DNA of 64,000 nucleotides, taken from NCBI RefSeq assembly GCF_900302475.1, contig NZ_OMOQ01000001.1, positions 1,426,001 through 1,490,000 on the forward strand, written 5' to 3'. Both the position numbers and the translations under genes were made by a program. Shown piece by piece: positions 1-64,000 of this stretch. This DNA comes from Defluviimonas aquaemixtae. Lineage in GTDB: Bacteria > Pseudomonadota > Alphaproteobacteria > Rhodobacterales > Rhodobacteraceae. Each line of letters begins with the position of its first letter. Within the stretch, counting starts at the first letter, position 1. The notes under the pieces were generated by a model, which saw only the letters and a program-made list of their open reading frames with translations, had not been told where the DNA came from and searched no databases.

Positions 1-471
1 GGCTTTGAGACCGGGCGGCAATTCCAGATCAAAGCGATGGGCGAGCTCAACCGCGCAATCCATCAGCCTGCGTTTGTCATGGCTCATATGGATCGCTTTC
101 ATCGCCTCCAAGTCTATCCGCGACCAGACGACATGGCAGTGCTCGCGGCCAATGCCATTTTCGTCCGGCTTGACGTGAAAGACGACGGCCCGTGGCTGCC
201 CTCCGAGCCCGAGCCGGTCTTCGATGGTGGCGATCGCTTCGAGATATTGATCACGCGTTAACGGCTCGGGCGGGTTGATGGACAGGCTGTAGAGATATTT
301 GTCGGCTTTGGTGCCAGCGGCAACGGCTTCAAACTCGGCAAACGCGCCGTAGAGATCATCGGCGACACTGCCGCGCAGTTCGGCGATCTCGATGCGCTCG
401 TTATCAAAGCCGTTCATCAGGTGGATGGCGAGATCCGATCCGTTCGCGCGCTGGCTGCCTTTGAGGATCAT
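1..471 (-). CDS. MobA/VirD2-type relaxase, N-terminal part (runs off left edge)
   Basis: The minus-strand frame opens with ATG at 471-469 and has no stop before the window edge, so only about 157 N-terminal residues are visible. It begins MILKGSQRANGSDLAIH and contains the two-histidine metal-binding signature of relaxases (VVFHVKPDENG followed by GREHCHVVWSRID), typical of the MOBP/VirD2-like relaxase/mobilization nuclease family. Such enzymes nick oriT and stay covalently bound to the transferred strand. The start codon lies 12 nt after the mobC stop, so both are probably co-transcribed. The catalytic tyrosine region is not identified and the C-terminus is missing. Confidence 0.9.
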   Translation of the reverse strand, partial: MILKGSQRANGSDLAIHLMNGFDNERIEIAELRGSVADDLYGAFAEFEAVAAGTKADKYLYSLSINPPEPLTRDQYLEAIATIEDRLGLGGQPRAVVFHVKPDENGIGREHCHVVWSRIDLEAMKAIHMSHDKRRLMDCAVELAHRFDLELPPGLKA

Positions 472-483
472 GACGCGCCCTCC

Positions 484-834
484 TCACGGCCTGCGCCCAA
501 GCGCTTCGAAGAGCACGGCGCGCATTTCGGAAAGGTCCTGATGGGCAGCGTCGATGATCGCATCATCAGTGCGATCGTTTCCTACAGAAGCCTCACGCAA
601 AGCCGTCGCCAGAACGCCTAGCTGACCAAGTAACTGCGCCGCAATTTTGCGATCAAGCGGCGGTGTGCGGGATTTGCGGAGCGGCTTTTCGGCAAGTACG
701 GCATGGCGGATCAGAGCGGCAACAGGCACGCCTGCACGGGCGGCACGCTCTTTGACAAGAGCGGCTTCAGCGTCATTGAACCGCGCGCTGAGCGTGGTCT
801 TGCGCTGTCTTTTTTCGCTGCCGCTGCGCGCCAT
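484..834 (-). CDS. mobC: MobC-like relaxosome accessory protein
   Basis: This 116-aa protein has a basic N-terminus, a ribbon-helix-helix-like segment (RKTTLSARFNDAEAALV) and a helical C-terminus. That is the usual layout of MobC-family relaxosome proteins, which melt or hold oriT for the relaxase. It lies directly upstream of the relaxase gene with a 12-nt gap. The 690 bp upstream of it hold a hairpin array and an oriT candidate. The family call rests on layout and context more than on a strong motif. Confidence 0.75.
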   Translation of the reverse strand: MARSGSEKRQRKTTLSARFNDAEAALVKERAARAGVPVAALIRHAVLAEKPLRKSRTPPLDRKIAAQLLGQLGVLATALREASVGNDRTDDAIIDAAHQDLSEMRAVLFEALGRRP

Positions 835-868
835 ACTGTTCGCTCACGCTCCTTTCACCATTTGCCGT

Positions 869-1130
869 GCAGGGAGCCTCCCTGCTCGTGGTCCACCAGC
901 GAAACGGTGGCCGGGGTTTGAAGGGGATCGGCATCCCCTCATCAGGTTTCCAAAGGGCGCGAAGGCTCTTTGGTCGATGGGTTTCTAAAGGGAGAGCGAA
1001 ATCTCCCTTTGGTCGTGGTCCAGGGTGCGAAAACCCTGGTCTATGGGGGCCACTACCGCGCCGCGGGCGGCGCGTGTTCCGCACGCGCTGTTCGCGCTTC
1101 GCGGTGTGGTGGGGAGAGAGACTTCTCCCC
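869..1130. repeat. Array of stem-loops with GCGAA-type loops upstream of mobC
   Basis: Successive inverted repeats are visible at 869-885, 893-910, 923-938, 950-973, 987-1010, 1020-1039 and 1111-1130. Two are perfect: 987-1010 (9-bp arms AAAGGGAGA, loop GCGAAA) and 1020-1039 (7-bp arms CCAGGGT, loop GCGAAA). The hairpins at 893 and 950 also carry a GCGAA core in the loop. Spacers resemble each other (TCGTGG, TCGATGGG, TCTATGGG). Arm sequences differ between units while loop and spacer are kept, so structure seems to be selected. No convincing coding frame occupies 835-1525. The function is unknown; it may be part of the transfer origin or leader RNA of mobC. Confidence 0.7.
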
Positions 1131-1180
1131 CTGCCCGGTCTTCTGAGTCCCTCGAAGAAGATCGGCTGCGGCGTGCAAAT

Positions 1181-1207
1181 GCTGAAGCTCACAAACTGGT
1201 CACGGAC
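1181..1207 (-). promoter_or_regulatory. Copy of the island-wide 11-bp-spaced GTGA operator, mob unit
   Basis: Read on the minus strand this is a close match to the consensus CGTGACCAGNYYGTGAKC followed by TTCAGC. It is most similar to the copy before the AlpA-like gene (25743). It lies about 350 bp upstream of mobC in the direction of mob transcription. A weaker relative (CGTGACCAG then TTGACC 11 bp later) is at 1464-1485 on the same strand. Confidence 0.6.
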
Positions 1208-1317
1208 CGTTTGCTCAGAGCTGCAGGCGGGTACGCCGCAAGCGGCACGAAAAGGCTCGATGCCTGATGGTGCCGCTGAGCTGGGGGATGCAACGGGGGG
1301 CGGTAGCGCCCCCTTGC

Positions 1318-1352
1318 CAAGATGGCGCGGTCTCACCGCGCACATCTTGTAT
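1318..1352. other. Candidate oriT: long inverted repeat with a nick-like ATCTTG
   Basis: An almost perfect inverted repeat of 14 bp is present: arms CAAGATG-GCGCGGT and ACCGCGC-A-CATCTTG, a 3-nt loop and one bulged A. The right arm ends in CACATCTTG|TATTC, which resembles the ATCCTG nick core of MOBP origins. The position upstream of mobC and the relaxase is where oriT is expected. A GC-rich hairpin (GGGGGCG...CGCCCCC, 1296-1313) precedes it. The assignment is by analogy; the nick site is not shown. Confidence 0.45.
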
Positions 1353-1525
1353 TCGACCTTAACGGCCTCTCATTCCATTATGACATTGGGGATATTAACG
1401 AAGCCTTAACCAATGGGCCTAAACCCACGGTGAGTGCGGGTTATAGTGCATGATTTCAGTGCGTTGGTCAAATCCTGGTCACGCTCACTGGCGTGCTCGC
1501 CGCGTTATCACGCGGCTCGCGGTTC

Positions 1526-1714
1526 TTAATCTTCTTTCTTCCCGATGGCCTGGTAGAGATCATTAAGCGCTTCGCACGCTTTTTCCGCGAGGGCCTGCCA
1601 TTCGGGGTGCGCCTGAACAGCCGGATGATCGACCAGTTCTTCTTCCACGGCACGGGCAAAAAAGCTGCTCATGTGCAGGGCTTCGTGATAGGAAAATTTG
1701 TCTGGCTCGGACAT
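1526..1714 (-). CDS. Hypothetical 62-aa protein
   Basis: A short acidic, helical protein (MSEPDKFSYHEALHMSSFFA at the start) ends in a charged GKKED tail and has no recognisable domain. It starts 42 bp after the stop of the ankyrin-repeat gene on the same strand and probably belongs to the same transcript. An AGAAGG-like ribosome site precedes the ATG. A perfect inverted repeat GTGATC-GCCG-GATCAC lies just upstream at 1736-1751. Confidence 0.6.
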   Translation of the reverse strand: MSEPDKFSYHEALHMSSFFARAVEEELVDHPAVQAHPEWQALAEKACEALNDLYQAIGKKED

Positions 1715-1756
1715 GGCAAATGCCTTCTGTTCTTTGTGATCGCCGGATCACGCTTG

Positions 1757-2125
1757 TCATTTGCTCTGAGCGTCAATGAATCGCGCTTCGGCAAGAACGA
1801 TGTAGTCTGACAGCTCATCACTGACGCCTGCCATTTCAGCGGCAATCACACTCGGCCAGCGCCCGAAGCCATCGGCGAAGAATGCCGCGCCATGCTCTTC
1901 GACCAGAGCTTTGGTCAGCTCTATGTTGTTCGAAGCCACCGCCAGGTGAAGCGCCGAAAGCCCGGTCTGCTCATCGGTCATGTTTACGTCTTCGCCGCGT
2001 GCGAGCGCCGCGAGAACACTCCCGGTGTCGGCGCGGCGCGCCGCAGCGAGCATGTCGTCTGCGGCGTAGCGCGGTCGATCAAGGGCAATCGGCCTGTTCT
2101 GTTCGTCGGTCTCAATCCACAGCAT
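1757..2125 (-). CDS. Ankyrin-repeat protein, 122 aa
   Basis: The central part has the ankyrin pattern twice: a degenerate repeat ending ARGEDVNMTDEQTGLSALHLA, then ASNNIELTKALVEEHGA. It suggests a small protein-protein interaction module. The start overlaps the end of the upstream gene by 14 bp, so the two are translationally linked. The partner is not evident. It may act with the upstream 248-aa protein, since they form one compact minus-strand unit divergent from the coupling-protein operon. Confidence 0.7.
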   Translation of the reverse strand: MLWIETDEQNRPIALDRPRYAADDMLAAARRADTGSVLAALARGEDVNMTDEQTGLSALHLAVASNNIELTKALVEEHGAAFFADGFGRWPSVIAAEMAGVSDELSDYIVLAEARFIDAQSK

Positions 2126-2858
2126 CGCTCGGCCTCCCGGATTCGATCAGGATCGGTTCTGCCCTGCTGATCGTGCTGTCCTTATCATCCACAACGCGGA
2201 AGCCCGCTTCGGCGATAACGTGTCCGCGCAGATAGGTGCCAGGATAGCTCTCATGAGCCTTGAGCCGCTCCAGATAATAGGATTTCGGGGAGCCGGTCAG
2301 CTTGTCGCGCAGCGCGATGTAGACAAGCCCGCCACTCACGATCAAAGCGCCTTCATGTTCGGACAAGGAAAAGCCGGCTTCGGTCCGGTTGATCTCGTCT
2401 GCGATCATGAAGCGCTCGTCTTCTGATGTTGTGATCGTCAATTCAAGCCTGATCCCGTCCTGCGCTGCTTCCCGGCTGCGCACTTCCAGATACGTGCCTG
2501 TCAGAGCCTCACGCAGCGCGGCCTTGATCGGCACGTGATCAGTTTCCGCCGCACCGTGGAACCGCGCGAGCGCGGGACCAAAATTCAAAGCAGGGCTTTC
2601 GGGAGCGACCGGGAAGTCTTCTGCCCGCAGTAAGTGCACGCACATTTCGACAACCATGTCGGCGGTATGATGCGTTCCGCGTACAAAGCGCTGCAACGTT
2701 GGCAAGGAAATTTCACGTTTCTTCGGATCGGCAATGCTGAGACGATCCCACAGGGTCGGCACGCCGATCCTGTTCGCCTTCATATAGGCTTTGATTGCTG
2801 CCCGGATTTGTGCCCGGTGCTCGACATCAAAAGTGATCGGAATGTCATCTTCAGCCAT
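2112..2858 (-). CDS. Hypothetical 248-aa protein, possible N-terminal HTH
   Basis: I do not recognise this family. Residues 10-65 read like a helix-turn-helix region (IRAAIKAYMKANRIGVPTLW, then LPTLQRFVRGTHHTADMVV, as in XRE-like domains that pick a partner by helix 3). The rest is a mixed alpha/beta domain. It is the first gene of a minus-strand unit followed by the ankyrin and 62-aa genes, and is divergent from the coupling-protein operon with two copies of the island operator in between. It could be a regulator of the element, but this is inference. Confidence 0.6.
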   Translation of the reverse strand: MAEDDIPITFDVEHRAQIRAAIKAYMKANRIGVPTLWDRLSIADPKKREISLPTLQRFVRGTHHTADMVVEMCVHLLRAEDFPVAPESPALNFGPALARFHGAAETDHVPIKAALREALTGTYLEVRSREAAQDGIRLELTITTSEDERFMIADEINRTEAGFSLSEHEGALIVSGGLVYIALRDKLTGSPKSYYLERLKAHESYPGTYLRGHVIAEAGFRVVDDKDSTISRAEPILIESGRPSDAVD

Positions 2859-2930
2859 GACAGCGGCTATCTCCGCAAATACGCGCCTCCATGATCAGAA
2901 AGTGAGCATCGCAGGTCAACCCAAAGGAAC

Positions 2931-3000
2931 GGCGTGACCAGCCTGTGATCAGCGCCTCATCAGCCTTGGGCGGGGCGTGACCTGTCCGTGATCTTCAGCG
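2931..3000 (+). promoter_or_regulatory. Two tandem copies of the GTGA direct-repeat operator
   Basis: Copy one covers 2931-2954 (GGCGTGACCAGCCTGTGATC) and copy two covers 2974-3000 (GGCGTGACCTGTCCGTGATC). The start-to-start distance is 43 bp. Each holds two GTGA cores 11 bp apart, about one DNA turn. They lie between the divergent 248-aa gene and the coupling-protein gene, 66-135 bp before the ATG at 3066. Two copies at the transfer operon suggest it is the strongest target. Confidence 0.65.
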
Positions 3001-3065
3001 CCAGCCCTGCCGCCGCCAGTTTCTCCATAAGGCCCGCATCGCTGCGGGCAAGCAGGAGAATAGTG

Positions 3066-4694
3066 ATGGACTTCTCGCAAGTAGAAAGCTGGATCATCGC
3101 AGGAGCCGCCTTTGTCACAGTGGCTGCGCTGCTGGCCTGGCGCTTTGATGGCAAGAAGGCAGACACGCACGGCGCGGCCCGCTGGTGCACCGTGTGGGAA
3201 GCCTTTCGCGCAAAGCTTTTCGGATCGCAGGGGCTTTATGTCGGCGACTGGAAAGGTCGCCTTGCCGTCCGCTACAACGGCGCGCATGCGCTGAGCGTGG
3301 GCGTGACCGGCTGCGGCAAGGGTACATCGGCGATCCTGCCCAACCTTCTTGAGCAGAAATTTTTGTTCGTCGTCGATCCCGGCGGCGAAAACACTGCAAC
3401 CGCCTGCAAGGCATGGCGGCGCGGAGGCATGAACTTTCGGTGCATCAATCCGTTCGCCATGTTCACCGAAGCCCCCTATGCGCTGCCCGCGCACGGTTTC
3501 AATCCGCTTGCGGCGATCGATCCCGCCGCCCCGAGCTTTGCCGCCGATGCGCTGCTCATCGCAGAAATGCTGACACCGCGTCAGGCGAACGAAGGCGGCA
3601 ATACTTCCTACTTCAAGGACGCCGCGACCAGCGCGAAGCGCGCGATGATCGTCCATATCAAGACGAGCGAACCGGCAGAGCGCCAGAATATCGGCACGCT
3701 CTATGACTATGCCTACGCGGATGCCGATGGCTGGGATGCGCTGATTGCCGCGATGAAGGCCAATCCTGCCTGCGGGAGGCTGACCGCCTTTGAAGCGAAC
3801 AGGCTGGAGCGGACCGAGGCACAGTCCCCCGAAGAGTTTTCGGCGATTATGTCCACGATCCAGCAGGACCTTGCCTTTCTTGCCGATCCGCAGGTGCGGG
3901 TAACGCTGAGCGGCAATGATGTTGACTTTGGCATGCTCAAGGGCACCGGCGCGGGCCGTAAGGGCGCTGTCATCAGTGTCGTCATGCCACTACAATATAT
4001 CGAGAGCCATGCGGCGATCACGCGGCTTGCGATGGCCTGCGCGGTCCTGACGCTTCAGCGCAAGCCCTACGCGCGGCACAAAGTGCTCTTTCTCATCGAC
4101 GAAGCGGCGGCTCTTGGGCAGATCAAGCGGCTTGCCACCTGGCTTGCAACTTTGCGCAAGTACAATGTGCGCTTCTGGACGATCTGGCAGAGCCTTGCCC
4201 AGGTCTACGGCATCTATGGTAACGACTGGCAGGCGATTGTTAGCAACTGCGAGCTTTTGCAGGTGCTTGGCGTCGGGGATCACTACTCGGCAAGAATCCT
4301 GAGCCAGATGATCGGCCAGAGCACGATCAAGACCGAGACCAGGAACGCCCGCGGTGAAATCTCGGTCTCGCATACAGCAAGGCCGCTGATCATGCCGGAA
4401 GAGCTGCTGCGTACCGCTGGCGGCGAGCAGATTGTCCTGATGGGCAGGATGTGGCCGCTGGTCCTGAAGAAAACGCCCTACTGGAAGCAGCCGCGCTTTC
4501 GCGGACGCTATCACAACAACCCGTACTTAATTCGCCGGACGCCTGATCCGAACAGTTTCGATGAGCTCGCTTCGCTGTGGGGCCGCATCTATTACATGCT
4601 GGCCTGGTGGATGGCCCCGCACCCGCTGGCCGCCTGCATGATCACCGCCGCTCTGGGTCTTGGCCTGTGGCATCTGTTCGGCGGAGCGGTGTGA
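3066..4694 (+). CDS. traG: VirD4/TraG-type conjugative coupling protein (T4CP)
   Basis: This 542-aa ATPase would link the relaxosome to a type IV secretion channel. An N-terminal membrane helix (IIAGAAFVTVAALLAW) is followed by Walker A GVTGCGKGTSAILPN, Walker B VLFLIDEAAALG and the TraG-type segment YNVRFWTIWQSLAQVYGIYG. A second hydrophobic segment lies at the very C-terminus. I chose ATG 3066, preceded by CAGGAGAA, over an upstream in-frame start at 2988 that would run through the operator region. The stop overlaps the next start (TGATG). No VirB/Trb channel genes are in view; they may lie left of the window or be borrowed. Confidence 0.93.
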   Translation: MDFSQVESWIIAGAAFVTVAALLAWRFDGKKADTHGAARWCTVWEAFRAKLFGSQGLYVGDWKGRLAVRYNGAHALSVGVTGCGKGTSAILPNLLEQKFLFVVDPGGENTATACKAWRRGGMNFRCINPFAMFTEAPYALPAHGFNPLAAIDPAAPSFAADALLIAEMLTPRQANEGGNTSYFKDAATSAKRAMIVHIKTSEPAERQNIGTLYDYAYADADGWDALIAAMKANPACGRLTAFEANRLERTEAQSPEEFSAIMSTIQQDLAFLADPQVRVTLSGNDVDFGMLKGTGAGRKGAVISVVMPLQYIESHAAITRLAMACAVLTLQRKPYARHKVLFLIDEAAALGQIKRLATWLATLRKYNVRFWTIWQSLAQVYGIYGNDWQAIVSNCELLQVLGVGDHYSARILSQMIGQSTIKTETRNARGEISVSHTARPLIMPEELLRTAGGEQIVLMGRMWPLVLKKTPYWKQPRFRGRYHNNPYLIRRTPDPNSFDELASLWGRIYYMLAWWMAPHPLAACMITAALGLGLWHLFGGAV

Positions 4695-5209
4695 TGGACA
4701 CGCTGTTTGGCATCATTGTGATCTGGCTGATCTTTTGCTTCGTCATCGCAGAGTTCGGCCCGATCATCATCGAGCTCATCGGTTACCTGCTGTGCTTTCT
4801 GATCGAATGCATCGTGATCGCGCTGCTGGCGATATTAAAGGGCGTGTTCTTCGTTCTTGGCTGGCTGTTCTTCCGGATCGTCATCGCGCCGCTACGCTTC
4901 ATTCTGCACGTCATGAAATCCGCAATTCTTCTGGGCTGGTTTCTGATCGTTGAGCTCGCGCGCGGTCCGCCGTCAGAAGAAGACGATGAGGACGACGTAG
5001 ATCCCGATGAGCCAGAAGACATTGACGCAGCCTACGGCGCGGCCTGCGCGCTCCTTGGCTTCGATCCGGATGGCACGCCGGACGGGTTGAAGCGCGCCTA
5101 CCGCGCAATGATCAGGCGCGCCCATCCCGATGCGGGCGGCAGCGCCGCGCAGACTATTGCGGTCAATGAGGCGCGGGAGCTCATCAGGGGTTTTCGCGGC
5201 TGGAACTAG
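4694..5209 (+). CDS. Membrane-anchored J-domain (DnaJ-like) protein
   Basis: This 171-aa protein has a strongly hydrophobic N-terminal half with about four membrane segments (residues 1-90), an acidic linker (EEDDEDDVDPDEPEDID) and a C-terminal J-domain carrying the HPD tripeptide in MIRRAHPDAGGS. J-domains recruit and stimulate Hsp70 (DnaK). Its start codon overlaps the coupling-protein stop (TGATG), implying coupled synthesis and perhaps a chaperone role at the transfer apparatus. An alternative upstream start at 4577 lies inside the coupling gene and was rejected. Confidence 0.85.
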   Translation: MDTLFGIIVIWLIFCFVIAEFGPIIIELIGYLLCFLIECIVIALLAILKGVFFVLGWLFFRIVIAPLRFILHVMKSAILLGWFLIVELARGPPSEEDDEDDVDPDEPEDIDAAYGAACALLGFDPDGTPDGLKRAYRAMIRRAHPDAGGSAAQTIAVNEARELIRGFRGWN

Positions 5210-5222
5210 GCGGCGCCCCCCC

Positions 5223-5247
5223 GCGTGACCAGCTCGTGATCTTCCGG
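5223..5247 (+). promoter_or_regulatory. Copy of the GTGA direct-repeat operator before the VWA gene
   Basis: GCGTGACCAGCTCGTGATC followed by TTCCGG. GTGA cores start at 5225 and 5236, exactly 11 bp apart. It lies in the 98-bp gap after the J-domain gene and 60-85 bp before the VWA gene. Confidence 0.65.
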
Positions 5248-5307
5248 AAATCTCCGCCTGATCCGATGTTGGATGCAGCAACGCAAGACAAATACGGGAG
5301 CACGCAA

Positions 5308-5995
5308 ATGGCAAAACTACCGGCCAAAACCAGACAGAAAAAGCCGCGCTCAGCTTTTTGCGCGTGCGATACAGCGCCTGCGCTCACATGGTGAAGCACG
5401 GCTTGCGGCGAAGATCGGCTTCGTCATCGATGCGACAGGCAGTCGATCGGCAACTTGGGAAGAAGCACAAATAATTCAGGCCCGAATGTTCGAGTCACTG
5501 GCGGGATCGCCCTCGACGAAACTGCGGATCGTCTATTTCGGCGGCGGAGAGGTCTCCGATCTCGGATGGGAACAAAGTGCCGATATCGTAGCGCGGCGCA
5601 TGGCCGAAGTGAGCTGCAGGCCGGGCTTTACAGACATCCTTCCCTCTTTGGCCCGGTTCCTGGAAAAGGACGAAGCCGGGCCCGCATCAGCGATCATCCT
5701 GATCGGTGATGCGTATGAAGAGGGGCCGGGGGACGTCGAGCCGCTCGCGCAACAGCTGAAGTCCGCCGGTATCAAAGTCTTCGCCTTCCTCGAAGGAGAA
5801 GGTACGGAAGCGGCGCGGGCCTTCTCAGCCTTTGCCGAAATCACGGATGGCAAGTTTGCCCGGTTCGGAGACGAGTTGCCGCTTTCCGATCTTTGTGAGG
5901 GCGTCGCGCTTCTGACGAGCGGCGGGAGCAAGGGCGTCAAACGCATCCGGAACAAGAACGTGCGGCTGCTGCTGAGCGGTCCGCCGAACAAATAA
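5308..5995 (+). pseudogene. VWA-domain protein gene with an apparent +1 frameshift near its start
   Basis: The body encodes a von Willebrand A-like domain: MIDAS-type GFVIDATGSRSATW, then VYFGGGEVSDLGW, GFTDILPSL and IILIGDAYEEG, about 200 residues, a family common on alphaproteobacterial conjugative elements. The best ribosome site (GGGAG, 7-nt spacing) serves ATG 5308, which begins MAKLPAKTRQKK, the N-terminus expected from relatives. That frame hits a stop after about 28 codons. The VWA body is in the +1 frame. Dropping one T from the run at 5355-5359 joins them. The uninterrupted frame from ATG 5273 has no ribosome site. So this is a real or sequencing indel, or a slippery site. Confidence 0.6.
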
Positions 5996-6006
5996 GGAGA
6001 ATTGTG

Positions 6007-6249
6007 ATGGCGCAGATCGTGATCGACCTAAGCGACAAAGACATGGAAACCATGACTGGCCTCGCGCAGGCGAATGGTTTCGAAAGCGCGGCAGCCTGGA
6101 TCGATGAGCTGTTACGCCAGCACCTTGCACAGGAATTTCGCAACAGGCGATGGCGCGTAGAGGACCGCCCGAAGGAAGATTTGAGCCCGACATTCGTGAC
6201 CGATCCCGGCGGCGGGGTCTGGCACGAAGACGACTACCCGGGAGACTGA
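6007..6249 (+). CDS. Hypothetical 80-aa protein, RHH-like N-terminus
   Basis: AAGGAGA precedes ATG 6007. The first 45 residues (IVIDLSDKDMETMTGLAQ, then SAAAWIDELLRQHL) resemble a ribbon-helix-helix or antitoxin-like fold, and the tail is acidic (GGGVWHEDDYPGD). It is followed after 3 nt by another small protein of similar build, so the two could work as a pair. No firm family assignment. Confidence 0.6.
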   Translation: MAQIVIDLSDKDMETMTGLAQANGFESAAAWIDELLRQHLAQEFRNRRWRVEDRPKEDLSPTFVTDPGGGVWHEDDYPGD

Positions 6250-6252
6250 GCC

Positions 6253-6519
6253 ATGCCCCTTGTGACTTTTCATCTGGACTATCGGGCGCTTGGCTTTGCC
6301 GTAGAGCAAGCCGAGCGCTGCGAGATCAAGAGCGCCGAAGCCTATCTTCAGGCGCTGCTCAATGGCGCGCTCAATCACGAGATGGCGCGCGAAAAGGATG
6401 CGGAAGATTTGCCGCAGCTCCTGCCCGCGCTGGTCATCCATCCGCGCCATGTGCGCGGTGATGATGGCAGGACAAGAAAAATCGGGATCCCGCCCGTCGA
6501 TGGTGACATCCCGCTCTAG
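6253..6519 (+). CDS. Hypothetical 88-aa protein paired with the preceding gene
   Basis: Begins MPLVTFHLDYRALGFAVEQA and continues with a helical segment (SAEAYLQALLNGALNHEMA), so its layout parallels the 80-aa protein just upstream: a beta strand, then helices. It starts 3 nt after the previous stop (TGAGCCATG). Function unknown. A strong hairpin follows the gene. Confidence 0.6.
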   Translation: MPLVTFHLDYRALGFAVEQAERCEIKSAEAYLQALLNGALNHEMAREKDAEDLPQLLPALVIHPRHVRGDDGRTRKIGIPPVDGDIPL

Positions 6520-6525
6520 CAGTAC

Positions 6526-6550
6526 AGCCGGTCGGCGAAACCGACCGGCT
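6526..6550. terminator. Hairpin between convergent genes
   Basis: A perfect 10-bp stem (AGCCGGTCGG / CCGACCGGCT) closes a CGAAA loop in the gap between convergent genes ending at 6519 and 6573. No T-run follows on either strand, so it may be only a weak bidirectional terminator or an mRNA end stabiliser. Confidence 0.5.
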
Positions 6551-6572
6551 GCGGCGTGGGTTAGGAGAGCGC

Positions 6573-6806
6573 TTATTCAGCGCTCTCTTCTTCTTCGATC
6601 ATCTTGGGATCGTATTCCCGCAGGACGACGCGGCCAGCGGCGACGGGGACCAGATCGAGCTGCAGGGTGAAGCCGCGTTCGTCTTTGTGATCCCAAGCGG
6701 CTCCGATGCGGGTCCAGGGAGCGTTCTCGCGATCGGGAACATGGTAGGCGATCATGGCCGGGGCTTTGGCTTCGGGGGTTTGCTGTTTTTTGTTCGTGCG
6801 TTTCAT
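6573..6806 (-). CDS. Small conserved ICE/plasmid protein, 77 aa
   Basis: AAAAGGAGA precedes the chosen ATG at 6806; an upstream in-frame start to 6824 lacks a site. The protein has a basic N-terminus (MKRTNKKQQTPEAK) followed by a beta-rich core with WTRIGAAWDHKDERGFTLQL. That pattern is common in small proteins of unknown function near antirestriction genes on alphaproteobacterial elements. Its leader carries a structured repeat nearly the same as the one before ardC, which suggests co-regulation with ardC. Confidence 0.65.
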   Translation of the reverse strand: MKRTNKKQQTPEAKAPAMIAYHVPDRENAPWTRIGAAWDHKDERGFTLQLDLVPVAAGRVVLREYDPKMIEEEESAE

Positions 6807-6880
6807 TGGTCTTCTCCTTTTCAAGGTTTCTTCGTTTCAAGATGACCTGCACCGCACGTCAGGGCGTGTCAGGCGGCGTG

Positions 6881-6955
6881 CACCGCCACGGCGGGGAACT
6901 GGCAACACGGGAGCGTAGCGAATGGAGCGGGCAGCCGGTTGCATGACGCCGCGCC
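6881..6955 (-). promoter_or_regulatory. Structured leader repeat, copy 1 (partner before ardC)
   Basis: It shares CACCGCCACG, GGCAACACGGGA and GGAGCGGGCA blocks, in order, with 16511-16600. Inverted arms AACTGGC (6897-6903) and GCCGGTT enclose the middle; the partner copy keeps a pairing at the same place with other bases. The copy lies 75 bp upstream of the 6806 start codon on the same strand. The remainder of 6807-7059 shows no gene. Confidence 0.5.
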
Positions 6956-7059
6956 CTGCGTAAGCGTCATGGCTTATTGAAACGAAACCTTGGGAAGAGC
7001 CGAGAAGACCGACAGCACGAATACAAACCGAAAACACAGATCAAAGGAATCGATTAGTG

Positions 7060-7578
7060 CTAATTGTCGGCTTCCCGTCGGAGCGGTCCATTATATCCCG
7101 CATCGGTCTTGCGCCGTCTGTCAGGTCCAAAGTAGTCGCTGCAATCAATAAAATCTCTCGGCCTGTTGATGACATATGCAAGGCGTTTTGCCAGATCGTT
7201 TGCAGAGAACGGCTTGACCATGAACTCGGTAATGCCTGAATCGCGAGCCTCAGAAACGCGCTCGATCGCACTGTATCCAGTGACCAGGATAACCGGCACC
7301 ATGCGATTGGGTGACATCTGATCATTTCTGATTACTCTGGTGAGCTCGATCCCGTTTACCGGAGCCATATGCCAGTCCGCGAGGACAATGTCGGGATTGC
7401 ATCTTTTGAATTTCTCGTAGCCTGTCTGACCGTCAGCGGCTGAATAGATGGTGCCGACCCCCATCGTGTCGAGGATGGACTCGACCATTCTCCGCAACGG
7501 TGCGGTATCTTCAACGACGAGCACTGATAAGTTTCTAAAATCAAACGGCACACAAAGCTCCTGATCATTCAAAATCAC
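7060..7578 (-). CDS. CheY-like response regulator, 172 aa
   Basis: A receiver domain fills residues 15-135: acidic start LSVLVVEDTAPLRRM, phosphorylatable Asp in DIVLADWHMAPVNG, Thr/Ser switch in VILVTGYS and the conserved Lys in FMVKPFSANDL. There is no DNA-binding output domain. The C-terminal tail (YFGPDRRRKTD) is a feature of a group of alphaproteobacterial single-domain regulators. No histidine kinase is nearby, so it is an orphan carried by the element and its partner is probably a host kinase. Confidence 0.88.
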   Translation of the reverse strand: MILNDQELCVPFDFRNLSVLVVEDTAPLRRMVESILDTMGVGTIYSAADGQTGYEKFKRCNPDIVLADWHMAPVNGIELTRVIRNDQMSPNRMVPVILVTGYSAIERVSEARDSGITEFMVKPFSANDLAKRLAYVINRPRDFIDCSDYFGPDRRRKTDAGYNGPLRREADN

Positions 7579-7580
7579 AA

Positions 7581-7665
7581 GCCCGACGAGTCGGCGGCTG
7601 CGTGGCCCAATACCGGCGATTCACTTGCCAGCACGCGTGTGACGCCGTTGCTCGTCGGGCCTTTT
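7581..7665 (+). ncRNA. Possible small RNA closed by a 10-bp terminal stem
   Basis: GCCCGACGAG (7581-7590) pairs perfectly with CTCGTCGGGC (7651-7660), and CTTTTG follows, like an intrinsic terminator with a 60-nt insert. The insert can form smaller hairpins (CACGCGTGTG, GGCGATTCACTTGCC). It begins 3 bp after the divergent response-regulator start. There is no coding frame I trust in 7579-7872. It could also be an unusual terminator of a + strand transcript. Weakly supported. Confidence 0.3.
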
Positions 7666-7872
7666 GTCAGGCCGAGCCAATTCTTGGCTGACCCGAAACA
7701 GAATTACTCTTTCATTATAACACTTTGAGCAAGATGCGGGCAACGAGAGAGCGATGCTGTCCATAGACGTTCTCTCGTCTTGACCGGACGCCGTCCCCGC
7801 CGGTTCGCAACCAGAACTTTCGAAAATGGACAGTGGAGACGGCTTAGAAGCGCTCAGCACAAAGGCAGTGTG

Positions 7873-8424
7873 CTAGGCGGTCTCGGCATGCGCCATTGCA
7901 GGGTTGTTCAAGCTGTAGGCGATGGCCCCGCTTTCAGCGTGGTCACACTCGCAACGTGAAAACCCGAGACGCGCGAGCAACCGATGTGATCGCTGATTGC
8001 CCGGATCGGCACTTGACGGGACATACTCCCAGCCGAGAACTTGGAATGCGTGATCAAGAATTGCGCTTGATGCTTCAAAGGCAATGCCCTTCCCCCACTG
8101 TGAGGAAGAAAGTCCGAAGAGCAGTTCCGGAAGCGGGTCCTGTTCGAACGGCCATAGGCCGCAGAAGCCAAGAAGCGCGGCATCGCCGCGCTGGCGGATC
8201 GTCCAAAGACCGCACTCTTGACCGGCGAACAGTTTCTGACTGCGCTGAACAATCTCGCGCGTTTCGGCGAGGGTAAGCACACGGTGGTCCCAAAGATATT
8301 CCCGCACCTCGGGCGTCGTCCAGATCGCGTGCAGATCATCGGCATCGGACATCATTAGCGGTGTGAGCCGGAGTCGTTCTGTCTCCATCTCGCCGCTTGT
8401 AGTATTCTTTTGTTGCCGGGCCAT
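7873..8424 (-). CDS. GNAT acetyltransferase, RimJ/RimL type
   Basis: A 183-aa protein with the RimJ/RimL pattern: METERLRLTPLMMSDADDL at the start, strand GLWTIRQRGDAALLGFCGLW, the acetyl-CoA loop SSQWGKGIAFEASSAILDHA, and C-terminal NQRSHRLLARLGFSRCE. These enzymes acetylate protein N-termini or small molecules; the substrate cannot be read from sequence. M13 (METERL) could be the true start. The gene stands alone between the regulator and the divergent secreted protein. Confidence 0.88.
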   Translation of the reverse strand: MARQQKNTTSGEMETERLRLTPLMMSDADDLHAIWTTPEVREYLWDHRVLTLAETREIVQRSQKLFAGQECGLWTIRQRGDAALLGFCGLWPFEQDPLPELLFGLSSSQWGKGIAFEASSAILDHAFQVLGWEYVPSSADPGNQRSHRLLARLGFSRCECDHAESGAIAYSLNNPAMAHAETA

Positions 8425-8452
8425 CGCGCCTCGTTATCCGGAGGAACAGGAA

Positions 8453-8959
8453 ATGTTTAAACTCTTCTGCGCAGCAACCGCTTGTGCGCTCATCAATTTT
8501 AGCGCAGGCGTCGCGCTCGCTCAAACTGACATTCAGGATATCAACAGCGTCTTTGCTGCCTTCGGGCTCAACCCCGAGGACTACAATGAGGATGAACGCC
8601 AAGTTCTGAGACTTGAGATGGTCGAATGCCTGATGCTCAAGGACGGCAATAGCGAGGAATGGGGAAAATCCATCGACCCGGAAGGTGTCTCGGTCGACTC
8701 TTCCGGCTATCACTCGATCGCCGATGTGCGCGAGACGGTTCTGAGCGATGGTTTCCAGCTTATGAGCGCAACACTTGAGGACCCGCGCTTCAAAGCAGTC
8801 GGGGATGACGTGCTCATCCTGACCTACCTGACCGCTTCGGAAGTCCTGCTTATGGGAGAAACCCACTCCGGTGACACCATTAACACGACCGTGTATGCGA
8901 ATAACGGCGATGGCTGGCTGGCCGTCTATCACCACAGTGGCGGTTACGACCGGCAATAG
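8453..8959 (+). CDS. Secreted NTF2-like (SnoaL/DUF4440-type) protein
   Basis: ATG 8453 follows GAGGAACAGG. The first about 24 residues are a signal peptide ending VALAQ. The mature part has the cone-like NTF2 pattern, with VLILTYLTASEVLL and TTVYANNGDGWLAVYHHSGG near the end. The domain binds small molecules or acts as an isomerase or a scaffold; the role is unknown here. It lies upstream of a structured intergenic segment and the TIR gene on the same strand. Confidence 0.75.
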   Translation: MFKLFCAATACALINFSAGVALAQTDIQDINSVFAAFGLNPEDYNEDERQVLRLEMVECLMLKDGNSEEWGKSIDPEGVSVDSSGYHSIADVRETVLSDGFQLMSATLEDPRFKAVGDDVLILTYLTASEVLLMGETHSGDTINTTVYANNGDGWLAVYHHSGGYDRQ

Positions 8960-8975
8960 ACTCTGAAGAAAATCA

Positions 8976-9073
8976 GGCTGGTAGCCTTCGCCGAGCGCGA
9001 GGGATCGAAGCCGCAGGGCCGAGACCGTGAAAAGCGGTCTTGGTCTACCAGAGCCCAGTCCTGAACGCAGGAC
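8976..9073 (+). ncRNA. Candidate structured RNA before the TIR gene
   Basis: Four stems nest consistently. P1 is CTGGTAG 8978-8984 with CTACCAG 9045-9051. P2, inside it, is CTTCG 8986-8990 with CGAAG 9006-9010. P3 is a 9-bp stem of 9019-9027 with 9035-9043 and loop TGAAAAG. Outside, P4 is GTCCTG-AACG-CAGGAC 9058-9073. P1-P3 form a three-way junction. It lies in the 245-bp gap before the TIR gene and could be a leader element, a small RNA or the end of the upstream transcript. Confidence 0.35.
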
Positions 9074-9204
9074 GCGCAATGCACGAAAACGACGAAACAC
9101 AGAACACGAGGCTGGATTTCCGTGCATAACCTCCGGGCGATATCTTGTGGTCCGCCGCCAGAAGGCTAGATTATTTGGTAGAAGCGGCGCATGGAAGCGG
9201 GCAG

Positions 9205-10416
9205 ATGATACATTTCGAGTTGAATGGAAAACGGATTCGTCCCGGCAATATCGGCGATGCGATCATGCAGGCCGTACTGGAAAGCCTTGAAGCACAAATC
9301 AGGGAGAAGGTCGGCGCGGTACGCGACCCGCAGACCGGCGAGTTCCCGACGGTGGTTGTGCGCGGCGATGACCTGGATAACCTGCAATTCCATGTCGAGG
9401 GCTCACCGGAAGTGATTGCACTCGTCCGCGAACGCCTTGGCCTTGAGAGCGAAGATGAGGAGATGCAGGACCGGCAAACCGATGGACCGCCGCGCGCCTT
9501 TCTGTCCTATGCCTCGGACGATTCCGAGCTGGCCGAGCGAATTGCGCACAAGCTTCAGTCAAGCGGGATTGAGACCTGGTGGGACCGCTGGTGCATCCGT
9601 ACCGGCGACAGCCTTCGCCAGAAGATCGATGAAGGTCTCGGCGAATGCACACATTTCCTTGTTCTGCTGACCCCGCAATCAGTTGGAAAGCCGTGGGTCA
9701 ATCAGGAGATGGATGCCGGTCTTGTTCGCAGGCTCAGGAATGAATGCAGCTTCATGCCGGTGCGCTACAAGCTGGCGGCATTGGATCTGCCGCCGCTGCT
9801 TTCCGGCATGCACGCGCCGGAGATCAAGGCTGATGAGGACATCACGCAGCTTATCAATGATATCCACGGGATCAGCCGCAAGCCCCGGCTCGGCCCATCA
9901 CCGCACGCTCAGGCGGCGGATGCAGCGACACAGACCGGCTACTCGGCGGCGGCCAACACTGTTGCGCGTTACTTTGTTGAAAACACCAAGTATGGCCGTT
10001 TCGCCGATCCGATGATCGACGTTGAACCGCTGGCTGAAGCGAGCGGCCTGACGATCGATGATACCAGGGACGCGCTCTATGAGCTTTCCGGCTTCTTCAA
10101 GGACACCAAGATTCATGCCCTGGTGAAGGCATCGCTGTTCACGGAATTCGACCGCCACTGGAAACCTTGGGACCCGCGCGAGGATGCCCTGAAACTCGCG
10201 GCAGACGTCATGAATGACGATGATTTCCCTGCCGAAAGTAAGGCGATCGCGGAGCTGTACGGCTGGGAACCGCGCAGGCTCAATCCTGCGGCCACGTACC
10301 TGTTCGAGCGGGATATGCTCGTTGACTACAAAGTGATCGGCAATCGTGAATTCGAGCTGCACCGCATCGTCGGCAAACCGGATGAACTAAGACGTTTTCT
10401 CAAAAGCAGGCGCTAA
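9205..10416 (+). CDS. TIR-domain protein with extra N- and C-terminal domains, 403 aa
   Basis: ATG 9205 follows GGAAGCGGGCAG. Residues 1-85 form an alpha/beta domain (MIHFELNGKRIRPGNIGDAI). Residues 97-235 are a TIR domain: RAFLSYASDD, WWDRWCIRTGDS, HFLVLLTPQSVGKPWVNQEM, where E168 sits at the NADase catalytic glutamate position. Residues 265-403 are unassigned and may be a sensor (VARYFVENTKYGRFADPM, RDALYELSGFF). Bacterial TIR proteins commonly deplete NAD+ on phage infection. It is convergent with the AbiE pair, 4 bp apart. Confidence 0.88.
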   Translation: MIHFELNGKRIRPGNIGDAIMQAVLESLEAQIREKVGAVRDPQTGEFPTVVVRGDDLDNLQFHVEGSPEVIALVRERLGLESEDEEMQDRQTDGPPRAFLSYASDDSELAERIAHKLQSSGIETWWDRWCIRTGDSLRQKIDEGLGECTHFLVLLTPQSVGKPWVNQEMDAGLVRRLRNECSFMPVRYKLAALDLPPLLSGMHAPEIKADEDITQLINDIHGISRKPRLGPSPHAQAADAATQTGYSAAANTVARYFVENTKYGRFADPMIDVEPLAEASGLTIDDTRDALYELSGFFKDTKIHALVKASLFTEFDRHWKPWDPREDALKLAADVMNDDDFPAESKAIAELYGWEPRRLNPAATYLFERDMLVDYKVIGNREFELHRIVGKPDELRRFLKSRR

Positions 10417-10420
10417 GGCT

Positions 10421-11878
10421 TTAATATTTCGTATCAACCAGAAATCCCATGCGACCGCCGCACGGGAACCCGCCGGGGGCCTTGTGCTTGTTCAGCCGCC
10501 CGTCCATCGTCTTGCGATTAAACTTCTTCCCGCACATGCCGCACTGATAGACATAGGTCGGACCCGAGCTGAAACTGCTGGTCGTTCGCACGGCGCGGCG
10601 CGGCGCGCGTGCCGGACGCACCGGTGTCGCGCCCCAGCCCCCACCCGCGCTATCGCCGGACCGCCGCTCGATCTGCGGAATAGAAACCGGCCCGCTCGGC
10701 GTCAGCTCCACGTCATAACGCGGCGCAAAAGTCTGGTTTGTTGTGCGCGCGCCCTGAATCCGGTCCACGCGGTAGCTGCGATGGCCGTCGCTGTCGATAT
10801 TCCAGGCATGCAGGATAATGTTGTTTTCGCTCGTGCGCCGCAGCGAGTATGGTTCGATCAAACGGGATCTGCGCCGTCCGCGCTCATCCATGTAATCAAG
10901 CTCGACGCACAGACGGTTGGCTGCTGCAAAGCGAATGACCTCAAGATGGCTTTGTGCTCGTCCGCCGACCGGAATACGCAGGGTGCGCTCGCGAATGACC
11001 GTCTCGCCCCGTCCAAGCTGGTAGGCAGCAGGTGCCGGTGCCGCAGCGCCGCCAAGCAGCCAATCGAAGAAGGCCGGAAGCGCGTCCCAGAACGACTCGA
11101 CCGGCGGCAGCGACGGCAACTGATGTTCGAGCATCTGGCCCCATGCGCCTACGAGATCGCCGCGGTGCGCTGCAAGATCACCAAGCTTCGGGACCTGTAT
11201 CCCTTTAAACTCGCATTTCTGGCGCAGCACATCGAGCAACACAGCAGCGGCGGGCCGCGCCTCAGTGTTGCGAAAGAGGTTAATGACATCATAGAGATCG
11301 CGCGGTCTGGTACGCTCGGCAAGCGCCCTCACCTTCTCGCCGAACGCTTCTTCATAGGCGTAAGCCAATACAGTGAAGCCGCCATCCGGCGCATCACTGT
11401 ATGGATGGAAGATCGGCATCTGCACAGGCGGAAGCACCAGCCGCTCATCTGCAGTCAGATCGAGTTTGATGCGCGGCGGTGAGCGCGGCGATACCGGCCC
11501 GCGATAGGCCAGCTTGCCCTGGCAGCTGATAGACCCGCGCGGGTTGGTGAAGATATCAAATCGCTGCAGGTCGGCTGGGAATTCAAGACCGCATTGTTCG
11601 TAAATCCATTCTGCGATTTCGCCGAACACGCGCCGAAGAAAGGCCTCATCGAGCTGGGATTCGTCTTTCAGCGTGAAGTCGAGATCTTCGGAGAACCGGT
11701 AAGTCTCGAAATAGCATTTCTTAAGACATGTCCCGCCCTTGAAGACCCAGCTCGGCGCAAGCTCGGGGTGCGCATATATTCCCGCAAGCGCCCAGCCAAG
11801 CGCATAGTCCTTTTCGACGACATGCGGTGTGAGGCTCAGCGTTGCCGCGAGATCAAGGATTTCGCGGCGATCAATCAT
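10421..11878 (-). CDS. abiEii: AbiEii-type nucleotidyltransferase toxin fused to WYL and zinc-finger regions
   Basis: 485 aa. Residues 1-215 match the AbiEii/DUF1814 nucleotidyltransferase toxin: VVEKDYALGWAL, VFKGGTCLKKC and the SEDLDF metal-binding Asp pair. Residues 315-395 read as a WYL sensor domain (LEVIRFAAANRLCVELDYMD ... RSYRVDRIQGA). The tail has a CxxC...H...C pattern (YQCGMCGKKFN ... NKHKAPGGFPCGG). Classical AbiEii is about 300 aa without these. The start overlaps the antitoxin stop by 8 nt (ATGATTGA), with GCAGGAA before it, so ATG 11878 is preferred to the longer frame. Confidence 0.85.
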   Translation of the reverse strand: MIDRREILDLAATLSLTPHVVEKDYALGWALAGIYAHPELAPSWVFKGGTCLKKCYFETYRFSEDLDFTLKDESQLDEAFLRRVFGEIAEWIYEQCGLEFPADLQRFDIFTNPRGSISCQGKLAYRGPVSPRSPPRIKLDLTADERLVLPPVQMPIFHPYSDAPDGGFTVLAYAYEEAFGEKVRALAERTRPRDLYDVINLFRNTEARPAAAVLLDVLRQKCEFKGIQVPKLGDLAAHRGDLVGAWGQMLEHQLPSLPPVESFWDALPAFFDWLLGGAAAPAPAAYQLGRGETVIRERTLRIPVGGRAQSHLEVIRFAAANRLCVELDYMDERGRRRSRLIEPYSLRRTSENNIILHAWNIDSDGHRSYRVDRIQGARTTNQTFAPRYDVELTPSGPVSIPQIERRSGDSAGGGWGATPVRPARAPRRAVRTTSSFSSGPTYVYQCGMCGKKFNRKTMDGRLNKHKAPGGFPCGGRMGFLVDTKY

Positions 11879-12680
11879 GTTTTTCCTGCGCCCAGCTTTC
11901 CGGCACCCTGAGCCGCCAGCGCGTAACAAGACGCGGACAGGAAAGGGACGGGTCGAGTTTGGCATGACCCTTGGTCAGGTGCCGCGCCGCTTCGCGCGCT
12001 ATATAGCGCCCCTTCTCATGACGCTCGGCCAGAAAACCGAGCCTTTTGAATATCGCGCCGTTGCCGTTCTTCAAGGCGTATTCAATGAGCGCGCGGGGAT
12101 CGGCGTCCTTGCGCTGGAGATAGTTCGCAAAGCATTCCGAGACATGCTGAATGCCGCCGCCGACAGTGGGATCGGCCAGCATATCGATGATCGTGCGGTG
12201 GACATCGGACACGGCAACCCGCGTATGACCGCGCCACACCGTCTTGGTGCCGAAGATCAGCTCTTCCTTGATATGCCGCAGCGTGAAGATCGCACCCTGG
12301 CGTTCAACAGTGCGGCTGGGTATCGCGCGGGCGGTGTAGACCAGCACATCGCGGAATATCTGTTCGGTCAAATCCCAGTGCTCTGCTGCGGTCCGGCCTC
12401 CGATGTAGCAGGGACTGAACAGCGTCGGCACCAGAATCCACGGGTCCTGCACGACCTGGCGCGCTTCGAGAAGATCAAGCTGGACGGGAACATAGGCTCC
12501 GGCTCCGACGCGGCGCAACCAGCCCTGCTCCGTCCAGCGTGAGAGAAGCTTGGCCGCCTGTGTTCGTGTAATATCAAGGGCTTGAACGGCGTCTTCAATG
12601 CGCACGACATCGCCCGCCGCCTGAATAACGGCAGATAGGCGCGCGCGGCCTCGCGGCAGTGATGTTCGCGAATCGTTCAT
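11871..12680 (-). CDS. abiEi: AbiEi-type antitoxin/transcriptional regulator
   Basis: About 269 aa with an N-terminal winged helix (AVIQAAGDVVRIEDAVQAL, then KLLSRWTEQGWLRRVGAGAY) and the AbiEi C-terminal domain (PCYIGGRTAAEHWDLTEQIF, VHRTIIDMLADPTVGGG). AbiEi proteins repress their own operon and block the AbiEii nucleotidyltransferase in type IV toxin-antitoxin pairs. The start is uncertain: ATG 12680 or 12698, neither with a clear ribosome site. TTCGCGAA palindromes lie around the start. Confidence 0.85.
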   Translation of the reverse strand: MNDSRTSLPRGRARLSAVIQAAGDVVRIEDAVQALDITRTQAAKLLSRWTEQGWLRRVGAGAYVPVQLDLLEARQVVQDPWILVPTLFSPCYIGGRTAAEHWDLTEQIFRDVLVYTARAIPSRTVERQGAIFTLRHIKEELIFGTKTVWRGHTRVAVSDVHRTIIDMLADPTVGGGIQHVSECFANYLQRKDADPRALIEYALKNGNGAIFKRLGFLAERHEKGRYIAREAARHLTKGHAKLDPSLSCPRLVTRWRLRVPESWAQEKHD

Positions 12681-12785
12681 ACTATAACATAATAACATAA
12701 ATTCGCGAAAAACAGGAATTTAATGTAGATTTGTATATCCACACTATAGTTGCTCACATACCGGGAATTTCATTAATTTCGCGAA
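12665..12785. promoter_or_regulatory. Three TTCGCGAA palindromes, probable AbiEi operator
   Basis: The 8-bp palindrome TTCGCGAA occurs at 12665-12672 (inside the first codons of abiEi), 12702-12709 and 12778-12785. The last two share AT-rich flanks (AAATTCGCGAAA-like). Repeated palindromes at the promoter fit negative autoregulation known for AbiEi proteins. The rest of 12786-13143 is AT-rich and contains the hip control region, with no gene. Confidence 0.5.
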
Positions 12786-13022
12786 TTTTATATAATACGA
12801 TGTACCAAGCGTGCTGCTAGCTGGCGACGTTCAAAGCCCCCTGCACAAGAACAGGCTGCTGCATGGCCAAAACCACGCAAAGCTAGGACTCGACCGCCCC
12901 GGCTTCAACAGGAGAGCATTGTAGGACGTGCCGGATTTACCTGCAGAAGGTATCAGAAAACGTTACTTTGCGCTTGCGGATCGGGATTCTACTCGCCAGA
13001 TGCTTTCAGCAGCGCCTTTACT

Positions 13023-13065
13023 GCCATATATAGCCGTCAAATGCATTTAACGTGCTATATAAGGC
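13023..13065. promoter_or_regulatory. Inverted repeat upstream of hipBA, operator candidate
   Basis: TATATAGC (13027-13034) and GCTATATA (13054-13061) are perfect inverted 8-mers inside longer imperfect arms (GCCATATATAGC / GCTATATAAGGC). The centre-to-centre distance is about 27 bp. It lies about 80 bp upstream of hipB, where a HipB dimer would be expected to repress. It does not match the E. coli HipB site. Confidence 0.35.
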
Positions 13066-13143
13066 ATATGAGTTGACTGAGACATCAATATTGTGTATGC
13101 TTTAGAAAGCACTTTAAAAACGATAAGAGGTTATACAAAGCAG

Positions 13144-13485
13144 ATGGCGAGAAAGAACCTTCTTGTGGAAGCCCCGCCCTACGAAGTCGAACAGGCAATC
13201 GATAGCCTGGGTCGGAACCTGCGCACGGCAAGGCTCCGGCGCAACATGACGATCGAGCAGGTCGCCGAAAAGATCGGCACGGGTCCGCGCGCCGTCATGG
13301 ATGCGGAGAAAGGCAAGCTGGCAACCGGCATGGCTGTCTACGCCGCCTTGCTTTGGGCCTATGACTTGCTACGGCCTTTTCGTGACCTTGCCGATCCCCT
13401 AACCGACAGAGAGGGGCTTGCGCTCGATCAGCTAAGCGGCCGTGAACGCGCCCGAAGCGGCAAAGGGCTCGACAATGACTTCTAA
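13144..13485 (+). CDS. hipB: HipB-like XRE antitoxin
   Basis: 113 aa starting at ATG 13144. The helix-turn-helix is at residues 25-85 (LGRNLRTARLRRNMTIEQVA, then TGPRAVMDAEKGK and AVYAALLWAYDLL). HipB binds and neutralises HipA and represses the pair. The last codons overlap the hipA start by 11 nt (ATGACTTCTAA read in two frames). An upstream in-frame start at 13093 is possible but has no ribosome site. Confidence 0.85.
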   Translation: MARKNLLVEAPPYEVEQAIDSLGRNLRTARLRRNMTIEQVAEKIGTGPRAVMDAEKGKLATGMAVYAALLWAYDLLRPFRDLADPLTDREGLALDQLSGRERARSGKGLDNDF

Positions 13486-14758
13486 GTCCGGAGCGACCGA
13501 GTGCTTTGTCTACATTACGCTGTCCGGGACAAACAGTTTCGTAACTGCCGGACGCTTCGTACTGGAGCCGGACTGGACAGGGGTGCCGGTCGGGCGCTTC
13601 GTCTACGGAAAAAGCTACCTGGACAACCCAGACGCCGTCCCGATTGACCCGATCGAACTCAAACTTGCAGGTATAACTTACCAGACCACGGCCCTCAAAG
13701 GCGTCTTCGGAGCCTTGCGCGATGCCGGGCCGGACTATTGGGGGCGACGCGTCATCGAAAAACATGCAGGGCTGCCCCAGCTCGGTGAGATCGACTACCT
13801 GCTCTATGCGCCCGATGACCGGGCCGGCGCGCTCGGGTTCGGTCTGGGGCCAAAGCCGCCTGCCCCGCAGAGAAAGTTCAACAAGACGCTCGATCTGGAA
13901 AAACTGATCCGGCTCGCAGATGCGATTATCGCAGATGAAGAAGTGCCGGACGGCCCCGAGGCCGGACAGGTGGAAGACCTGATGTTGATCGGCACATCGA
14001 TGGGCGGTGCCCGTCCCAAGGCCGTCGTCGAAGACGAGGACGGCCTGTGGATCGCTAAATTCAACAGGCCTGATGACAAATGGAACTATGCACGTGTCGA
14101 ACACGCGATGCTGGAGCTTGCGCGCGCCAGCAACGTCCAAACGGCGCAAAGCCGCATCGTCACTGTGGCGGGACGCGATGTGCTTCTCGTCAAGCGCTTT
14201 GACCGAGAGCAAAGCGACAAAGGATATTTGCGCGCCCGCATGATGAGCGGGCTCACAATCCTGCGGACCGAGGACACCCACCAACATCGTGAACGCTGGT
14301 CATATGTGCTGCTGGCGGAAGAGTTGCGGCGCATCAGCTCACAGCCGAAGGACGACGCCGCAGAACTGTTCAGACGTATGGTATTCAACTCGCTGATCTC
14401 GAACACCGACGATCATCCGCGCAACCATGCGGTGATCGCCAGGGACAAGGACTGGAAGCTCTCGCCTGCCTACGACCTGACACCTTCAATGCCGATCAGC
14501 CTGGAGAGGCGCGACCTCGCCATGACGTGCGGTGACTTCGGACGCTACGCAAACGCAGAGAACATGCTCTCGCAATGCGCGCGCTTCCACCTCAAGCCCG
14601 AGGAGGCGGCTGCGATCATCGACGCGATGGAGGAGCGGGTCAAAGAAACCTGGTACGAAACCGCCCGCCGCGAAGGCGTCCCCGAAATAGACTGCGAGAC
14701 AATCAGCACGGCTTTTGCCTATCCCGGTTTCCGGCTAGAGCTCCAGAAAAACCAATAG
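13475..14758 (+). CDS. hipA: HipA-type serine/threonine kinase toxin
   Basis: 427 aa. The HipA N-terminal domain (GRFVLEPDWTGVPVGRFVY) is followed by the kinase: G-loop-like LIGTSMGGARPKAVV, DVLLVKRFDRE, catalytic NSLISNTDDHPRNHAVI and the metal-binding LSPAYDLTPS. HipA kinases arrest growth, classically by phosphorylating glutamyl-tRNA synthetase; the target here is unknown. Start ATG 13475 is chosen because it overlaps hipB. A third gene follows after 7 nt. Confidence 0.9.
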   Translation: MTSKSGATECFVYITLSGTNSFVTAGRFVLEPDWTGVPVGRFVYGKSYLDNPDAVPIDPIELKLAGITYQTTALKGVFGALRDAGPDYWGRRVIEKHAGLPQLGEIDYLLYAPDDRAGALGFGLGPKPPAPQRKFNKTLDLEKLIRLADAIIADEEVPDGPEAGQVEDLMLIGTSMGGARPKAVVEDEDGLWIAKFNRPDDKWNYARVEHAMLELARASNVQTAQSRIVTVAGRDVLLVKRFDREQSDKGYLRARMMSGLTILRTEDTHQHRERWSYVLLAEELRRISSQPKDDAAELFRRMVFNSLISNTDDHPRNHAVIARDKDWKLSPAYDLTPSMPISLERRDLAMTCGDFGRYANAENMLSQCARFHLKPEEAAAIIDAMEERVKETWYETARREGVPEIDCETISTAFAYPGFRLELQKNQ

Positions 14759-14765
14759 GCCAACC

Positions 14766-15515
14766 ATGTTCGACGAAAAAATCCCGTCAACCTTCCTGCA
14801 GTACGCAACCAGGATCCTAGGTGATACTAAACGCGGCTTGACCGGGCGTGTCATCATCGACGAGACCGCAGCTTACGCCGCTGAATATGATGTACAACTG
14901 CCCCACCCCATGTACCCGCCTGAATCGTCGAGCAAGCGCCAGGCGTTGCTCGAAAACCTGATGGCGTTCGACGGCCCGCAGCAGTATCGCATCATCAAGG
15001 AGCTGTGCGATCACAGCTCGTTTTCGCCTGTCCCAAACAAGGACAGGCAAGAACTCAAGATCAGGCTTGTCACCCGCTATCCACAATTCGCGGGCGGTGC
15101 GCCCGCCTCGGACATCAACGAGACGCTGATCGAAGAAACGCGGCATTGGTTGGATGGTCAAAAAACTGCGCTGGAATCATACAACAGCGCCCTGCAAAAA
15201 TACGAAGCAGGCATTTTTCATCGAAACCTGCTGGATGATCTGCGCCTTGCTCTTGAGCTGCTGCTCAATGAGCTGCTGGGCAACAACAAATCATTGGAAA
15301 ATCAACTGCCTGCACTTGGCAACTTCATAAAAGACAGTGGTGGTTCAAAAGAACTAGCTAATATGTTCCAGAAGCTGGTCGAGTACTATGCAAAGTATCA
15401 GAACAGCTACGCGAAACACGATTCTGCGGTCATCGAGGAAGAGATTGAGTTCATATTCGAAATCACCTCGTCCTTCATGAAACACCTCGTGCGTCTGAGC
15501 ACAGAGGAGACATGA
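14766..15515 (+). CDS. Hypothetical 249-aa protein in the hipBA operon, possible HEPN-like C-terminus
   Basis: The gene starts 7 nt after hipA on the same strand, so it is very likely in the operon. The N-terminal half is unassigned. The C-terminal 100 residues are all helical (NLLDDLRLALELLLNELLGN, LPALGNFIKDSGGSKELANM, YYAKYQNSYAKHDSAVI, FIFEITSSFMKHLVRLS) and resemble HEPN-like or abortive-infection C-terminal domains. I see no certain RxxxxH motif. It may be a third module of the toxin-antitoxin system. Confidence 0.6.
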   Translation: MFDEKIPSTFLQYATRILGDTKRGLTGRVIIDETAAYAAEYDVQLPHPMYPPESSSKRQALLENLMAFDGPQQYRIIKELCDHSSFSPVPNKDRQELKIRLVTRYPQFAGGAPASDINETLIEETRHWLDGQKTALESYNSALQKYEAGIFHRNLLDDLRLALELLLNELLGNNKSLENQLPALGNFIKDSGGSKELANMFQKLVEYYAKYQNSYAKHDSAVIEEEIEFIFEITSSFMKHLVRLSTEET

Positions 15516-15522
15516 CGGAAAA

Positions 15523-15543
15523 GGGCCGCCTACGCGGCGGCCC
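15523..15543. terminator. Hairpin between the convergent hip operon and ardC
   Basis: GGGCCGCC (15523-15530), loop TACGC, GGCGGCCC (15536-15543): a perfect 8-bp stem overlapping the last codons of ardC. It could terminate both convergent transcripts, though there is no long T-run. Confidence 0.5.
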
Positions 15544-16441
15544 GATCAGCTTTCTGTAAGTCATGAAGGTAATCGGCAGCGCGCTGCGCGTGCGCGGCGG
15601 CGCTGAAAATCGCGCGCTTGTCGTCTTTGAGCACCTTCAGCCACGAGCCGATATAAGCAGCATGATCATCACGGTCTTCGAGCACGAGCCCGAGATCGGC
15701 ACAGAGGAACGCTGCGCCAAGCTCGGCGACGAGTTCTTCGCGGGCATAGCCTTCATCGCCGAAGCGCTTGCGCCCGAAGCTCCGATCAAGCCGGTCTTCA
15801 TGACGAGTCCAGTGAACACTTTCGTGCGCAAGCGTCGCGTAAAATCGCTGCGCATCAACAAAGGTCTCAAAGGCAGGCATCTGGATATGGTCGGTATCGA
15901 TCCGGTAGTAGGCAGAATTCCCGCCGGTCTCGATCTGTGCACCGGTCGCCGCGAAGAACGCCTCGGCCTTCGCATCGCGCTCATCGGGATTCTGCTCACC
16001 CGCAGCGATCGCGTAGTAATGCGCGGGCAGGCCTTCGATCTGATCAACGTTGAAGACGGTATAGCCCTTCATGAAGGGGATGGTGACATCAACATCGTCT
16101 CCGGAAGCCTCATCAACTTCAGTCTTGACGATGGTATTGGCGTAGACGACGGGCGAGCCCTTCTCGCCCTTGCGGACGTGCCCGCCAAGTTCACGCGCCT
16201 GCTTGAAGGTCATCCAGATCGGGGCGGCAAATCCGCGCTCCATCGCAGATGCCCAGAGGGTCAGAACGTTGATCCCGCTATAGCCTTCGCCATTGAACCG
16301 AAGAGGCCGAGAAACCGGTCCTGCGGCATGGGCGGCGTTCCAGGGCTGGGTCCAGGGCTTCACACCAATTTCCAGTGCCGAGGCGATCTGATCGGTGATG
16401 CGGCTGTAGATGTCCTGGCGCGGTGTTTTGGTCGTAGACAT
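15530..16441 (-). CDS. ardC: ArdC-type antirestriction protein with zincin domain
   Basis: 303 aa. The N-terminal ssDNA-binding domain (YSRITDQIASALEIGVKPW, LTLWASAMERGFAAPIWMTF, GGHVRKGEKGSPVVYA) is followed by a metallopeptidase-like domain with LAHESVHWTRH (HExxH) and EELVAELGAAFLC supplying the third ligand. ArdC protects incoming conjugative DNA from restriction. AGGAGAA precedes ATG 16441; a longer frame to 16747 would read through the leader repeat. It is convergent with the hip operon. Confidence 0.92.
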   Translation of the reverse strand: MSTTKTPRQDIYSRITDQIASALEIGVKPWTQPWNAAHAAGPVSRPLRFNGEGYSGINVLTLWASAMERGFAAPIWMTFKQARELGGHVRKGEKGSPVVYANTIVKTEVDEASGDDVDVTIPFMKGYTVFNVDQIEGLPAHYYAIAAGEQNPDERDAKAEAFFAATGAQIETGGNSAYYRIDTDHIQMPAFETFVDAQRFYATLAHESVHWTRHEDRLDRSFGRKRFGDEGYAREELVAELGAAFLCADLGLVLEDRDDHAAYIGSWLKVLKDDKRAIFSAAAHAQRAADYLHDLQKADRAAA

Positions 16442-16510
16442 GATATTCTCCTTTCGCTGTAAGTCCTTGAGGACGCGAAAGAAGATGGCCGGTGGCACGA
16501 GCCGGACGGT

Positions 16511-16600
16511 CACCGCCACGACAGAATGAGGGGGCGGGTTACGGGCAACACGGGAATGAAATGAACGGAGCGGGCAACCCGTTGACCGGGACGGCGCGAC
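16511..16600 (-). promoter_or_regulatory. Structured leader repeat, copy 2 (upstream of ardC)
   Basis: It carries the same ordered blocks as 6881-6955 (CACCGCCACG, GGGCAACACGGGA, GGAGCGGGCA). The arms CGGGTT (16535-16540) and AACCCG enclose the core. The distance to the ardC start is 70 bp, nearly the same as in copy 1. A stem kept by different base pairs and equal spacing to minus-strand genes argue for a promoter or RNA element. Confidence 0.5.
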
Positions 16601-16728
16601 CGGCCAGACAAAGCGTCCACACCTCAAGGACAAAAGCGAAAAGGAGAACAGCACCGGCAACGAATACCGGCATGGCAATCCATCCGCCCAAGCGGTATCG
16701 AGCGGACAGGCAAGGCAAGGAAGGTGTG

Positions 16729-17469
16729 ATGGCAGGCGAGTATTCACCGGCGGTAAAGCTGCTCAGCGCGCAAATGGAGGCCCGCGAAAAGGTTCGCATT
16801 GCATGGAAAAGGGATGCAGGCGATCTGATCGATGCGCACCAGTTCGCCTTGAGCGCGGTCTACGCCATGATCGACCGGTTTTCCGGGCGGCGCTTTGACA
16901 AGCAGCCTGCGGCCATTGAAGGGCGCATGAGCCTGACGGCACAGTTTATCCAGGGCGTTGATATCTGTGAAACATCGATTTCAGAGGGGCTGTATTCGCA
17001 GGCAGCCGCCCTGCTCAAACAGCAGCTCGAAACGATCGCGGCCATCGATGAATTTGAAAATGACCGCCGCAAGGACGGCAAAACGCCGAACATCGGTAAG
17101 GGCATTACCGCAGGCTTCGGTCCGATCTATGGCGATCTGAACGGGATTGCGCATGTCTCGCGGCACGAGCTCGCGCGCCAGCTCATCACCGTTGAAAACG
17201 GCGATATCTGCGCGCCCAGCCTGATCCCGCAATATAACCGCGATCATGCGCGGTTCCTTTACGGGTATCATGTCTATTTCATCGTCGAGATCGGCAGGCA
17301 GACCGCGCGCATTTTTGAAGAGATATTCGGCAAAGGCTTCTCCAAAGAAGAATCCGAGCTGAATATCCTCGCCATGATGGTCCTGCTCAGGGAAAAGGTG
17401 ATCGAGCTTCCGTCCGAGGTAAAAAAGCGCTTTCCGAACATCGATTTCGACAAACCTATAAGGGCTTGA
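16729..17469 (+). CDS. Hypothetical helical protein, 246 aa
   Basis: Not recognised. Start ATG 16729 has AAGGAAGG before it; the longer frame to 16492 overlaps the ardC leader. It is mostly alpha-helical, with an amphipathic stretch ISEGLYSQAAALLKQQLETI and a polar segment ending NGIAHVSRHELARQ; there is no signal peptide and no clear catalytic motif. The 3' end overlaps the convergent DUF3883 gene by 14 bp. It is divergent from ardC. Its position between antirestriction and restriction-like genes makes a defence or counter-defence role possible, without proof. Confidence 0.6.
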   Translation: MAGEYSPAVKLLSAQMEAREKVRIAWKRDAGDLIDAHQFALSAVYAMIDRFSGRRFDKQPAAIEGRMSLTAQFIQGVDICETSISEGLYSQAAALLKQQLETIAAIDEFENDRRKDGKTPNIGKGITAGFGPIYGDLNGIAHVSRHELARQLITVENGDICAPSLIPQYNRDHARFLYGYHVYFIVEIGRQTARIFEEIFGKGFSKEESELNILAMMVLLREKVIELPSEVKKRFPNIDFDKPIRA

Positions 17470-18277
17470 GCGTTACCGCGACATCCTGCCAGGAGCCCTC
17501 GCCGCGATCCTGCGGAATATGCGGCTCCATCGCAGTAGCGGGAACTTCCTGCAAAGCACGCGCAGGTAACCGCCAGACGTGAAAGACCGTGCGCGAGGCA
17601 GCACTCGCAGCGTTTTTCCACTCGCCGCGCGTGAGGATAATCGTATCCGAAAGCGTGCTCTTGACCTCAATGAGGCGGGTTACGATCTGGCCCGCATCCA
17701 GATCGTAAGAAAGAATGTCATAGCCAAGCCCGTTATCTTCGAGCGCCATCCATTTAGGCTCACGCGCAATGCCAAGACCGGCAAGGCGCGCGCGTTCATG
17801 CTCTAAAGACAAGCGCTCGGCCAGGCGGGCGCGTTCCATCTTTTCCTGATCGGCGGTCCCGCGCATCAGTGCGGCGATCTTGTCCCACCAAATGATCGCA
17901 TCATCGTCAGGCGTGTTACTAAAAAGCCCCGCCTCGCGAAAACACTGGACTTCATTGGCTGTGAGGGCGGCACGCACATACTCCCTGCCCCTCGGCACGG
18001 TTCGCAGCCATGTAGGCTGGGAAAGCCGCACCCATTCATAAACAAAGAGCCGCAGCCCTGACCTGGTCTGATCCCACGGCAGATCGGGATCAAAGGATTC
18101 AAAGAGCGCCGTTGCGCCATGAAAATCAAGGTCCGCCGCGCCGGATCGCAGCTTGCGCAGACTGCCGAGCGCATCAGCAAGAGAAAGCGATGGATGGGCC
18201 GCGCTGTATTCGCGCAGTTCAATAAAGGCGAGGAACGCCGCCATTGAAAAACAGCGCTCCAGACCCGGCGCTGCCAT
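17456..18277 (-). CDS. DUF3883-domain protein, probable PD-(D/E)XK nuclease
   Basis: 273 aa. The C-terminal DUF3883 domain (residues 180-250) includes DNGLGYDILSYDLD followed by TRLIEVKSTLSDTIILT, which supplies the D...ExK pattern of a restriction-type nuclease, then LTRGEWKNAAS and VFHVWRL. The N-terminal 150 residues are helical and unassigned. The start codon overlaps the helicase stop (TGATG), so it is the last gene of a five-gene operon. DUF3883 domains recur in multi-gene defence islands. Confidence 0.82.
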   Translation of the reverse strand: MAAPGLERCFSMAAFLAFIELREYSAAHPSLSLADALGSLRKLRSGAADLDFHGATALFESFDPDLPWDQTRSGLRLFVYEWVRLSQPTWLRTVPRGREYVRAALTANEVQCFREAGLFSNTPDDDAIIWWDKIAALMRGTADQEKMERARLAERLSLEHERARLAGLGIAREPKWMALEDNGLGYDILSYDLDAGQIVTRLIEVKSTLSDTIILTRGEWKNAASAASRTVFHVWRLPARALQEVPATAMEPHIPQDRGEGSWQDVAVTLKPL

Positions 18278-20169
18278 CAGATACCTTCGTCTTCGCTGTA
18301 GCTCGCGCGGCCTTCAAGCTCTTCGATCAAATCGATCAGGTCCGCAGGCTCGATATCGTAGTCGATGGGCTCTTCAGATTCCTCTTCATCGAGCGCGATC
18401 TGGTGCAGGTCGGTATCATCGAGCAGTTGCTGCATGGCCCGTAGCTTTGTTGCAAGGCGGCGGCTGACCGAGTGATCGACGCATCCGAGCCCTTTAGGGG
18501 CCATTGTCTGGAAGATGTGGACATGGGTCTGCGTGCCCTCGGGCAGACCGAGGCGATGAATACGGTCGATCGACTGCAAGTAGTGTGTCGAGTTGTAAGA
18601 GCGGTCGAGATAGATGGCATCGTGACAGACATGGTGCAGGCTGATGCCTTCGCCTGCCGCCGCCGGATTGGCGATAAAACTCATGCAGGTAGGGTCTTCG
18701 TGGAAGCGGCGCAGCCGCCCTTCGCGCGTTGAAGGATCGGTAGGATCACCGGACGGCACCGCGCCATAGACGGTTACCGGGTTAAGATCGGCAAGCATGC
18801 GCTCCAGCTGCTCGATCGTATCGGTGAATATGCTCCAGATAACGGTTTTGCGGCCTTCGGCTGCGAGTGTGCGGGCAAGATCGCGGACCTCGATCATCTT
18901 GGGCGACGGGCCGTCATCGAGCACCTGCTGCGCGATCCCGGAATCAACATGCGGCGCATCGCGTGTCATCGCATTAAGCGCGAGTACCGGATTGGCGGAA
19001 AGCTGCAGCAGGCGCATCACAGAGCGCCGCGCTCTGACAATATCAACGCCGCTGCCCGAGCGCAGGGAGCTCAGATCGCGCAAGGCTTCGCTGCGCACGA
19101 TCGCGTAAAGAGCGCTTTGCCCCCTGCCCATACCGACCGGTCTGAAGTGCCGCGTGACCGGGGGCAGGCCAAGATCCTGCTTTGTCGTCCTGACGTACAG
19201 ATTGCCGATGACATCGCGCGGCGTGCGCCCGGCGGCGATCTGCAGGCCAAGCCCTGTGCCGGGCCACAAAAAATCGAGCTGCGAGCGCAGATCATTGGGC
19301 GATTGCGGCATCGGCGTTCCGCTCAGAATATCGCGGCGGACCGGAAGCGAGGCGGCATTCAGCAGGACGACCCCGCGCTTGACCGCAAGCCCGCCTTTCA
19401 TGCGGTGCGACTCATCAAGCACGAGATGCACCGGATGTTGGGAAAGATATGTGGCGAACAGATCCGGGATCGACAGAAGCTGCTCATAGTTGATGACAAA
19501 CCGGTTGGCACCGGAGAGCAGGCCGCGCCGAACCGCGTCCGCGCCGCCCGTCAAGATGGTGAAAGGCTCCTTCACCCACTCCGACGCATCATCAGCGATA
19601 CACTCGGCAACGACCTCGCTCCAGGCGGTAAAGGCACTCTTGGGACCGATGACGATGAGCTTTTGCCCTTCCTGCTTTGTCAGCAGGTGAAGCGCGAAGG
19701 TCACCGTCGTCTTGCCCGCGCCGGGAACCGAGAAGTTGGCACCGTTCTGCAGGGAAAGAAGCCGCTTGAGATCGCGAATCTGAAAATCACGAAGCGCGCG
19801 CCTGGTAAAACCGATCGCCTTGAGCCGCCCCGTGATTTCACTTTCCTCAAGCGATGGCGGCGGCGCGGCCTGCGCAGCTTTGACAGTCTTGAACTGCGCA
19901 ACGAATTTGTCGATTTCTGTCTTGGCAGCCGGGCTGGGTTTGAAGCGGAATCCGCGCTTTTTTTGAAGCGGTGCAAACTCGCGGATTAGTGAGAGCACAC
20001 CGGGCCAGGGCAAGGTAATGCCCGTTTCCGAAAAGCTGTAATCATCCTTGGCGGCGGCAGATTGCCGGATACGATCCCAGAGCGCGCTTCCCTGATCGCC
20101 CTCGATGGTCAGTGTCCCGGCAAGCCTCCCCGCATCATAGTCAACCCGGATCGGTGTCGGCTCACTCAT
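18277..20169 (-). CDS. SNF2-family superfamily 2 DNA helicase/translocase
   Basis: 630 aa. Motifs in order: FQIRDLKRLLSLQNGANFSV leading to Walker A SVPGAGKTTVTFAL, DEAH-like LVLDESHRMKG, LSGTPMPQSPNDL, then the C-terminal lobe with KTVIWSIFTDTIEQLERML, NPAAAGEGISLH and motif VI QSIDRIHRLGLPEGTQ. It ends in an acidic tail. SNF2 translocases in defence operons typically move on DNA to drive modification or cleavage by partners. Start ATG 20169 overlaps the ParB-like stop by 8 nt (ATGAGTGA). Confidence 0.92.
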   Translation of the reverse strand: MSEPTPIRVDYDAGRLAGTLTIEGDQGSALWDRIRQSAAAKDDYSFSETGITLPWPGVLSLIREFAPLQKKRGFRFKPSPAAKTEIDKFVAQFKTVKAAQAAPPPSLEESEITGRLKAIGFTRRALRDFQIRDLKRLLSLQNGANFSVPGAGKTTVTFALHLLTKQEGQKLIVIGPKSAFTAWSEVVAECIADDASEWVKEPFTILTGGADAVRRGLLSGANRFVINYEQLLSIPDLFATYLSQHPVHLVLDESHRMKGGLAVKRGVVLLNAASLPVRRDILSGTPMPQSPNDLRSQLDFLWPGTGLGLQIAAGRTPRDVIGNLYVRTTKQDLGLPPVTRHFRPVGMGRGQSALYAIVRSEALRDLSSLRSGSGVDIVRARRSVMRLLQLSANPVLALNAMTRDAPHVDSGIAQQVLDDGPSPKMIEVRDLARTLAAEGRKTVIWSIFTDTIEQLERMLADLNPVTVYGAVPSGDPTDPSTREGRLRRFHEDPTCMSFIANPAAAGEGISLHHVCHDAIYLDRSYNSTHYLQSIDRIHRLGLPEGTQTHVHIFQTMAPKGLGCVDHSVSRRLATKLRAMQQLLDDTDLHQIALDEEESEEPIDYDIEPADLIDLIEELEGRASYSEDEGI

Positions 20170-21544
20170 CGCTGCTGCCGTCGCCGCCTGCGGCGCTGCC
20201 CGCCTTAAAGGGCGCAAGCGCTGCTTCAAGCGCCGCCACCCTGTCCTTGACGGCAGAAAGCTGCGCCTCAATAGCGCCGTATGTGCCTGTATCGGCCTTG
20301 GAAAGATCGACGCTCATCAGCTTGCTGTTGGCGGCCTGGATTGCCTTAAGGGCCTGCTGGCCGATCGCATCCTCGCGGCCCTGCTCCCAGATCGAATCGC
20401 AGACTTCGATTAGTTCGCTTGCCGTCGCATCACGCTGCGAGAGATCATCAAACGCCTCGATGAAGGCATCGAGCGAAACCTGATCATCGTCGTCATCATC
20501 GCCAAGATCGATATCGAGATCATCATCACCGTCATCGTCATCGCTATCATCGCCGTCATCGTCACCGTCGTGGTCGGCGGGGTCGGACTTCGGGCTCAGA
20601 TCGATCGAAAGACGATCGCTCAGAGCCGTGATGACTTCATCGGTCTTCTTGTCGAAGCTGAAATTATAGTCGTAGATCCGGCGCTTAAGATCCCCTGAAT
20701 TCGACACAAGTGCCCATGCAATCCGCCGCTTGGCTTCCAGCGCATCGCCTTCGATACCATCGAGCGCTTTAGCCAAATCGTTGAAGAACTGCTCTGCGTC
20801 TTCGACAAGCTGGTATTCGCCGGGCTCGCGCAGCCAGTCCTTGAGATAGATATCAACCTCGGTGAGCGCGCGGGCCATGCGCTCCACGTCCTTTTTCTTC
20901 TTTTTCATCAGATCGGCGACATAATCGGCCTTCTTGCCGCCACCGATCATTTCCTGGATGGCGATGGATTCATCAATCCAGCCATAGGGCAATTTCGTCT
21001 CGGGCCGCATTTGAAGCCGTACTTCGATCTCGCGGATTTCTTCCGGCGTCACGCTGGCAGGAAGCACGGCGCAGTCCACGTGCGAGAAGTGCTTGAATTC
21101 ACCGGGGCGCTCGGCAAAGAGCTCGCGCATGGCAGCAAGACGGCGGTTGCCGTTTACAACGACGCCGCGGTCAGTGATCAAAAGCGGCTCGCGCTGCTCT
21201 TCGGTTTCCAGCTCTGTCATGATCGGAGAGACCGATGTCGAGCGCCCCTGCCTGGCAAAGTAGGTCAGAATGTCGTGCTGCGCCTGCTGCGCCGACTCGT
21301 TCTCCTGCCCTGCGCTAAAGAAATCATCGGCGACCTTGCGGTCATGGATGTATTTGAGCTGCGACGTGCGCGTGCGGTAGTTCGCCATACGGTAAATCGG
21401 CACCGTGATATCGAGCCGGACCACCGGCAGCTCTGTACGCTTGTTCTGGTATTCGTAGAAGGTGTGTTTTTCTTTGGAGGCTTTTGCGGCATCACCAATC
21501 AGGGTCTGGCGCTCGTGCGGCACTTTCGTATTGGTCTTGTACAT
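20162..21544 (-). CDS. ParB/Srx-fold protein with a long poly-acidic insert
   Basis: 460 aa. The N-terminal ParB/Srx-like nucleotide-binding domain includes PIYRMANYRTRTSQ and LLITDRGVVVNGNRRLAAMR (the family GNRR box). A helical central domain follows, then an Asp-rich linker around residues 325-365 and a C-terminal coiled-coil-like part (AQLSAVKDRVAALEAAL). It is not a chromosome-partition ParB: there is no parA or parS context, and it is coupled to the helicase. Proteins of this fold in defence operons may hydrolyse nucleotides or act as switch factors. Confidence 0.85.
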   Translation of the reverse strand: MYKTNTKVPHERQTLIGDAAKASKEKHTFYEYQNKRTELPVVRLDITVPIYRMANYRTRTSQLKYIHDRKVADDFFSAGQENESAQQAQHDILTYFARQGRSTSVSPIMTELETEEQREPLLITDRGVVVNGNRRLAAMRELFAERPGEFKHFSHVDCAVLPASVTPEEIREIEVRLQMRPETKLPYGWIDESIAIQEMIGGGKKADYVADLMKKKKKDVERMARALTEVDIYLKDWLREPGEYQLVEDAEQFFNDLAKALDGIEGDALEAKRRIAWALVSNSGDLKRRIYDYNFSFDKKTDEVITALSDRLSIDLSPKSDPADHDGDDDGDDSDDDDGDDDLDIDLGDDDDDDQVSLDAFIEAFDDLSQRDATASELIEVCDSIWEQGREDAIGQQALKAIQAANSKLMSVDLSKADTGTYGAIEAQLSAVKDRVAALEAALAPFKAGSAAGGDGSSDE

Positions 21545-21584
21545 GGGTCTCTCGCGCTGCGGGCGTTTGATTTAATGCGGGCGG

Positions 21585-22046
21585 TTATTCAAAAGCGATC
21601 AGCATTATGGGAAGGGTGATGATACGATCGAAGATGTTAAGCTCATTCCAGATGCGCTCGTCATTGGCGATATTGCTGCCGATTTTCACTGCAGCCGCCT
21701 TGGTCGGAACGGCAAGGATCGCGCTTTCGATTTCGCGCTTTATATAAAGATGCTGAAGCTTTATCAGATCGTAGGCATAGCGGCTGATATTGCCGGTCTG
21801 CAACTGAAAGGCGAGATCGCCCTTGCGGGCAAAGACAGTGAGATCGACCTCGGCGTCAATGCGTACGTTGAAGGCCCAGCCGTCGGTCTCAAGCTCGCCC
21901 TTCACATGGTCGCGGATCACAGTTGTCGAAACCTCGCCAACCTTGATCTTCGGTGCTTCAAAGATGTCCGTTGCCCATTCGTAGAGATCGCGCTCTTGCC
22001 AGAGATCGACCCCGTTATGGTGCGAGTAAGTCGCATCGAGCTTCAT
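21585..22046 (-). CDS. Small BglII/BstYI-like restriction endonuclease homologue
   Basis: 153 aa. The start (MKLDATYSHHNG) and the middle (LAFQLQTGNISRYAYDLIKL) recall the BglII-type endonuclease family. It is shorter than BglII (about 220 aa) and, where family members have an ExQ catalytic pair, FQLQ is seen, so the glutamate may be replaced. The ATG overlaps the methyltransferase stop (ATGA), as in a restriction-modification pair. It could be an active nuclease with a diverged site, or a DNA-recognition subunit for the rest of the operon. Confidence 0.6.
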   Translation of the reverse strand: MKLDATYSHHNGVDLWQERDLYEWATDIFEAPKIKVGEVSTTVIRDHVKGELETDGWAFNVRIDAEVDLTVFARKGDLAFQLQTGNISRYAYDLIKLQHLYIKREIESAILAVPTKAAAVKIGSNIANDERIWNELNIFDRIITLPIMLIAFE

Positions 22047-22918
22047 GTAGCACAGCCCTTTGTTGGAGGCTCATAGACAGGCTTGTTCATCGGACGAGTG
22101 CGCAGCGTACCGGCACGCAGCTCGTGGATCCGCTCCCACGCCGTATCGATGTATTTTTTCTCAAGATCGCAGCCGTAGGCCGAGCGATCATGCTTCAGAG
22201 CGGCAATCGCCGAAGACCCAACGCCGACATACGGATCAAGGACACTATCGCCCTCATTTGTGAGACCGAGAACAAGACGTTCGACAAGGCCGACCGGAAA
22301 CTGACAGGGATGGTCGGCCTTTTCGACATGGTTATTCTTGACGTTGGGGATTTCCCAGACATCCGAGGGGTTCTTGCCGAGCGGATTGCTGGAGAGCTGT
22401 CCCTTGTTCGGCCCCTTGAAGTGTTTCTTGTTCGGATATTTGGACGGCACCCGGATTGGATCGAGGTTGAAGACATAATCGTCGGTCTTGGTGAACCACA
22501 GGATCGTCTCATGGCGGCCAGACAGACGCTTGGAGCAGTGCAGGCCGTGCCCGAAGGTCCAGACAATCCGGTTGCGCAGCCGCAGGCCGTGGTTCTTGAA
22601 CAGATCATACAGGATGATGTCGAGCGGGAAGACCTCGCCGTTATCAACGTGGTTGCCGACCTGCCAGCAGATCGAACCTGACGGGTGCAGGACGCGCACG
22701 GCCTGGGCGATGCACGCGGCCTGCTCTTCGATATAGCAGTCCAGCGAGGTGCGGCGCTCATATTCCTTGCCGATATTGTAGGGCGGTGAGGTGACGATGA
22801 GCTGCATGGACTCATCATCAAGACGGCGCATGTATTTGAGATTGTTCTCACAAACAACATTGGCCTGGGCATCAACAGGGAGCCGGGAGATACGTTCAAG
22901 TGCTGCAGTCCGGGTCAT
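22043..22918 (-). CDS. Site-specific DNA methyltransferase (amino-MTase, beta class)
   Basis: 291 aa. Catalytic motif IV TSPPYNIGKEY lies near residue 45 and the AdoMet motif I DPYVGVGSSAIAAL near 240; this order is that of beta-class N4-cytosine/N6-adenine methyltransferases. A TSPPY rather than DPPY box is common among N4-cytosine enzymes. It is the first gene of the operon running to 17456. If paired with a BglII-like nuclease it should protect that enzyme's site; specificity cannot be read here. Confidence 0.92.
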   Translation of the reverse strand: MTRTAALERISRLPVDAQANVVCENNLKYMRRLDDESMQLIVTSPPYNIGKEYERRTSLDCYIEEQAACIAQAVRVLHPSGSICWQVGNHVDNGEVFPLDIILYDLFKNHGLRLRNRIVWTFGHGLHCSKRLSGRHETILWFTKTDDYVFNLDPIRVPSKYPNKKHFKGPNKGQLSSNPLGKNPSDVWEIPNVKNNHVEKADHPCQFPVGLVERLVLGLTNEGDSVLDPYVGVGSSAIAALKHDRSAYGCDLEKKYIDTAWERIHELRAGTLRTRPMNKPVYEPPTKGCAT

Positions 22919-23275
22919 CAGGCCAAGTTCCGCGATAGATCAGATACAGGACGCAGCCGCAGGCGAACCCGTGCTCGCCGGGCAGTTCTACATCCGTAGC
23001 CGCAGTTTGCATAACAAAGGACTAATTGTGAAGGGGGTACGCAAGATAAAGCAGACTGAAGAGCCCGTATCACGAGATACTGTGAGCATAACAAACTGTC
23101 GCGGGCCGGGAGCAGCCACGTGGCAGATTTGCCACAAACTTGCCACAAGGAATCCCAGAGAGATTCAGAGAACGGCGGATTCATGCGGGTTACAGCGGGG
23201 CGAGGATTTGTGGCAAAAACGGCCCCGAAGGGCCATTTCTTAACGTAATCATCTGCTAAATTATTGATTTTGTTA
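22919..23275. other. Operon leader and left arm of an attP-like site
   Basis: No gene is convincing in this 357-bp gap. It holds the upstream region of the methyltransferase operon and, at 23129-23150, two direct repeats TTGCCACAAAC and TTGCCACAAGG spaced 11 bp. One inverted copy TTTGTGGCAA is at 23208-23217. These match the repeats on the other side of the tRNA-Pro fragment (23360-23381) and look like integrase arm-type sites. Confidence 0.5.
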
Positions 23276-23323
23276 TGGTCGGAGTGGAGGGATTCGAACC
23301 CCCGGCCCTCTGCTCCCAAAGCA
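23276..23323 (-). repeat. 3' fragment of tRNA-Pro(TGG), att core
   Basis: Read on the minus strand, this is the anticodon loop TTTGGGA, the rest of the anticodon arm, the variable region, a complete T arm (GGGGGTTCGAATCCCTC) and the acceptor 3' strand with CCA. The 5' half of the tRNA is absent. Such a 3' half is the usual attachment core of tRNA-targeting integrases, and int2 ends 27 bp away. No intact tRNA-Pro lies in the window. Confidence 0.85.
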
Positions 23324-23349
23324 ATAAAAGTCGCAGATTTATGCGCATC

Positions 23350-24558
23350 TTAGGTGTTTTTTGCCACAGATTTGCCACAACTTTCGTCGCTCAGATATCG
23401 AAGTATACCACCCTCCTCGTCAATTTCATCAATTTCCTTCCTTCTGATAATGTGGCCGTATACATCGAATGTCATCTTAATATTTTCGTGTCCCATTACA
23501 GACTGAATAAACTTTAAACTTTTCTTTTGCTCTATCAACATTGAAGCAAAGAAGTGCCGTAGCGAGTATGGTCTGTAACGTCGTATCAATTTGACCGATT
23601 TGCCATCGCGTCTCTCACTGACCATGCCTGCTTCATCCATCAGCTTGTGAAATCCGCGTCGTACATAGACGTTGTATCTTTGAAAATCACCTTCTCGCCG
23701 AGTAGGAAAGGCAAAGCCTCCACAATTGTCATGTTTAGAGGCATAGTGGCGGACCATATCGAGCGTGGCATCACCAACGGGAATATAGCGTCGCCCGGCT
23801 TTAGTCTTCGGCGGTCCTATTCGATTGCTGCGGTCGAGTGCCTGAACGACCCGGACGCCACGCTCGTCAATCGCCGCAACTGGGAGAACGAGGTACTCCT
23901 GGGGGCGCATTCCGCTGTCCGCCGCGAGATAGATCATAGGCCTGTACCGCTCCCATGCGGCTGCAATTTCGTTGTTTTTCGAATTCGCCAGACGATCCGC
24001 CGCCCGTAGTATCTCTTGCATGTCTTCAAGTGTAGGGATACTCACCGGCTCCTTGTGACGCGCACTTGTTCTGAGCGTCACATTCTCTGCCGGGTCTGCT
24101 GAGATATAGCCGCGACGCTTCATCTCGATGAGAACGGAATGAAAAGAAGACATGACCTTCTGCCCCTGATCAGGTGTACAGTTGCGTTTGAGCCAGGACC
24201 GAAAGGCAATGACGTCTGGCTCTTCAACTTCGCATAACTGCTTGTCCCAGTTGAATTTCTTCATTGTTCTCGCGCGCCAACGGTAATTCTCAAGGGTGGC
24301 TGGGGAAACAGGTTCACGCTCGTCGCGTCCCTCTTTCTCACAGACGTCCAGCCAAAAATCGATCGCATCACCAACAGACGTGACGCCGCTTTCCCGATTC
24401 TGGCACGACAGTTTAGTGTTCCCACCTTCCAAGAAAGCGCGCGCCTCCTTCTGGGTGCTGAATGTTTTGTAGGCATAACCCGATTTTGTGGCGCTGCTCG
24501 GATAACGGACCTGGTAGGTCGTTCCCTTCGCGCCTGTTCTTTTTCTTATGTCAGACAT
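23350..24558 (-). CDS. int: Tyrosine recombinase (integrase 2), tRNA-Pro associated
   Basis: 402 aa. Core-binding domain at about 70-165, catalytic domain from about 185: first Arg in LAADSGMRPQEYLVLP, the lysine region PPKTKAGRRYIPV, box II YSLRHFFASMLIEQ, then MGHENIKMTFDVYGH with the nucleophilic Tyr. I chose ATG 24558; a TTG at 24579 is also in frame. The 3' end runs into 11-bp-spaced TTGCCACA repeats and lies next to the tRNA-Pro fragment, which should be its core. Confidence 0.95.
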   Translation of the reverse strand: MSDIRKRTGAKGTTYQVRYPSSATKSGYAYKTFSTQKEARAFLEGGNTKLSCQNRESGVTSVGDAIDFWLDVCEKEGRDEREPVSPATLENYRWRARTMKKFNWDKQLCEVEEPDVIAFRSWLKRNCTPDQGQKVMSSFHSVLIEMKRRGYISADPAENVTLRTSARHKEPVSIPTLEDMQEILRAADRLANSKNNEIAAAWERYRPMIYLAADSGMRPQEYLVLPVAAIDERGVRVVQALDRSNRIGPPKTKAGRRYIPVGDATLDMVRHYASKHDNCGGFAFPTRREGDFQRYNVYVRRGFHKLMDEAGMVSERRDGKSVKLIRRYRPYSLRHFFASMLIEQKKSLKFIQSVMGHENIKMTFDVYGHIIRRKEIDEIDEEGGILRYLSDESCGKSVAKNT

Positions 24559-24620
24559 TGCAAATCCACCGATCTCCAATCACTCGTTAAACAAATTTTC
24601 TGAAATAGGATAATAAGTTA

Positions 24621-24860
24621 TCAGAAGCGCGTATTGTTTTCAGCTTCTATTTGCGCTTCGCGGTAGATACGCACAAGCGTGCCTTTTTCAATCTTCAGCT
24701 TGCCGTCTACCGGATCGACGAAAAAGGGAAGCTTACGCGTTCCTGCCGCGTCTTTCTCGGCGGCGCGCTGCATCTGGCGCTCGTTGACCTGGACGCCCAT
24801 GTCGGCCAGTACCTGCCGCGCCTCGGTGATGTTGATGTAAGTCGGTGTTGGGAACTTCAT
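24621..24860 (-). CDS. Small hypothetical protein (79 aa) next to integrase 2
   Basis: AAAGGAGCG precedes ATG 24860. The protein is basic and may hold a helix-turn-helix (INITEARQVLADMGVQVNE, then RQMQRAAEKDAAG), followed by a beta part (RKLPFFVDPVDGKLKIEKGT). Its place directly upstream of int2 on the same strand suggests an excisionase or directionality factor of that element. This is inference from position. Confidence 0.6.
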   Translation of the reverse strand: MKFPTPTYINITEARQVLADMGVQVNERQMQRAAEKDAAGTRKLPFFVDPVDGKLKIEKGTLVRIYREAQIEAENNTRF

Positions 24861-24913
24861 GGCGGTATCGCTCCTTTCAGGATCGCCGTGATACGCACAG
24901 TCCCGCGCACCGC

Positions 24914-25192
24914 TCAAAGCTCGTAGTCTTTGCAGGCGGGACGGTAATGGTGCGTATTCATGTAGTTGATGCGACCACCACCGGGTCTTCGAACACGTAG
25001 CTCTTCGCCATACTCATTGGTGACGTAGAGCTTGAGCCGCGTGTTCTTCACGTAGCGTACATTGTAGATGTCACGAAGGGCTGCCAGGTCTTCAAGAAGG
25101 GCATCGCGTAGCTCTTCGATGCTGATGACACCGAGCTGCCGGTAGGCAACAAGCAGGCCTTCGGACCCGGTCGGGTCCTTGCGGGTACTCAT
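24914..25192 (-). CDS. Hypothetical 92-aa protein
   Basis: Begins MSTRKDPTGSEGLLVAYRQL. A helical part (IEELRDALLEDLAALRDIYN) precedes a beta-rich basic C-terminus (TRLKLYVTNEYGEELRVRRP). It lies 53 bp upstream of the 79-aa gene on the same strand and probably shares its transcript. No family recognised. Upstream, 25193-25495 is mostly empty: a 33-codon frame (25260-25361) exists there but has little support. Confidence 0.55.
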   Translation of the reverse strand: MSTRKDPTGSEGLLVAYRQLGVISIEELRDALLEDLAALRDIYNVRYVKNTRLKLYVTNEYGEELRVRRPGGGRINYMNTHHYRPACKDYEL

Positions 25193-25495
25193 AGCGATCA
25201 ATCTTTAAATGATTTAACAAATCCGCTGCTTAAGCAGTTCTCCTTATACTTTCATTTTATCAATTCCGGCGCTCTCCCGTCAAACTTTCGAACCACTGCG
25301 TTTCTTGCTGGAAGCGGGATAGCGGCGACTCACGATACCATCTCCACCTGCCAAACGGCATGTTCAACCTTTCCCCTTTCTCCCTCCTTGCCTGATCGGC
25401 CTTCCGCCCATCAGCGGGCCTTTCCCTACTGATTGTGGGTGTGGGCGGGCAAGAAAGGCCGTGATGGGAACGGCCTCCAGACAAAGGAGAGGACA

Positions 25496-25684
25496 ATGCG
25501 AAAAGTCTTCACACAAGCCGCCCTGGCAGGCCGCAGCGTTACCGAGCTTCGCGCGCTGTTTGCCGCCGTCCAGCAAGAGCTGGTTAGAAGCGAGGCGGGA
25601 TCGAAAGAATGCCGTGATGCGCTTGCCAGCCTTGATAACATCAGCTGCGCGATCAAACACCGTCTGCGCGGTCCCGGCTTCTAG
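25496..25684 (+). CDS. Small helical protein, 62 aa
   Basis: AGGAGAGG precedes ATG 25496. The protein (MRKVFTQAALAGRSVTELRA and onward) is a short helical pair with many Ala, Glu and Arg residues; function unknown. It is a monocistronic unit ended by a clear intrinsic terminator. Confidence 0.65.
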   Translation: MRKVFTQAALAGRSVTELRALFAAVQQELVRSEAGSKECRDALASLDNISCAIKHRLRGPGF

Positions 25685-25690
25685 CCCTTC

Positions 25691-25726
25691 GCCCCGCGGC
25701 CAAAATCAGGCTGCGGGGCTTTTTCT
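25691..25726 (+). terminator. Intrinsic terminator
   Basis: GCCCCGC (25691-25697) and GCGGGGC (25713-25719) form a 7-bp stem followed at once by TTTTTC. It sits 6 bp after the stop of the 62-aa gene. Confidence 0.85.
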
Positions 25727-25742
25727 TGTTCGGGAAGATCGC

Positions 25743-25769
25743 GGCGTGACCAGATCGTGAGCTTCAAGC
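25743..25769 (+). promoter_or_regulatory. Copy of the GTGA direct-repeat operator before the AlpA-like gene
   Basis: GGCGTGACCAGATCGTGAGC followed by TTCAAGC. It matches the mob-side copy (1181-1207) most closely. It ends 28 bp before the AlpA-like start codon, so the AlpA-like protein may regulate itself together with the transfer genes. Confidence 0.65.
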
Positions 25770-25797
25770 AAGCAGGTGCCGAAGTCATATCATACTC

Positions 25798-26022
25798 ATG
25801 ACCGGAGACAGACATACGGAGCGCAGCATCAAGCTGTTGCTCGACTACCCTGCGGCGGCAAATGCACTATCAATGTCGCGCGGGGCGCTCCGTGATCTAG
25901 TCTATAAGGGCCGCGGCCCTGTCGTCACGAAGATCGGCAACCGGACATTCTTCGCTGTTAGCGACCTTGAAACTTTCGTCGACGCACATCGCGAATGCCC
26001 ACAATCTACCAACCGGACCTGA
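25798..26022 (+). CDS. AlpA/excisionase-like helix-turn-helix protein, 74 aa
   Basis: Residues 10-65 follow the MerR-type HTH_17/excisionase pattern: IKLLLDYPAAANALSMSRGA, LRDLVYKGRGPVV, KIGNRTFFAVSDLETFVDA. Such proteins act as recombination directionality factors or activators on integrative elements. It is near integrase 1 and has the island operator in its leader, so it is the best candidate for the regulator that binds this motif, by position only. Confidence 0.75.
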   Translation: MTGDRHTERSIKLLLDYPAAANALSMSRGALRDLVYKGRGPVVTKIGNRTFFAVSDLETFVDAHRECPQSTNRT

Positions 26023-26092
26023 CCAAACTGGCGTTTGACCATGTTCAACGGTAGCATCTCTCGCAGCGAGAGAGTATCCGGAGGACTTCATT

Positions 26093-27637
26093 ATGGCCGA
26101 ACACGCGTTTATCTCCTATGTACGGGAAGACAGCGCAATCGTTGACCGACTTGCAACCGAACTTCGGTCAAATGGTGTTATCGTCTGGCTTGATAGGGAC
26201 GACATACTTCCCGGGCATTTTTGGAAAGACGCGATTAAGAAGGCGATATCCGAGGGAGGCTATTTTATTGCCTGTTTCTCTCAAGAATTGCAAAGCCGCG
26301 AAGAAACGTACATGCATGGCGAATTGCGCCTTGCAATCGATCGGTTGCGAGGCATGCCTCGCGAAAGAACTTGGTTCATACCTGTATTACTTAACAAAAC
26401 AGAAATCCCCAATCATCCAATTTCCGATTTCGAAAATTTATCTGAAATAAACTTTATTGAATTGTATGACAACTGGGATGAATCAATTGTAAAATTGCTT
26501 ACCTCAATGGGCATAACAGACACCGATGCAAAGTCTGTAAGACAGATTGCCAATCTAATAAAAATCGATCCTAATCAGAAGAAACACGCGATTCGGAGTT
26601 TGATGGAAATCCTGAAAACTAATGGGGACGATACGTCAATAAAATATGCTCTACTTTCGAAGAGCGCAAAAGTACGCGATGCAGCGCTAAGATATTTAAC
26701 GGAGCAGGGGCGCGGGAAGAAAGAGGCGATCGAGCTTTTAAAAACGATTATGTCTGATGTCGCAAGCTGCCAACTAGAAGAATTGAGTGATCAAGAACTT
26801 CGAGAAGAACTTCAAATTATTGAGGAGTTCTGCAATCTAGCAGATGGCTTTGTACCGCGTTTGGCATCGATCGCAGAACAATCTACGTCAGAGAGTATTA
26901 CAGGCGCATTATTGAGCACTATCTCGAATGTTGGAACTATCGAAAGTAACTCTATCACATACCTTTCGAGATTTCTGCAAAACACTTCACCGTATGTAAA
27001 GGACTGTGCGATATTCTCGGTATCTCGGTTTGGAAGACTAGCAGATAAGGTCTGCTCAGAGATATCAGCGGCCACCGGAGACGTTCAAATAAGAGAGAGT
27101 ACTGCATATGCGATCGGTGAGCTATTCTCCGGCAAAGCGTATCAAATATCACGGTTGAAAGAACTACTTCGTGATGAGAACGGGGAAGTTCGCAGGGCGG
27201 CACTGCATGCAGTAGTTCGCATTCATAAACATTACGTGGTTTCTGAGAAATTCTTGAATGAAGTTCGCACGTGCCTAAGAGATGAGAATGTAAAGGTTGT
27301 TTCGGAGGCGCTTGAAGCACTTTATTATGGTCGGTGCGTCTCAGTTGACGAACTAGAGACACTCATAAATCTGCTCTCCAGTGATGATGAAAAAATAAGG
27401 TGCGACGCATGTGATCTTATTTCAATGCTTGGCCCTGAGGCGGCACCAGCAACATCTGCATTACTTTCCAATCTTTCGCATGAAAACCGGAATGTTGTCC
27501 GTGCGGCCATCAATGTATTAGGCTCGATAGGTCCCGATGCGTCGGAAGCGAGTGAACGCCTTATTGAACTGATTATGGACAATGATCGGGAAATCGCTCG
27601 GGCTTCTGTTCTTGCGCTCGGTAGTATTGGCGCGTAG
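26093..27637 (+). CDS. TIR-HEAT repeat fusion protein, candidate single-gene defence
   Basis: 514 aa. Residues 1-140 are a TIR domain: HAFISYVREDSAIVDRLATE, VWLDRDDILPG, YFIACFSQEL, with E77 in TYMHGELRLAI at the catalytic position. From about 150 on are HEAT-like helical repeats (KSAKVRDAALRYL, TSPYVKDCAIFSVSRFG, ENGEVRRAALHAVVRIH, ENRNVVRAAINVLGSIG, DREIARASVLALGSIG). The base composition is clearly AT-richer than all neighbours, a sign of recent transfer. It lies next to integrase 1, the usual place for newly gained cargo. CCGGAGGA precedes the ATG. Confidence 0.9.
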   Translation: MAEHAFISYVREDSAIVDRLATELRSNGVIVWLDRDDILPGHFWKDAIKKAISEGGYFIACFSQELQSREETYMHGELRLAIDRLRGMPRERTWFIPVLLNKTEIPNHPISDFENLSEINFIELYDNWDESIVKLLTSMGITDTDAKSVRQIANLIKIDPNQKKHAIRSLMEILKTNGDDTSIKYALLSKSAKVRDAALRYLTEQGRGKKEAIELLKTIMSDVASCQLEELSDQELREELQIIEEFCNLADGFVPRLASIAEQSTSESITGALLSTISNVGTIESNSITYLSRFLQNTSPYVKDCAIFSVSRFGRLADKVCSEISAATGDVQIRESTAYAIGELFSGKAYQISRLKELLRDENGEVRRAALHAVVRIHKHYVVSEKFLNEVRTCLRDENVKVVSEALEALYYGRCVSVDELETLINLLSSDDEKIRCDACDLISMLGPEAAPATSALLSNLSHENRNVVRAAINVLGSIGPDASEASERLIELIMDNDREIARASVLALGSIGA

Positions 27638-27646
27638 CGTTTCGAG

Positions 27647-28753
27647 CTAACGCTTTTTGCCTTCTGAACCCGACTCGTCGCTTCTCAGGTTATCTTTCAG
27701 CTTCCTTTTTTCCAACTTCGCAAGTTCATCAGCCAGATGGTCGGGGCGTAGATTGGCATAGCGCTTCAGGCTTTTCGGGTCTTTGTGGCCGCTCAGCGTC
27801 ATAACGGTAGTATCCGACCAGCCCGCCTCGAACAGCGAAGACACGCGCTCGTGGCGCGTATCGTGAAAGCGGAAATGCTCCAGCCCCGCCTTCTTACGCG
27901 CGCGGTTGAAAGCCTGCCGAAAGGCGTTCGGAGTCATCGGAAAGACGCGTCCATCTACACTGCGGGGCATTGACTGCAGCACTGCGATCGCGCGCGGCGA
28001 AAGCGGCACAGTGTGATCAATCACCTTGTCCGGATTGCGGCTATTCTTCACGCCGCGGAAAATCAGCTTGCGCCCGGCAAGATCAACGTCCTTCCATTCA
28101 AGGCTCAGAAGGCTGCCCCGCCGTCCGCCGGTTTCAAAACCGAGTTCGACGAACGGGCGCAGCCAGGGATTTCGGACTTCACCGCAGGCTTCGAGTAGAC
28201 GTGCTATCTCTTCACGGGTCAGCCTGACATCGCGCTCGTCATTGACGGCGGGCCGCGCCACGTCGTCAGTGTTCAGTGGATTGATGAGCAGTCCAAGGCG
28301 ACGCTTGCGATAATCGATCACGCGTTTGAGCAGGGTCAGTTCCCGTTTGACCGTACCTGCGGACAGGGGCTTGCCGCTGCGATTGGTGTGGGCAAGACGG
28401 CGGTCGCGATAGGCCTCGAAATGCTCGGGGGTCAGATTGGCCACCGCATAGGCGCACAACTCGCCTTCCTCGCGCAGGAAGCGCTCAAGCCGCGAGCGCT
28501 CGGCGATGCGCGAGCCTTCACCTGGGCGCTTGTCGGTTACGTCGCGAAGATAGAGCCCGATCAGTTCGCCAAACGTGGTGCGCTGGCTTGGCGTGCGATC
28601 GACGAAGTGACCGGCGGCCATTTCGCTCTCGATACGGTGCGCCCAGTCTTCGGCCAGTTTTTTGGTTTTGAAGGTGCCGGAGCGCGCAGGCCAGCCCTTG
28701 CGGCGAATCTTCACCTGCCACTGGCCGTTTGCGCGTTTGGTGATGGACGCCAT
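27647..28753 (-). CDS. int: Tyrosine recombinase (integrase 1), tRNA-Arg associated
   Basis: 368 aa from ATG 28753. N-terminal arm-binding part (MASITKRANGQWQVKIRRKG), core-binding domain (85-180), catalytic domain with VELGFETGGRRGSLLSLEW, HDTRHERVSSLFEAGW and LSGHKDPKSLKRYANL (Tyr nucleophile). The gene starts about 105 bp from the tRNA-Arg 3' end and reads away from it, the standard layout of an island inserted at a tRNA. It is convergent with the TIR-HEAT gene, 9 bp apart. Confidence 0.95.
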   Translation of the reverse strand: MASITKRANGQWQVKIRRKGWPARSGTFKTKKLAEDWAHRIESEMAAGHFVDRTPSQRTTFGELIGLYLRDVTDKRPGEGSRIAERSRLERFLREEGELCAYAVANLTPEHFEAYRDRRLAHTNRSGKPLSAGTVKRELTLLKRVIDYRKRRLGLLINPLNTDDVARPAVNDERDVRLTREEIARLLEACGEVRNPWLRPFVELGFETGGRRGSLLSLEWKDVDLAGRKLIFRGVKNSRNPDKVIDHTVPLSPRAIAVLQSMPRSVDGRVFPMTPNAFRQAFNRARKKAGLEHFRFHDTRHERVSSLFEAGWSDTTVMTLSGHKDPKSLKRYANLRPDHLADELAKLEKRKLKDNLRSDESGSEGKKR

Positions 28754-28771
28754 GCCGGATAACCACCCGAG

Positions 28772-28793
28772 TGTCCCAAAATTGTCCCAAACA
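28772..28793. repeat. Direct repeats TGTCCCAAA, integrase-1 arm-type sites
   Basis: TGTCCCAAAAT (28772-28782) and TGTCCCAAACA (28783-28793) are adjacent 11-bp repeats between the integrase start and the tRNA 3' end. The 11-bp phasing is the same as in the TTGCCACA repeats around the tRNA-Pro core. Confidence 0.55.
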
Positions 28794-28857
28794 GCATACA
28801 GCACAACGCGCTCAAACCCAAGCTGAGCGCTAAATACCAGTGATTATTGGCAGATTT

Positions 28858-28934
<77 letters not shown>

Positions 28935-28997
28935 GTCGGGGCGAGCTATAGGGCAAAGGCCATGCTCTCGCAATCGGTTTTCCACCGGGTCAACGCG

Positions 28998-30218
28998 CTA
29001 CGCGAAGAGTTCGCGGCACAATTCCAGCGCCTCGACGAGCGCGTCGACTTCGGCCTTGGTGTTGTAGAGGCCAAAGGACGCTCGGCAGGTCGCGGTGACG
29101 CCGAAGAACTCCAGAAGCGGCATCGCGCAGTGGGTACCCGCGCGGACCGCGACCCCCTTCTTGTCGAGCACTGTCGAGATGTCGTGGGCATGCGCGGGGC
29201 CTTCCAGCGTGAACGAGAATATTGCCCCCTTGCCGACCGCGGTGCCTTGAAGGTTCAGCCAGTTCAGCCCTTTGAACCGGCCGGACGCATAGTCTCTGAG
29301 CCCCGCCTCGTGGGCGGCGATGTTCTCCATCCCGAGCCCCATGAGATATTCCAGCGCCACGCCCATTCCGATCTGCTGGACGATGCCGGGCGTGCCCGCC
29401 TCGAACTTCATAGGCGGGTCGTTATAGGTCACGGCGTCGCGGTAGACGTCGCGGATCATATCGCCGCCGCCGAGGAAGGGGCGCATCTCCGCCATCCGCT
29501 CCTTCGCGATCCAGATAGCTCCCGAGCCCGACGGGCCATAGAGCTTGTGCCCGGTGATCGCGTAGAAGTCGCAGCCGATATCGGGAATCGAGATCTTGCT
29601 GTGCACCGCGCCCTGAGAGCCGTCGACGAGGACCGGGACACCTCTTTCCTTCGCTCCCCGGCAAATCGCCGCTACATCGACCATGGTGCCGGTGACGTTC
29701 GACATCTGCGTGACGGCGACGAGTTTCGTCCGGGGTCCGATCGCGGCGATCACCTTCTCCGGGTCGAGGGCGCCATCGGGATCGGGTTCCACCCATTTCA
29801 GGATCACACCCTGCCGCTCGCGCAGGAAGTGCCAGGGAACGATGTTTGCGTGATGCTCCAGAACGCTCAGCACGATTTCATCGCCCGCCTCCATCCGTGG
29901 AGCCGCCCAACCGTACGAGACGAGGTTGATCCCCTCGGTGGTGCCCGTCGTGAAGACGACCTCTTCGGGATCGGGCGCGTTCAGGAACCGCGCGACGATG
30001 CCTCGCACGGCCTCGTACTTCTCGGTCGCGACGGTCGACAGGTAGTGAAGCCCGCGATGGACGTTGGCGTATTCCATCTCGTAGGCATGAGTCATCGCGT
30101 CGATCACCACGCGCGGCTTCTGGGCTGACGCGCCGTTGTCGAGATAGACGAGCGGCTTGCCGTTCACCTCGCGTGAAAGAATCGGGAAGTCGGTGCGGAC
30201 CGTTTGGACGTCGTACAT
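28998..30218 (-). CDS. sufS: Cysteine desulfurase SufS
   Basis: 406 aa. Group II desulfurase: PLP lysine in YAITGHKLYGPSG, active-site Cys in VRAGTHCAMPLLE, N-terminal TDFPILSREVNGKPLVYLDN. It takes sulfur from cysteine for Fe-S assembly on SufBCD. Start ATG 30218 lies one nt after the stop of the membrane-protein gene. It is the last visible gene of the suf operon; tRNA-Arg and the island follow, and no sufA or SufT/DUF59 gene is present on this side. Confidence 0.96.
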   Translation of the reverse strand: MYDVQTVRTDFPILSREVNGKPLVYLDNGASAQKPRVVIDAMTHAYEMEYANVHRGLHYLSTVATEKYEAVRGIVARFLNAPDPEEVVFTTGTTEGINLVSYGWAAPRMEAGDEIVLSVLEHHANIVPWHFLRERQGVILKWVEPDPDGALDPEKVIAAIGPRTKLVAVTQMSNVTGTMVDVAAICRGAKERGVPVLVDGSQGAVHSKISIPDIGCDFYAITGHKLYGPSGSGAIWIAKERMAEMRPFLGGGDMIRDVYRDAVTYNDPPMKFEAGTPGIVQQIGMGVALEYLMGLGMENIAAHEAGLRDYASGRFKGLNWLNLQGTAVGKGAIFSFTLEGPAHAHDISTVLDKKGVAVRAGTHCAMPLLEFFGVTATCRASFGLYNTKAEVDALVEALELCRELFA

Positions 30219-30219
30219 A

Positions 30220-30819
30220 TCAGACAGCCTCCACCGGCGGGGAAACCCCGAGCAGCATGAGCAGGACGGCAAGGGCGACGACAAGCGTGACGAATCCGAC
30301 GAGCAGCCCGAAGAAAACGAGCGGCAGGTTGGTGAAGTCGTGCAGCGCGGCGGTGAAGTGAACGAGGAACCAGAGAAACACGCCGATCGCCGCGAAAGCG
30401 ATGAGTGCGCCGAGCGGCGGCAGGATCAAGAGCGCAAAGAACTGAACTGCCTGCAGCAGCGTCAGCATCACCTGCAGCCATACGACCAGCAAAAGCGCGT
30501 CGGCGAAGCGACCGGTGCCGCCGAAAATACGACCGCCGCCCGCGATCCCCGCGGCCATGACGACCATCGACCCCGCCTGGAGCGGTATGCCGAGCCAGGG
30601 ATGGGCCAGCATCGCAAAGAACTGCGGTTCGGTCCCGGTGGGCATCGTGAGAATTGCGACCCGGGTGATCAGGAGCGCGAGGATCGTGACCAGGAATAGC
30701 CCGATCCAGCGTGCCTCCATCGGTGGGTCGAGGGCGATCAGCCGCCGGGCCGCGCCTTGCGGGTTGCGGATCGTCTGCCGGACGAGGTCTGCGAACAGGG
30801 GGCTGAGTCCGGCCGTCAT
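30220..30819 (-). CDS. YIP1-family membrane protein (second of a pair)
   Basis: 199 aa with about five hydrophobic segments (IGLFLVTILALLITRVAIL, MVVMAAGIAGGG, AALIAFAAIGVFLWFLVHF-like regions, LLVGFVTLVVALAVLLMLLG). It has the YIP1 layout: a soluble N-terminus LVRQTIRNPQGAARRLIALD, then the membrane part. The start overlaps the previous YIP1-like gene by 4 nt (ATGA). Role in the suf cluster unknown. Confidence 0.75.
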   Translation of the reverse strand: MTAGLSPLFADLVRQTIRNPQGAARRLIALDPPMEARWIGLFLVTILALLITRVAILTMPTGTEPQFFAMLAHPWLGIPLQAGSMVVMAAGIAGGGRIFGGTGRFADALLLVVWLQVMLTLLQAVQFFALLILPPLGALIAFAAIGVFLWFLVHFTAALHDFTNLPLVFFGLLVGFVTLVVALAVLLMLLGVSPPVEAV

Positions 30820-31313
30820 CGTGTTTCTCCCCATTCGGCGGCGGCGAGGCCCGAGAGCCAGAACCACAGGAAAGCGGCAAGCGCGAGGCTCCCGGTCGCG
30901 GTCAGGGCCGGACCCGCGCCGGTAAGTCCCGCGACGAGCCCGCGCAGCAGCATGAGTGGCGTGACCGCCAGGAAGGCCCAGAAAAGCGCGAGCCGCGCGG
31001 CATAGAAGCTGCCCTGCCCGCCAAGGATGCGCGCCGCGATGTGGCTGAGGGCGGCGACAAGGTAGAAGGCCGGCAGAAGCGCGAAGACTCCGAGGAAGGC
31101 GGCCACCATCCGCTGGGTGAAGGGCACGGGACTGTCCGGCCCGGCCAGCACGTCGGCGCGCGACAGGGCCGGCCACTGCGCGATGTAGACCACGATCAAC
31201 GCCGCGATGAGATAGGCGAGCGGCCGCGCCTCGTGGGCCTCGGCGGCAAGTAGCCGCCTGAGCACATGCCTTGGCCGCCGATAAGTGGCGACGATATCGT
31301 CGGTGACCGCCAT
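30816..31313 (-). CDS. YIP1-family membrane protein (first of a pair)
   Basis: 165 aa with four to five membrane segments and a conserved-looking N-terminus (TDDIVATYRRPRHVLRRLLA). The ATG overlaps the sufD stop (TGATG) and its own stop overlaps the next gene (ATGA), so both YIP1 genes are translated as part of the suf operon. Confidence 0.75.
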   Translation of the reverse strand: MAVTDDIVATYRRPRHVLRRLLAAEAHEARPLAYLIAALIVVYIAQWPALSRADVLAGPDSPVPFTQRMVAAFLGVFALLPAFYLVAALSHIAARILGGQGSFYAARLALFWAFLAVTPLMLLRGLVAGLTGAGPALTATGSLALAAFLWFWLSGLAAAEWGETR

Positions 31314-32616
31314 CAGCCCTTCCTGCGCTGAACCCAGCCTTCCAGCCGCGAAACGATCTCGGCCGCGATCGCCTCATCCTCGATTTCCTCGATCGCATCG
31401 GCGAGGAACGACAGGATTAGAAGCGCCGTCGCATCCTCCTTGGCGATCCCGCGAGAGCGCAGGTAGAACAGGGCCGTCTCGTCGATCGCACCGGTCGTGG
31501 AGCCGTGCGAACATTTCACGTCGTCGGCATAGATCTCCAGTTCCGGCTTGGCCAGAAACTGGCTGTCCTCGTCGAGAAGCAGCGACTGGCTGATCTGGTA
31601 GCCGTCGGTCTTCTGGGCGTCCGGTCTAACGAGGATCTTGCCCTGGAAAACGCCGGTCGCGCCGTTCTTCAGGACCTTCTTGAAGACCTGCCGGCTTTCG
31701 CAGTCCACCGCGTCATGGGTGACGAAGACCGTGTCGTCATGATGGAACTTGCCGTAGCTGCCATCGCCAAGCGCGACGCCCGCGACGTGGGCGACGGCGT
31801 TGTCGCCAGCGATCTCGATCACGCATTCGTTGCGCGTCAACTGACCGTTCACGGTTGCGGTGAAGGACTTGAAGAGAGCGGCATCGCCGACGCGCGCGAA
31901 TGTGTGTGTCACCGCGCGGCGTTCGTGGTCGCGCCCCTGCGTCCGGACGTGGTGAAAGCGCCCGCCATCAGCGATATCGACCTCGAGTACGTTGTTAAGC
32001 CGTGCCGCCGCCGGGCCGCTTTCCAGCAGCGTCAGCTCCGCCCCGGCCTCGACTTTCACGCAGTGATGCAGGACCGCATCCGAACTGTCAGAGGCATGGC
32101 GGTAGATCAGGTGGACCGGCTTGGCGGCCTTGCCCGACGCCCGGATCAGGACTCCATCCGTTGCCGCGGCGGTGTTCAACGCGGCAAGCGGCCGGACGAC
32201 CGGAGACTGGCCCCGCGCCTCGAGCATGCCGTAAAGCTCCTGCGCCCAGTGGATGTCCGCCCTGCCCGCTTCGGACAGAAGCGCAATCTCCACGCCGGCG
32301 AGCGATGCGTCGTCCGAGGCGGTCGCATCGAATACGCCGTCGACGAAGACGAGTTTCAAGCAGTCGATCGCGCCGAAGACGGGCGGTTCATCGCTCTCGA
32401 ACACCGCCGCATTCGGCGCCTCCGCCGTGATGAGTGACGTCGGGTCGGTCCATTTCCAGTATTCGTCGCGCCGCGTCGGGAGCCCCATCTCTTCGAGCCG
32501 AGCGCGCGCGCGCGACCGTGCCTGAGCCGTGAAGCCACCCACCGGCAGGTTGAGGGCGTCCAGAAGTGCCTCGGTCGCCGCCGCGCGCCGTGGGTCCTTT
32601 TTTGCAGGTGCTGCCA

Positions 32617-32617
<1 letters not shown>
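31313..32617 (-). CDS. sufD: SufD, Fe-S assembly scaffold subunit
   Basis: 434 aa with the SufBD beta-helix core: GVFQGKILVRPDAQKTDGYQ, LLLDEDSQFLAKPELEIYAD, DVKCSHGSTTGAIDE and YLRSRGIAKEDATALLILSF, where C and H of DVKCSHG are cluster-relevant positions. SufD completes the SufBC2D complex. The ATG overlaps the sufC stop (TGATG). Confidence 0.95.
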
Positions 32618-33372
<755 letters not shown>

Positions 33373-33447
33373 TTTGCCTCTCTCAAATGCAATCTGCGGC
33401 CGGCGAGCGCAAAGCCCGGGCCGCGTTGTCACGGAATGGGATGAAGG

Positions 33448-33975
33448 TCAGCCGGCGGGTGTGATCCGGTAGTCTTGGCCCTTTTCGGCCATGAGCGCGG
33501 TGTATTCCGCCGAGAAGAATTGTGACCAGACTTCGGGAGCGTTCGAGGCCACGGCTGCTTCGCCGTAATGCATCACGACGCAGCCGACGAGAAGCGCGGG
33601 AAACCGCGAGCGCGTGGACAGATGGAAGATTACCAGCAGTATTGCGGCGAGCACGAAGGCGAACAGCACCATGCCGCGCGCGCCCAGATCGTAGAAGGCG
33701 TCCGGCAGGCCCTCCAGCTTCGACATGTGGAAGTAGGCCAGCCGACCGATCAGTACCGAGCTCATGCCGCAGAGGAAGGCAATCAGCACCATCACCTTTT
33801 CGAAGAGCGTGCGCTTGGGGCGCTGCTGCTTTCTCTGGTGTTTTGTGCCGAAGGCGCGTTCGTACCGCTTCTGTGTGCTGTGCCCGATCACGTCGACATG
33901 TTCGTACTGCTTGCCCGACTCGATACGCTTGATGCGTTCGGTGAATGCAGATTTCTGATTGACCAGTGCGGCCAT
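33448..33975 (-). CDS. Hypothetical membrane protein within the suf operon
   Basis: About 175 aa. A cytoplasmic basic N-terminus (GTKHQRKQQRPKRTLFEKV) is followed by three hydrophobic segments (VMVLIAFLCGMSSVLIG, GMVLFAFVLAAILLVIF, FPALLVGCVVMHYGEAAV). It lies between the YbjQ gene and sufC on the same strand. A protein at this place is common in Rhodobacteraceae suf loci; the function is unknown. Confidence 0.75.
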   Translation of the reverse strand: MAALVNQKSAFTERIKRIESGKQYEHVDVIGHSTQKRYERAFGTKHQRKQQRPKRTLFEKVMVLIAFLCGMSSVLIGRLAYFHMSKLEGLPDAFYDLGARGMVLFAFVLAAILLVIFHLSTRSRFPALLVGCVVMHYGEAAVASNAPEVWSQFFSAEYTALMAEKGQDYRITPAG

Positions 33976-34137
33976 GTTCAAGCCCCGATTCCTTCCACTC
34001 CGGGCAGCAATTTGTCGGCAGTTTGCGGCGGAATTCGGATCGGAAAAGAGGGCTTTCCGCGACGGAAACGCCCTGTTTCCGCCGCAATGAGGGCTCTGGC
34101 GCGCGGCCTGGAGCTATTGCACCTCTGTCGTGTCTCA

Positions 34138-34446
34138 TCAGATCGTCACAGCCGTGCCCGACGCCGATACCATCAGCATGTTGTTGATCACCTCGTAGTC
34201 GAGATCGACCCCCACGATGGCGTTCGCGCCCATCGCTTCGGCCCGTTCGCGCATCTCGGTGAGCGCCGTCTCGCGCGCACGGCCAAGCTCCTGCTCGTAG
34301 GCCGCCGAACGGCCGCCCACGATGTCGCGGATTCCGGCGAAAAGATCGCGGAATATGTTGGCGCCCAGGATTGCCTCGCCGGTGACGATGCCGTGGTACC
34401 GGCTGATCTGGCGTCCCTCGACCGAGGGCGTTGTCGTCACGATCAT
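34138..34446 (-). CDS. YbjQ/UPF0145 family protein
   Basis: 102 aa, matching the YbjQ family: [40 protein letters not shown], then [16 protein letters not shown]. These pentameric proteins are sometimes called putative heavy-metal-binding; the actual role is unclear. It is in the suf operon, 11 bp after the preceding small gene. Confidence 0.9.
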
Positions 34447-34457
34447 CGCGGGATTCC

Positions 34458-34778
34458 TCACACCTCGTTCAGGATCATTGCGCCGACCACACGCCGGACG
34501 AAGGGCGCCATGCCCGTGGGCCCAGAGGCCCGGTCCTTGAGATGAATCGTCACATCGGGCCGGATTGCCGCGATGACACCGATCAGATCGCCCCGGATAT
34601 TGTCGTCCAGCCCCGCCCCCATGATCACGCAAGCGATCTTCGGCTCGGATTCGAGCTGGCGCACGACTTCGCCGTGATCATGCGCGCCGAGCCAGCGAAT
34701 CTGCAGATCCTCGAGCTCGTCGGCGAGATGGCCGACGATGCCTGGAAGCTTGCCGATGAGAAGGACGACCGGTTTCAT
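34458..34778 (-). CDS. Hypothetical 106-aa protein, receiver-like fold
   Basis: The pattern [20 protein letters not shown] ... [20 protein letters not shown] ... [10 protein letters not shown] resembles a degenerate CheY-like fold without a phosphorylation aspartate set. The start overlaps the sufB stop (TGATG), so it is co-translated with sufB. Function unknown. Confidence 0.65.
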
Positions 34779-36337
34779 CACCCCACACTCCCTTCGAGCG
34801 AGATCGCCACGAGGCTTTGCGCCTCCATCGCGAACTCCATCGGCAGCGCCTGCAACACCTCACGGCAGAAGCCGTTGACGACGAGCGCGACCGCCTCCTC
34901 CTCGTCCATGCCGCGCGAGCGGCAGTAGAAGAGCTGGTCGTCGTCGACCTTAGAGGTCGTGGCCTCATGCTCGACCCGGGACGAATTGTTCTTCACCTCG
35001 ATGTACGGCACCGTATGCGCCCCGCACGTGTCGCCGATAAGCAGCGAGTCGCACTGGGTGTAGTTGCGGCTGTTCTTCGCCTTTGGGTGCATCGACACCA
35101 GGCCGCGATACGTGTTCTGCGCCCTCCCGGCGGAAATCCCTTTGGAAACAATGCGCGAGCGGGTGTTCTTGCCAAGGTGGTGCATCTTGGTCCCGGTATC
35201 GGCCTGCTGGAAATTGTTGGCGATGGCGATCGAGTAGAACTCGCCCTGGCTGTCGTCGCCCCTGAGGATACAGGAGGGATACTTCCAGGTGATCGCCGAA
35301 CCGGTCTCGACCTGCGTCCACATGACCTTCGCCCGGTCGCCGCGGCAATCGGCGCGCTTGGTGACGAAGTTGTAGATGCCGCCCTTGCCTTCCTCGTCGC
35401 CGGGGAACCAGTTCTGAACGGTCGAATACTTCACCTCGGCGTCTTCCAGAATGACGATCTCCACCACGGCCGCATGCAACTGCGCTACGTCGCGCTTCGG
35501 CGCCGTGCAGCCTTCCAGGTAGCTGACGTACGATCCCTTGTCGGCGATGATCAGCGTCCGCTCGAACTGGCCCGTATTCTCCGCGTTGATGCGGAAATAG
35601 GTGGACAACTCCATCGGGCAGCGTGTGTTCGGCGGGATATAGACGAATGACCCGTCCGAGAAGACCGCCGAATTCAGCGTCGCGAAGAAATTGTCCGACT
35701 GCGGCACGACCGAACCCAGATACTTCTTCACCAGTTCGGGATGCTCCCGGATCGCCTCGGAGATCGAGCAAAAGATCACGCCCGCCTTTGCAAGTTCGTC
35801 CTTGAACGTCGTTCCGAGCGACACCGAGTCGAAAACCGCATCCACCGCCACCCGGCGCGCATCCGCCGGGGCCTCGTCCGCACCCTCGACGCCCGCCAGG
35901 ATCATCTGTTCTTTCAACGGGATGCCGAGCTTTTCGTAAGTCGCCAGAAGCTTCGGATCGACCTCGTCGAGCGACTTCGGCTTCTCGGTCATGCTCTTCG
36001 GCTTGGCGTAGTAGTACTGCGACTGGTAATCGATCGGCGGATAATGAACCATCGCCCAGTTGGGCTCCTCCATCTGCTGCCAGCGGCGGAAGGCATGAAG
36101 CCGCCACTCGGTCATCCACTCCGGTTCGCCGTTCTTCTCCGAGATCAGGCGGACGATGTCCTCGGTCACGCCCTTGGGCGCGAATTCCATCTCGATCTCG
36201 GTTTCCCAGCCATACTTGTAGGCGCCCATGTTCTGAACGGTCTCGACCGTCTCGCGGTCGACGCCTTCACGGACGTCCACATCGGCAACGGCCTGGTCGC
36301 TTTCCGGCGTCATCGTCTTTTCATCCGTTTTTTCCAT
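34778..36337 (-). CDS. sufB: SufB, Fe-S cluster scaffold
   Basis: 519 aa with the SufB features [73 protein letters not shown] and [20 protein letters not shown]. It assembles nascent clusters with SufC and SufD. The start is ambiguous: ATG 36337 or ATG 36346, the latter only 3 nt after GAGGAGG. The preceding iscS stop is at 36355. Confidence 0.96.
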
Positions 36338-36354
36338 TGCTTGCATTCGCCTCC

Positions 36355-37425
36355 TCAGGCGGCTCTGGCGCGGAACCGCGCCTCCGCTTCGATCCACGCG
36401 GATGCGAAGCCGTCAATTTCCTCTTGCCGCGTCGTCGGTCCCAGCGACACCCGGATCGCCGAACCGGCCGCGGCATCGTCATATCCCATCGCGCTCAGCA
36501 CGCGGCTCGTGCGGACCTTGCCCGACGAACAGGCCGACCCGGCCGAGACGGCGAACCCCGCGAGGTCCATCTGCATGACCTGCGTCTCGCCCTTCCAGCC
36601 CCGTGTCAAGAGGCAGGACGTGTTGGGCAGGCGCGGCGCGCCCCGCCCGACAAAGATCGTTTCGGGCGCCGCCGCCGCGATCCGCGCCTCGAGCCCGTCT
36701 CGCAATTCGGCGACACCGGCCCAGACGCCGGCGTCGAGATCGCGGAGCGCAGCCTCTGCCGCCGCGCCAAAGCCCGCGATGCCCGCCACGTTCTCTGTGC
36801 CCGAGCGACGACCCTTCTCCTGTCCCCCGCCGGTCTGGAGCGGTGCGATGTCGAGCCCGTCGCGCACGATCAGCGCGCCCACGCCTTTCGGCCCGCCCAG
36901 CTTGTGGGCCGATACGATGGCGAGATCCGCGCCGCTCCAGGAAAACGCGAACGGAATGCGGCCTGCGGCCTGCGCGACGTCCAGCAGAAGCCAGTCCGCG
37001 CGCCGCGCCCCGAACGGATAGCCATCCTCGGCCTTTCCGGGCGGTTCGGCGATCACTCCGGTCTCGCCATTGGCGAGCCCCCAGGCGAGCGTATGACCGC
37101 CTTCGGCCGCGCCACCCATCCTGACATGCGCCATCAGGCAGTCATGCGCGGTGTCCTGGACATAGACGTCATGTCCCTCGGGTACCATCTCAAGCATTCC
37201 CGCAGCTTCCGTCGCGCCCGAGGTGAAGACCACCTCGCCCGGCCGGCAGCCCAGAAGGGCGGCGACCTGATCCCGTGCCCGCTCGACGATCGCGCGCGCC
37301 GCCCGCCCCTCGGCATGGACCGAGGACGGGTTGCCCACCGCATCCATCGCGGCGACGACGGCGGCCCGCGCCTCCGGCCTCAGGGGCGCGGTAGCATTCC
37401 AGTCGAGATAGACCCGCTCCGTCAC
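36355..37425 (-). CDS. iscS: Cysteine desulfurase, NifS/IscS type (group I)
   Basis: 356 aa. PLP lysine in [16 protein letters not shown], catalytic Cys in [15 protein letters not shown], His in [10 protein letters not shown]-terminal [16 protein letters not shown]. This operon therefore has two desulfurases of different groups (with sufS), a known arrangement in Rhodobacteraceae. It lies between iscR and sufB. Confidence 0.93.
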
Positions 37426-37536
37426 GCGCGCACCCTCACTTTCTGTCCTGAAATACTCCCGCCGGAGGCGCTCCGAGCCGGAGCCGCTAGGCGGAGGCGA
37501 GACGAAAGGCGTGGCGCGGAACGCGCCGCAATCGGA

Positions 37537-38004
37537 TTACACATGTTCTTCGTCCACCACCTGGAACAGCGCCGGCACCGCCGGACAGGGCTTCAGCTCG
37601 TTGTTGATCACATCCGACAGCCGCGTCTGATGCAGAAACACATAGACATGCGCCGAGAGCCCCTCCCACAGCCGGTTGGTCATCGACTGGGCGCGGCTGC
37701 CAGAAACGCCGCCGGTTGCGCCCGCGCCGGTGTGAAGCGCGTTCACCGTCTCCTCCACGGCCTCCAGCACCTCGCTTACCCGGATGTCGGCGGCCCTCCG
37801 CGCCAGCCGGTATCCGCCGCCGGGCCCCCGCACCGATTCCACCAGCCCGCCGCGACGGAGTTTCACGAAGAGCTGCTCGAGATAGGGCAGCGAGATGTCC
37901 TGGCGCTCGGAAATCTCGGCAAGCGTCGTCAGCCCATCCGCGCCCGCGGTCGCGAGATCGGCCAGCGCCACCATGGCATATCGTCCCTTCGTCGAGAGTT
38001 TCAT
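37537..38004 (-). CDS. iscR: IscR, Rrf2-family Fe-S regulator with one cysteine
   Basis: 155 aa. Winged helix MKLSTKGRYAMVALADLA, ISLPYLEQLFVKLRRGGLV, RGPGGGYRLAR. The loop that holds three cluster cysteines in E. coli IscR reads TGAGATGGVSGSRAQSM and has none; the only Cys is in ELKPCPAVPAL. Single-cysteine IscR is reported from Rhodobacter. It is the first gene of the operon and probably senses iron or Fe-S status. Confidence 0.93.
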   Translation of the reverse strand: MKLSTKGRYAMVALADLATAGADGLTTLAEISERQDISLPYLEQLFVKLRRGGLVESVRGPGGGYRLARRAADIRVSEVLEAVEETVNALHTGAGATGGVSGSRAQSMTNRLWEGLSAHVYVFLHQTRLSDVINNELKPCPAVPALFQVVDEEHV

Positions 38005-38086
38005 GGGCCTTAACCCCGCAAAGACATTGACGCCGGGCGGCAGGCTGCTTAATTCCTTGCCACCCGGTCACCGGCCCACGCCGGTA

Positions 38087-38103
38087 TTTAGAACAATTCT
38101 AGG
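38087..38103. promoter_or_regulatory. Irr-type ICE box upstream of iscR
   Basis: TTTAGAACAATTCTAGG matches the iron-control-element consensus TTTRGAAYNRTTCYAAA at 15 of 17 positions, and its centre is the palindrome TAGAA-CAA-TTCTA. It lies 83 bp upstream of iscR and 79 bp upstream of the divergent hydrolase gene. Irr binds such boxes under iron limitation in alphaproteobacteria. Confidence 0.65.
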
Positions 38104-38181
38104 GTGCCCGAGTAAAATCGTCAAGAATGGCTTTGCCACAATTGACGCGACCGGGTCCCCCCGCGAGAGAGTAGACAGGCG

Positions 38182-38841
38182 ATGCCCGAAGTTATCTTTG
38201 CCGGCCCTGAAGGCCGGCTCGAAGGCCGCTACCATCCCCAGAAGCAGCCCGACGCACCGATCGCGATCATCCTGCATCCGCATCCGCAGTTCGGCGGCAC
38301 AATGAACAACCGTGTCGTGCACCGGCTGCACTACGCGTTCCACGAACTCGGATTTACGGTCCTGCGCTTCAACTTCCGCGGCGTCGGGCGCAGCCAGGGC
38401 GAATACGACCAGGGCGTAGGTGAGTTGTCCGACGCGGCCTCCGCGCTCGACTATCTCCAGGCGATGAATCCGAACTCCAAGCATTGCTGGGTCGCGGGTT
38501 TTTCCTTCGGTGCGTGGATCGGGATGCAGCTACTCATGCGCCGGCCCGAGATCACCGGCTTCATAAGCGTGTCGCCGCCCGCCAACATGTACGACTTCTC
38601 CTTCCTCGCGCCCTGCCCCTCCTCGGGCCTAATCATCAACGGCACCGCCGACCGCGTGGCGCCGCCCAAGGACACGGCCTCGCTCGTCGCGAAGCTTCGC
38701 GAGCAGAAGGGCATCACGATCACGCACGAAGAGGTCGAGGGCGCGGGCCACTTCTTCGAGAACGAGGAGGACCAGATGGCCCCCATGATCACGACCGTGC
38801 AGGAATACGTTCGCCGCCGCCTCGGCGAACAGACGCGCTAG
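38182..38841 (+). CDS. Alpha/beta hydrolase
   Basis: 219 aa. Oxyanion region ILHPHPQFGGTMNNRV, nucleophile elbow VAGFSFGAWIG, acid GTADRVAPP and histidine GAGHFFENEED give a complete triad. It belongs to the small CocE/YfhR-like alpha/beta hydrolases; the substrate is unknown. It is divergent from iscR and followed 4 bp later by a 79-aa gene. Confidence 0.9.
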   Translation: MPEVIFAGPEGRLEGRYHPQKQPDAPIAIILHPHPQFGGTMNNRVVHRLHYAFHELGFTVLRFNFRGVGRSQGEYDQGVGELSDAASALDYLQAMNPNSKHCWVAGFSFGAWIGMQLLMRRPEITGFISVSPPANMYDFSFLAPCPSSGLIINGTADRVAPPKDTASLVAKLREQKGITITHEEVEGAGHFFENEEDQMAPMITTVQEYVRRRLGEQTR

Positions 38842-38845
38842 AGCC

Positions 38846-39085
38846 ATGCCCACGACCGAAGAGCTCGGGATCGCGCTTGCCGCAGACGTGCTGAAAGCCG
38901 TCGATGAGACAGGTGACGAGGCGCTTGTCACCGACATCAACAAGATCATCGAAGCCTCGTCGTCGGCACTGCAGGAGGCGTTCATGGCCGCGGTCCGCGC
39001 ACAGCGCGCCGAGGCCAAGGCGCGCCAGCTTCTGAACACGCGCATCGCCAGAGCCAAGGCGGCGGCCAAGGCCGCTCAGGGCTGA
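38846..39085 (+). CDS. Hypothetical 79-aa helical protein
   Basis: The gene follows the hydrolase stop by 4 nt. The protein is acidic at the N-terminus and Ala/Arg/Lys-rich at the C-terminus (ARQLLNTRIARAKAAAKAAQ), consistent with a small coiled-coil. No family recognised. Confidence 0.7.
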   Translation: MPTTEELGIALAADVLKAVDETGDEALVTDINKIIEASSSALQEAFMAAVRAQRAEAKARQLLNTRIARAKAAAKAAQG

Positions 39086-39111
39086 GCGAGCGGCGCGGCT
39101 CCGGCAGACCG

Positions 39112-39798
39112 TCAGGGCAGCGACCGCCCGCGTCTTAGAAGCCTGACAGCGTCGACGGGCGTGCGCCCCTGGGCGAGCCAGGCCAGCACCGCGCAGGCCG
39201 AGGCCTTGTAGACCGGCCCCGCGCCCTGCCCGTTCTGTTTGGAAAGCGCGGTGAACGCCGCCCGCGTCGGCGGCAGCTTCCAATTGGCGTAGGCTCTGCA
39301 TTCGCTCCGACGCGCCGGATAGCCGACGGAGCCGGAGATCACCGTTGCCATGCCTTCGTCGAACCAGTTCGGCAGAGCGTTCTTGCGGCGCCCCGCGAAG
39401 CCCTCGGCACGATGCAGCTCGGCATGGACGCGTTCGTGGACATAGGTCTTTGCATCCGCCACGGCCCTCGACGAGACCGTGATGACGAGCCCGCCCAGCG
39501 TCATCGCCCGCGTCGTCATGCCGTTGCGCTTGTCGCAGGTGGGCGTCACACAGACCTGCCAGACCGGCGCTGCGCCGAGCCGCCCGAACGTCAGACCCAC
39601 CGCCTGCTCGGCAGCCGCGATGCGCCTTCGAATGGCTGCCAGGTCGTTCTGGCTGGCGGCGCTGTCGACCCAGAGGTCGCGCCTGACCGGCACCATCCCG
39701 ATCGGCAGTCCGGGCAAGCCGATGCCCTGCGCAGCGGCCGGCTCCGGGATGGCCGGGGGCAAAAGCACAAGCGCGCAGAGAAGGGGCCATGGTCGCAT
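39112..39798 (-). CDS. Secreted zinc-metallopeptidase-like protein
   Basis: 228 aa with a signal peptide ([19 protein letters not shown]). It has the gluzincin-type pair [12 protein letters not shown] (HExxH) and [13 protein letters not shown], whose Glu would be the third zinc ligand. Four cysteines ([23 protein letters not shown]) suggest disulfides. A peptidase function is inferred from the motifs. Confidence 0.8.
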
Positions 39799-39927
39799 GT
39801 CCGCATCCTATCCAAAGTCCGGACGGATGTAAGCGGGTCGGTATTGTATACTGTCGCATACTATCTTTCCCCGCCCCCGGAATTCCGCTATGACGCCGCC
39901 AACGAGTCACCCGGAACGGAGAGGACA

Positions 39928-41136
39928 ATGTCGAAGATCAAGGTAGCCAACCCTATTGTCGAGCTGGACGGCGACGAGATGACCCGGATCATCTGGGACT
40001 TCATCAAGAAGAAGCTCATTCTGCCCTATCTCGACGTTGACCTGAAATACTACGACCTCGGGATCGAGGAGCGCGACCGCACGAACGACCAGATCACCAT
40101 CGACGCGGCCAACGCGATCAAGAAACACGGCGTCGGTGTGAAATGCGCGACGATCACGCCGGACGAACAGCGCGTCGAGGAGTTCGGATTGAAGCAGATG
40201 TGGCGGTCGCCGAACGGCACGATCCGCAACATCCTCGGCGGCGTGATCTTCCGCCAGCCGATCATCTGCCAGAACGTACCCCGCCTCGTGCCCGGCTGGA
40301 CCCAGCCCATCGTCGTCGGCCGTCACGCCTTCGGCGATCAGTACCGCGCCACCGACTTCCTGTTCCCCGGCAAGGGGAAGCTGACGATCAAGTTCACCGG
40401 CGAGGATGGCAAGGTCATTGAGAAAGAGGTCTTCGACGCCCCCGGCGCCGGTGTCACTATGGCGATGTACAATCTCGACGCCTCGATCATCGACTTCGCC
40501 CGCGCCTCGATGAACTACGGCCTGAACCTTGGCTGGCCGGTCTACCTTTCGACCAAGAACACGATCCTCAAGGCCTATGACGGCCGCTTCAAGGACCTCT
40601 TCCAGAAGGTCTACGAGGAGGAGTTCGAAGCCGAGTTCAAGAAGAAGGGCATCACCTATGAGCACCGCCTGATCGACGACATGGTCGCCTCGGCGCTGAA
40701 GTGGTCGGGCGGCTATGTCTGGGCCTGCAAGAACTACGACGGCGACGTGCAGTCCGACACCGTGGCGCAGGGCTTCGGCTCCTTGGGCCTCATGACCTCG
40801 GTGCTGATGACGCCCGACGGCAAGACAGTCGAGGCCGAGGCCGCCCACGGCACCGTCACCCGCCACTACCGCCAGCACCAGGCTGGCAAGGAGACGTCCA
40901 CGAACTCCATCGCCTCGATCTACGCCTGGACCGGCGGCCTGAAGCACCGCGCCAAGCTCGACGGCAATGCGGAACTCGCGAAATTCGCCGAGACTCTGGA
41001 AAAGGTCACCGTGCAGGCGGTGGAGGACGGCTTCATGACCAAGGACCTCGCGCTGCTCGTCGGTCCGGACCAGAAATGGCTGACGACGATGGGCTTCCTC
41101 GAAAAGATCGACGAATATCTCAACAAGGCGGCGTGA
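39928..41136 (+). CDS. icd: NADP-dependent isocitrate dehydrogenase
   Basis: 402 aa, the eukaryote-like dimeric IDH type: [88 protein letters not shown]. It oxidises isocitrate to 2-oxoglutarate in the TCA cycle. GGAGAGG precedes ATG 39928. A strong terminator follows. Confidence 0.97.
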
Positions 41137-41145
41137 CCGTCAAAG

Positions 41146-41173
41146 CGAAGGGCCGGAGCGATCCGGCCCTTCG
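41146..41173 (+). terminator. Intrinsic terminator after icd
   Basis: A perfect 12-bp stem CGAAGGGCCGGA / TCCGGCCCTTCG closes a GCGA tetraloop and is followed by TCATT. It starts 10 bp after the icd stop. Confidence 0.75.
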
Positions 41174-41304
41174 TCATTGCTGCGGCCAAAGGGGATATCG
41201 GTGTGGAATGACCACGGCGCGGGCTCGTAACGGGCGCAAGTGGCATTGCACCATCGTGTTGCGCCCTCGATACCCGACACGGCAAGCCTGAGATTCTCCG
41301 TGCC

Positions 41305-42291
41305 TCACGCCATGGCCAGAACCGGTCCGTCGAGCAATCGCATCAGGTCGCCGAAATACCCGCCCGACCGCGCCGGTTCGGTCGGATCCGAGGTGATCGT
41401 GACCGCGAGGCCCCGCGCGGCATGCGCCGCGATGATCTGACCGCCGTAGCCGCGCGCCAGCGCGTAGCCCGAGCGCGACAGAAACCAGCCGTATCCATAG
41501 CGCAAGCCGGAAAACGGTGACCGTGCGCGCGGCACGAGCGAGGCGCGGATCCACGAATCCGGGATCACCGCCCGCCCGTCGAACCGCCCGCCGTCGCGCA
41601 GCATCACCGCGAGCTTCAGCATCGCGGCCGGGCTTAACGCCATCTCGTTACCGCCCATGTAATAGCCTCGCGGATCGCGCGTCCAGGGCGGGATGTCGAA
41701 CCCCATGGGATCGCCCAGTCGTTCGCGCGCCTGCGTCAAGAGGCTCTGCCCCGAGGCCACGGCGAGCGCCGCGCCCAGCAGATGGCTCGAGCCGGTGGAA
41801 TAGAGCATCCGGCCGCCAGGCTGGGCGACCATTGGCCGGGTCAGCACATAGGCGATCCAGTCGCGGGAACTGACCCAGGCGCCGTAGTTCGACCCCGAGG
41901 TCCGCTCGAGCCCCGCACGGAGCGTCACGAGGTCTTCCATCGTGATGTCGGCAACACCTTCCGTCGCATCCGCCGGGATGAGCGCAGGCGCGACCGTGCC
42001 GAGACGCGTCGTCACGTCGGTGATCTCGGTGCGCTCGATAGCCGCGCCGAGCAAGAGGGCGACGATGCTTTTCGCGCAGGACTTGATGTTCGCCGCTCGA
42101 TTCAGCCCAGGCCCGCGCGGCGCTTCGGCAATGACCAGATCGTCGCCGCGCCGCACCTGGATCGAATGCAGCTGCGACAAAGACTCGGCAACTTCCATGA
42201 CTCCAACCGCGGGCTGGGCTGAAGCGGACGAAACGAACGGTGCGGCAAGGCTGCCGGAGAGACAGGCGGAAAAGGCGCGGCGCGTGAACAT
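41305..42291 (-). CDS. Exported beta-lactamase-fold serine hydrolase
   Basis: 328 aa. Begins MFTRRAFSACLSG, a Tat-like or Sec signal ending SSASAQ. The SxxK motif is in IKSCAKSIVALL; YSTGSSHLLG supplies the Tyr-x-Ser-like element. The family covers class C beta-lactamase homologues, esterases and 6-aminohexanoate-dimer hydrolases; no antibiotic role is implied. Confidence 0.85.
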   Translation of the reverse strand: MFTRRAFSACLSGSLAAPFVSSASAQPAVGVMEVAESLSQLHSIQVRRGDDLVIAEAPRGPGLNRAANIKSCAKSIVALLLGAAIERTEITDVTTRLGTVAPALIPADATEGVADITMEDLVTLRAGLERTSGSNYGAWVSSRDWIAYVLTRPMVAQPGGRMLYSTGSSHLLGAALAVASGQSLLTQARERLGDPMGFDIPPWTRDPRGYYMGGNEMALSPAAMLKLAVMLRDGGRFDGRAVIPDSWIRASLVPRARSPFSGLRYGYGWFLSRSGYALARGYGGQIIAAHAARGLAVTITSDPTEPARSGGYFGDLMRLLDGPVLAMA

Positions 42292-42436
42292 GCCCGCATC
42301 ATGAGCCCCGATCGCGCGGGTTCCAAGACCGGCCGGATCACATCCGCGCGCGGACGCAAAGCATCTGGCCCCGCTCCGGCTCCACCGATTGCGTCCGGTG
42401 TTCGGCACGTCTAGAGCGGAGCAAAGGAGTCGCGCC

Positions 42437-42775
42437 ATGCCCATGCACTACGTCTACCTATTCTTCGCGGTCGCCGCCGAAACCATTGGCACGACCGCGC
42501 TTCAGGCCAGCCAGCAGTTCACCCGCCTTGGCCCCTCGATCCTTGTGGTCATCGCCTACGGCGTTGCCTTCTTCCTGCTCGGTCTCGCGCTCAAATACAT
42601 ACCCGTCGGCATCGCCTACGCGATCTGGTCTGGGCTCGGCATCGTGCTCATCGCGCTGATCGGCTTCGCCGTCTTCGGCCAGCGGCTCGACCTGCCCGCG
42701 CTCCTGGGTCTCGCGCTCATCCTCGGCGGCATCCTCATCATCCACCTCTTCTCGGGCTCGGCGACCCACGGTTGA
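42437..42775 (+). CDS. Small multidrug resistance (SMR) family transporter
   Basis: 112 aa, four membrane helices. The essential Glu lies in the first helix (YVYLFFAVAAETIGTTAL); helix 3 has IPVGIAYAIWSGLGIVLI, the SMR hallmark. These proteins exchange protons for cationic compounds as dimers. The start is ATG 42437 or 42443. Confidence 0.93.
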   Translation: MPMHYVYLFFAVAAETIGTTALQASQQFTRLGPSILVVIAYGVAFFLLGLALKYIPVGIAYAIWSGLGIVLIALIGFAVFGQRLDLPALLGLALILGGILIIHLFSGSATHG

Positions 42776-42843
42776 ACCAATCGGGGCTGGCCTTTGGGCG
42801 GATTGCGCGGTAAGGGCCGCGCAACCCGAGTAAAGGCAGACCA

Positions 42844-44661
42844 ATGGACCTTCGCAACATCGCGATCATCGCGCATGTCGACCACGGCAAGACGACCCTG
42901 GTGGACGAGCTCCTCAAGCAGTCCGGCGCGTTCCGGGAGAACCAGCAGGTCTCCGAACGTGCGATGGATTCGAACGACATCGAGCGTGAGCGCGGGATCA
43001 CGATCCTCGCCAAGGCGACCTCGGTAGAATGGCAGGGCACGCGGATCAACATCGTCGACACGCCCGGCCACGCCGATTTCGGCGGCGAGGTGGAGCGCAT
43101 CCTGAGCATGGTCGACGGCGTCGTGCTATTGGTCGATGCCGCCGAAGGCCCCATGCCGCAGACGAAGTTCGTGACCTCGAAGGCGCTCGCCCTCGGCCTC
43201 AGGCCTATCGTCGTCCTCAACAAGGTCGACAAGCCCGATGCCGAGCCCGACCGGGCGCTCAACGAGGTCTTCGACCTCTTCGCCAATCTCGGTGCGGACG
43301 ACGACCAGCTCGACTTTCCGCACCTTTATGCCTCCGGCCGCGCGGGCTGGGCGGATGCGGAACTGGACGGGCCGCGCAAGGACCTTGCGGCGCTCTTCGA
43401 CCTGATCGTCCGCCACGTGCCCGCCCCGCGCCAGATCGCGGACGCGGAAAAGCCGTTCCGGATGCTCGCAACGACGCTCTCCGCCGACCCCTTCATAGGC
43501 CGCATTCTCACCGGCCGCGTCGAAAGCGGGCGGCTGAGGGTCGGCGACCAGGTCAAGGCGCTGTCGCGCAAGGGCGAGCGGATTGAGCAGTTCCGCGCGA
43601 CAAAGATCCTCGCCTTCCGCGGCCTCGCCCAGCAGCCCATCGACGAAGCGCAGGCGGGCGACATCGTCACCGTCGCGGGGATGTCGAAGGCTACCGTCGC
43701 GGACACGCTCTGCGATCCGGCTATCGACGTGCCGCTGCCCGCCCAGCCGATCGACCCGCCGACGATCTCGGTCACCTTCGGCATCAACGACTCGCCGCTC
43801 GCCGGCCGCGACGGCACCAAGGTGCAAAGCCGCGTCATCCGCGAGCGGCTTATGAAGGAGGCCGAGTCGAACGTCGCCATCAAGATCGAGGACACGCCGG
43901 GCGGCGAGGCCTTCGTCGTCTCGGGCCGGGGCGAGTTGCAGATGGGCGTCCTGATCGAGAACATGCGCCGCGAGGGGTTCGAGCTTTCGATCTCCCGCCC
44001 GCGCGTCATTTTCCGCGAGGAGAACAGTCAGCGGCTGGAACCCATCGAAGAGGTCATCGTCGATGTCGACGACGAGTTCTCGGGCACCGTCATCGAGAAG
44101 CTGACCGGCCAGCGCAAGGGCGACCTCGTCGAGATGAAGCCTGCCGGAGCCGGCAAGACCAGGCTCATCGCCCACGTCCCCTCGCGCGGGCTCATCGGCT
44201 ATCACGGCCAGTTCCTGACCGACACCCGCGGCACCGGCGTCCTCAACCGCGTCTTCCACGGCTGGGCGCCGCACAAGGGCCCGATCGAGGGGCGGCATGT
44301 CGGCGTTCTGATCTCAATGGAGAACGGCGTCAGCGTCGCCTACGCGCTCTGGAACCTCGAAGATCGCGGCAAGCTCTTCATCGGCGCGCAGGAGCAGGTC
44401 TACGAGGGCATGATCATCGGCGAACATTCCCGTGACAACGACCTAGAGGTGAACCCCCTGAAGGGCAAGAAACTGACCAACGTCCGCGCCTCGGGCACCG
44501 ACGAGGCGGTCCGCCTGACCCCGCCCGTTCGGATGAGCCTCGAAGAGGCCATCGCCTACGTTCAGGACGATGAACTGGTCGAGGTCACGCCGAAGATCGT
44601 GCGGCTGAGGAAGCGCTTCCTCGACCCGCACGAGCGGAAGCGGCAGGCCCGGGCGGGGTGA
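42844..44661 (+). CDS. typA: TypA/BipA ribosome-associated GTPase
   Basis: 605 aa, normal length. G1 AHVDHGKTTLVDELLK, G2 RERGITI, G3 DTPGHADFGGEVERI, G4 VVLNKVDKPDAEP, then EF-G-like domains and the BipA C-terminus (VRLTPPVRMSLEEAIAYVQD). It assists 50S assembly and stress or cold growth. After it, 44662-44967 holds no gene that I can support; it is AT-richer and contains the leader of the next gene. Confidence 0.97.
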   Translation: MDLRNIAIIAHVDHGKTTLVDELLKQSGAFRENQQVSERAMDSNDIERERGITILAKATSVEWQGTRINIVDTPGHADFGGEVERILSMVDGVVLLVDAAEGPMPQTKFVTSKALALGLRPIVVLNKVDKPDAEPDRALNEVFDLFANLGADDDQLDFPHLYASGRAGWADAELDGPRKDLAALFDLIVRHVPAPRQIADAEKPFRMLATTLSADPFIGRILTGRVESGRLRVGDQVKALSRKGERIEQFRATKILAFRGLAQQPIDEAQAGDIVTVAGMSKATVADTLCDPAIDVPLPAQPIDPPTISVTFGINDSPLAGRDGTKVQSRVIRERLMKEAESNVAIKIEDTPGGEAFVVSGRGELQMGVLIENMRREGFELSISRPRVIFREENSQRLEPIEEVIVDVDDEFSGTVIEKLTGQRKGDLVEMKPAGAGKTRLIAHVPSRGLIGYHGQFLTDTRGTGVLNRVFHGWAPHKGPIEGRHVGVLISMENGVSVAYALWNLEDRGKLFIGAQEQVYEGMIIGEHSRDNDLEVNPLKGKKLTNVRASGTDEAVRLTPPVRMSLEEAIAYVQDDELVEVTPKIVRLRKRFLDPHERKRQARAG

Positions 44662-44967
44662 AATCTCAGGCGTGAGTTTTAGCTCAGGCAATTAAAATCG
44701 TGTGGGTTTGGGTTTTGCATTAGTTTGAACTTAACCGTTTCGCGCGGTGATGCTGACCCGTTTGGTGTGCGTTCATGCGCTTGCCGGGGTGTGCCGGCAA
44801 CCCCTAGACCAAATTTTTCTCATTTGGTGGCGGCGAGTTCAATGCCTACGGAACCGGAGGCGGCGCTACAGAATTCACGTACATTGTGTTACATTTATCA
44901 ACACACCGTCGACCAATCAGCATCAGTTCCAAGCTGTTATTTACGCACTTATCTGCTGGAGAAAGCC

Positions 44968-46182
44968 ATGATGCGTTTTATCATCCCCGTTCTCGTCACA
45001 CATCTGAGCGCCACTTCCGGTTTCGCTCAAGTAACCGCTGATCAGACTCCTCGCTCGATTACAGACAACATCTCAAAGGGCTGCGAGTTTCGAATACAGA
45101 TCAAGCGAAGTGAAGAATACGTGTCAGTGGGGTCGAACGGCAACGTACTTCGATGGTCACACTGGCCGGACGGCGATCCAAATTCAAACACTCAAAGATG
45201 GGTTCTTCACGCGGAGGATTCCGGGTATCGCATCGTCACTGTCTCCAACGGAGAATATATGGGCGTCGGCACCAACGGGAACATCGTCCGTTGGTCGAGG
45301 GACGACACGACGCAGATCTTTCAGTTTGTCGACCCCGATGGCGATTGGGTAAGCCTCGTTGAACCAACCAAAGGCGAGCGGGTCGCCGTCGGCTCCGACG
45401 GCAATGTACTGCGGTGGGGTCCGACGGCAGGCGACGAACAGAAGTTCAAGTTTGTTCCGGTTGAAGGCACCTGCAAGATACCGCCCGAACCAACGCAACG
45501 AACCGACGCGGAGATTGCGCCGCCGCCGGGACTGACGTCGGCTCAGCCCCCCGCCGTCCAGAAAACACAATCGGAACTGATCAGCACTGAATTCTTGCCC
45601 GCAGCGCTTGTAGACGACCCGTCCTATCAGAACCTCGTTCTGCAAAACCGAGACGTGCCGTTTTACCGGCTGGAACGGCGGCGCTATTGGGAACTGCCTA
45701 ACGACGCCTATACACATATTCGCGCGAATTCAACAATCGCCAAGGTCCGCTCGGTCTCGACGAGTTTCGAAAAGAGTCGTTTCGACGAACAGACGTCGAC
45801 CATCGCATTCCGTGCCGGATACTCGGGAACGATTCAAGGCAAGGCGGCAGTTCCCAACGTGGGCGAGGTGTCGGCCTCTCACACGTTGAGTGCGTCTTTT
45901 GAGAAGACCGATCAAACGCGTAAAGGATCGTCGGAAAAATCCGCCGGTTCGGAAAGCGATACAATAACGGTGAGCTTTCCGAATGCGCTGCAAGAAGACA
46001 CGCTTTGGGTAACCTGGCGGCTCGTCGATGAATATACGCTCTATCGCGGCCCCGAGTCAGACGAAGTCGTCTGGTCAAAGCCAGTTACGGTCCCATCGCG
46101 GGTGTTTTTCGACGCATTTCCGAGGGGCGATTCCGCGGTTCAACAGGCGCTGACCGACGAAAACGCGAAGGCGGCGAACTGA
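44968..46182 (+). CDS. Secreted protein with three beta-trefoil-like repeats and a possible aerolysin-like domain
   Basis: 404 aa. Signal peptide at residues 1-20 (ending GFAQ). Three repeats: residues 51-63 (YVSVGSNGNVLRW), 97-109 (YMGVGTNGNIVRW) and 138-150 (RVAVGSDGNVLRW), the spacing of a fascin/ricin-type beta-trefoil. A Pro-rich linker (about 170-200) follows. Residues 250-385 are long alternating Ser/Thr-rich strands (TSTIAFRAGYSGTIQG, SASHTLSASFEKTD, SDTITVSFP), like the insertion hairpin of aerolysin-type pore formers. The composition is AT-richer than neighbours. The pore idea is unproven. Start ATG 44968 follows CTGGAG. Confidence 0.7.
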   Translation: MMRFIIPVLVTHLSATSGFAQVTADQTPRSITDNISKGCEFRIQIKRSEEYVSVGSNGNVLRWSHWPDGDPNSNTQRWVLHAEDSGYRIVTVSNGEYMGVGTNGNIVRWSRDDTTQIFQFVDPDGDWVSLVEPTKGERVAVGSDGNVLRWGPTAGDEQKFKFVPVEGTCKIPPEPTQRTDAEIAPPPGLTSAQPPAVQKTQSELISTEFLPAALVDDPSYQNLVLQNRDVPFYRLERRRYWELPNDAYTHIRANSTIAKVRSVSTSFEKSRFDEQTSTIAFRAGYSGTIQGKAAVPNVGEVSASHTLSASFEKTDQTRKGSSEKSAGSESDTITVSFPNALQEDTLWVTWRLVDEYTLYRGPESDEVVWSKPVTVPSRVFFDAFPRGDSAVQQALTDENAKAAN

Positions 46183-46203
46183 CGTCGCGCCCAGCAAGCA
46201 GTT

Positions 46204-46629
46204 TCACGGTCTGGGCCCCACCTCCACCACCTCGAACCCGTGCGTCAGCTCGGCCGTCTTCGCCATCATCGCCGAGGCCGAGCAGTATTTCTCGACCGAC
46301 AGGTTGATCGCCCGCTCGACCTTCTTCGGATCGAGCCCCCTGCCCTTGACGATGAAATGCATGTGGATGCGGGTGAAGACCTTGGGGTCGGTCTCGGCCC
46401 GGTCGGCGTCGAGCTCGACCGCGCAGTCCTCCACCGACTGCCTGCCCTTTTCGAGGATCGAAACGACGTCATAGGCCGAACAGCCCCCAGTCCCGATCAG
46501 CACGAGCTCCATCGGGCTCGGCCCCGGTTTCGGCTTGTCGCCATGTGCGGTGCCGAAGGCGATCTTGTGGCCGGCTTCGATCTCACCCACGAAGGTGCGG
46601 TCCTCGGCCCATTTGACACGCGCTTTCAT
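46204..46629 (-). CDS. OsmC-family protein
   Basis: 141 aa. MKARVKWAEDRTFVGEIEAG, LVLIGTGGCSAYDVVSILEK and EKYCSASAMMAKTAEL contain the two redox cysteines of OsmC/Ohr-type peroxidases, here nearest the YhfA-like subgroup. It would reduce organic peroxides or bind thiols. Upstream frames to 47064 are an unrelated frameshifted gene. Confidence 0.9.
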   Translation of the reverse strand: MKARVKWAEDRTFVGEIEAGHKIAFGTAHGDKPKPGPSPMELVLIGTGGCSAYDVVSILEKGRQSVEDCAVELDADRAETDPKVFTRIHMHFIVKGRGLDPKKVERAINLSVEKYCSASAMMAKTAELTHGFEVVEVGPRP

Positions 46630-46682
46630 CTTGCCTCCCGCTCTCGAATCCGCGCGCATCATGCGGCGACGGCGCGGCGGGT

Positions 46683-47068
46683 TCAATGGCGGTGGACTAG
46701 GGCGAAAAGCTCGACGAGAGCGGGTCCCAGAACGATAAGTGCCGCCGACCAGAGGACCACGTAACCGAAGGGCGCCATGTCGAACGGATCGAACAGGGGC
46801 CAGACAAGCACCGTGGCCGCGCCGACGACGTTGATGGTGAGCGCTCGGGCGAGACCGATACCCCGCCACTGTCCCGCAGCTCGGACAAGAGCGCGATGCC
46901 GATCCCGAGGAGCACCGGGACCAGAACCGAGACATAGAAGTGACCGTCGGTCGGCGGCAGGCCGACGACCCGGGTCGCCGGTCCGGGCAGCGCCAGCAGG
47001 CAGAAGCCGAGGACGAGGTTGATGACCGCATTGACGGCGAGAGGGGTTCTCCGGCACCGGTCAATCAT
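46683..47068 (-). pseudogene. Small membrane protein gene broken by a frameshift
   Basis: From ATG 47068 the frame reads MIDRCRRTPLAVNAVINLVL, then three quarters of a membrane protein (LPPTDGHFYVSVLVPVLLGI) up to LLSELR. The natural continuation (GQWRGIGLARALTINVVGAA ... YVVLWSAALIVLGPALVELF) is in another frame. One base missing in the GGG near 46880 would explain it. Four hydrophobic segments are recovered when both frames are joined. The cause may be mutation or a sequence error. Confidence 0.65.
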
Positions 47069-47078
47069 GTCCGAGTCG

Positions 47079-47146
47079 CACCCCTGTCGGGTGTGTGCGG
47101 CAAGCTTTCGTCCCGACAGATGTCGGGACGGAAAACCGACAGGGGC
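47079..47146. repeat. Cluster of palindromes built on CCCGACAG
   Basis: CACCC-CTGTC-GGGTG (47079-47093), a near-perfect hairpin GTCCCGACA-GA-TGTCGGGAC (47110-47129) and ACCGACAGGGG (about 47135-47146) follow each other between the broken gene and usg. It may terminate usg transcription or be a dispersed palindromic element. Confidence 0.45.
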
Positions 47147-47181
47147 CGTACGGCTACTGTACGCCTGCGGTACGGTCGACT

Positions 47182-47463
47182 TCAGTGCAGCCGGAACTCG
47201 CCCACGACATTCCGCCATTCGCCGGGGGCGATCAGTTTTCGGTGACAGAAGCGGACCGAGTGCAAGGGCCCCTCGATTTCCTCCTGCCAGAATTCGATGA
47301 ATCTGAAGAGTTCGGGATAGTCCGGCGCCAGGTCGTATTCCTGCCAGATGAAGCTGTTCAGGACGTGCCTGTAATCCGGCATCCGGTAGTAAAGTTCTGC
47401 CGTCGTGAGCCCGTAGCCCTTCAGCATAAGCTCCGTTTCGGCCTGCTCTCCGCTTGCGCGCAT
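47182..47463 (-). CDS. usg: Usg-family protein
   Basis: 93 aa with the conserved Usg sequence LMLKGYGLTTAELYYRMPDY, SFIWQEYDLAPDYPEL, GPLHSVRFCHRKLIAPGEW. It is widespread in alphaproteobacteria and unstudied. It is divergent from gyrA; the 178 bp between them hold both leaders. Confidence 0.9.
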   Translation of the reverse strand: MRASGEQAETELMLKGYGLTTAELYYRMPDYRHVLNSFIWQEYDLAPDYPELFRFIEFWQEEIEGPLHSVRFCHRKLIAPGEWRNVVGEFRLH

Positions 47464-47641
47464 GGCTGCCTCCGTCAGTGCCTTCCGACATCCATGATAC
47501 GCGAGTCGCGGTTAACGACAATGAAAACAATGTGTTATCATTTTGTTATCAGGAATGCCGATGAGGATGGCCGGCATTGCACCCCATGTATGGCATGGAG
47601 TATAGTCACGCCCAACAACATCTAGCCCTTTCGCGGGGCCA

Positions 47642-50383
47642 ATGACCAGAGGGCGAGCATCCTTGACCGACACCCCGGAAATCCCTGATAACGAAGGCGA
47701 ATTGCCTCCGCGCCCAGCCTATGACGGGCCCACGGTCGACATCGCGGAGGAGATGAAGACCGCCTATCTCGACTACGCGATGAGCGTGATCGTCAGCCGG
47801 GCGATCCCCGACCTGCGCGACGGGCTGAAGCCGGTTCACCGGCGCATTCTCTACGCGATGCACGAAACCGGGAACGGGCACGACAAGCCCTACCGCAAGT
47901 CGGCCCGCCCGGTGGGCGACGTGATGGGGAAATATCACCCGCATGGCGATGCGGCGATCTATGACGCGCTCGTCCGGATGGCGCAGGACTTCTCGATGTC
48001 GCTGCCCTTGCTCGACGGCCAGGGCAACTTCGGCTCGATGGACGGCGACAACGCCGCGGCCATGCGCTACACCGAGGTTCGGATGGACAAGCCGGCGGCC
48101 GCCCTGCTGGCGGACATCGAGAAGGACACAGTCAACTTCCAGGACAACTACGACGGCAAGGACAAGGAGCCGACGGTCCTGCCGGCGCGCTTCCCCAACA
48201 TGCTCGTCAACGGCGCAGGCGGGATCGCGGTCGGCATGGCCACGAACATCCCGCCGCATAACCTGGGCGAAGTGATCGACGGGACGCTCGCGCTGATCGA
48301 GAACCCGGACCTCTCGACGGAAGCGCTGATGGAGATCATCCCGGCGCCGGATTTTCCGACGGGTGGCATCATTCTTGGCCGGTCGGGCGCGCGAAAAGCG
48401 TATCTGGAAGGGCGCGGCTCGGTCATCATCCGCTCGAAGACCCGCGTCGAGGAGATCCGCAAGGACCGCTACGCGATCGTGCTGGATGAAATCCCTTACC
48501 AGGTGAACAAGGCCACGATGATCGAGAAGATCGCCGAGATGGCGCGCGAGAAGCGAATAGAGGGCATCGCGCATGTCCAGGACGAAAGCGACCGCGTCGG
48601 CGTGCGCGTCGTCGTCGAGCTGAAGCGCGACGCGACGCCCGAAGTGGTGCTGAACCAGCTGTTCCGGTTCACGCCGATGCAGACCTCGTTCGGCTGCAAC
48701 ATGCTTGCCTTGAACGGCGGGCGGCCAGAGACACTGACCTTGCGAGATTTCCTTGCCCACTTCATCACCTTCCGCGAGGAGGTCGTCGCCCGGCGCACGG
48801 CGTTCGAGCTCCGCAAGGCGCGGGAGCGCAGCCATATTCTCTGCGGCCTCGCCGTGGCGGTGTCGAACGTCGATGAGGTGGTGCAGACCATCCGGTCGTC
48901 GGCTGACCCAGCCGAGGCGCGCGAGAGGTTGATGACGCGGCGCTGGCCGGCTTCGGACATCGCCGACTACATCAAGCTGATCGACGACCCGACCCACACG
49001 ATAAACGAGGACGGGAGCTACAATCTCTCCGAGACCCAGGCCCGCGCGATCCTCGACCTGCGACTGCAGCGCCTGACTGCGATCGGCGTGAAGGAGGTCA
49101 CGGATGAGCTGCAGGAGCTCGCCGGCAAGATCCGCGACTACCTCGACATCCTCGGGAGCCGAGAGCGGATCATGGCGATCATCTCGGACGAGCTGAAAGA
49201 AGTGAAGGAGCAGTTTGCCGTCCAGCGGCGCACCGAGATCGTCGACTGGGCCGGCGATATGGACGACGAGGATCTGATCGAGCGCGAGGACATGGTCGTG
49301 ACGATCACGTCGGGCGGCTACATCAAACGCACGCCGCTCGCCGACTTCCGCGCGCAGCGCAGGGGCGGCAAGGGGCTTTCGGGCATGGCCACGAAAGAGG
49401 ACGACGTCGTCACGACGCTCTTCGTCGCCAACACACATACCCAGCTTCTGTTCTTCACGACGGACGGGATTGTCTACAAGCTGAAGACCTGGCGATTGCC
49501 CTTGGGCGGACGCACGGCCAAGGGCAAGGCAATCGTCAACATCCTGCCGATCCCGACCGGAGTGTCGATCGCCGCGATCATGCCGGTCGACGCACCCGAG
49601 GAGGAGTGGGAGAGCCTTCAGATCTTCTTCGCGACTTCGGCCGGCGACGTGCGCCGCAACGCGCTTTCGGATTTCACCAACGTGAAGTCCAACGGCAAGA
49701 TCGCGATGAAGCTGCCCGAGGGCGTGAGCCTCGTGAACGCGCGCATCTGCGACGAGAGCGACGACGTCATGCTCGTGACCGCGATGGGCCGCGCGATCCG
49801 CTTCCCGACAACAGAGGTGCGCGTCTTCAAGGGACGCGATTCCACCGGAGTCCGGGGCATCCGCCTTGCGACGAAGGATCACGTCGTGTCGATGTCGGTC
49901 ATCCGACACTTCGCGGCGACGCCCGAGGAGCGCGCGGCCTATCTCAAGCAGCGCCGCCTGATGGCGGGCGCGATCGACGAGGAGGTCGAGGCCGATGAGG
50001 ACGAGGAGGCGGTGGCCGAGGGTCAGCTTTCGACCGAACGCTACGCCGAGATGTCGGCGGCCGAGGATCTGATCCTGACGATCTCGGCCAAGGGCGCGGG
50101 CAAGATCTCTTCCTCGCATGATTACCCGGTGCGCGGGCGAGGCGGTCAGGGCGTGATGGCCATGGACAAAGCAATGCGCGGCGGCCCGCTCGTGGCATCG
50201 TTCCCGGTCGAGCCGGACGATCAGATCATGCTGGCGACCTCCACCGGCCAGTCGATCCGCTGCCCGGTCGAAGGGATCAGCTTCCGCTCGCGTTCGGCGG
50301 GCGGCGTGAAAGTCTTCGATACCGGCCGCGGCGAAGAAGTCGTGTCGGTGGCGCGGATCGCGGAACAGGGCGAGGAGGAGTAG
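47642..50383 (+). CDS. gyrA: DNA gyrase subunit A
   Basis: About 913 aa. [20 protein letters not shown], catalytic Tyr in [11 protein letters not shown], GyrA box in [12 protein letters not shown] and six C-terminal blades. The quinolone region reads [17 protein letters not shown], with Ala where E. coli has Ser83; Asp87 is kept. The start may instead be TTG 47663 ([10 protein letters not shown]), which has GAGGG at good spacing. Confidence 0.97.
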
Positions 50384-50763
50384 CGCAGGGCGCAGCCATT
50401 GTGCCCGGGCTTTACCTCCATACCGCCGTTGGGCGGGCGAGATCGTTGCGCTGGCCCGGAACCACGGAACCGGAGCCTCTGGCGGCGAATCGTTCGTCGC
50501 TGCCCGGCCCCAATTTGAATCGTCCCAGTTTTACAACCGTGGCGAGAAAGTTCGCTTATCGCAACAATGCTGCTGTCAGAACCATATTGACCCGTATTTG
50601 GCAAATGACTCGCCTTATTCGGGAATATGGTTAACGGAACTTGCCACATTCTTAACCAAATCGTGCCCTATTCCACCGACAGTGTCATCGGGTGGTAGGT
50701 GACTGTTTCCAGCTGACGCGCGTCGCGCCACTCGACGCGTCGTCAGTACAGAAGGGATGAGAC
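50384..50763. other. Gene-free 380-bp gap after gyrA
   Basis: I see no reliable gene here; a 77-codon frame (50401-50634) lacks family features. The right half has AT-rich elements TTGACCCGTATTTGG and two GTTAAC/CTTAACC words (50629, 50652) that could serve the promoter of the DoxX-like gene. Confidence 0.5.
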
Positions 50764-51348
50764 ATGCAGAAAGACGCAGGTGCCAGCAAACAACTCAACC
50801 AGAGCGGTCAAAACCTCGTCCGCATCCTTATCGCGTCCTACTTTCTTGCGGTTTCTGTCGGGTTCATACCGGGCACAGTCGCCACGCCGCTGACCGCCTG
50901 GCTCCTGCCGGCCGCCGACGCCGAACTGGCCGCGCGCGTGATTGTATTCGCGACCGCCTATCTCGTGCTCGTAGGCGCCTGGCTGCGTCTTTCAGCGCTT
51001 GTCCTGGCCAATCTTCTCTTCTGGTCAAGCTATATCGGCAACGCGACGGCGGGCAATGTCGAGGCCTTCTGGCGCGACATCGCGCTGATCGGCGCCCTGA
51101 TGCTGACCTATACGCAGACCCTGCCCCGCGCCGCGCGCCATCGCGCCGCCTTGCACTGGACGCCGCGGGTCCGCAAGCTGCGCCCCTCGCGCGCCTCCGA
51201 GACGCCAGTGACGCCGGTGATGCCCCGCCGGGTCGTCGTGGCGCCTCGCGCCGAGGCGCCGCGCCCCGACAATACCAAATTGATGACGCAGTCGGGTCGC
51301 GACGAGAACATTTTCCGTGACGATTATGAACTTGCGCTCGCTTCATGA
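50764..51348 (+). CDS. DoxX-like small membrane protein
   Basis: 194 aa. Four hydrophobic segments in residues 18-125 (LVRILIASYFLAVSVGFIPG, VIVFATAYLVLVGAWLRLSA, LVLANLLFWSSYIGN, IALIGALMLTYTQTLP) in the DoxX pattern, then a basic, Pro-rich cytoplasmic tail. AGAAGGGA precedes the ATG. Role unknown. Confidence 0.7.
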   Translation: MQKDAGASKQLNQSGQNLVRILIASYFLAVSVGFIPGTVATPLTAWLLPAADAELAARVIVFATAYLVLVGAWLRLSALVLANLLFWSSYIGNATAGNVEAFWRDIALIGALMLTYTQTLPRAARHRAALHWTPRVRKLRPSRASETPVTPVMPRRVVVAPRAEAPRPDNTKLMTQSGRDENIFRDDYELALAS

Positions 51349-51531
51349 GCGGAATGCCAGGGAAAGACGAAACTGGCACGGCAAGAACGACACAACCAAG
51401 AGTTTAGATGCGCGGGTTAACACAATCTAAAGAATCTCGGCGCACTCTGAGGGAAAACGTGGGCGACTGTAGGCGCCCGAAACAGAAAACGACCGGTAAA
51501 TGCCGGCACCACTCACGAAGGGGATAGAGTA

Positions 51532-51726
51532 ATGAGCTTGTTTGACGTCACCAGCCACGCGCCCGCCCAGACCTCGGGCCGTCCGATGATCGCCGGTTTC
51601 TTCGCCAGCGTCTCCGCCGGCCTCTCTGGTGTGCTCCGCGCCGTCGAGCGTGAAGAAGCCAAGCCCGACCCGCGCGAGTTCGATCCGAACTACCTGCGCG
51701 ACATCGATATGCAAGTCGACTTCTGA
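51532..51726 (+). CDS. Hypothetical 64-aa protein
   Basis: Starts MSLFDVTSHAPAQTSGRPMI after a GAAGGGG site. A short amphipathic helix (AGFFASVSAGLSGVLRAV) precedes an acidic tail with FDPNYLRDIDMQVDF. It stands alone, ends in a terminator and seems to be a real small gene; no function is recognised. Confidence 0.65.
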   Translation: MSLFDVTSHAPAQTSGRPMIAGFFASVSAGLSGVLRAVEREEAKPDPREFDPNYLRDIDMQVDF

Positions 51727-51730
51727 TCGC

Positions 51731-51753
51731 GCCCCGCGACCCGCGGGGCCTTT
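51731..51753 (+). terminator. Intrinsic terminator
   Basis: GCCCCGCG (51731-51738) and CGCGGGGC (51742-51749) form a perfect 8-bp stem followed by CTTTC, directly after the 64-aa gene. Confidence 0.8.
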
Positions 51754-51786
51754 CAAATCACCGCCACTTCGCCTAAGTCGCCCGAC

Positions 51787-53145
51787 ATGGGCGAGACACT
51801 TCACATCATCGGCGGCGGCATGGCCGGGTCCGAAGCGGCCTGGCAGGCGGCAAACATGGGCGTCAGCGTGGTCATCCACGAGATGCGCCCGAAAACCGGC
51901 ACCTTCGCCCACCGGACCGGCCACCTGGCCGAGATGGTCTGCTCGAACTCCTTCCGGTCGGACGATCACGAACGCAATGCCGTCGGGCTTCTCCACTGGG
52001 AGATGCGGCAGGCGGGCGGACTTATCATTGATACCGCAGATTCCCACCGGCTGCCTGCAGGCAGCGCGCTGGCGGTCGACCGCGATCCCTTCGCCGAAAG
52101 CGTAACAGCGCGGCTTCTTGCGCATCCCCTCGTTTCCGTGACCGGTGACGAGGTGACGGGACTGCCGTCGTCTGGCCACTGGATCGTGGCGACCGGTCCT
52201 CTCACTTCCCCACCGCTCGCCGCGGCGATCCGGGCCGCGACGGGCGCCGATGCGCTCGCATTCTTCGACGCGATCGCCCCCATCGTCTACGCCGAAAGCG
52301 TCGACATGTCGGTCGCCTGGCGCCAGTCACGTTATGACAAGGGCGAAACCGAGGAAGAGCGCACGGCCTATGTCAACTGCCCGCTCGACCGCGAGCGCTA
52401 CGAGGCGTTCCTCGATGCGCTCCTGGCTGCCGAGACGGCCGCATTCCATTCCGGCGAGGAGAGCTCCGCGCCTGATGCCACGCCGTATTTCGACGGCTGC
52501 CTGCCGATCGAGGTGATGGCCGAGCGCGGCCGCGACACGCTGCGCTTCGGCCCGATGAAGCCCGTCGGCCTGACGAATGCGCACAGGCCGGAGACTAAGC
52601 CCTACGCGGTCGTCCAGCTGCGCCGCGACAACGCGCTTGGCACGCTCTACAATATCGTCGGCTTCCAGACCAAGATGAAGTACGGCGCGCAGACCGATGT
52701 GCTGCGCATGATCCCAGGGTTGGAAGCCGCCCGCTTCGCGCGGCTTGGGGGCATGCACCGCAACACCTTCATCAACTCTCCGACGCTGCTCGATGGCGCG
52801 ATGCGGCTGAAGGCGCGCCCAAACATTCGGTTCGCCGGCCAGATCACCGGGGTAGAGGGCTATGTCGAAAGCGCAGCGATGGGGTTGCTTGCGGGCCGCA
52901 TGGCGGCGGCCGAGATACTAGGCCGCGGCATTCCGCCCCCGCCGCCCGATACCGCGATGGGCGCGCTCGTCACCCACATCACCGGCGGCGCGGAGGCGAA
53001 GACGTTCCAGCCGATGAACGTGAATTTCGGACTCTTCCCGCCGATCGACGCGAAGGGCGGACGCCGGGGCCGGAAGGACCGCTACAAGGCCTATACTGAC
53101 CGGGCGAAATCGGCTTTCTCGCAATGGGTTGCGGAGCAAGGATGA
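51787..53145 (+). CDS. trmFO: TrmFO, folate-dependent tRNA m5U54 methyltransferase
   Basis: 452 aa. FAD-binding start [32 protein letters not shown], catalytic-type Cys in [38 protein letters not shown]. It makes ribothymidine at tRNA position 54 using methylene-THF. gluQ follows immediately. Confidence 0.96.
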
Positions 53146-53146
53146 G

Positions 53147-54049
53147 GTGATCACCCGGTTTGCGCCCTCGCCCACCGGGCCCTTGCATCTCGGCCATGCC
53201 TATTCGGCGATGCTCGCGCACGACCTCGCGCTCAACGCGGGCGGTGAGTTCCTCCTGCGCATCGAGGACATCGACCGCATTCGTTCGCGTCCCGAATGGG
53301 AAGAGGCGATTTACGAAGATCTCGCGTGGCTCGGGATCTCTTGGGAAGCACCGGTCATGCGCCAATCGGACCGCATGGAGGTCTATTCCGAGGCGCTTGA
53401 TGGGCTCTGGGCGCGCGATTTCCTTTTCCCCTGCACGTGCACGCGCAAGGATATCGCCGCGGCCATGTCGGCCCCGCAGGAGGGCGCGGCGATGGGCCCC
53501 GACGGACTCATCTATCCTGGCACATGTCGAAGGTCGCATACCGGTCTGCCCCATTCGCTCGCGCCCCGACCGAAAGACCAGCATCTGCGCCTCTACATGT
53601 CGCTCGCGGCGTCATCGGTCTGCGAGCATCACGTGAACCGTTCCGGAGAGACACTGTGGTCCGTCGGCTTTGCCGAAGAGGGCGCAGGCCCGAACGACGA
53701 ACATGGCTGGATCGAGACGGATTGCGACACGCTCACGAAAGGTATCGGCGATGTGGTGCTTGCGCGTCGCGACATGGGCACATCCTATCACCTCGCGGTC
53801 GTCCTCGACGACGCGGCGCAAGGTGTTACGCATGTCACCCGCGGCCAGGACCTGTTCGAGGCGACTGCGATCCATGTGGTGTTGCAGCGGCTCTTCAGCC
53901 TGCCGACGCCGATATATCACCACCACCGTCTGATCCGCGACGAGACCGGCAGGCGGCTCGCCAAGCGCGACGATGGCCGCTCGATCCGCAGGTATCGTGA
54001 AGACGGCGCCACGCCCTCCGATATCCGCCGCCTGGTTGGGCTGGAGTGA
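53147..54049 (+). CDS. gluQ: Glutamyl-Q tRNA(Asp) synthetase
   Basis: 300 aa from GTG 53147, one nt after the trmFO stop. The class I signature is FAPSPTGPLHLGHAYS; KMSKS-like GRRLAKRDDGRSI; zinc region CTCTRKD ... YPGTCRRSH. The protein lacks the anticodon domain of GluRS, so it glutamylates queuosine on tRNA-Asp. A TTG at 53129 inside trmFO is less likely. Confidence 0.94.
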   Translation: MITRFAPSPTGPLHLGHAYSAMLAHDLALNAGGEFLLRIEDIDRIRSRPEWEEAIYEDLAWLGISWEAPVMRQSDRMEVYSEALDGLWARDFLFPCTCTRKDIAAAMSAPQEGAAMGPDGLIYPGTCRRSHTGLPHSLAPRPKDQHLRLYMSLAASSVCEHHVNRSGETLWSVGFAEEGAGPNDEHGWIETDCDTLTKGIGDVVLARRDMGTSYHLAVVLDDAAQGVTHVTRGQDLFEATAIHVVLQRLFSLPTPIYHHHRLIRDETGRRLAKRDDGRSIRRYREDGATPSDIRRLVGLE

Positions 54050-54053
54050 AACC

Positions 54054-54413
54054 TCAGGATTCGGGCTTGAGGATCTCCACTTCCGCCCCCCCGCGCAGGG
54101 CGGTGTAGAAGCAGGATCGCCTATTGGTGTGACAGGCCGGGCCGGTCTGGTCCACCACGACGAGAAGGCAGTCCCGGTCGCAGTCGATCCGCATTTCCAC
54201 GAGCTTTTGCACGTTGCCGGAGGTTTCGCCCTTCACCCAGAAGGCGTTCCGCGAGCGCGACCAGTAGGTGACACGGCCGGTCTCAAGCGTATTTGCGACG
54301 GCGTCGGCGTTCATCCAGGCGAGCATCAGGACATCTCCCGAGGCGTGATCCTGCGCGATCACGGGAAGAAGGCCGCGCTCGTCATAGACCAAAGTCCCGG
54401 GATCGAAGCCCAT
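54054..54413 (-). CDS. hisI: Phosphoribosyl-AMP cyclohydrolase HisI
   Basis: 119 aa, the stand-alone HisI without HisE. LMLAWMNADAVANTLETGRV, YWSRSRNAFWVKGETSGN, metal ligands in DCDRDCLLV and ACHTNRRSCFY. Third step of histidine synthesis. Start ATG 54413 is 65 bp from the divergent scaffold gene. Confidence 0.95.
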   Translation of the reverse strand: MGFDPGTLVYDERGLLPVIAQDHASGDVLMLAWMNADAVANTLETGRVTYWSRSRNAFWVKGETSGNVQKLVEMRIDCDRDCLLVVVDQTGPACHTNRRSCFYTALRGGAEVEILKPES

Positions 54414-54477
54414 CGGATCACCTTTCCATTCTCGCGCGCCCGTCCTATCTAGGGGGGAACGGCCCGCAGGGAAAGCC

Positions 54478-54921
54478 ATGAGCGACACCGATCTCATCAA
54501 GCTTTATTCGCAGCGCATCCTGGCGCTGGCGGCCGACATTCCTCATACCCGTCGGTTGCAGAATGCGACCGCGACCGTGCGCCGTCGTTCGCCGCTGTGC
54601 GGCTCGACCGTGACGGTCGACGTCGTCGTGAAGGGCGGCCGGATCGCGGATTATGCTCAGGACGTGAAGGCATGCGCGCTCGGCCAGGCGTCGGCCGCAA
54701 TCTCCGGCTCGCACATGATCGGACGAACGCGCGCGGAAATCGAACGCGCGCGCGATGAGTTGCGTGCGATGCTGAAGGAAGGCGGCCCGGTGCCGTCGGA
54801 GCCCTTCACCGGCTACGAGGTTCTGGAACCGGCGCGCGATTACAAGAACCGTCACGCCTCGATTCTCCTGGCGCTCGAGGCTACGGCCGAGGCGATGGCG
54901 GAGGCGGAGGCGGCGGCTTGA
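54478..54921 (+). CDS. IscU/NifU-like Fe-S scaffold homologue with two of three Cys
   Basis: 147 aa. RRRSPLCGSTVTVDVVVKGG and VKACALGQASAAISG keep the first two scaffold cysteines; where the third is expected the sequence reads YKNRHASILLALEAT, with His and no Cys. It may be a specialised or carrier form distinct from SufB. It is divergent from hisI. Confidence 0.82.
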   Translation: MSDTDLIKLYSQRILALAADIPHTRRLQNATATVRRRSPLCGSTVTVDVVVKGGRIADYAQDVKACALGQASAAISGSHMIGRTRAEIERARDELRAMLKEGGPVPSEPFTGYEVLEPARDYKNRHASILLALEATAEAMAEAEAAA

Positions 54922-55045
54922 GGGCCGCGATGCCGTAATTTGGCTTGCCGCGATTGTTCAACGCACGCGCGATCGAGCTGACGCCCGCGCCGAAAGCGGC
55001 CGACGGAAATGCATGGTATGGTAGGGCCCAAGGGGAGGTGCCAAC

Positions 55046-55390
55046 ATGCTTCGATTTCTCTCGGCGTTTCTTTTTGGACTATGGGCCACGGGTGCGGCCG
55101 CGCAGAACTGCTCGGAAATCAAGTTCAGTCCAGGCGCATCGGCCGGGGAGGTGACGGGGCAGGTGACCGATGGTCAGCCGATGTGTTTCGTTTTCGGCTC
55201 CGGTGCCGGGCAGACGGCCCGGTTGCAGCTTTTCGGAAGCAAGAATACCTGCTTCACGTTGACGGACGTGGTCGATTGCCGGGACGATTTCAGCTTCCCG
55301 ACGGAACTCCGCACCTACGAGGTCAACGTGTTTCAACTATTTCGCAGCACGGCCTCCGAGCAGTACACGCTGCGATTGACCATCCGCTAA
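55046..55390 (+). CDS. Secreted hypothetical protein, 114 aa
   Basis: GGGGAGG precedes the ATG. The signal peptide ends GAAAQ. The mature 95 residues are beta-rich with four Cys (NCSEIKF, PMCFVFG, KNTCFTL, VDCRDDF), like a small PPC-type or lectin-like sandwich. Family not known. Confidence 0.65.
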   Translation: MLRFLSAFLFGLWATGAAAQNCSEIKFSPGASAGEVTGQVTDGQPMCFVFGSGAGQTARLQLFGSKNTCFTLTDVVDCRDDFSFPTELRTYEVNVFQLFRSTASEQYTLRLTIR

Positions 55391-55405
55391 GAACCCGTTT
55401 CCTTC

Positions 55406-55441
55406 AAAAAAAACCGCCGCGTTCCTTGCGGAAGGCGGCGG
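55406..55441 (-). terminator. Intrinsic terminator, minus strand
   Basis: On the minus strand a stem with arms around a GCAA loop (CCGCC...GGCGG core with TTCC/GGAA) is followed by eight T (complement of 55406-55413). It ends a leftward transcript, most simply that of the 40-aa gene at 55545-55667. Confidence 0.8.
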
Positions 55442-55544
55442 CAGGAAGCGATTTCCGTGATCCGGGCGCATCGGCTTGGGGAGAGCCGGGGGACAGTGGA
55501 CAGGCGCATGTACCGGGCAGAAAACCGCGAGGCAGTGACTGGAA

Positions 55545-55667
55545 TCAAACGAGTCCGGGCAGATGCAGTCCGACGATCAGCATCGCGACGAGCGCGGCGA
55601 GACCGGCGGCGTCCTGAGCGAGCGTGAAACGGGCGCGGGACAGAACGGATTTCAGATCGAATTTCAT
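55545..55667 (-). CDS. Small hydrophobic protein, 40 aa
   Basis: ATG 55667 has GGGTG upstream. The peptide starts MKFDLKSVLSRARFTLAQ and continues with a single hydrophobic helix (AAGLAALVAMLIVGLHLPGL). It has its own terminator 105 bp downstream and lies upstream of nothing else on this strand, so it is a separate unit. Likely a membrane microprotein; function unknown. Confidence 0.55.
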   Translation of the reverse strand: MKFDLKSVLSRARFTLAQDAAGLAALVAMLIVGLHLPGLV

Positions 55668-55793
55668 CGGGCACCCTTTTGTCTGCGTCTGTGTTGCCTA
55701 TTTGTTCTCATACCTGGCCACGCTTGTAAAGAACTTTTTAAGAACATTCGCGAACAAAGCCAGATTCGTGCCTGCGCCGTGTCGGACGACGGT

Positions 55794-60184
<4,391 letters not shown>

Positions 60185-60898
60185 TCAGGCGCCGATGGCG
60201 AGCTTCTGGTCCGCCGTCGCAGGTGCGGGCTCGCGCAGGACATAGCCGCGCCCCCAGACCGTCTCGATATAGTTCTCGCCGCCCGTCGCCTCCGCTAGTT
60301 TCTTCCTGAGCTTGCAGATGAAGACGTCGATGATCTTGAGCTCCGGCTCGTCCATGCCACCATAGAGATGATTGAGGAACATCTCCTTCGTCAGTGTCGT
60401 GCCCTTGCGAAGCGAGAGAAGCTCGAGCATCTGGTATTCCTTGCCGGTCAGATGCACGGTCTGACCATCGGATTCGACTGTCTTTGCGTCGAGATTCACG
60501 CTGACCTTGCCGGTCCGGATGATCGACTGGGCGTGACCCTTTGAGCGCCGGATAATGGCGTGGATGCGGGCCACCAGTTCTTCCCGGTGGAAAGGTTTCG
60601 TCATGTAGTCGTCCGCCCCGAATCCGAAGCCGCGGATCTTGTTTTCCGTGTCGTCGGCGCCCGACAGGATCAGGATCGGCGTGTCGATCTTGGCGAGCCG
60701 CAACTGGCGCAGCACCTCGTGCCCGTTCATGTCGGGCAGGTTGAGATCGAGAAGGATCAGGTCGTAGTCGTAGAGTTTGGCGAGATCGACCCCCTCCTCG
60801 CCCAGATCTGTACAATAGACGTTGAGATTGGCGTGGGTCAGCATCAGCTCGATGCTGCGCGATGTGGTCGGATCGTCCTCCACCAACAGGATTCTCAT
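60185..60898 (-). CDS. ctrA: Cell-cycle master response regulator CtrA
   Basis: 237 aa OmpR-type. Receiver [20 protein letters not shown], phospho-Asp in [32 protein letters not shown]-binding winged helix [20 protein letters not shown] and [20 protein letters not shown]. In Rhodobacteraceae CtrA governs motility, quorum sensing and gene transfer agent production rather than viability. Confidence 0.97.
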
Positions 60899-60950
60899 CA
60901 GGCGTACTCCACTTTCATCCCTCGATTACCCCGACAGTGGCCCACAATGG

Positions 60951-60965
60951 TTAACCGCAAGTTAC
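60951..60965. promoter_or_regulatory. CtrA-type half-sites upstream of ctrA
   Basis: TTAA (60951-60954), seven bases, then TTAC (60962-60965): one mismatch from the CtrA box TTAA-N7-TTAA. It lies 53-67 bp before the ctrA start in the gap to sciP, as expected for autoregulation. Confidence 0.5.
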
Positions 60966-60992
60966 CGTGGCAAGGACATCCGAGACTTCTAC

Positions 60993-61271
60993 CTATGGTT
61001 GACGGTATTTCTGGATCGCGGTGACTTTCAAGCCCTTTTCGCCGTGCCGTTCCACCGCCGCGCGCCAAAGGTCGAATTCCTCCTCTGACAGGTCGTAGCG
61101 TTCGAGGGCCTCTTTCAAAGGCAGCAGCCCGAATGCCACCGCCTTCACGACCTTGACCTTGCGGCTCGCGACCCAGCGGCGTGTGCCGACCGGCGGCAGG
61201 TCGGCGCGTGTCATGATGGTGCCATCGGGCATCGTGACGGCCCTGGGGCCGTCGATCTTCTTCAGAAACAT
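60993..61271 (-). CDS. sciP: SciP-like DUF1153 protein
   Basis: 92 aa matching DUF1153: KIDGPRAVTMPDGTIMTRAD, LPPVGTRRWVASRKVKVVKA, FGLLPLKEALERYDLSEEEF. In Caulobacter SciP binds DNA and CtrA and blocks CtrA-activated transcription. Its place next to ctrA suggests the same regulatory pair here. Confidence 0.92.
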   Translation of the reverse strand: MFLKKIDGPRAVTMPDGTIMTRADLPPVGTRRWVASRKVKVVKAVAFGLLPLKEALERYDLSEEEFDLWRAAVERHGEKGLKVTAIQKYRQP

Positions 61272-61397
61272 GGTTCACCCCTTTGTCTTCTCCCGCCGAA
61301 AAACGTGGCGAAGCAGCCTTAAGGAGCGATGAAACACCGGGTTGTGAGTAGTTACGATTTTCCTATATTCCTCACCACCAGCCCACCGGAGAGGATC

Positions 61398-62549
61398 ATG
61401 GCGCTCGACCGCACATCGCCGAATTCGCTCGGCTTCGCCAAGCCGCCCCGCGACACGCGGGTCGTCGTCGCCATGTCAGGTGGCGTCGACAGTTCGGTCG
61501 TGGCCGCGATGCTGGCCGAGGAAGGCTATGATGTCGTGGGCGTAACGTTGCAGCTTTACGACCACGGTGCGGCGCTCGCCAAAAAGGGCGCCTGCTGCGC
61601 CGGACAGGACATCCACGACGCCCGCCGGGTTGCCGAAGCGATGGGCTTTCCGCACTACGTGCTCGACTACGAGAACATGTTCCGCGAGGCGGTTATCGAC
61701 GAGTTCGCCGACGCCTACCTGGCGGGCGCGACCCCGGTGCCGTGCATCCGCTGCAACGAACGGGTGAAGTTCAAGGATCTTCTGGGGACCGCAAGAGACC
61801 TCGATGCCGATTGCATGGCGACGGGGCATTACATCCAGCGCAAGATGGGCGCGCAAGGGCCTGAGTTGCATTGCGCGGCGGATGCAAACCGCGACCAGTC
61901 CTATTTCCTCTTTTCGACGACACCGGAACAGCTCGACTTCTTGCGATTTCCGCTCGGGCATCTCGCGTCGAAGGCCGAGACGCGGGCGCTGGCCGCCAAA
62001 TACGGGCTAAGCGTGGCCGACAAGCCAGACAGCCAGGACATCTGCTTCGTACCTAACGGCGACTATGCCGCGGTAATCGAGAAGCTGCGCCCCGGCGCCG
62101 CCGATCCGGGCGAGATTGTGGATCTGGAGGGCAACGTGCTCGGCACGCATCGGGGCGTGATCCACTACACGATCGGACAGCGCCGGGGGCTCGGCATCGG
62201 CGGGCTGGACGACCCGCTTTATGTCGTGAAGCTCGACCCCGAGACGCGGCGTGTGATCGTCGGTCCGAAGGAAGAGCTGGCGACACGTTTGGTTCCGGTG
62301 CGCGAGATCAACTGGCTGGGCGATGCCCACTTCGACGCCCGCGACGAGTGGCACGTGAATGTCCGCATCCGCTCCACGCGGCCGCCCAAGCCCGCAGTCG
62401 TACGGCCGCTTTCGGCGACCGAGGCGGAGGTTGAGCTTCTCGACCCCGAAGAGGGCGTGAGTCCCGGTCAGGCCTGCGTTCTCTATGCACCGGGGGGCAG
62501 CCGCATCCTTGGCGGCGGCTGGATCTGGCGCGGCGCCGCGCGGAGCTAA
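61398..62549 (+). CDS. mnmA: tRNA-specific 2-thiouridylase MnmA
   Basis: 383 aa. P-loop [18 protein letters not shown], catalytic Cys pair in [14 protein letters not shown] and [20 protein letters not shown]. It thiolates U34 of Lys, Glu and Gln tRNAs, using sulfur from the desulfurases. ATG 61398 follows GGAGAGGATC; a frame to 61329 has no ribosome site. A terminator overlaps the stop. Confidence 0.96.
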
Positions 62550-62578
62550 GCGAAGGCGGGGTCAAGTCCGCCTTCGCT
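62549..62578 (+). terminator. Intrinsic-type hairpin after mnmA
   Basis: AGCGAAGGCGG and CCGCCTTCGCT form a perfect 11-bp stem with an 8-nt loop, beginning at the last base of the mnmA stop. Only a weak T-run follows. Confidence 0.65.
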
Positions 62579-62701
62579 ATCCGGCGCGCGGCTTGAGACC
62601 GCCACGCTCACGCATACACACAATTCCGAGAACCACGGCTTCGTGCGGTCCATGTGATCGCGCTTTTCCTTAGGCTCGCCCCATCTGCCAAGGAGGACAA
62701 T

Positions 62702-63229
62702 ATGACACGCCACATCAATCGCCGCACGCTTCTGAAAGGTTCCGCGTTGACGCTTGCCGCGACGCCCTTTGCGGGCGCGGCCGGGGCTGCGGTCGTTCCC
62801 GGGCAGGATGATTTTGACTACGAGGTGACGCGGAGCGAAGCGGACTGGCGCGCTGAGCTCGACGAGAACGAGTTCGAGATCCTGCGCATGGGTGGAACCG
62901 AAGAACCGAAATCGAGCCCGCTCTGGAACGAGACGCGCGCGGGCACTTACGCCTGTAAAGGGTGCAACCTGCCGGTCTATAGCTCACATTGGAAGGTCGA
63001 GGTCGACAAGGGCTGGGCCTTCTTTCGGCAGTCGGCGCCGAATTCGCTTCTGATGAACATCGACTGGCCGGCCGACAGCGGGGAGGACCCGATCTTTGCC
63101 CGGTTCACGACGATCGAAGCCCATTGCCGCCGCTGCGGCAGCCATATGGGTCACATCCTGATCGTCGAGAACGAGTGCCTGCATTGCATCAACGGCGCGA
63201 GCCTCGTCTTCACCGCGGAAACGACCTGA
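62702..63229 (+). CDS. msrB: Tat-exported methionine sulfoxide reductase B
   Basis: 175 aa. Twin-arginine signal NRRTLLKGSALTLAATPFAG. MsrB domain with zinc cysteines CKGC and CRRC, substrate segment HCRRCGSHMGHILIVE and catalytic Cys in LHCINGASLVFT. Most MsrB are cytoplasmic; the Tat signal predicts repair of periplasmic proteins. AAGGAGG precedes ATG 62702. Confidence 0.92.
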   Translation: MTRHINRRTLLKGSALTLAATPFAGAAGAAVVPGQDDFDYEVTRSEADWRAELDENEFEILRMGGTEEPKSSPLWNETRAGTYACKGCNLPVYSSHWKVEVDKGWAFFRQSAPNSLLMNIDWPADSGEDPIFARFTTIEAHCRRCGSHMGHILIVENECLHCINGASLVFTAETT

Positions 63230-63247
63230 CGCGGCAAGGGTGAGGCG

Positions 63248-64000
63248 TCAGCCACTCGTCAGCCGGGCGAGGACCGACCGCGCGGCCCTGAGACCCGGCG
63301 CCTCGCCGCCCCGGCCCAGAAGCTCCATCGTCCGGTCCATTGCGTCCAATTGCGCGGCGCGCGCGTCGTCGTCGTTCATGAGCTGGGCGAGCGCCTGCGC
63401 GATCGGACCGGGCCGACAGGCCGGGCCGAGAAATTCAGGCACGGTCCGCGTGTCGGTCACGATGTTGACGAGCGTCACCGTGTCGATGAGGGCCGCGCGC
63501 TTCATCATCCACCAGGTGATCCGGTTGAAGTCATGCGCGATCACCATCGGCACGCGGTTCGCGGCCAGATCGAGGCTGACCGTGCCCGAGGCCGCGAACG
63601 CGAGGTCCGCGGCGGCGAAGGCGGAGCGTTTCTCTGCAGCATCCTCCAGGACGAGCGGCGCAACCTTCCAGCGGCTGGCGAGGTCGCGGACGAGGGGTGC
63701 GACACCCCTGACAGTCGGAATTGCGACCCGGAGACCCGGTTCGCGGTCCCTGAGCCGGGCGATCGCCTCCTCGAACCGGGGCGCGAGCCGCATGACCTCA
63801 CCACGCCGCGATCCGGGCAGGCAAAGCAGGAATGGCTGATCGGGCGCGATCATCTGCGCCTCGCGGAACGCCGCCGCCGCGTCGGCGTTAGCCCGCGGCT
63901 CGGTCGCGGCCGGATGGCCGACGAAATCGCAGGTCATGCCTTTGGCTTCCATATAGGGCGGCTCGAACGGGAAGAGAGCGAGCACGTGGTCGATGACCTC
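63248..64000 (-). CDS. lpxB: Lipid-A-disaccharide synthase LpxB, C-terminal part (runs off right edge)
   Basis: The minus-strand frame is open to position 64000. It shows FPFEPPYMEAKGMTCDFVGH, LLCLPGSRRGEVMRLAPRFE, ASGTVSLDLAANRVPMVIAH and WWMMKRAALIDTVTLVNIV, all typical of the LpxB glycosyltransferase that joins two acylated glucosamines in lipid A synthesis. About 250 C-terminal residues are present; the N-terminus lies outside. Confidence 0.93.
   Translation of the reverse strand, partial: EVIDHVLALFPFEPPYMEAKGMTCDFVGHPAATEPRANADAAAAFREAQMIAPDQPFLLCLPGSRRGEVMRLAPRFEEAIARLRDREPGLRVAIPTVRGVAPLVRDLASRWKVAPLVLEDAAEKRSAFAAADLAFAASGTVSLDLAANRVPMVIAHDFNRITWWMMKRAALIDTVTLVNIVTDTRTVPEFLGPACRPGPIAQALAQLMNDDDARAAQLDAMDRTMELLGRGGEAPGLRAARSVLARLTSG

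Follow-up and report, generated by a model that had tools for sequence, protein, structure and literature searches.

A five-gene operon, probably a DNA-restriction system, with a BstYI-type endonuclease homologue that lacks its catalytic acids

Type II restriction enzymes are self-contained scissors; type I, III and ISP enzymes combine methylation-sensitive recognition with an ATP-driven translocase and a nuclease. According to passages of PMC10734518, a type II enzyme with an Endonuc-BglII domain cuts RGATCY and its methyltransferase (MTase) marks the same site, and RGATCY is also marked in a second system of the BglII/BstYI family, as excerpts of PMC10287943 indicate. The mark is m6A in both systems, and BstYI itself is described in the same part of PMC10734518 as not sensitive to m6A. 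The relevant part of PMC3710099 terms DUF3883 a novel REase domain, one that some restriction-modification (R-M) operons have as a fusion with SNF2. The operon analysed here lies in a window of 64,000 nucleotides (the whole stretch of DNA that was studied) and codes for an MTase, a BglII-like protein, a ParB-like protein, an SNF2 protein and a DUF3883 protein (Table 1). A preliminary description had been unable to match this set to a named system, and this was borne out: PADLOC, NCBIfam, Pfam and PHROGs profiles gave no system-level match for the five proteins, and neither the profile libraries nor searches of open-licence PMC papers yielded a description of the set or a system with the same five components.

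Table 1 Features of the operon and of its immediate surroundings
Feature	Position	Strand	Remarks
DNA methyltransferase (MTase), N6/N4 type	22043-22918	minus	291 aa; Pfam PF01555 (N6_N4_Mtase) 1.9e-49; SPPY motif at 22778-22789
BglII/BstYI-fold (BglII-like) protein without catalytic acids	21585-22046	minus	153 aa; profile matches: BstYI 1.4e-7, BamHI 2.7e-5, OkrAI 1e-4
BglII-like, codon 72 (Phe)	21831-21833	minus	T30 F27 A2 N2 Y1 S1 P1 in 64
BglII-like, codon 81 (Gln)	21804-21806	minus	Q35 C21 H4 N2 G1 S1 in 64
BglII-like, QTGN block, codons 83-86	21789-21800	minus	Q83 64/64, T84 62/64, G85 64/64, N86 62/64
ParB-like protein	20162-21544	minus	460 aa; NGNRR motif 21140-21154, ParB-type HTH, lineage-specific acidic insert
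SNF2-family translocase	18277-20169	minus	630 aa counted from ATG; Pfam PF00176 (SNF2-rel_dom) 2.7e-8, PF00271 (Helicase_C) 9.4e-7; phrog_62 9.3e-53
SNF2, Walker A	19708-19728	minus	GKT and D-E-x-H in 77/77
DUF3883/NOV_C predicted PD-(D/E)XK nuclease	17456-18277	minus	273 aa; Pfam PF13020 (NOV_C) 4e-11
DUF3883, active-site pattern	D187 17717-17719, E204 17666-17668, K206 17660-17662	minus	
tRNA 3'-half fragment	23277-23322	minus	beside integrase; letters read as proline-type tRNA 3' half
Tyrosine integrase	23350-24579	minus	Pfam PF00589 1.3e-16; adjoins operon

The five open reading frames all lie on the minus strand inside 17456..22918, with the junctions previously described: an ATGA overlap between the MTase and BglII-like genes, a 40-bp gap (21545-21584) before the ParB-like gene, a ATGAGTGA overlap of the ParB-like and SNF2 genes and a TGATG overlap of the SNF2 and DUF3883 genes. 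The DNA modification, translocase and PD-(D/E)XK-like nuclease functions that had been proposed were matched by Pfam, and the MTase, SNF2 and DUF3883 motifs are intact; the SPPY motif of the MTase was found in 60 of 60 relatives, and the motifs of the SNF2 protein point to an ATP-dependent translocase motor. The integrase is part of the carrier element and lies outside the five-gene system, as does the tRNA fragment, which may be an attachment site. A 31-base piece of this fragment occurs once in the genome, allowing 2 mismatches, and ARAGORN called no tRNA at it.

When the gene order was sought in other genomes, the genes were found to be co-located elsewhere, and all five stood in a single order and on one strand in 46 of 73 distinct loci with ParB-like and SNF2 genes and adequate flanks. 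Since the exact order recurs in so many distinct loci, a chance arrangement is excluded. The window itself (L001) and 13 duplicate loci were left out before the locus counts (79 and 73), and six distinct loci (L016, L059, L078, L087, L096, L106) were left out for short flanks. A broken copy, L053, is included in the 46 and was excluded from trees and distance matrices; the core-protein tree was also built without L016, L036 and L106. The hosts of the five-gene operon are Proteobacteria and MAGs titled Verrucomicrobia, Nitrospinota and Ruminococcus. Paracoccus denitrificans carries it (L008, L038), so the system can be studied in that species. ParB-like homologues without SNF2 (e.g. L066, L067, L080, L086), which are surrounded by metabolic genes, were excluded from the system counts.

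The BglII-like protein matches Pfam Endonuc-BglII with 25.9 bits (9e-6), just below the cut-off of 26.0, and 30 of its 30 aligned relatives match this family at E up to 0.1. Codon 81 aligns with what we take to be E128 of BstYI and E111 of BamHI, and codon 72 with what is presumably D119 of BstYI; the profile alignment puts the E and Q of BstYI, and the E and E of BamHI, exactly at these assumed catalytic numbers. None of the 64 operon homologues, which are all the distinct members among 70 profile matches, has Asp or Glu at either catalytic position. On these counts an active BglII-like nuclease was rejected, and the "small restriction-type protein" of the preliminary description is not supported, the acids needed by a nuclease of its fold being gone throughout. 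The Asp/Glu present at positions 76-77 in many members was considered as the missing acid and also rejected, as it aligns with BstYI 123-124 (VKDR) and not with D119. Intact BstYI-type relatives keep both D and E in 11 of 11 cases and the Q of D..E-x-Q in 10 of 11, and all 11 adjoin an MTase that the operon MTase profile recognises. The QTGN block is the counterpart of ETGN in BamHI and QFGK in BstYI, and W57, Q83, G85, D93 and E135 are invariant in the 64 sequences. Two operons from uncultured alphaproteobacteria (L064, L065) code for full-length BstYI homologues (204 and 206 aa) with N at both acid positions; these are apparent intermediates among extant operons. The alignments thus strongly support the view that a BstYI-type enzyme has been disarmed in the operon by loss of its cutting residues.

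As the BglII-like protein lacks the catalytic acids, cutting is likely done by DUF3883, and a better interpretation of the BglII-like protein is that of a site reader, most likely confined by now to recognising a site in the DNA for a motor and a nuclease that are separate proteins. It is quite unlikely that cleavage still comes from the BglII-like protein, by way of a relocated or unusual active site for which the invariant D93 and E135 could be considered, or mainly from the ParB-like protein, as might be suggested by the nuclease or nickase activity reported for some ParB/Srx proteins in the relevant part of PMC5512222. No member has an acid at either of the known positions, N/N being found even in the full-length BstYI homologues, whereas the DUF3883 gene is present in 72 of the 73 loci and at least 78 of 79 DUF3883 sequences show the D..ExK pattern (D 79/79, E 78/79, K 78/79; the sole exception is a gap).

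The five proteins co-diverge, with pairwise r of 0.81-0.97 over 46 loci, window included, and for each of the ten protein pairs none of 999 permutations gave a value as high; common organism history contributes a share of this. It is unlikely that the BglII-like protein works as a regulator or brake of the controller-protein kind, which would time MTase and effector expression by binding to sites within the operon, with target recognition left to the ParB-like protein or the MTase. Such a role would be compatible with its absence from 16 of the 73 loci and with the five RGATCY sites inside the window operon. Its gene, however, lies between the MTase and ParB-like genes and mostly overlaps the former (33 of 45 five-gene relatives), and the protein co-diverges with SNF2 (r 0.95) and DUF3883 (r 0.91), so that it appears more subunit-like than regulator-like.

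Some of the loci without the BglII-like gene (L076/L082/L104/L105; L081; L060-L063) are nested inside the BglII-bearing group on the core-protein tree and retain the MTase and the core. This counts against the site-reader explanation, as recognition in these loci can come from something else. The ParB-SNF2-DUF3883 core was also found without MTase and BglII-like genes (L009-L013). Together with the exchangeability of the MTase, this would fit a pair of adjacent systems, in which the MTase and the dead enzyme are what is left of a decayed type II R-M system and ParB-SNF2-DUF3883 is independent of them. That arrangement is very improbable: a dead remnant should not persist in 57 of 73 loci, keep its Q-x-G core invariant or co-diverge with the effector, as the BglII-like protein does. 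In L009-L012 a protein of 280-319 aa, designated X, gave no Pfam match (three of four scanned) and no PDB match.

A Sphingobium plasmid carries a BstYI-type R-M pair whose MTase shares 70% identity with that of the operon over 275 aa. Among the five operon proteins the MTase is the best conserved (mean identity 64% vs 36-49% for the others). In some loci, mainly from Bacilli, it is swapped for a more distant N6/N4 MTase, and in L085, L087 and L099 a C5-cytosine MTase replaces it, the BglII-like protein and core being retained each time. Homology of the MTase would suggest an RGATCY-like palindrome as the target site. A palindrome-avoidance test on operons, flanks, controls and carrier genomes gave no support for RGATCY; AGATCT was low to a similar degree in all three sets of sequences (operons 0.44, flanks 0.52, controls 0.55). 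Among six-base palindromes, CTCGAG was depleted most in the operons (31 seen vs 106 expected; flanks 100 of 233, controls 68 of 90). Genome-wide it is not rare: it occurs 1630 times in the window's genome vs 961 for the reversed word, and is the rarer of the two in only 13 of 37 carrier genomes. Avoidance was dropped as a route to the target site.

Pfam gave no significant match for the ParB-like protein. Comparison by hhalign with 16 chromosomal ParB sequences (those passing a motif filter among 30 fetched) gave a probability of 81 and an E value of 1.2e-5 over profile columns 110-234, HTH included, while six control comparisons reached a probability of at most 1. By profile comparison, then, a ParB N-terminal fold and HTH are predicted. 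NGNRR replaces the GERR phosphate motif, all 92 sequences having N in place of E; each NGNRR position is kept in 91 or 92 of 92, solo homologues included. The ParB similarity and the poly-acidic insert of the preliminary description are thus both real, but the insert is not conserved: its best 40-residue stretch is 60% D/E in the window, whereas the 45 five-gene relatives have a median of 35% and only 2 of them reach 50%. It should therefore bear no weight in the mechanism.

The set fits restriction-modification and recurs as a unit elsewhere, in agreement with the restriction role first proposed, and the operon is probably a DNA-restriction defence. The explanation that we consider somewhat better than even is an R-M system that has retained a type II endonuclease of the BstYI type, in disarmed form, to read the sequence for the ParB-like, SNF2 and DUF3883 proteins. 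By homology, the MTase would mark a palindrome of the RGATCY kind in host DNA. The BglII/BstYI-fold protein, which lacks both metal-binding acids in the alignment, would only bind the unmarked site, where the ParB-like protein, with its ParB-type N-terminal domain and HTH, may act as a nucleotide-gated adapter or clamp and recruit the motor. The SNF2 protein, its motifs intact, would then translocate along the unmarked invading DNA, and the DUF3883 nuclease, with an intact active-site pattern, would presumably cut; the order of these events is likewise a proposal. It is plausible, as suggested earlier, that the link between recognition and a distal nuclease is formed by the ParB-like protein and the translocase, and a role in immunity for a ParB-type protein is possible. 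More tentatively, there may be a whole class of restriction systems in which a dead type II dimer reads an unmethylated palindrome and loads a ParB-type nucleotide-gated clamp, followed by SNF2 and a separate nuclease, the core being an all-purpose effector with which different readers and methylases can be combined. Those proposed are a BstYI-like reader with an N6/N4 or C5 MTase and an unrelated protein of 280-320 aa, found in plasmids that carry cytosine MTases as well. If the site-reader explanation is true, a motor-driven system has taken over a blunted type II enzyme as its targeting subunit. The explanation yields directly testable predictions: the site, binding without cleavage, and the identity of the cutting subunit.

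Among described systems, the SNF2-DUF3883 fusions (Ava_2192 entry, PMC3710099) share an SNF2 motor and a DUF3883 nuclease in an R-M context. In these, as far as that entry goes, the two are fused and adjoin a HEPN-AAA+ (DUF499) protein, unlike in the operon, and no BglII-like or NGNRR ParB-like protein was found there. The ParB-like protein resembles ParB-CTPase fold proteins outside chromosome segregation, as covered in part of the survey PMC12704722, in its ParB N-terminal fold and HTH, and differs in having NGNRR where those have GERR; SNF2 and DUF3883 have 0 occurrences in the main text of that survey.

An SNF2-type helicase is common to the operon and to DISARM, Dpd, Zorya, BREX and BREX-related systems, and Dpd and Dnd also include ParB-superfamily proteins, according to the excerpts at hand. 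The SNF2 protein gave only weak partial matches to known-system helicases, the best being ZorD (6.7e-10); ZorA/ZorB had no match among the five proteins. Of DISARM drmA/drmB/drmC or drmD, nothing was found beyond weak, partial similarity of the SNF2 protein to DrmD/DrmA (best 1.4e-5; 24.1 bits for NCBIfam DrmD, whose cut-off is 610), and of DpdA and its partners nothing beyond weak DpdE helicase matches (best 3.2e-6). BrxHII was matched weakly (8.9e-5); PglZ and BrxC of BREX and the Druantia core genes were absent among the matches listed, which for the MTase are the best 25 of 69 PADLOC families. The HsdS/HsdM/HsdR, Mod/Res and single-chain ISP architectures were unmatched by the five proteins in Pfam, NCBIfam and PADLOC (for the MTase, among the best 25 of 69 PADLOC families), a ResIII match being sub-threshold only (14.2 bits vs a cut-off of 22.5).

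With the BstYI/BglII-type type II R-M systems the operon shares an MTase of the same family and an adjacent BglII/BstYI-fold protein. Unlike in these systems, its nuclease homologue is without catalytic acids and mostly shortened to about 153 aa, and three genes, ParB-like, SNF2 and DUF3883, are added. The predicted logic of recognition, motor and nuclease is that of type I, III and ISP enzymes as generally understood, but here recognition would be through a converted type II enzyme, with a separate SNF2 motor, a DUF3883 nuclease and an extra ParB-like protein. Overall the operon would work like type I, III and ISP enzymes with a specificity part built from a dead type II enzyme, and would thus link simple type II restriction with motor-dependent restriction.

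The preliminary description had placed five genes on one strand as an operon encoding a methyltransferase (MTase) and BglII-like, ParB-like, SNF2 and DUF3883 proteins; coordinates and sequence bore out the placement, on the minus strand, and all four junctions. Four of the five proteins were named by Pfam, and the ParB-like protein gave no significant Pfam match.

A profile of 30 BglII-like proteins was compared with the PDB and matched BstYI (1.4e-7), BamHI (2.7e-5) and OkrAI (1e-4), the next match being at 0.072. Where BamHI reads VGMEFETGN and BstYI VAIEVQFGK, the BglII-like family has a non-Glu residue followed by x-QTGN. By alignment counts, none of 64 BglII-like sequences has D or E at either position corresponding to the catalytic acids D119 and E128 of BstYI, while W57, Q83, G85, D93 and E135 are invariant in all 64. 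Judged from its sequence, the BglII-like protein is a disarmed restriction enzyme. Motifs of the partner proteins were retained: Walker A of SNF2 in 77/77 relatives, SPPY of the MTase in 60/60, and D, E and K of DUF3883 in 79/79, 78/79 and 78/79 respectively.

The ParB-like family profile was compared with 16 chromosomal ParB sequences (those passing a motif filter, from 30 fetched), giving a probability of 81 and an E-value of 1.2e-5; six control comparisons gave probabilities of 1 or less. In the alignment NGNRR lies opposite GERRW, the E..LQ stretch pairs with the E-N-x-Q stretch of ParB, and the helix-turn-helix motifs (HTH) pair with one another. ParB-like proteins with NGNRR were also seen without SNF2 among metabolic genes at four loci (see table), a second and probably different use of the family.

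ParB-like relatives were found in 7 of 385 Alphaproteobacteria genomes, counting the window's own, and the SNF2 protein was also present in five of the six others. ParB-like searches gave six plasmid records and eight viral contigs, and no relatives in the phage records. In a species-level genome collection there were 133 places with ParB-like relatives, the best 80 of which were taken further. Profile annotation, with the window and duplicates removed, left 79 distinct loci with ParB-like and SNF2 genes, 73 with adequate flanks. All five genes were in order in 46 of the 73 (including one broken copy, L053), although the sample leans towards five-gene operons because the query alignment itself contained them. 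Eleven loci had the BglII-like gene and the core (ParB-like, SNF2, DUF3883) with no operon-type MTase upstream, ten lacked both an upstream MTase and the BglII-like gene, five had MTase and core without the BglII-like gene, and one lacked DUF3883. Neighbouring genes lie no more than 60 bases apart in 41-44 of 45 loci with all five genes. For the five proteins (46 loci, window included), distance matrices correlated pairwise with r of 0.81-0.97, to which shared organism history contributes; for each of the ten protein pairs, 0 of 999 permutations gave a value as high. Two irregular copies were noted: in the Devosia algicola chromosome (L053) the ParB-like, SNF2 and DUF3883 genes are fragmented, and at L036 an ORF without matches, 495 aa or longer, runs to the contig end in the expected place of DUF3883.

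Scanned separately, the BglII-like family matched 12 viral contigs, nine of which have a ParB-like gene. Two (L143, L144) carry an operon-type MTase and a short BglII-like gene with no ParB-like or SNF2 gene on the contig, perhaps for phage self-protection, and one carries none of the operon partners. At the edge of a viral contig (L150) a BglII/BstYI-type fragment keeps Glu in EVEVQFGN; operon partners are absent from the available stretch.

The origin of the disarmed protein was sought among plasmids. Nucleotide comparison gave nine records, seven of which match via an MTase outside any such operon. Among five inspected, the Sphingobium and Komagataeibacter MTases adjoin an enzyme annotated 'BglII/BstYI family'; in Neorhizobium, Shinella and Paenibacillus none is annotated in the stretch around the MTase. 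The Sphingobium MTase shares 70% identity with that of the window over 275 aa, and its neighbour matches BstYI end to end (5.7e-90). Protein searches gave further plasmid pairs, of which those of Acinetobacter and Spirosoma were examined, and a BstYI-type enzyme occurs in 8 of the 385 genomes, once with an internal stop. The 11 intact enzymes (seven from genomes, four from plasmids) all have D119 and E128, ten have Q130, and all adjoin an MTase matched by the operon MTase profile. Operons with full-length BstYI homologues bearing Asn at both acid positions were found in two uncultured Alphaproteobacteria, L064 (AG-447-C07) and L065 (AG-894-P02), which, going by the record names, we take to be marine single-cell genomes. 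In a midpoint-rooted FastTree phylogeny of 70 MTase sequences, the alphaproteobacterial BstYI-type MTases lie beside the operon clade containing the window, and those of Acinetobacter and Spirosoma beside L064/L065, a placement that would fit more than one exchange.

The MTase and the putative reader also vary between operons. Bacilli loci have no upstream MTase but, close by, an N6/N4 MTase that is longer and more distantly related and mostly lies downstream in convergent orientation (one was Pfam-scanned). Three loci (L085, L087, L099) have a C5-cytosine MTase nearby instead, and at L088 neither profile nor crude motif scan found any MTase. At four plasmid loci (L009-L012) an unrelated protein of 280-319 aa occupies the BglII-like slot before the ParB-like gene; the other three copies share 58-64% identity with the first. 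The slot protein gave no Pfam match (three of four scanned) and no PDB match, and is a possible alternative site reader. Within the stretches examined, each of these plasmids encodes a DNA cytosine MTase and three of them also vsr; these MTases could belong to independent restriction-modification systems. A Streptomyces plasmid locus (L013) has neither the slot protein nor a cytosine MTase in its incomplete gene table. These arrangements suggest an effector core able to accept different readers. A core-protein tree placed several BglII-less loci within the BglII-bearing group.

In the window the operon adjoins an integrase and a tRNA fragment. A matching attachment site was not found, because a 31-base piece of the fragment has no second copy within two mismatches in the genome. 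The genes at 2988-16444 suggest that the operon is carried on an integrated mobile element. Two TIR-domain proteins are further defence candidates near the operon, and in the AbiE-like pair the AbiEi match is slightly below the cut-off. The 325-aa ORF gave no significant Pfam, PADLOC or NCBIfam match and matched phrog_32402 weakly (0.001). As context, BglII-bearing loci had 222 neighbouring ORFs, and 67 plus one further ORF were scanned; among the matches listed (best 25 of 62 and best 25 of 59), 1-4 members each matched GmrSD, SIR2, AIPR, resolvase, relaxase and candidate defence families.

Coordinates of features in the window and at related loci (L-numbers)
Feature	Sequence	Position	Strand
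tRNA 3'-half fragment beside integrase	window	23277-23322	-
Type IV coupling protein, weak VWA match, HipA-like gene with HTH partner, ArdC	window	2988-16444	
TIR-domain protein, C-terminal HEAT repeats	window	26093-27637	+
TIR-domain protein	window	9145-10416	+
AbiE-like pair, AbiEii-type protein with additional WYL domain	window	10421-12698	-
325-aa ORF, convergent with DUF3883 gene, 14-base overlap with its end	window	16492-17469	+
280-319-aa slot protein	L009	8153-8995	
280-319-aa slot protein	L010	8102-8947	
280-319-aa slot protein	L011	8135-9001	
280-319-aa slot protein	L012	599-1558	
MTase, then 104-aa BglII-like gene	L143	4114-5315	
MTase, then 104-aa BglII-like gene	L144	1490-2691	
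BglII/BstYI-type fragment	L150	1-330	
Decayed operon	L053	6640-12058	
MTase-ParB-SNF2, then unmatched ORF	L036	5171-10468	
SNF2-less ParB-like protein	L066	7971-9353	
SNF2-less ParB-like protein	L067	7971-9329	
SNF2-less ParB-like protein	L080	7716-9284	
SNF2-less ParB-like protein	L086	7866-9299	

A mechanism can be proposed that starts from the demonstrated gene linkage, acid loss by alignment, intact motifs and ParB profile similarity. The MTase and reader would share an RGATCY target, the BglII-like reader would bind it in a methylation-sensitive manner, the ParB-like protein may act as clamp or adapter, and translocation by SNF2 followed by DUF3883 cleavage would be the last steps. As a separate observation, CTCGAG is strongly under-represented in the BglII-bearing loci and the window (0.29 of expectation in operons, 0.43 in flanks, 0.75 in controls); the depletion is absent from the window's genome as a whole.

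Searches of open-licence PMC papers found no description of the five-gene set. For the type II relatives, published work reports an enzyme with an Endonuc-BglII domain that cuts RGATCY and whose MTase marks RGATCY as m6A (PMC10734518), BstYI itself being described there as insensitive to m6A, and an Acinetobacter BglII/BstYI-family system in which RGATCY is likewise marked as m6A (PMC10287943). Such work supports RGATCY as the site of the type II relatives; for the operon it is a candidate site.
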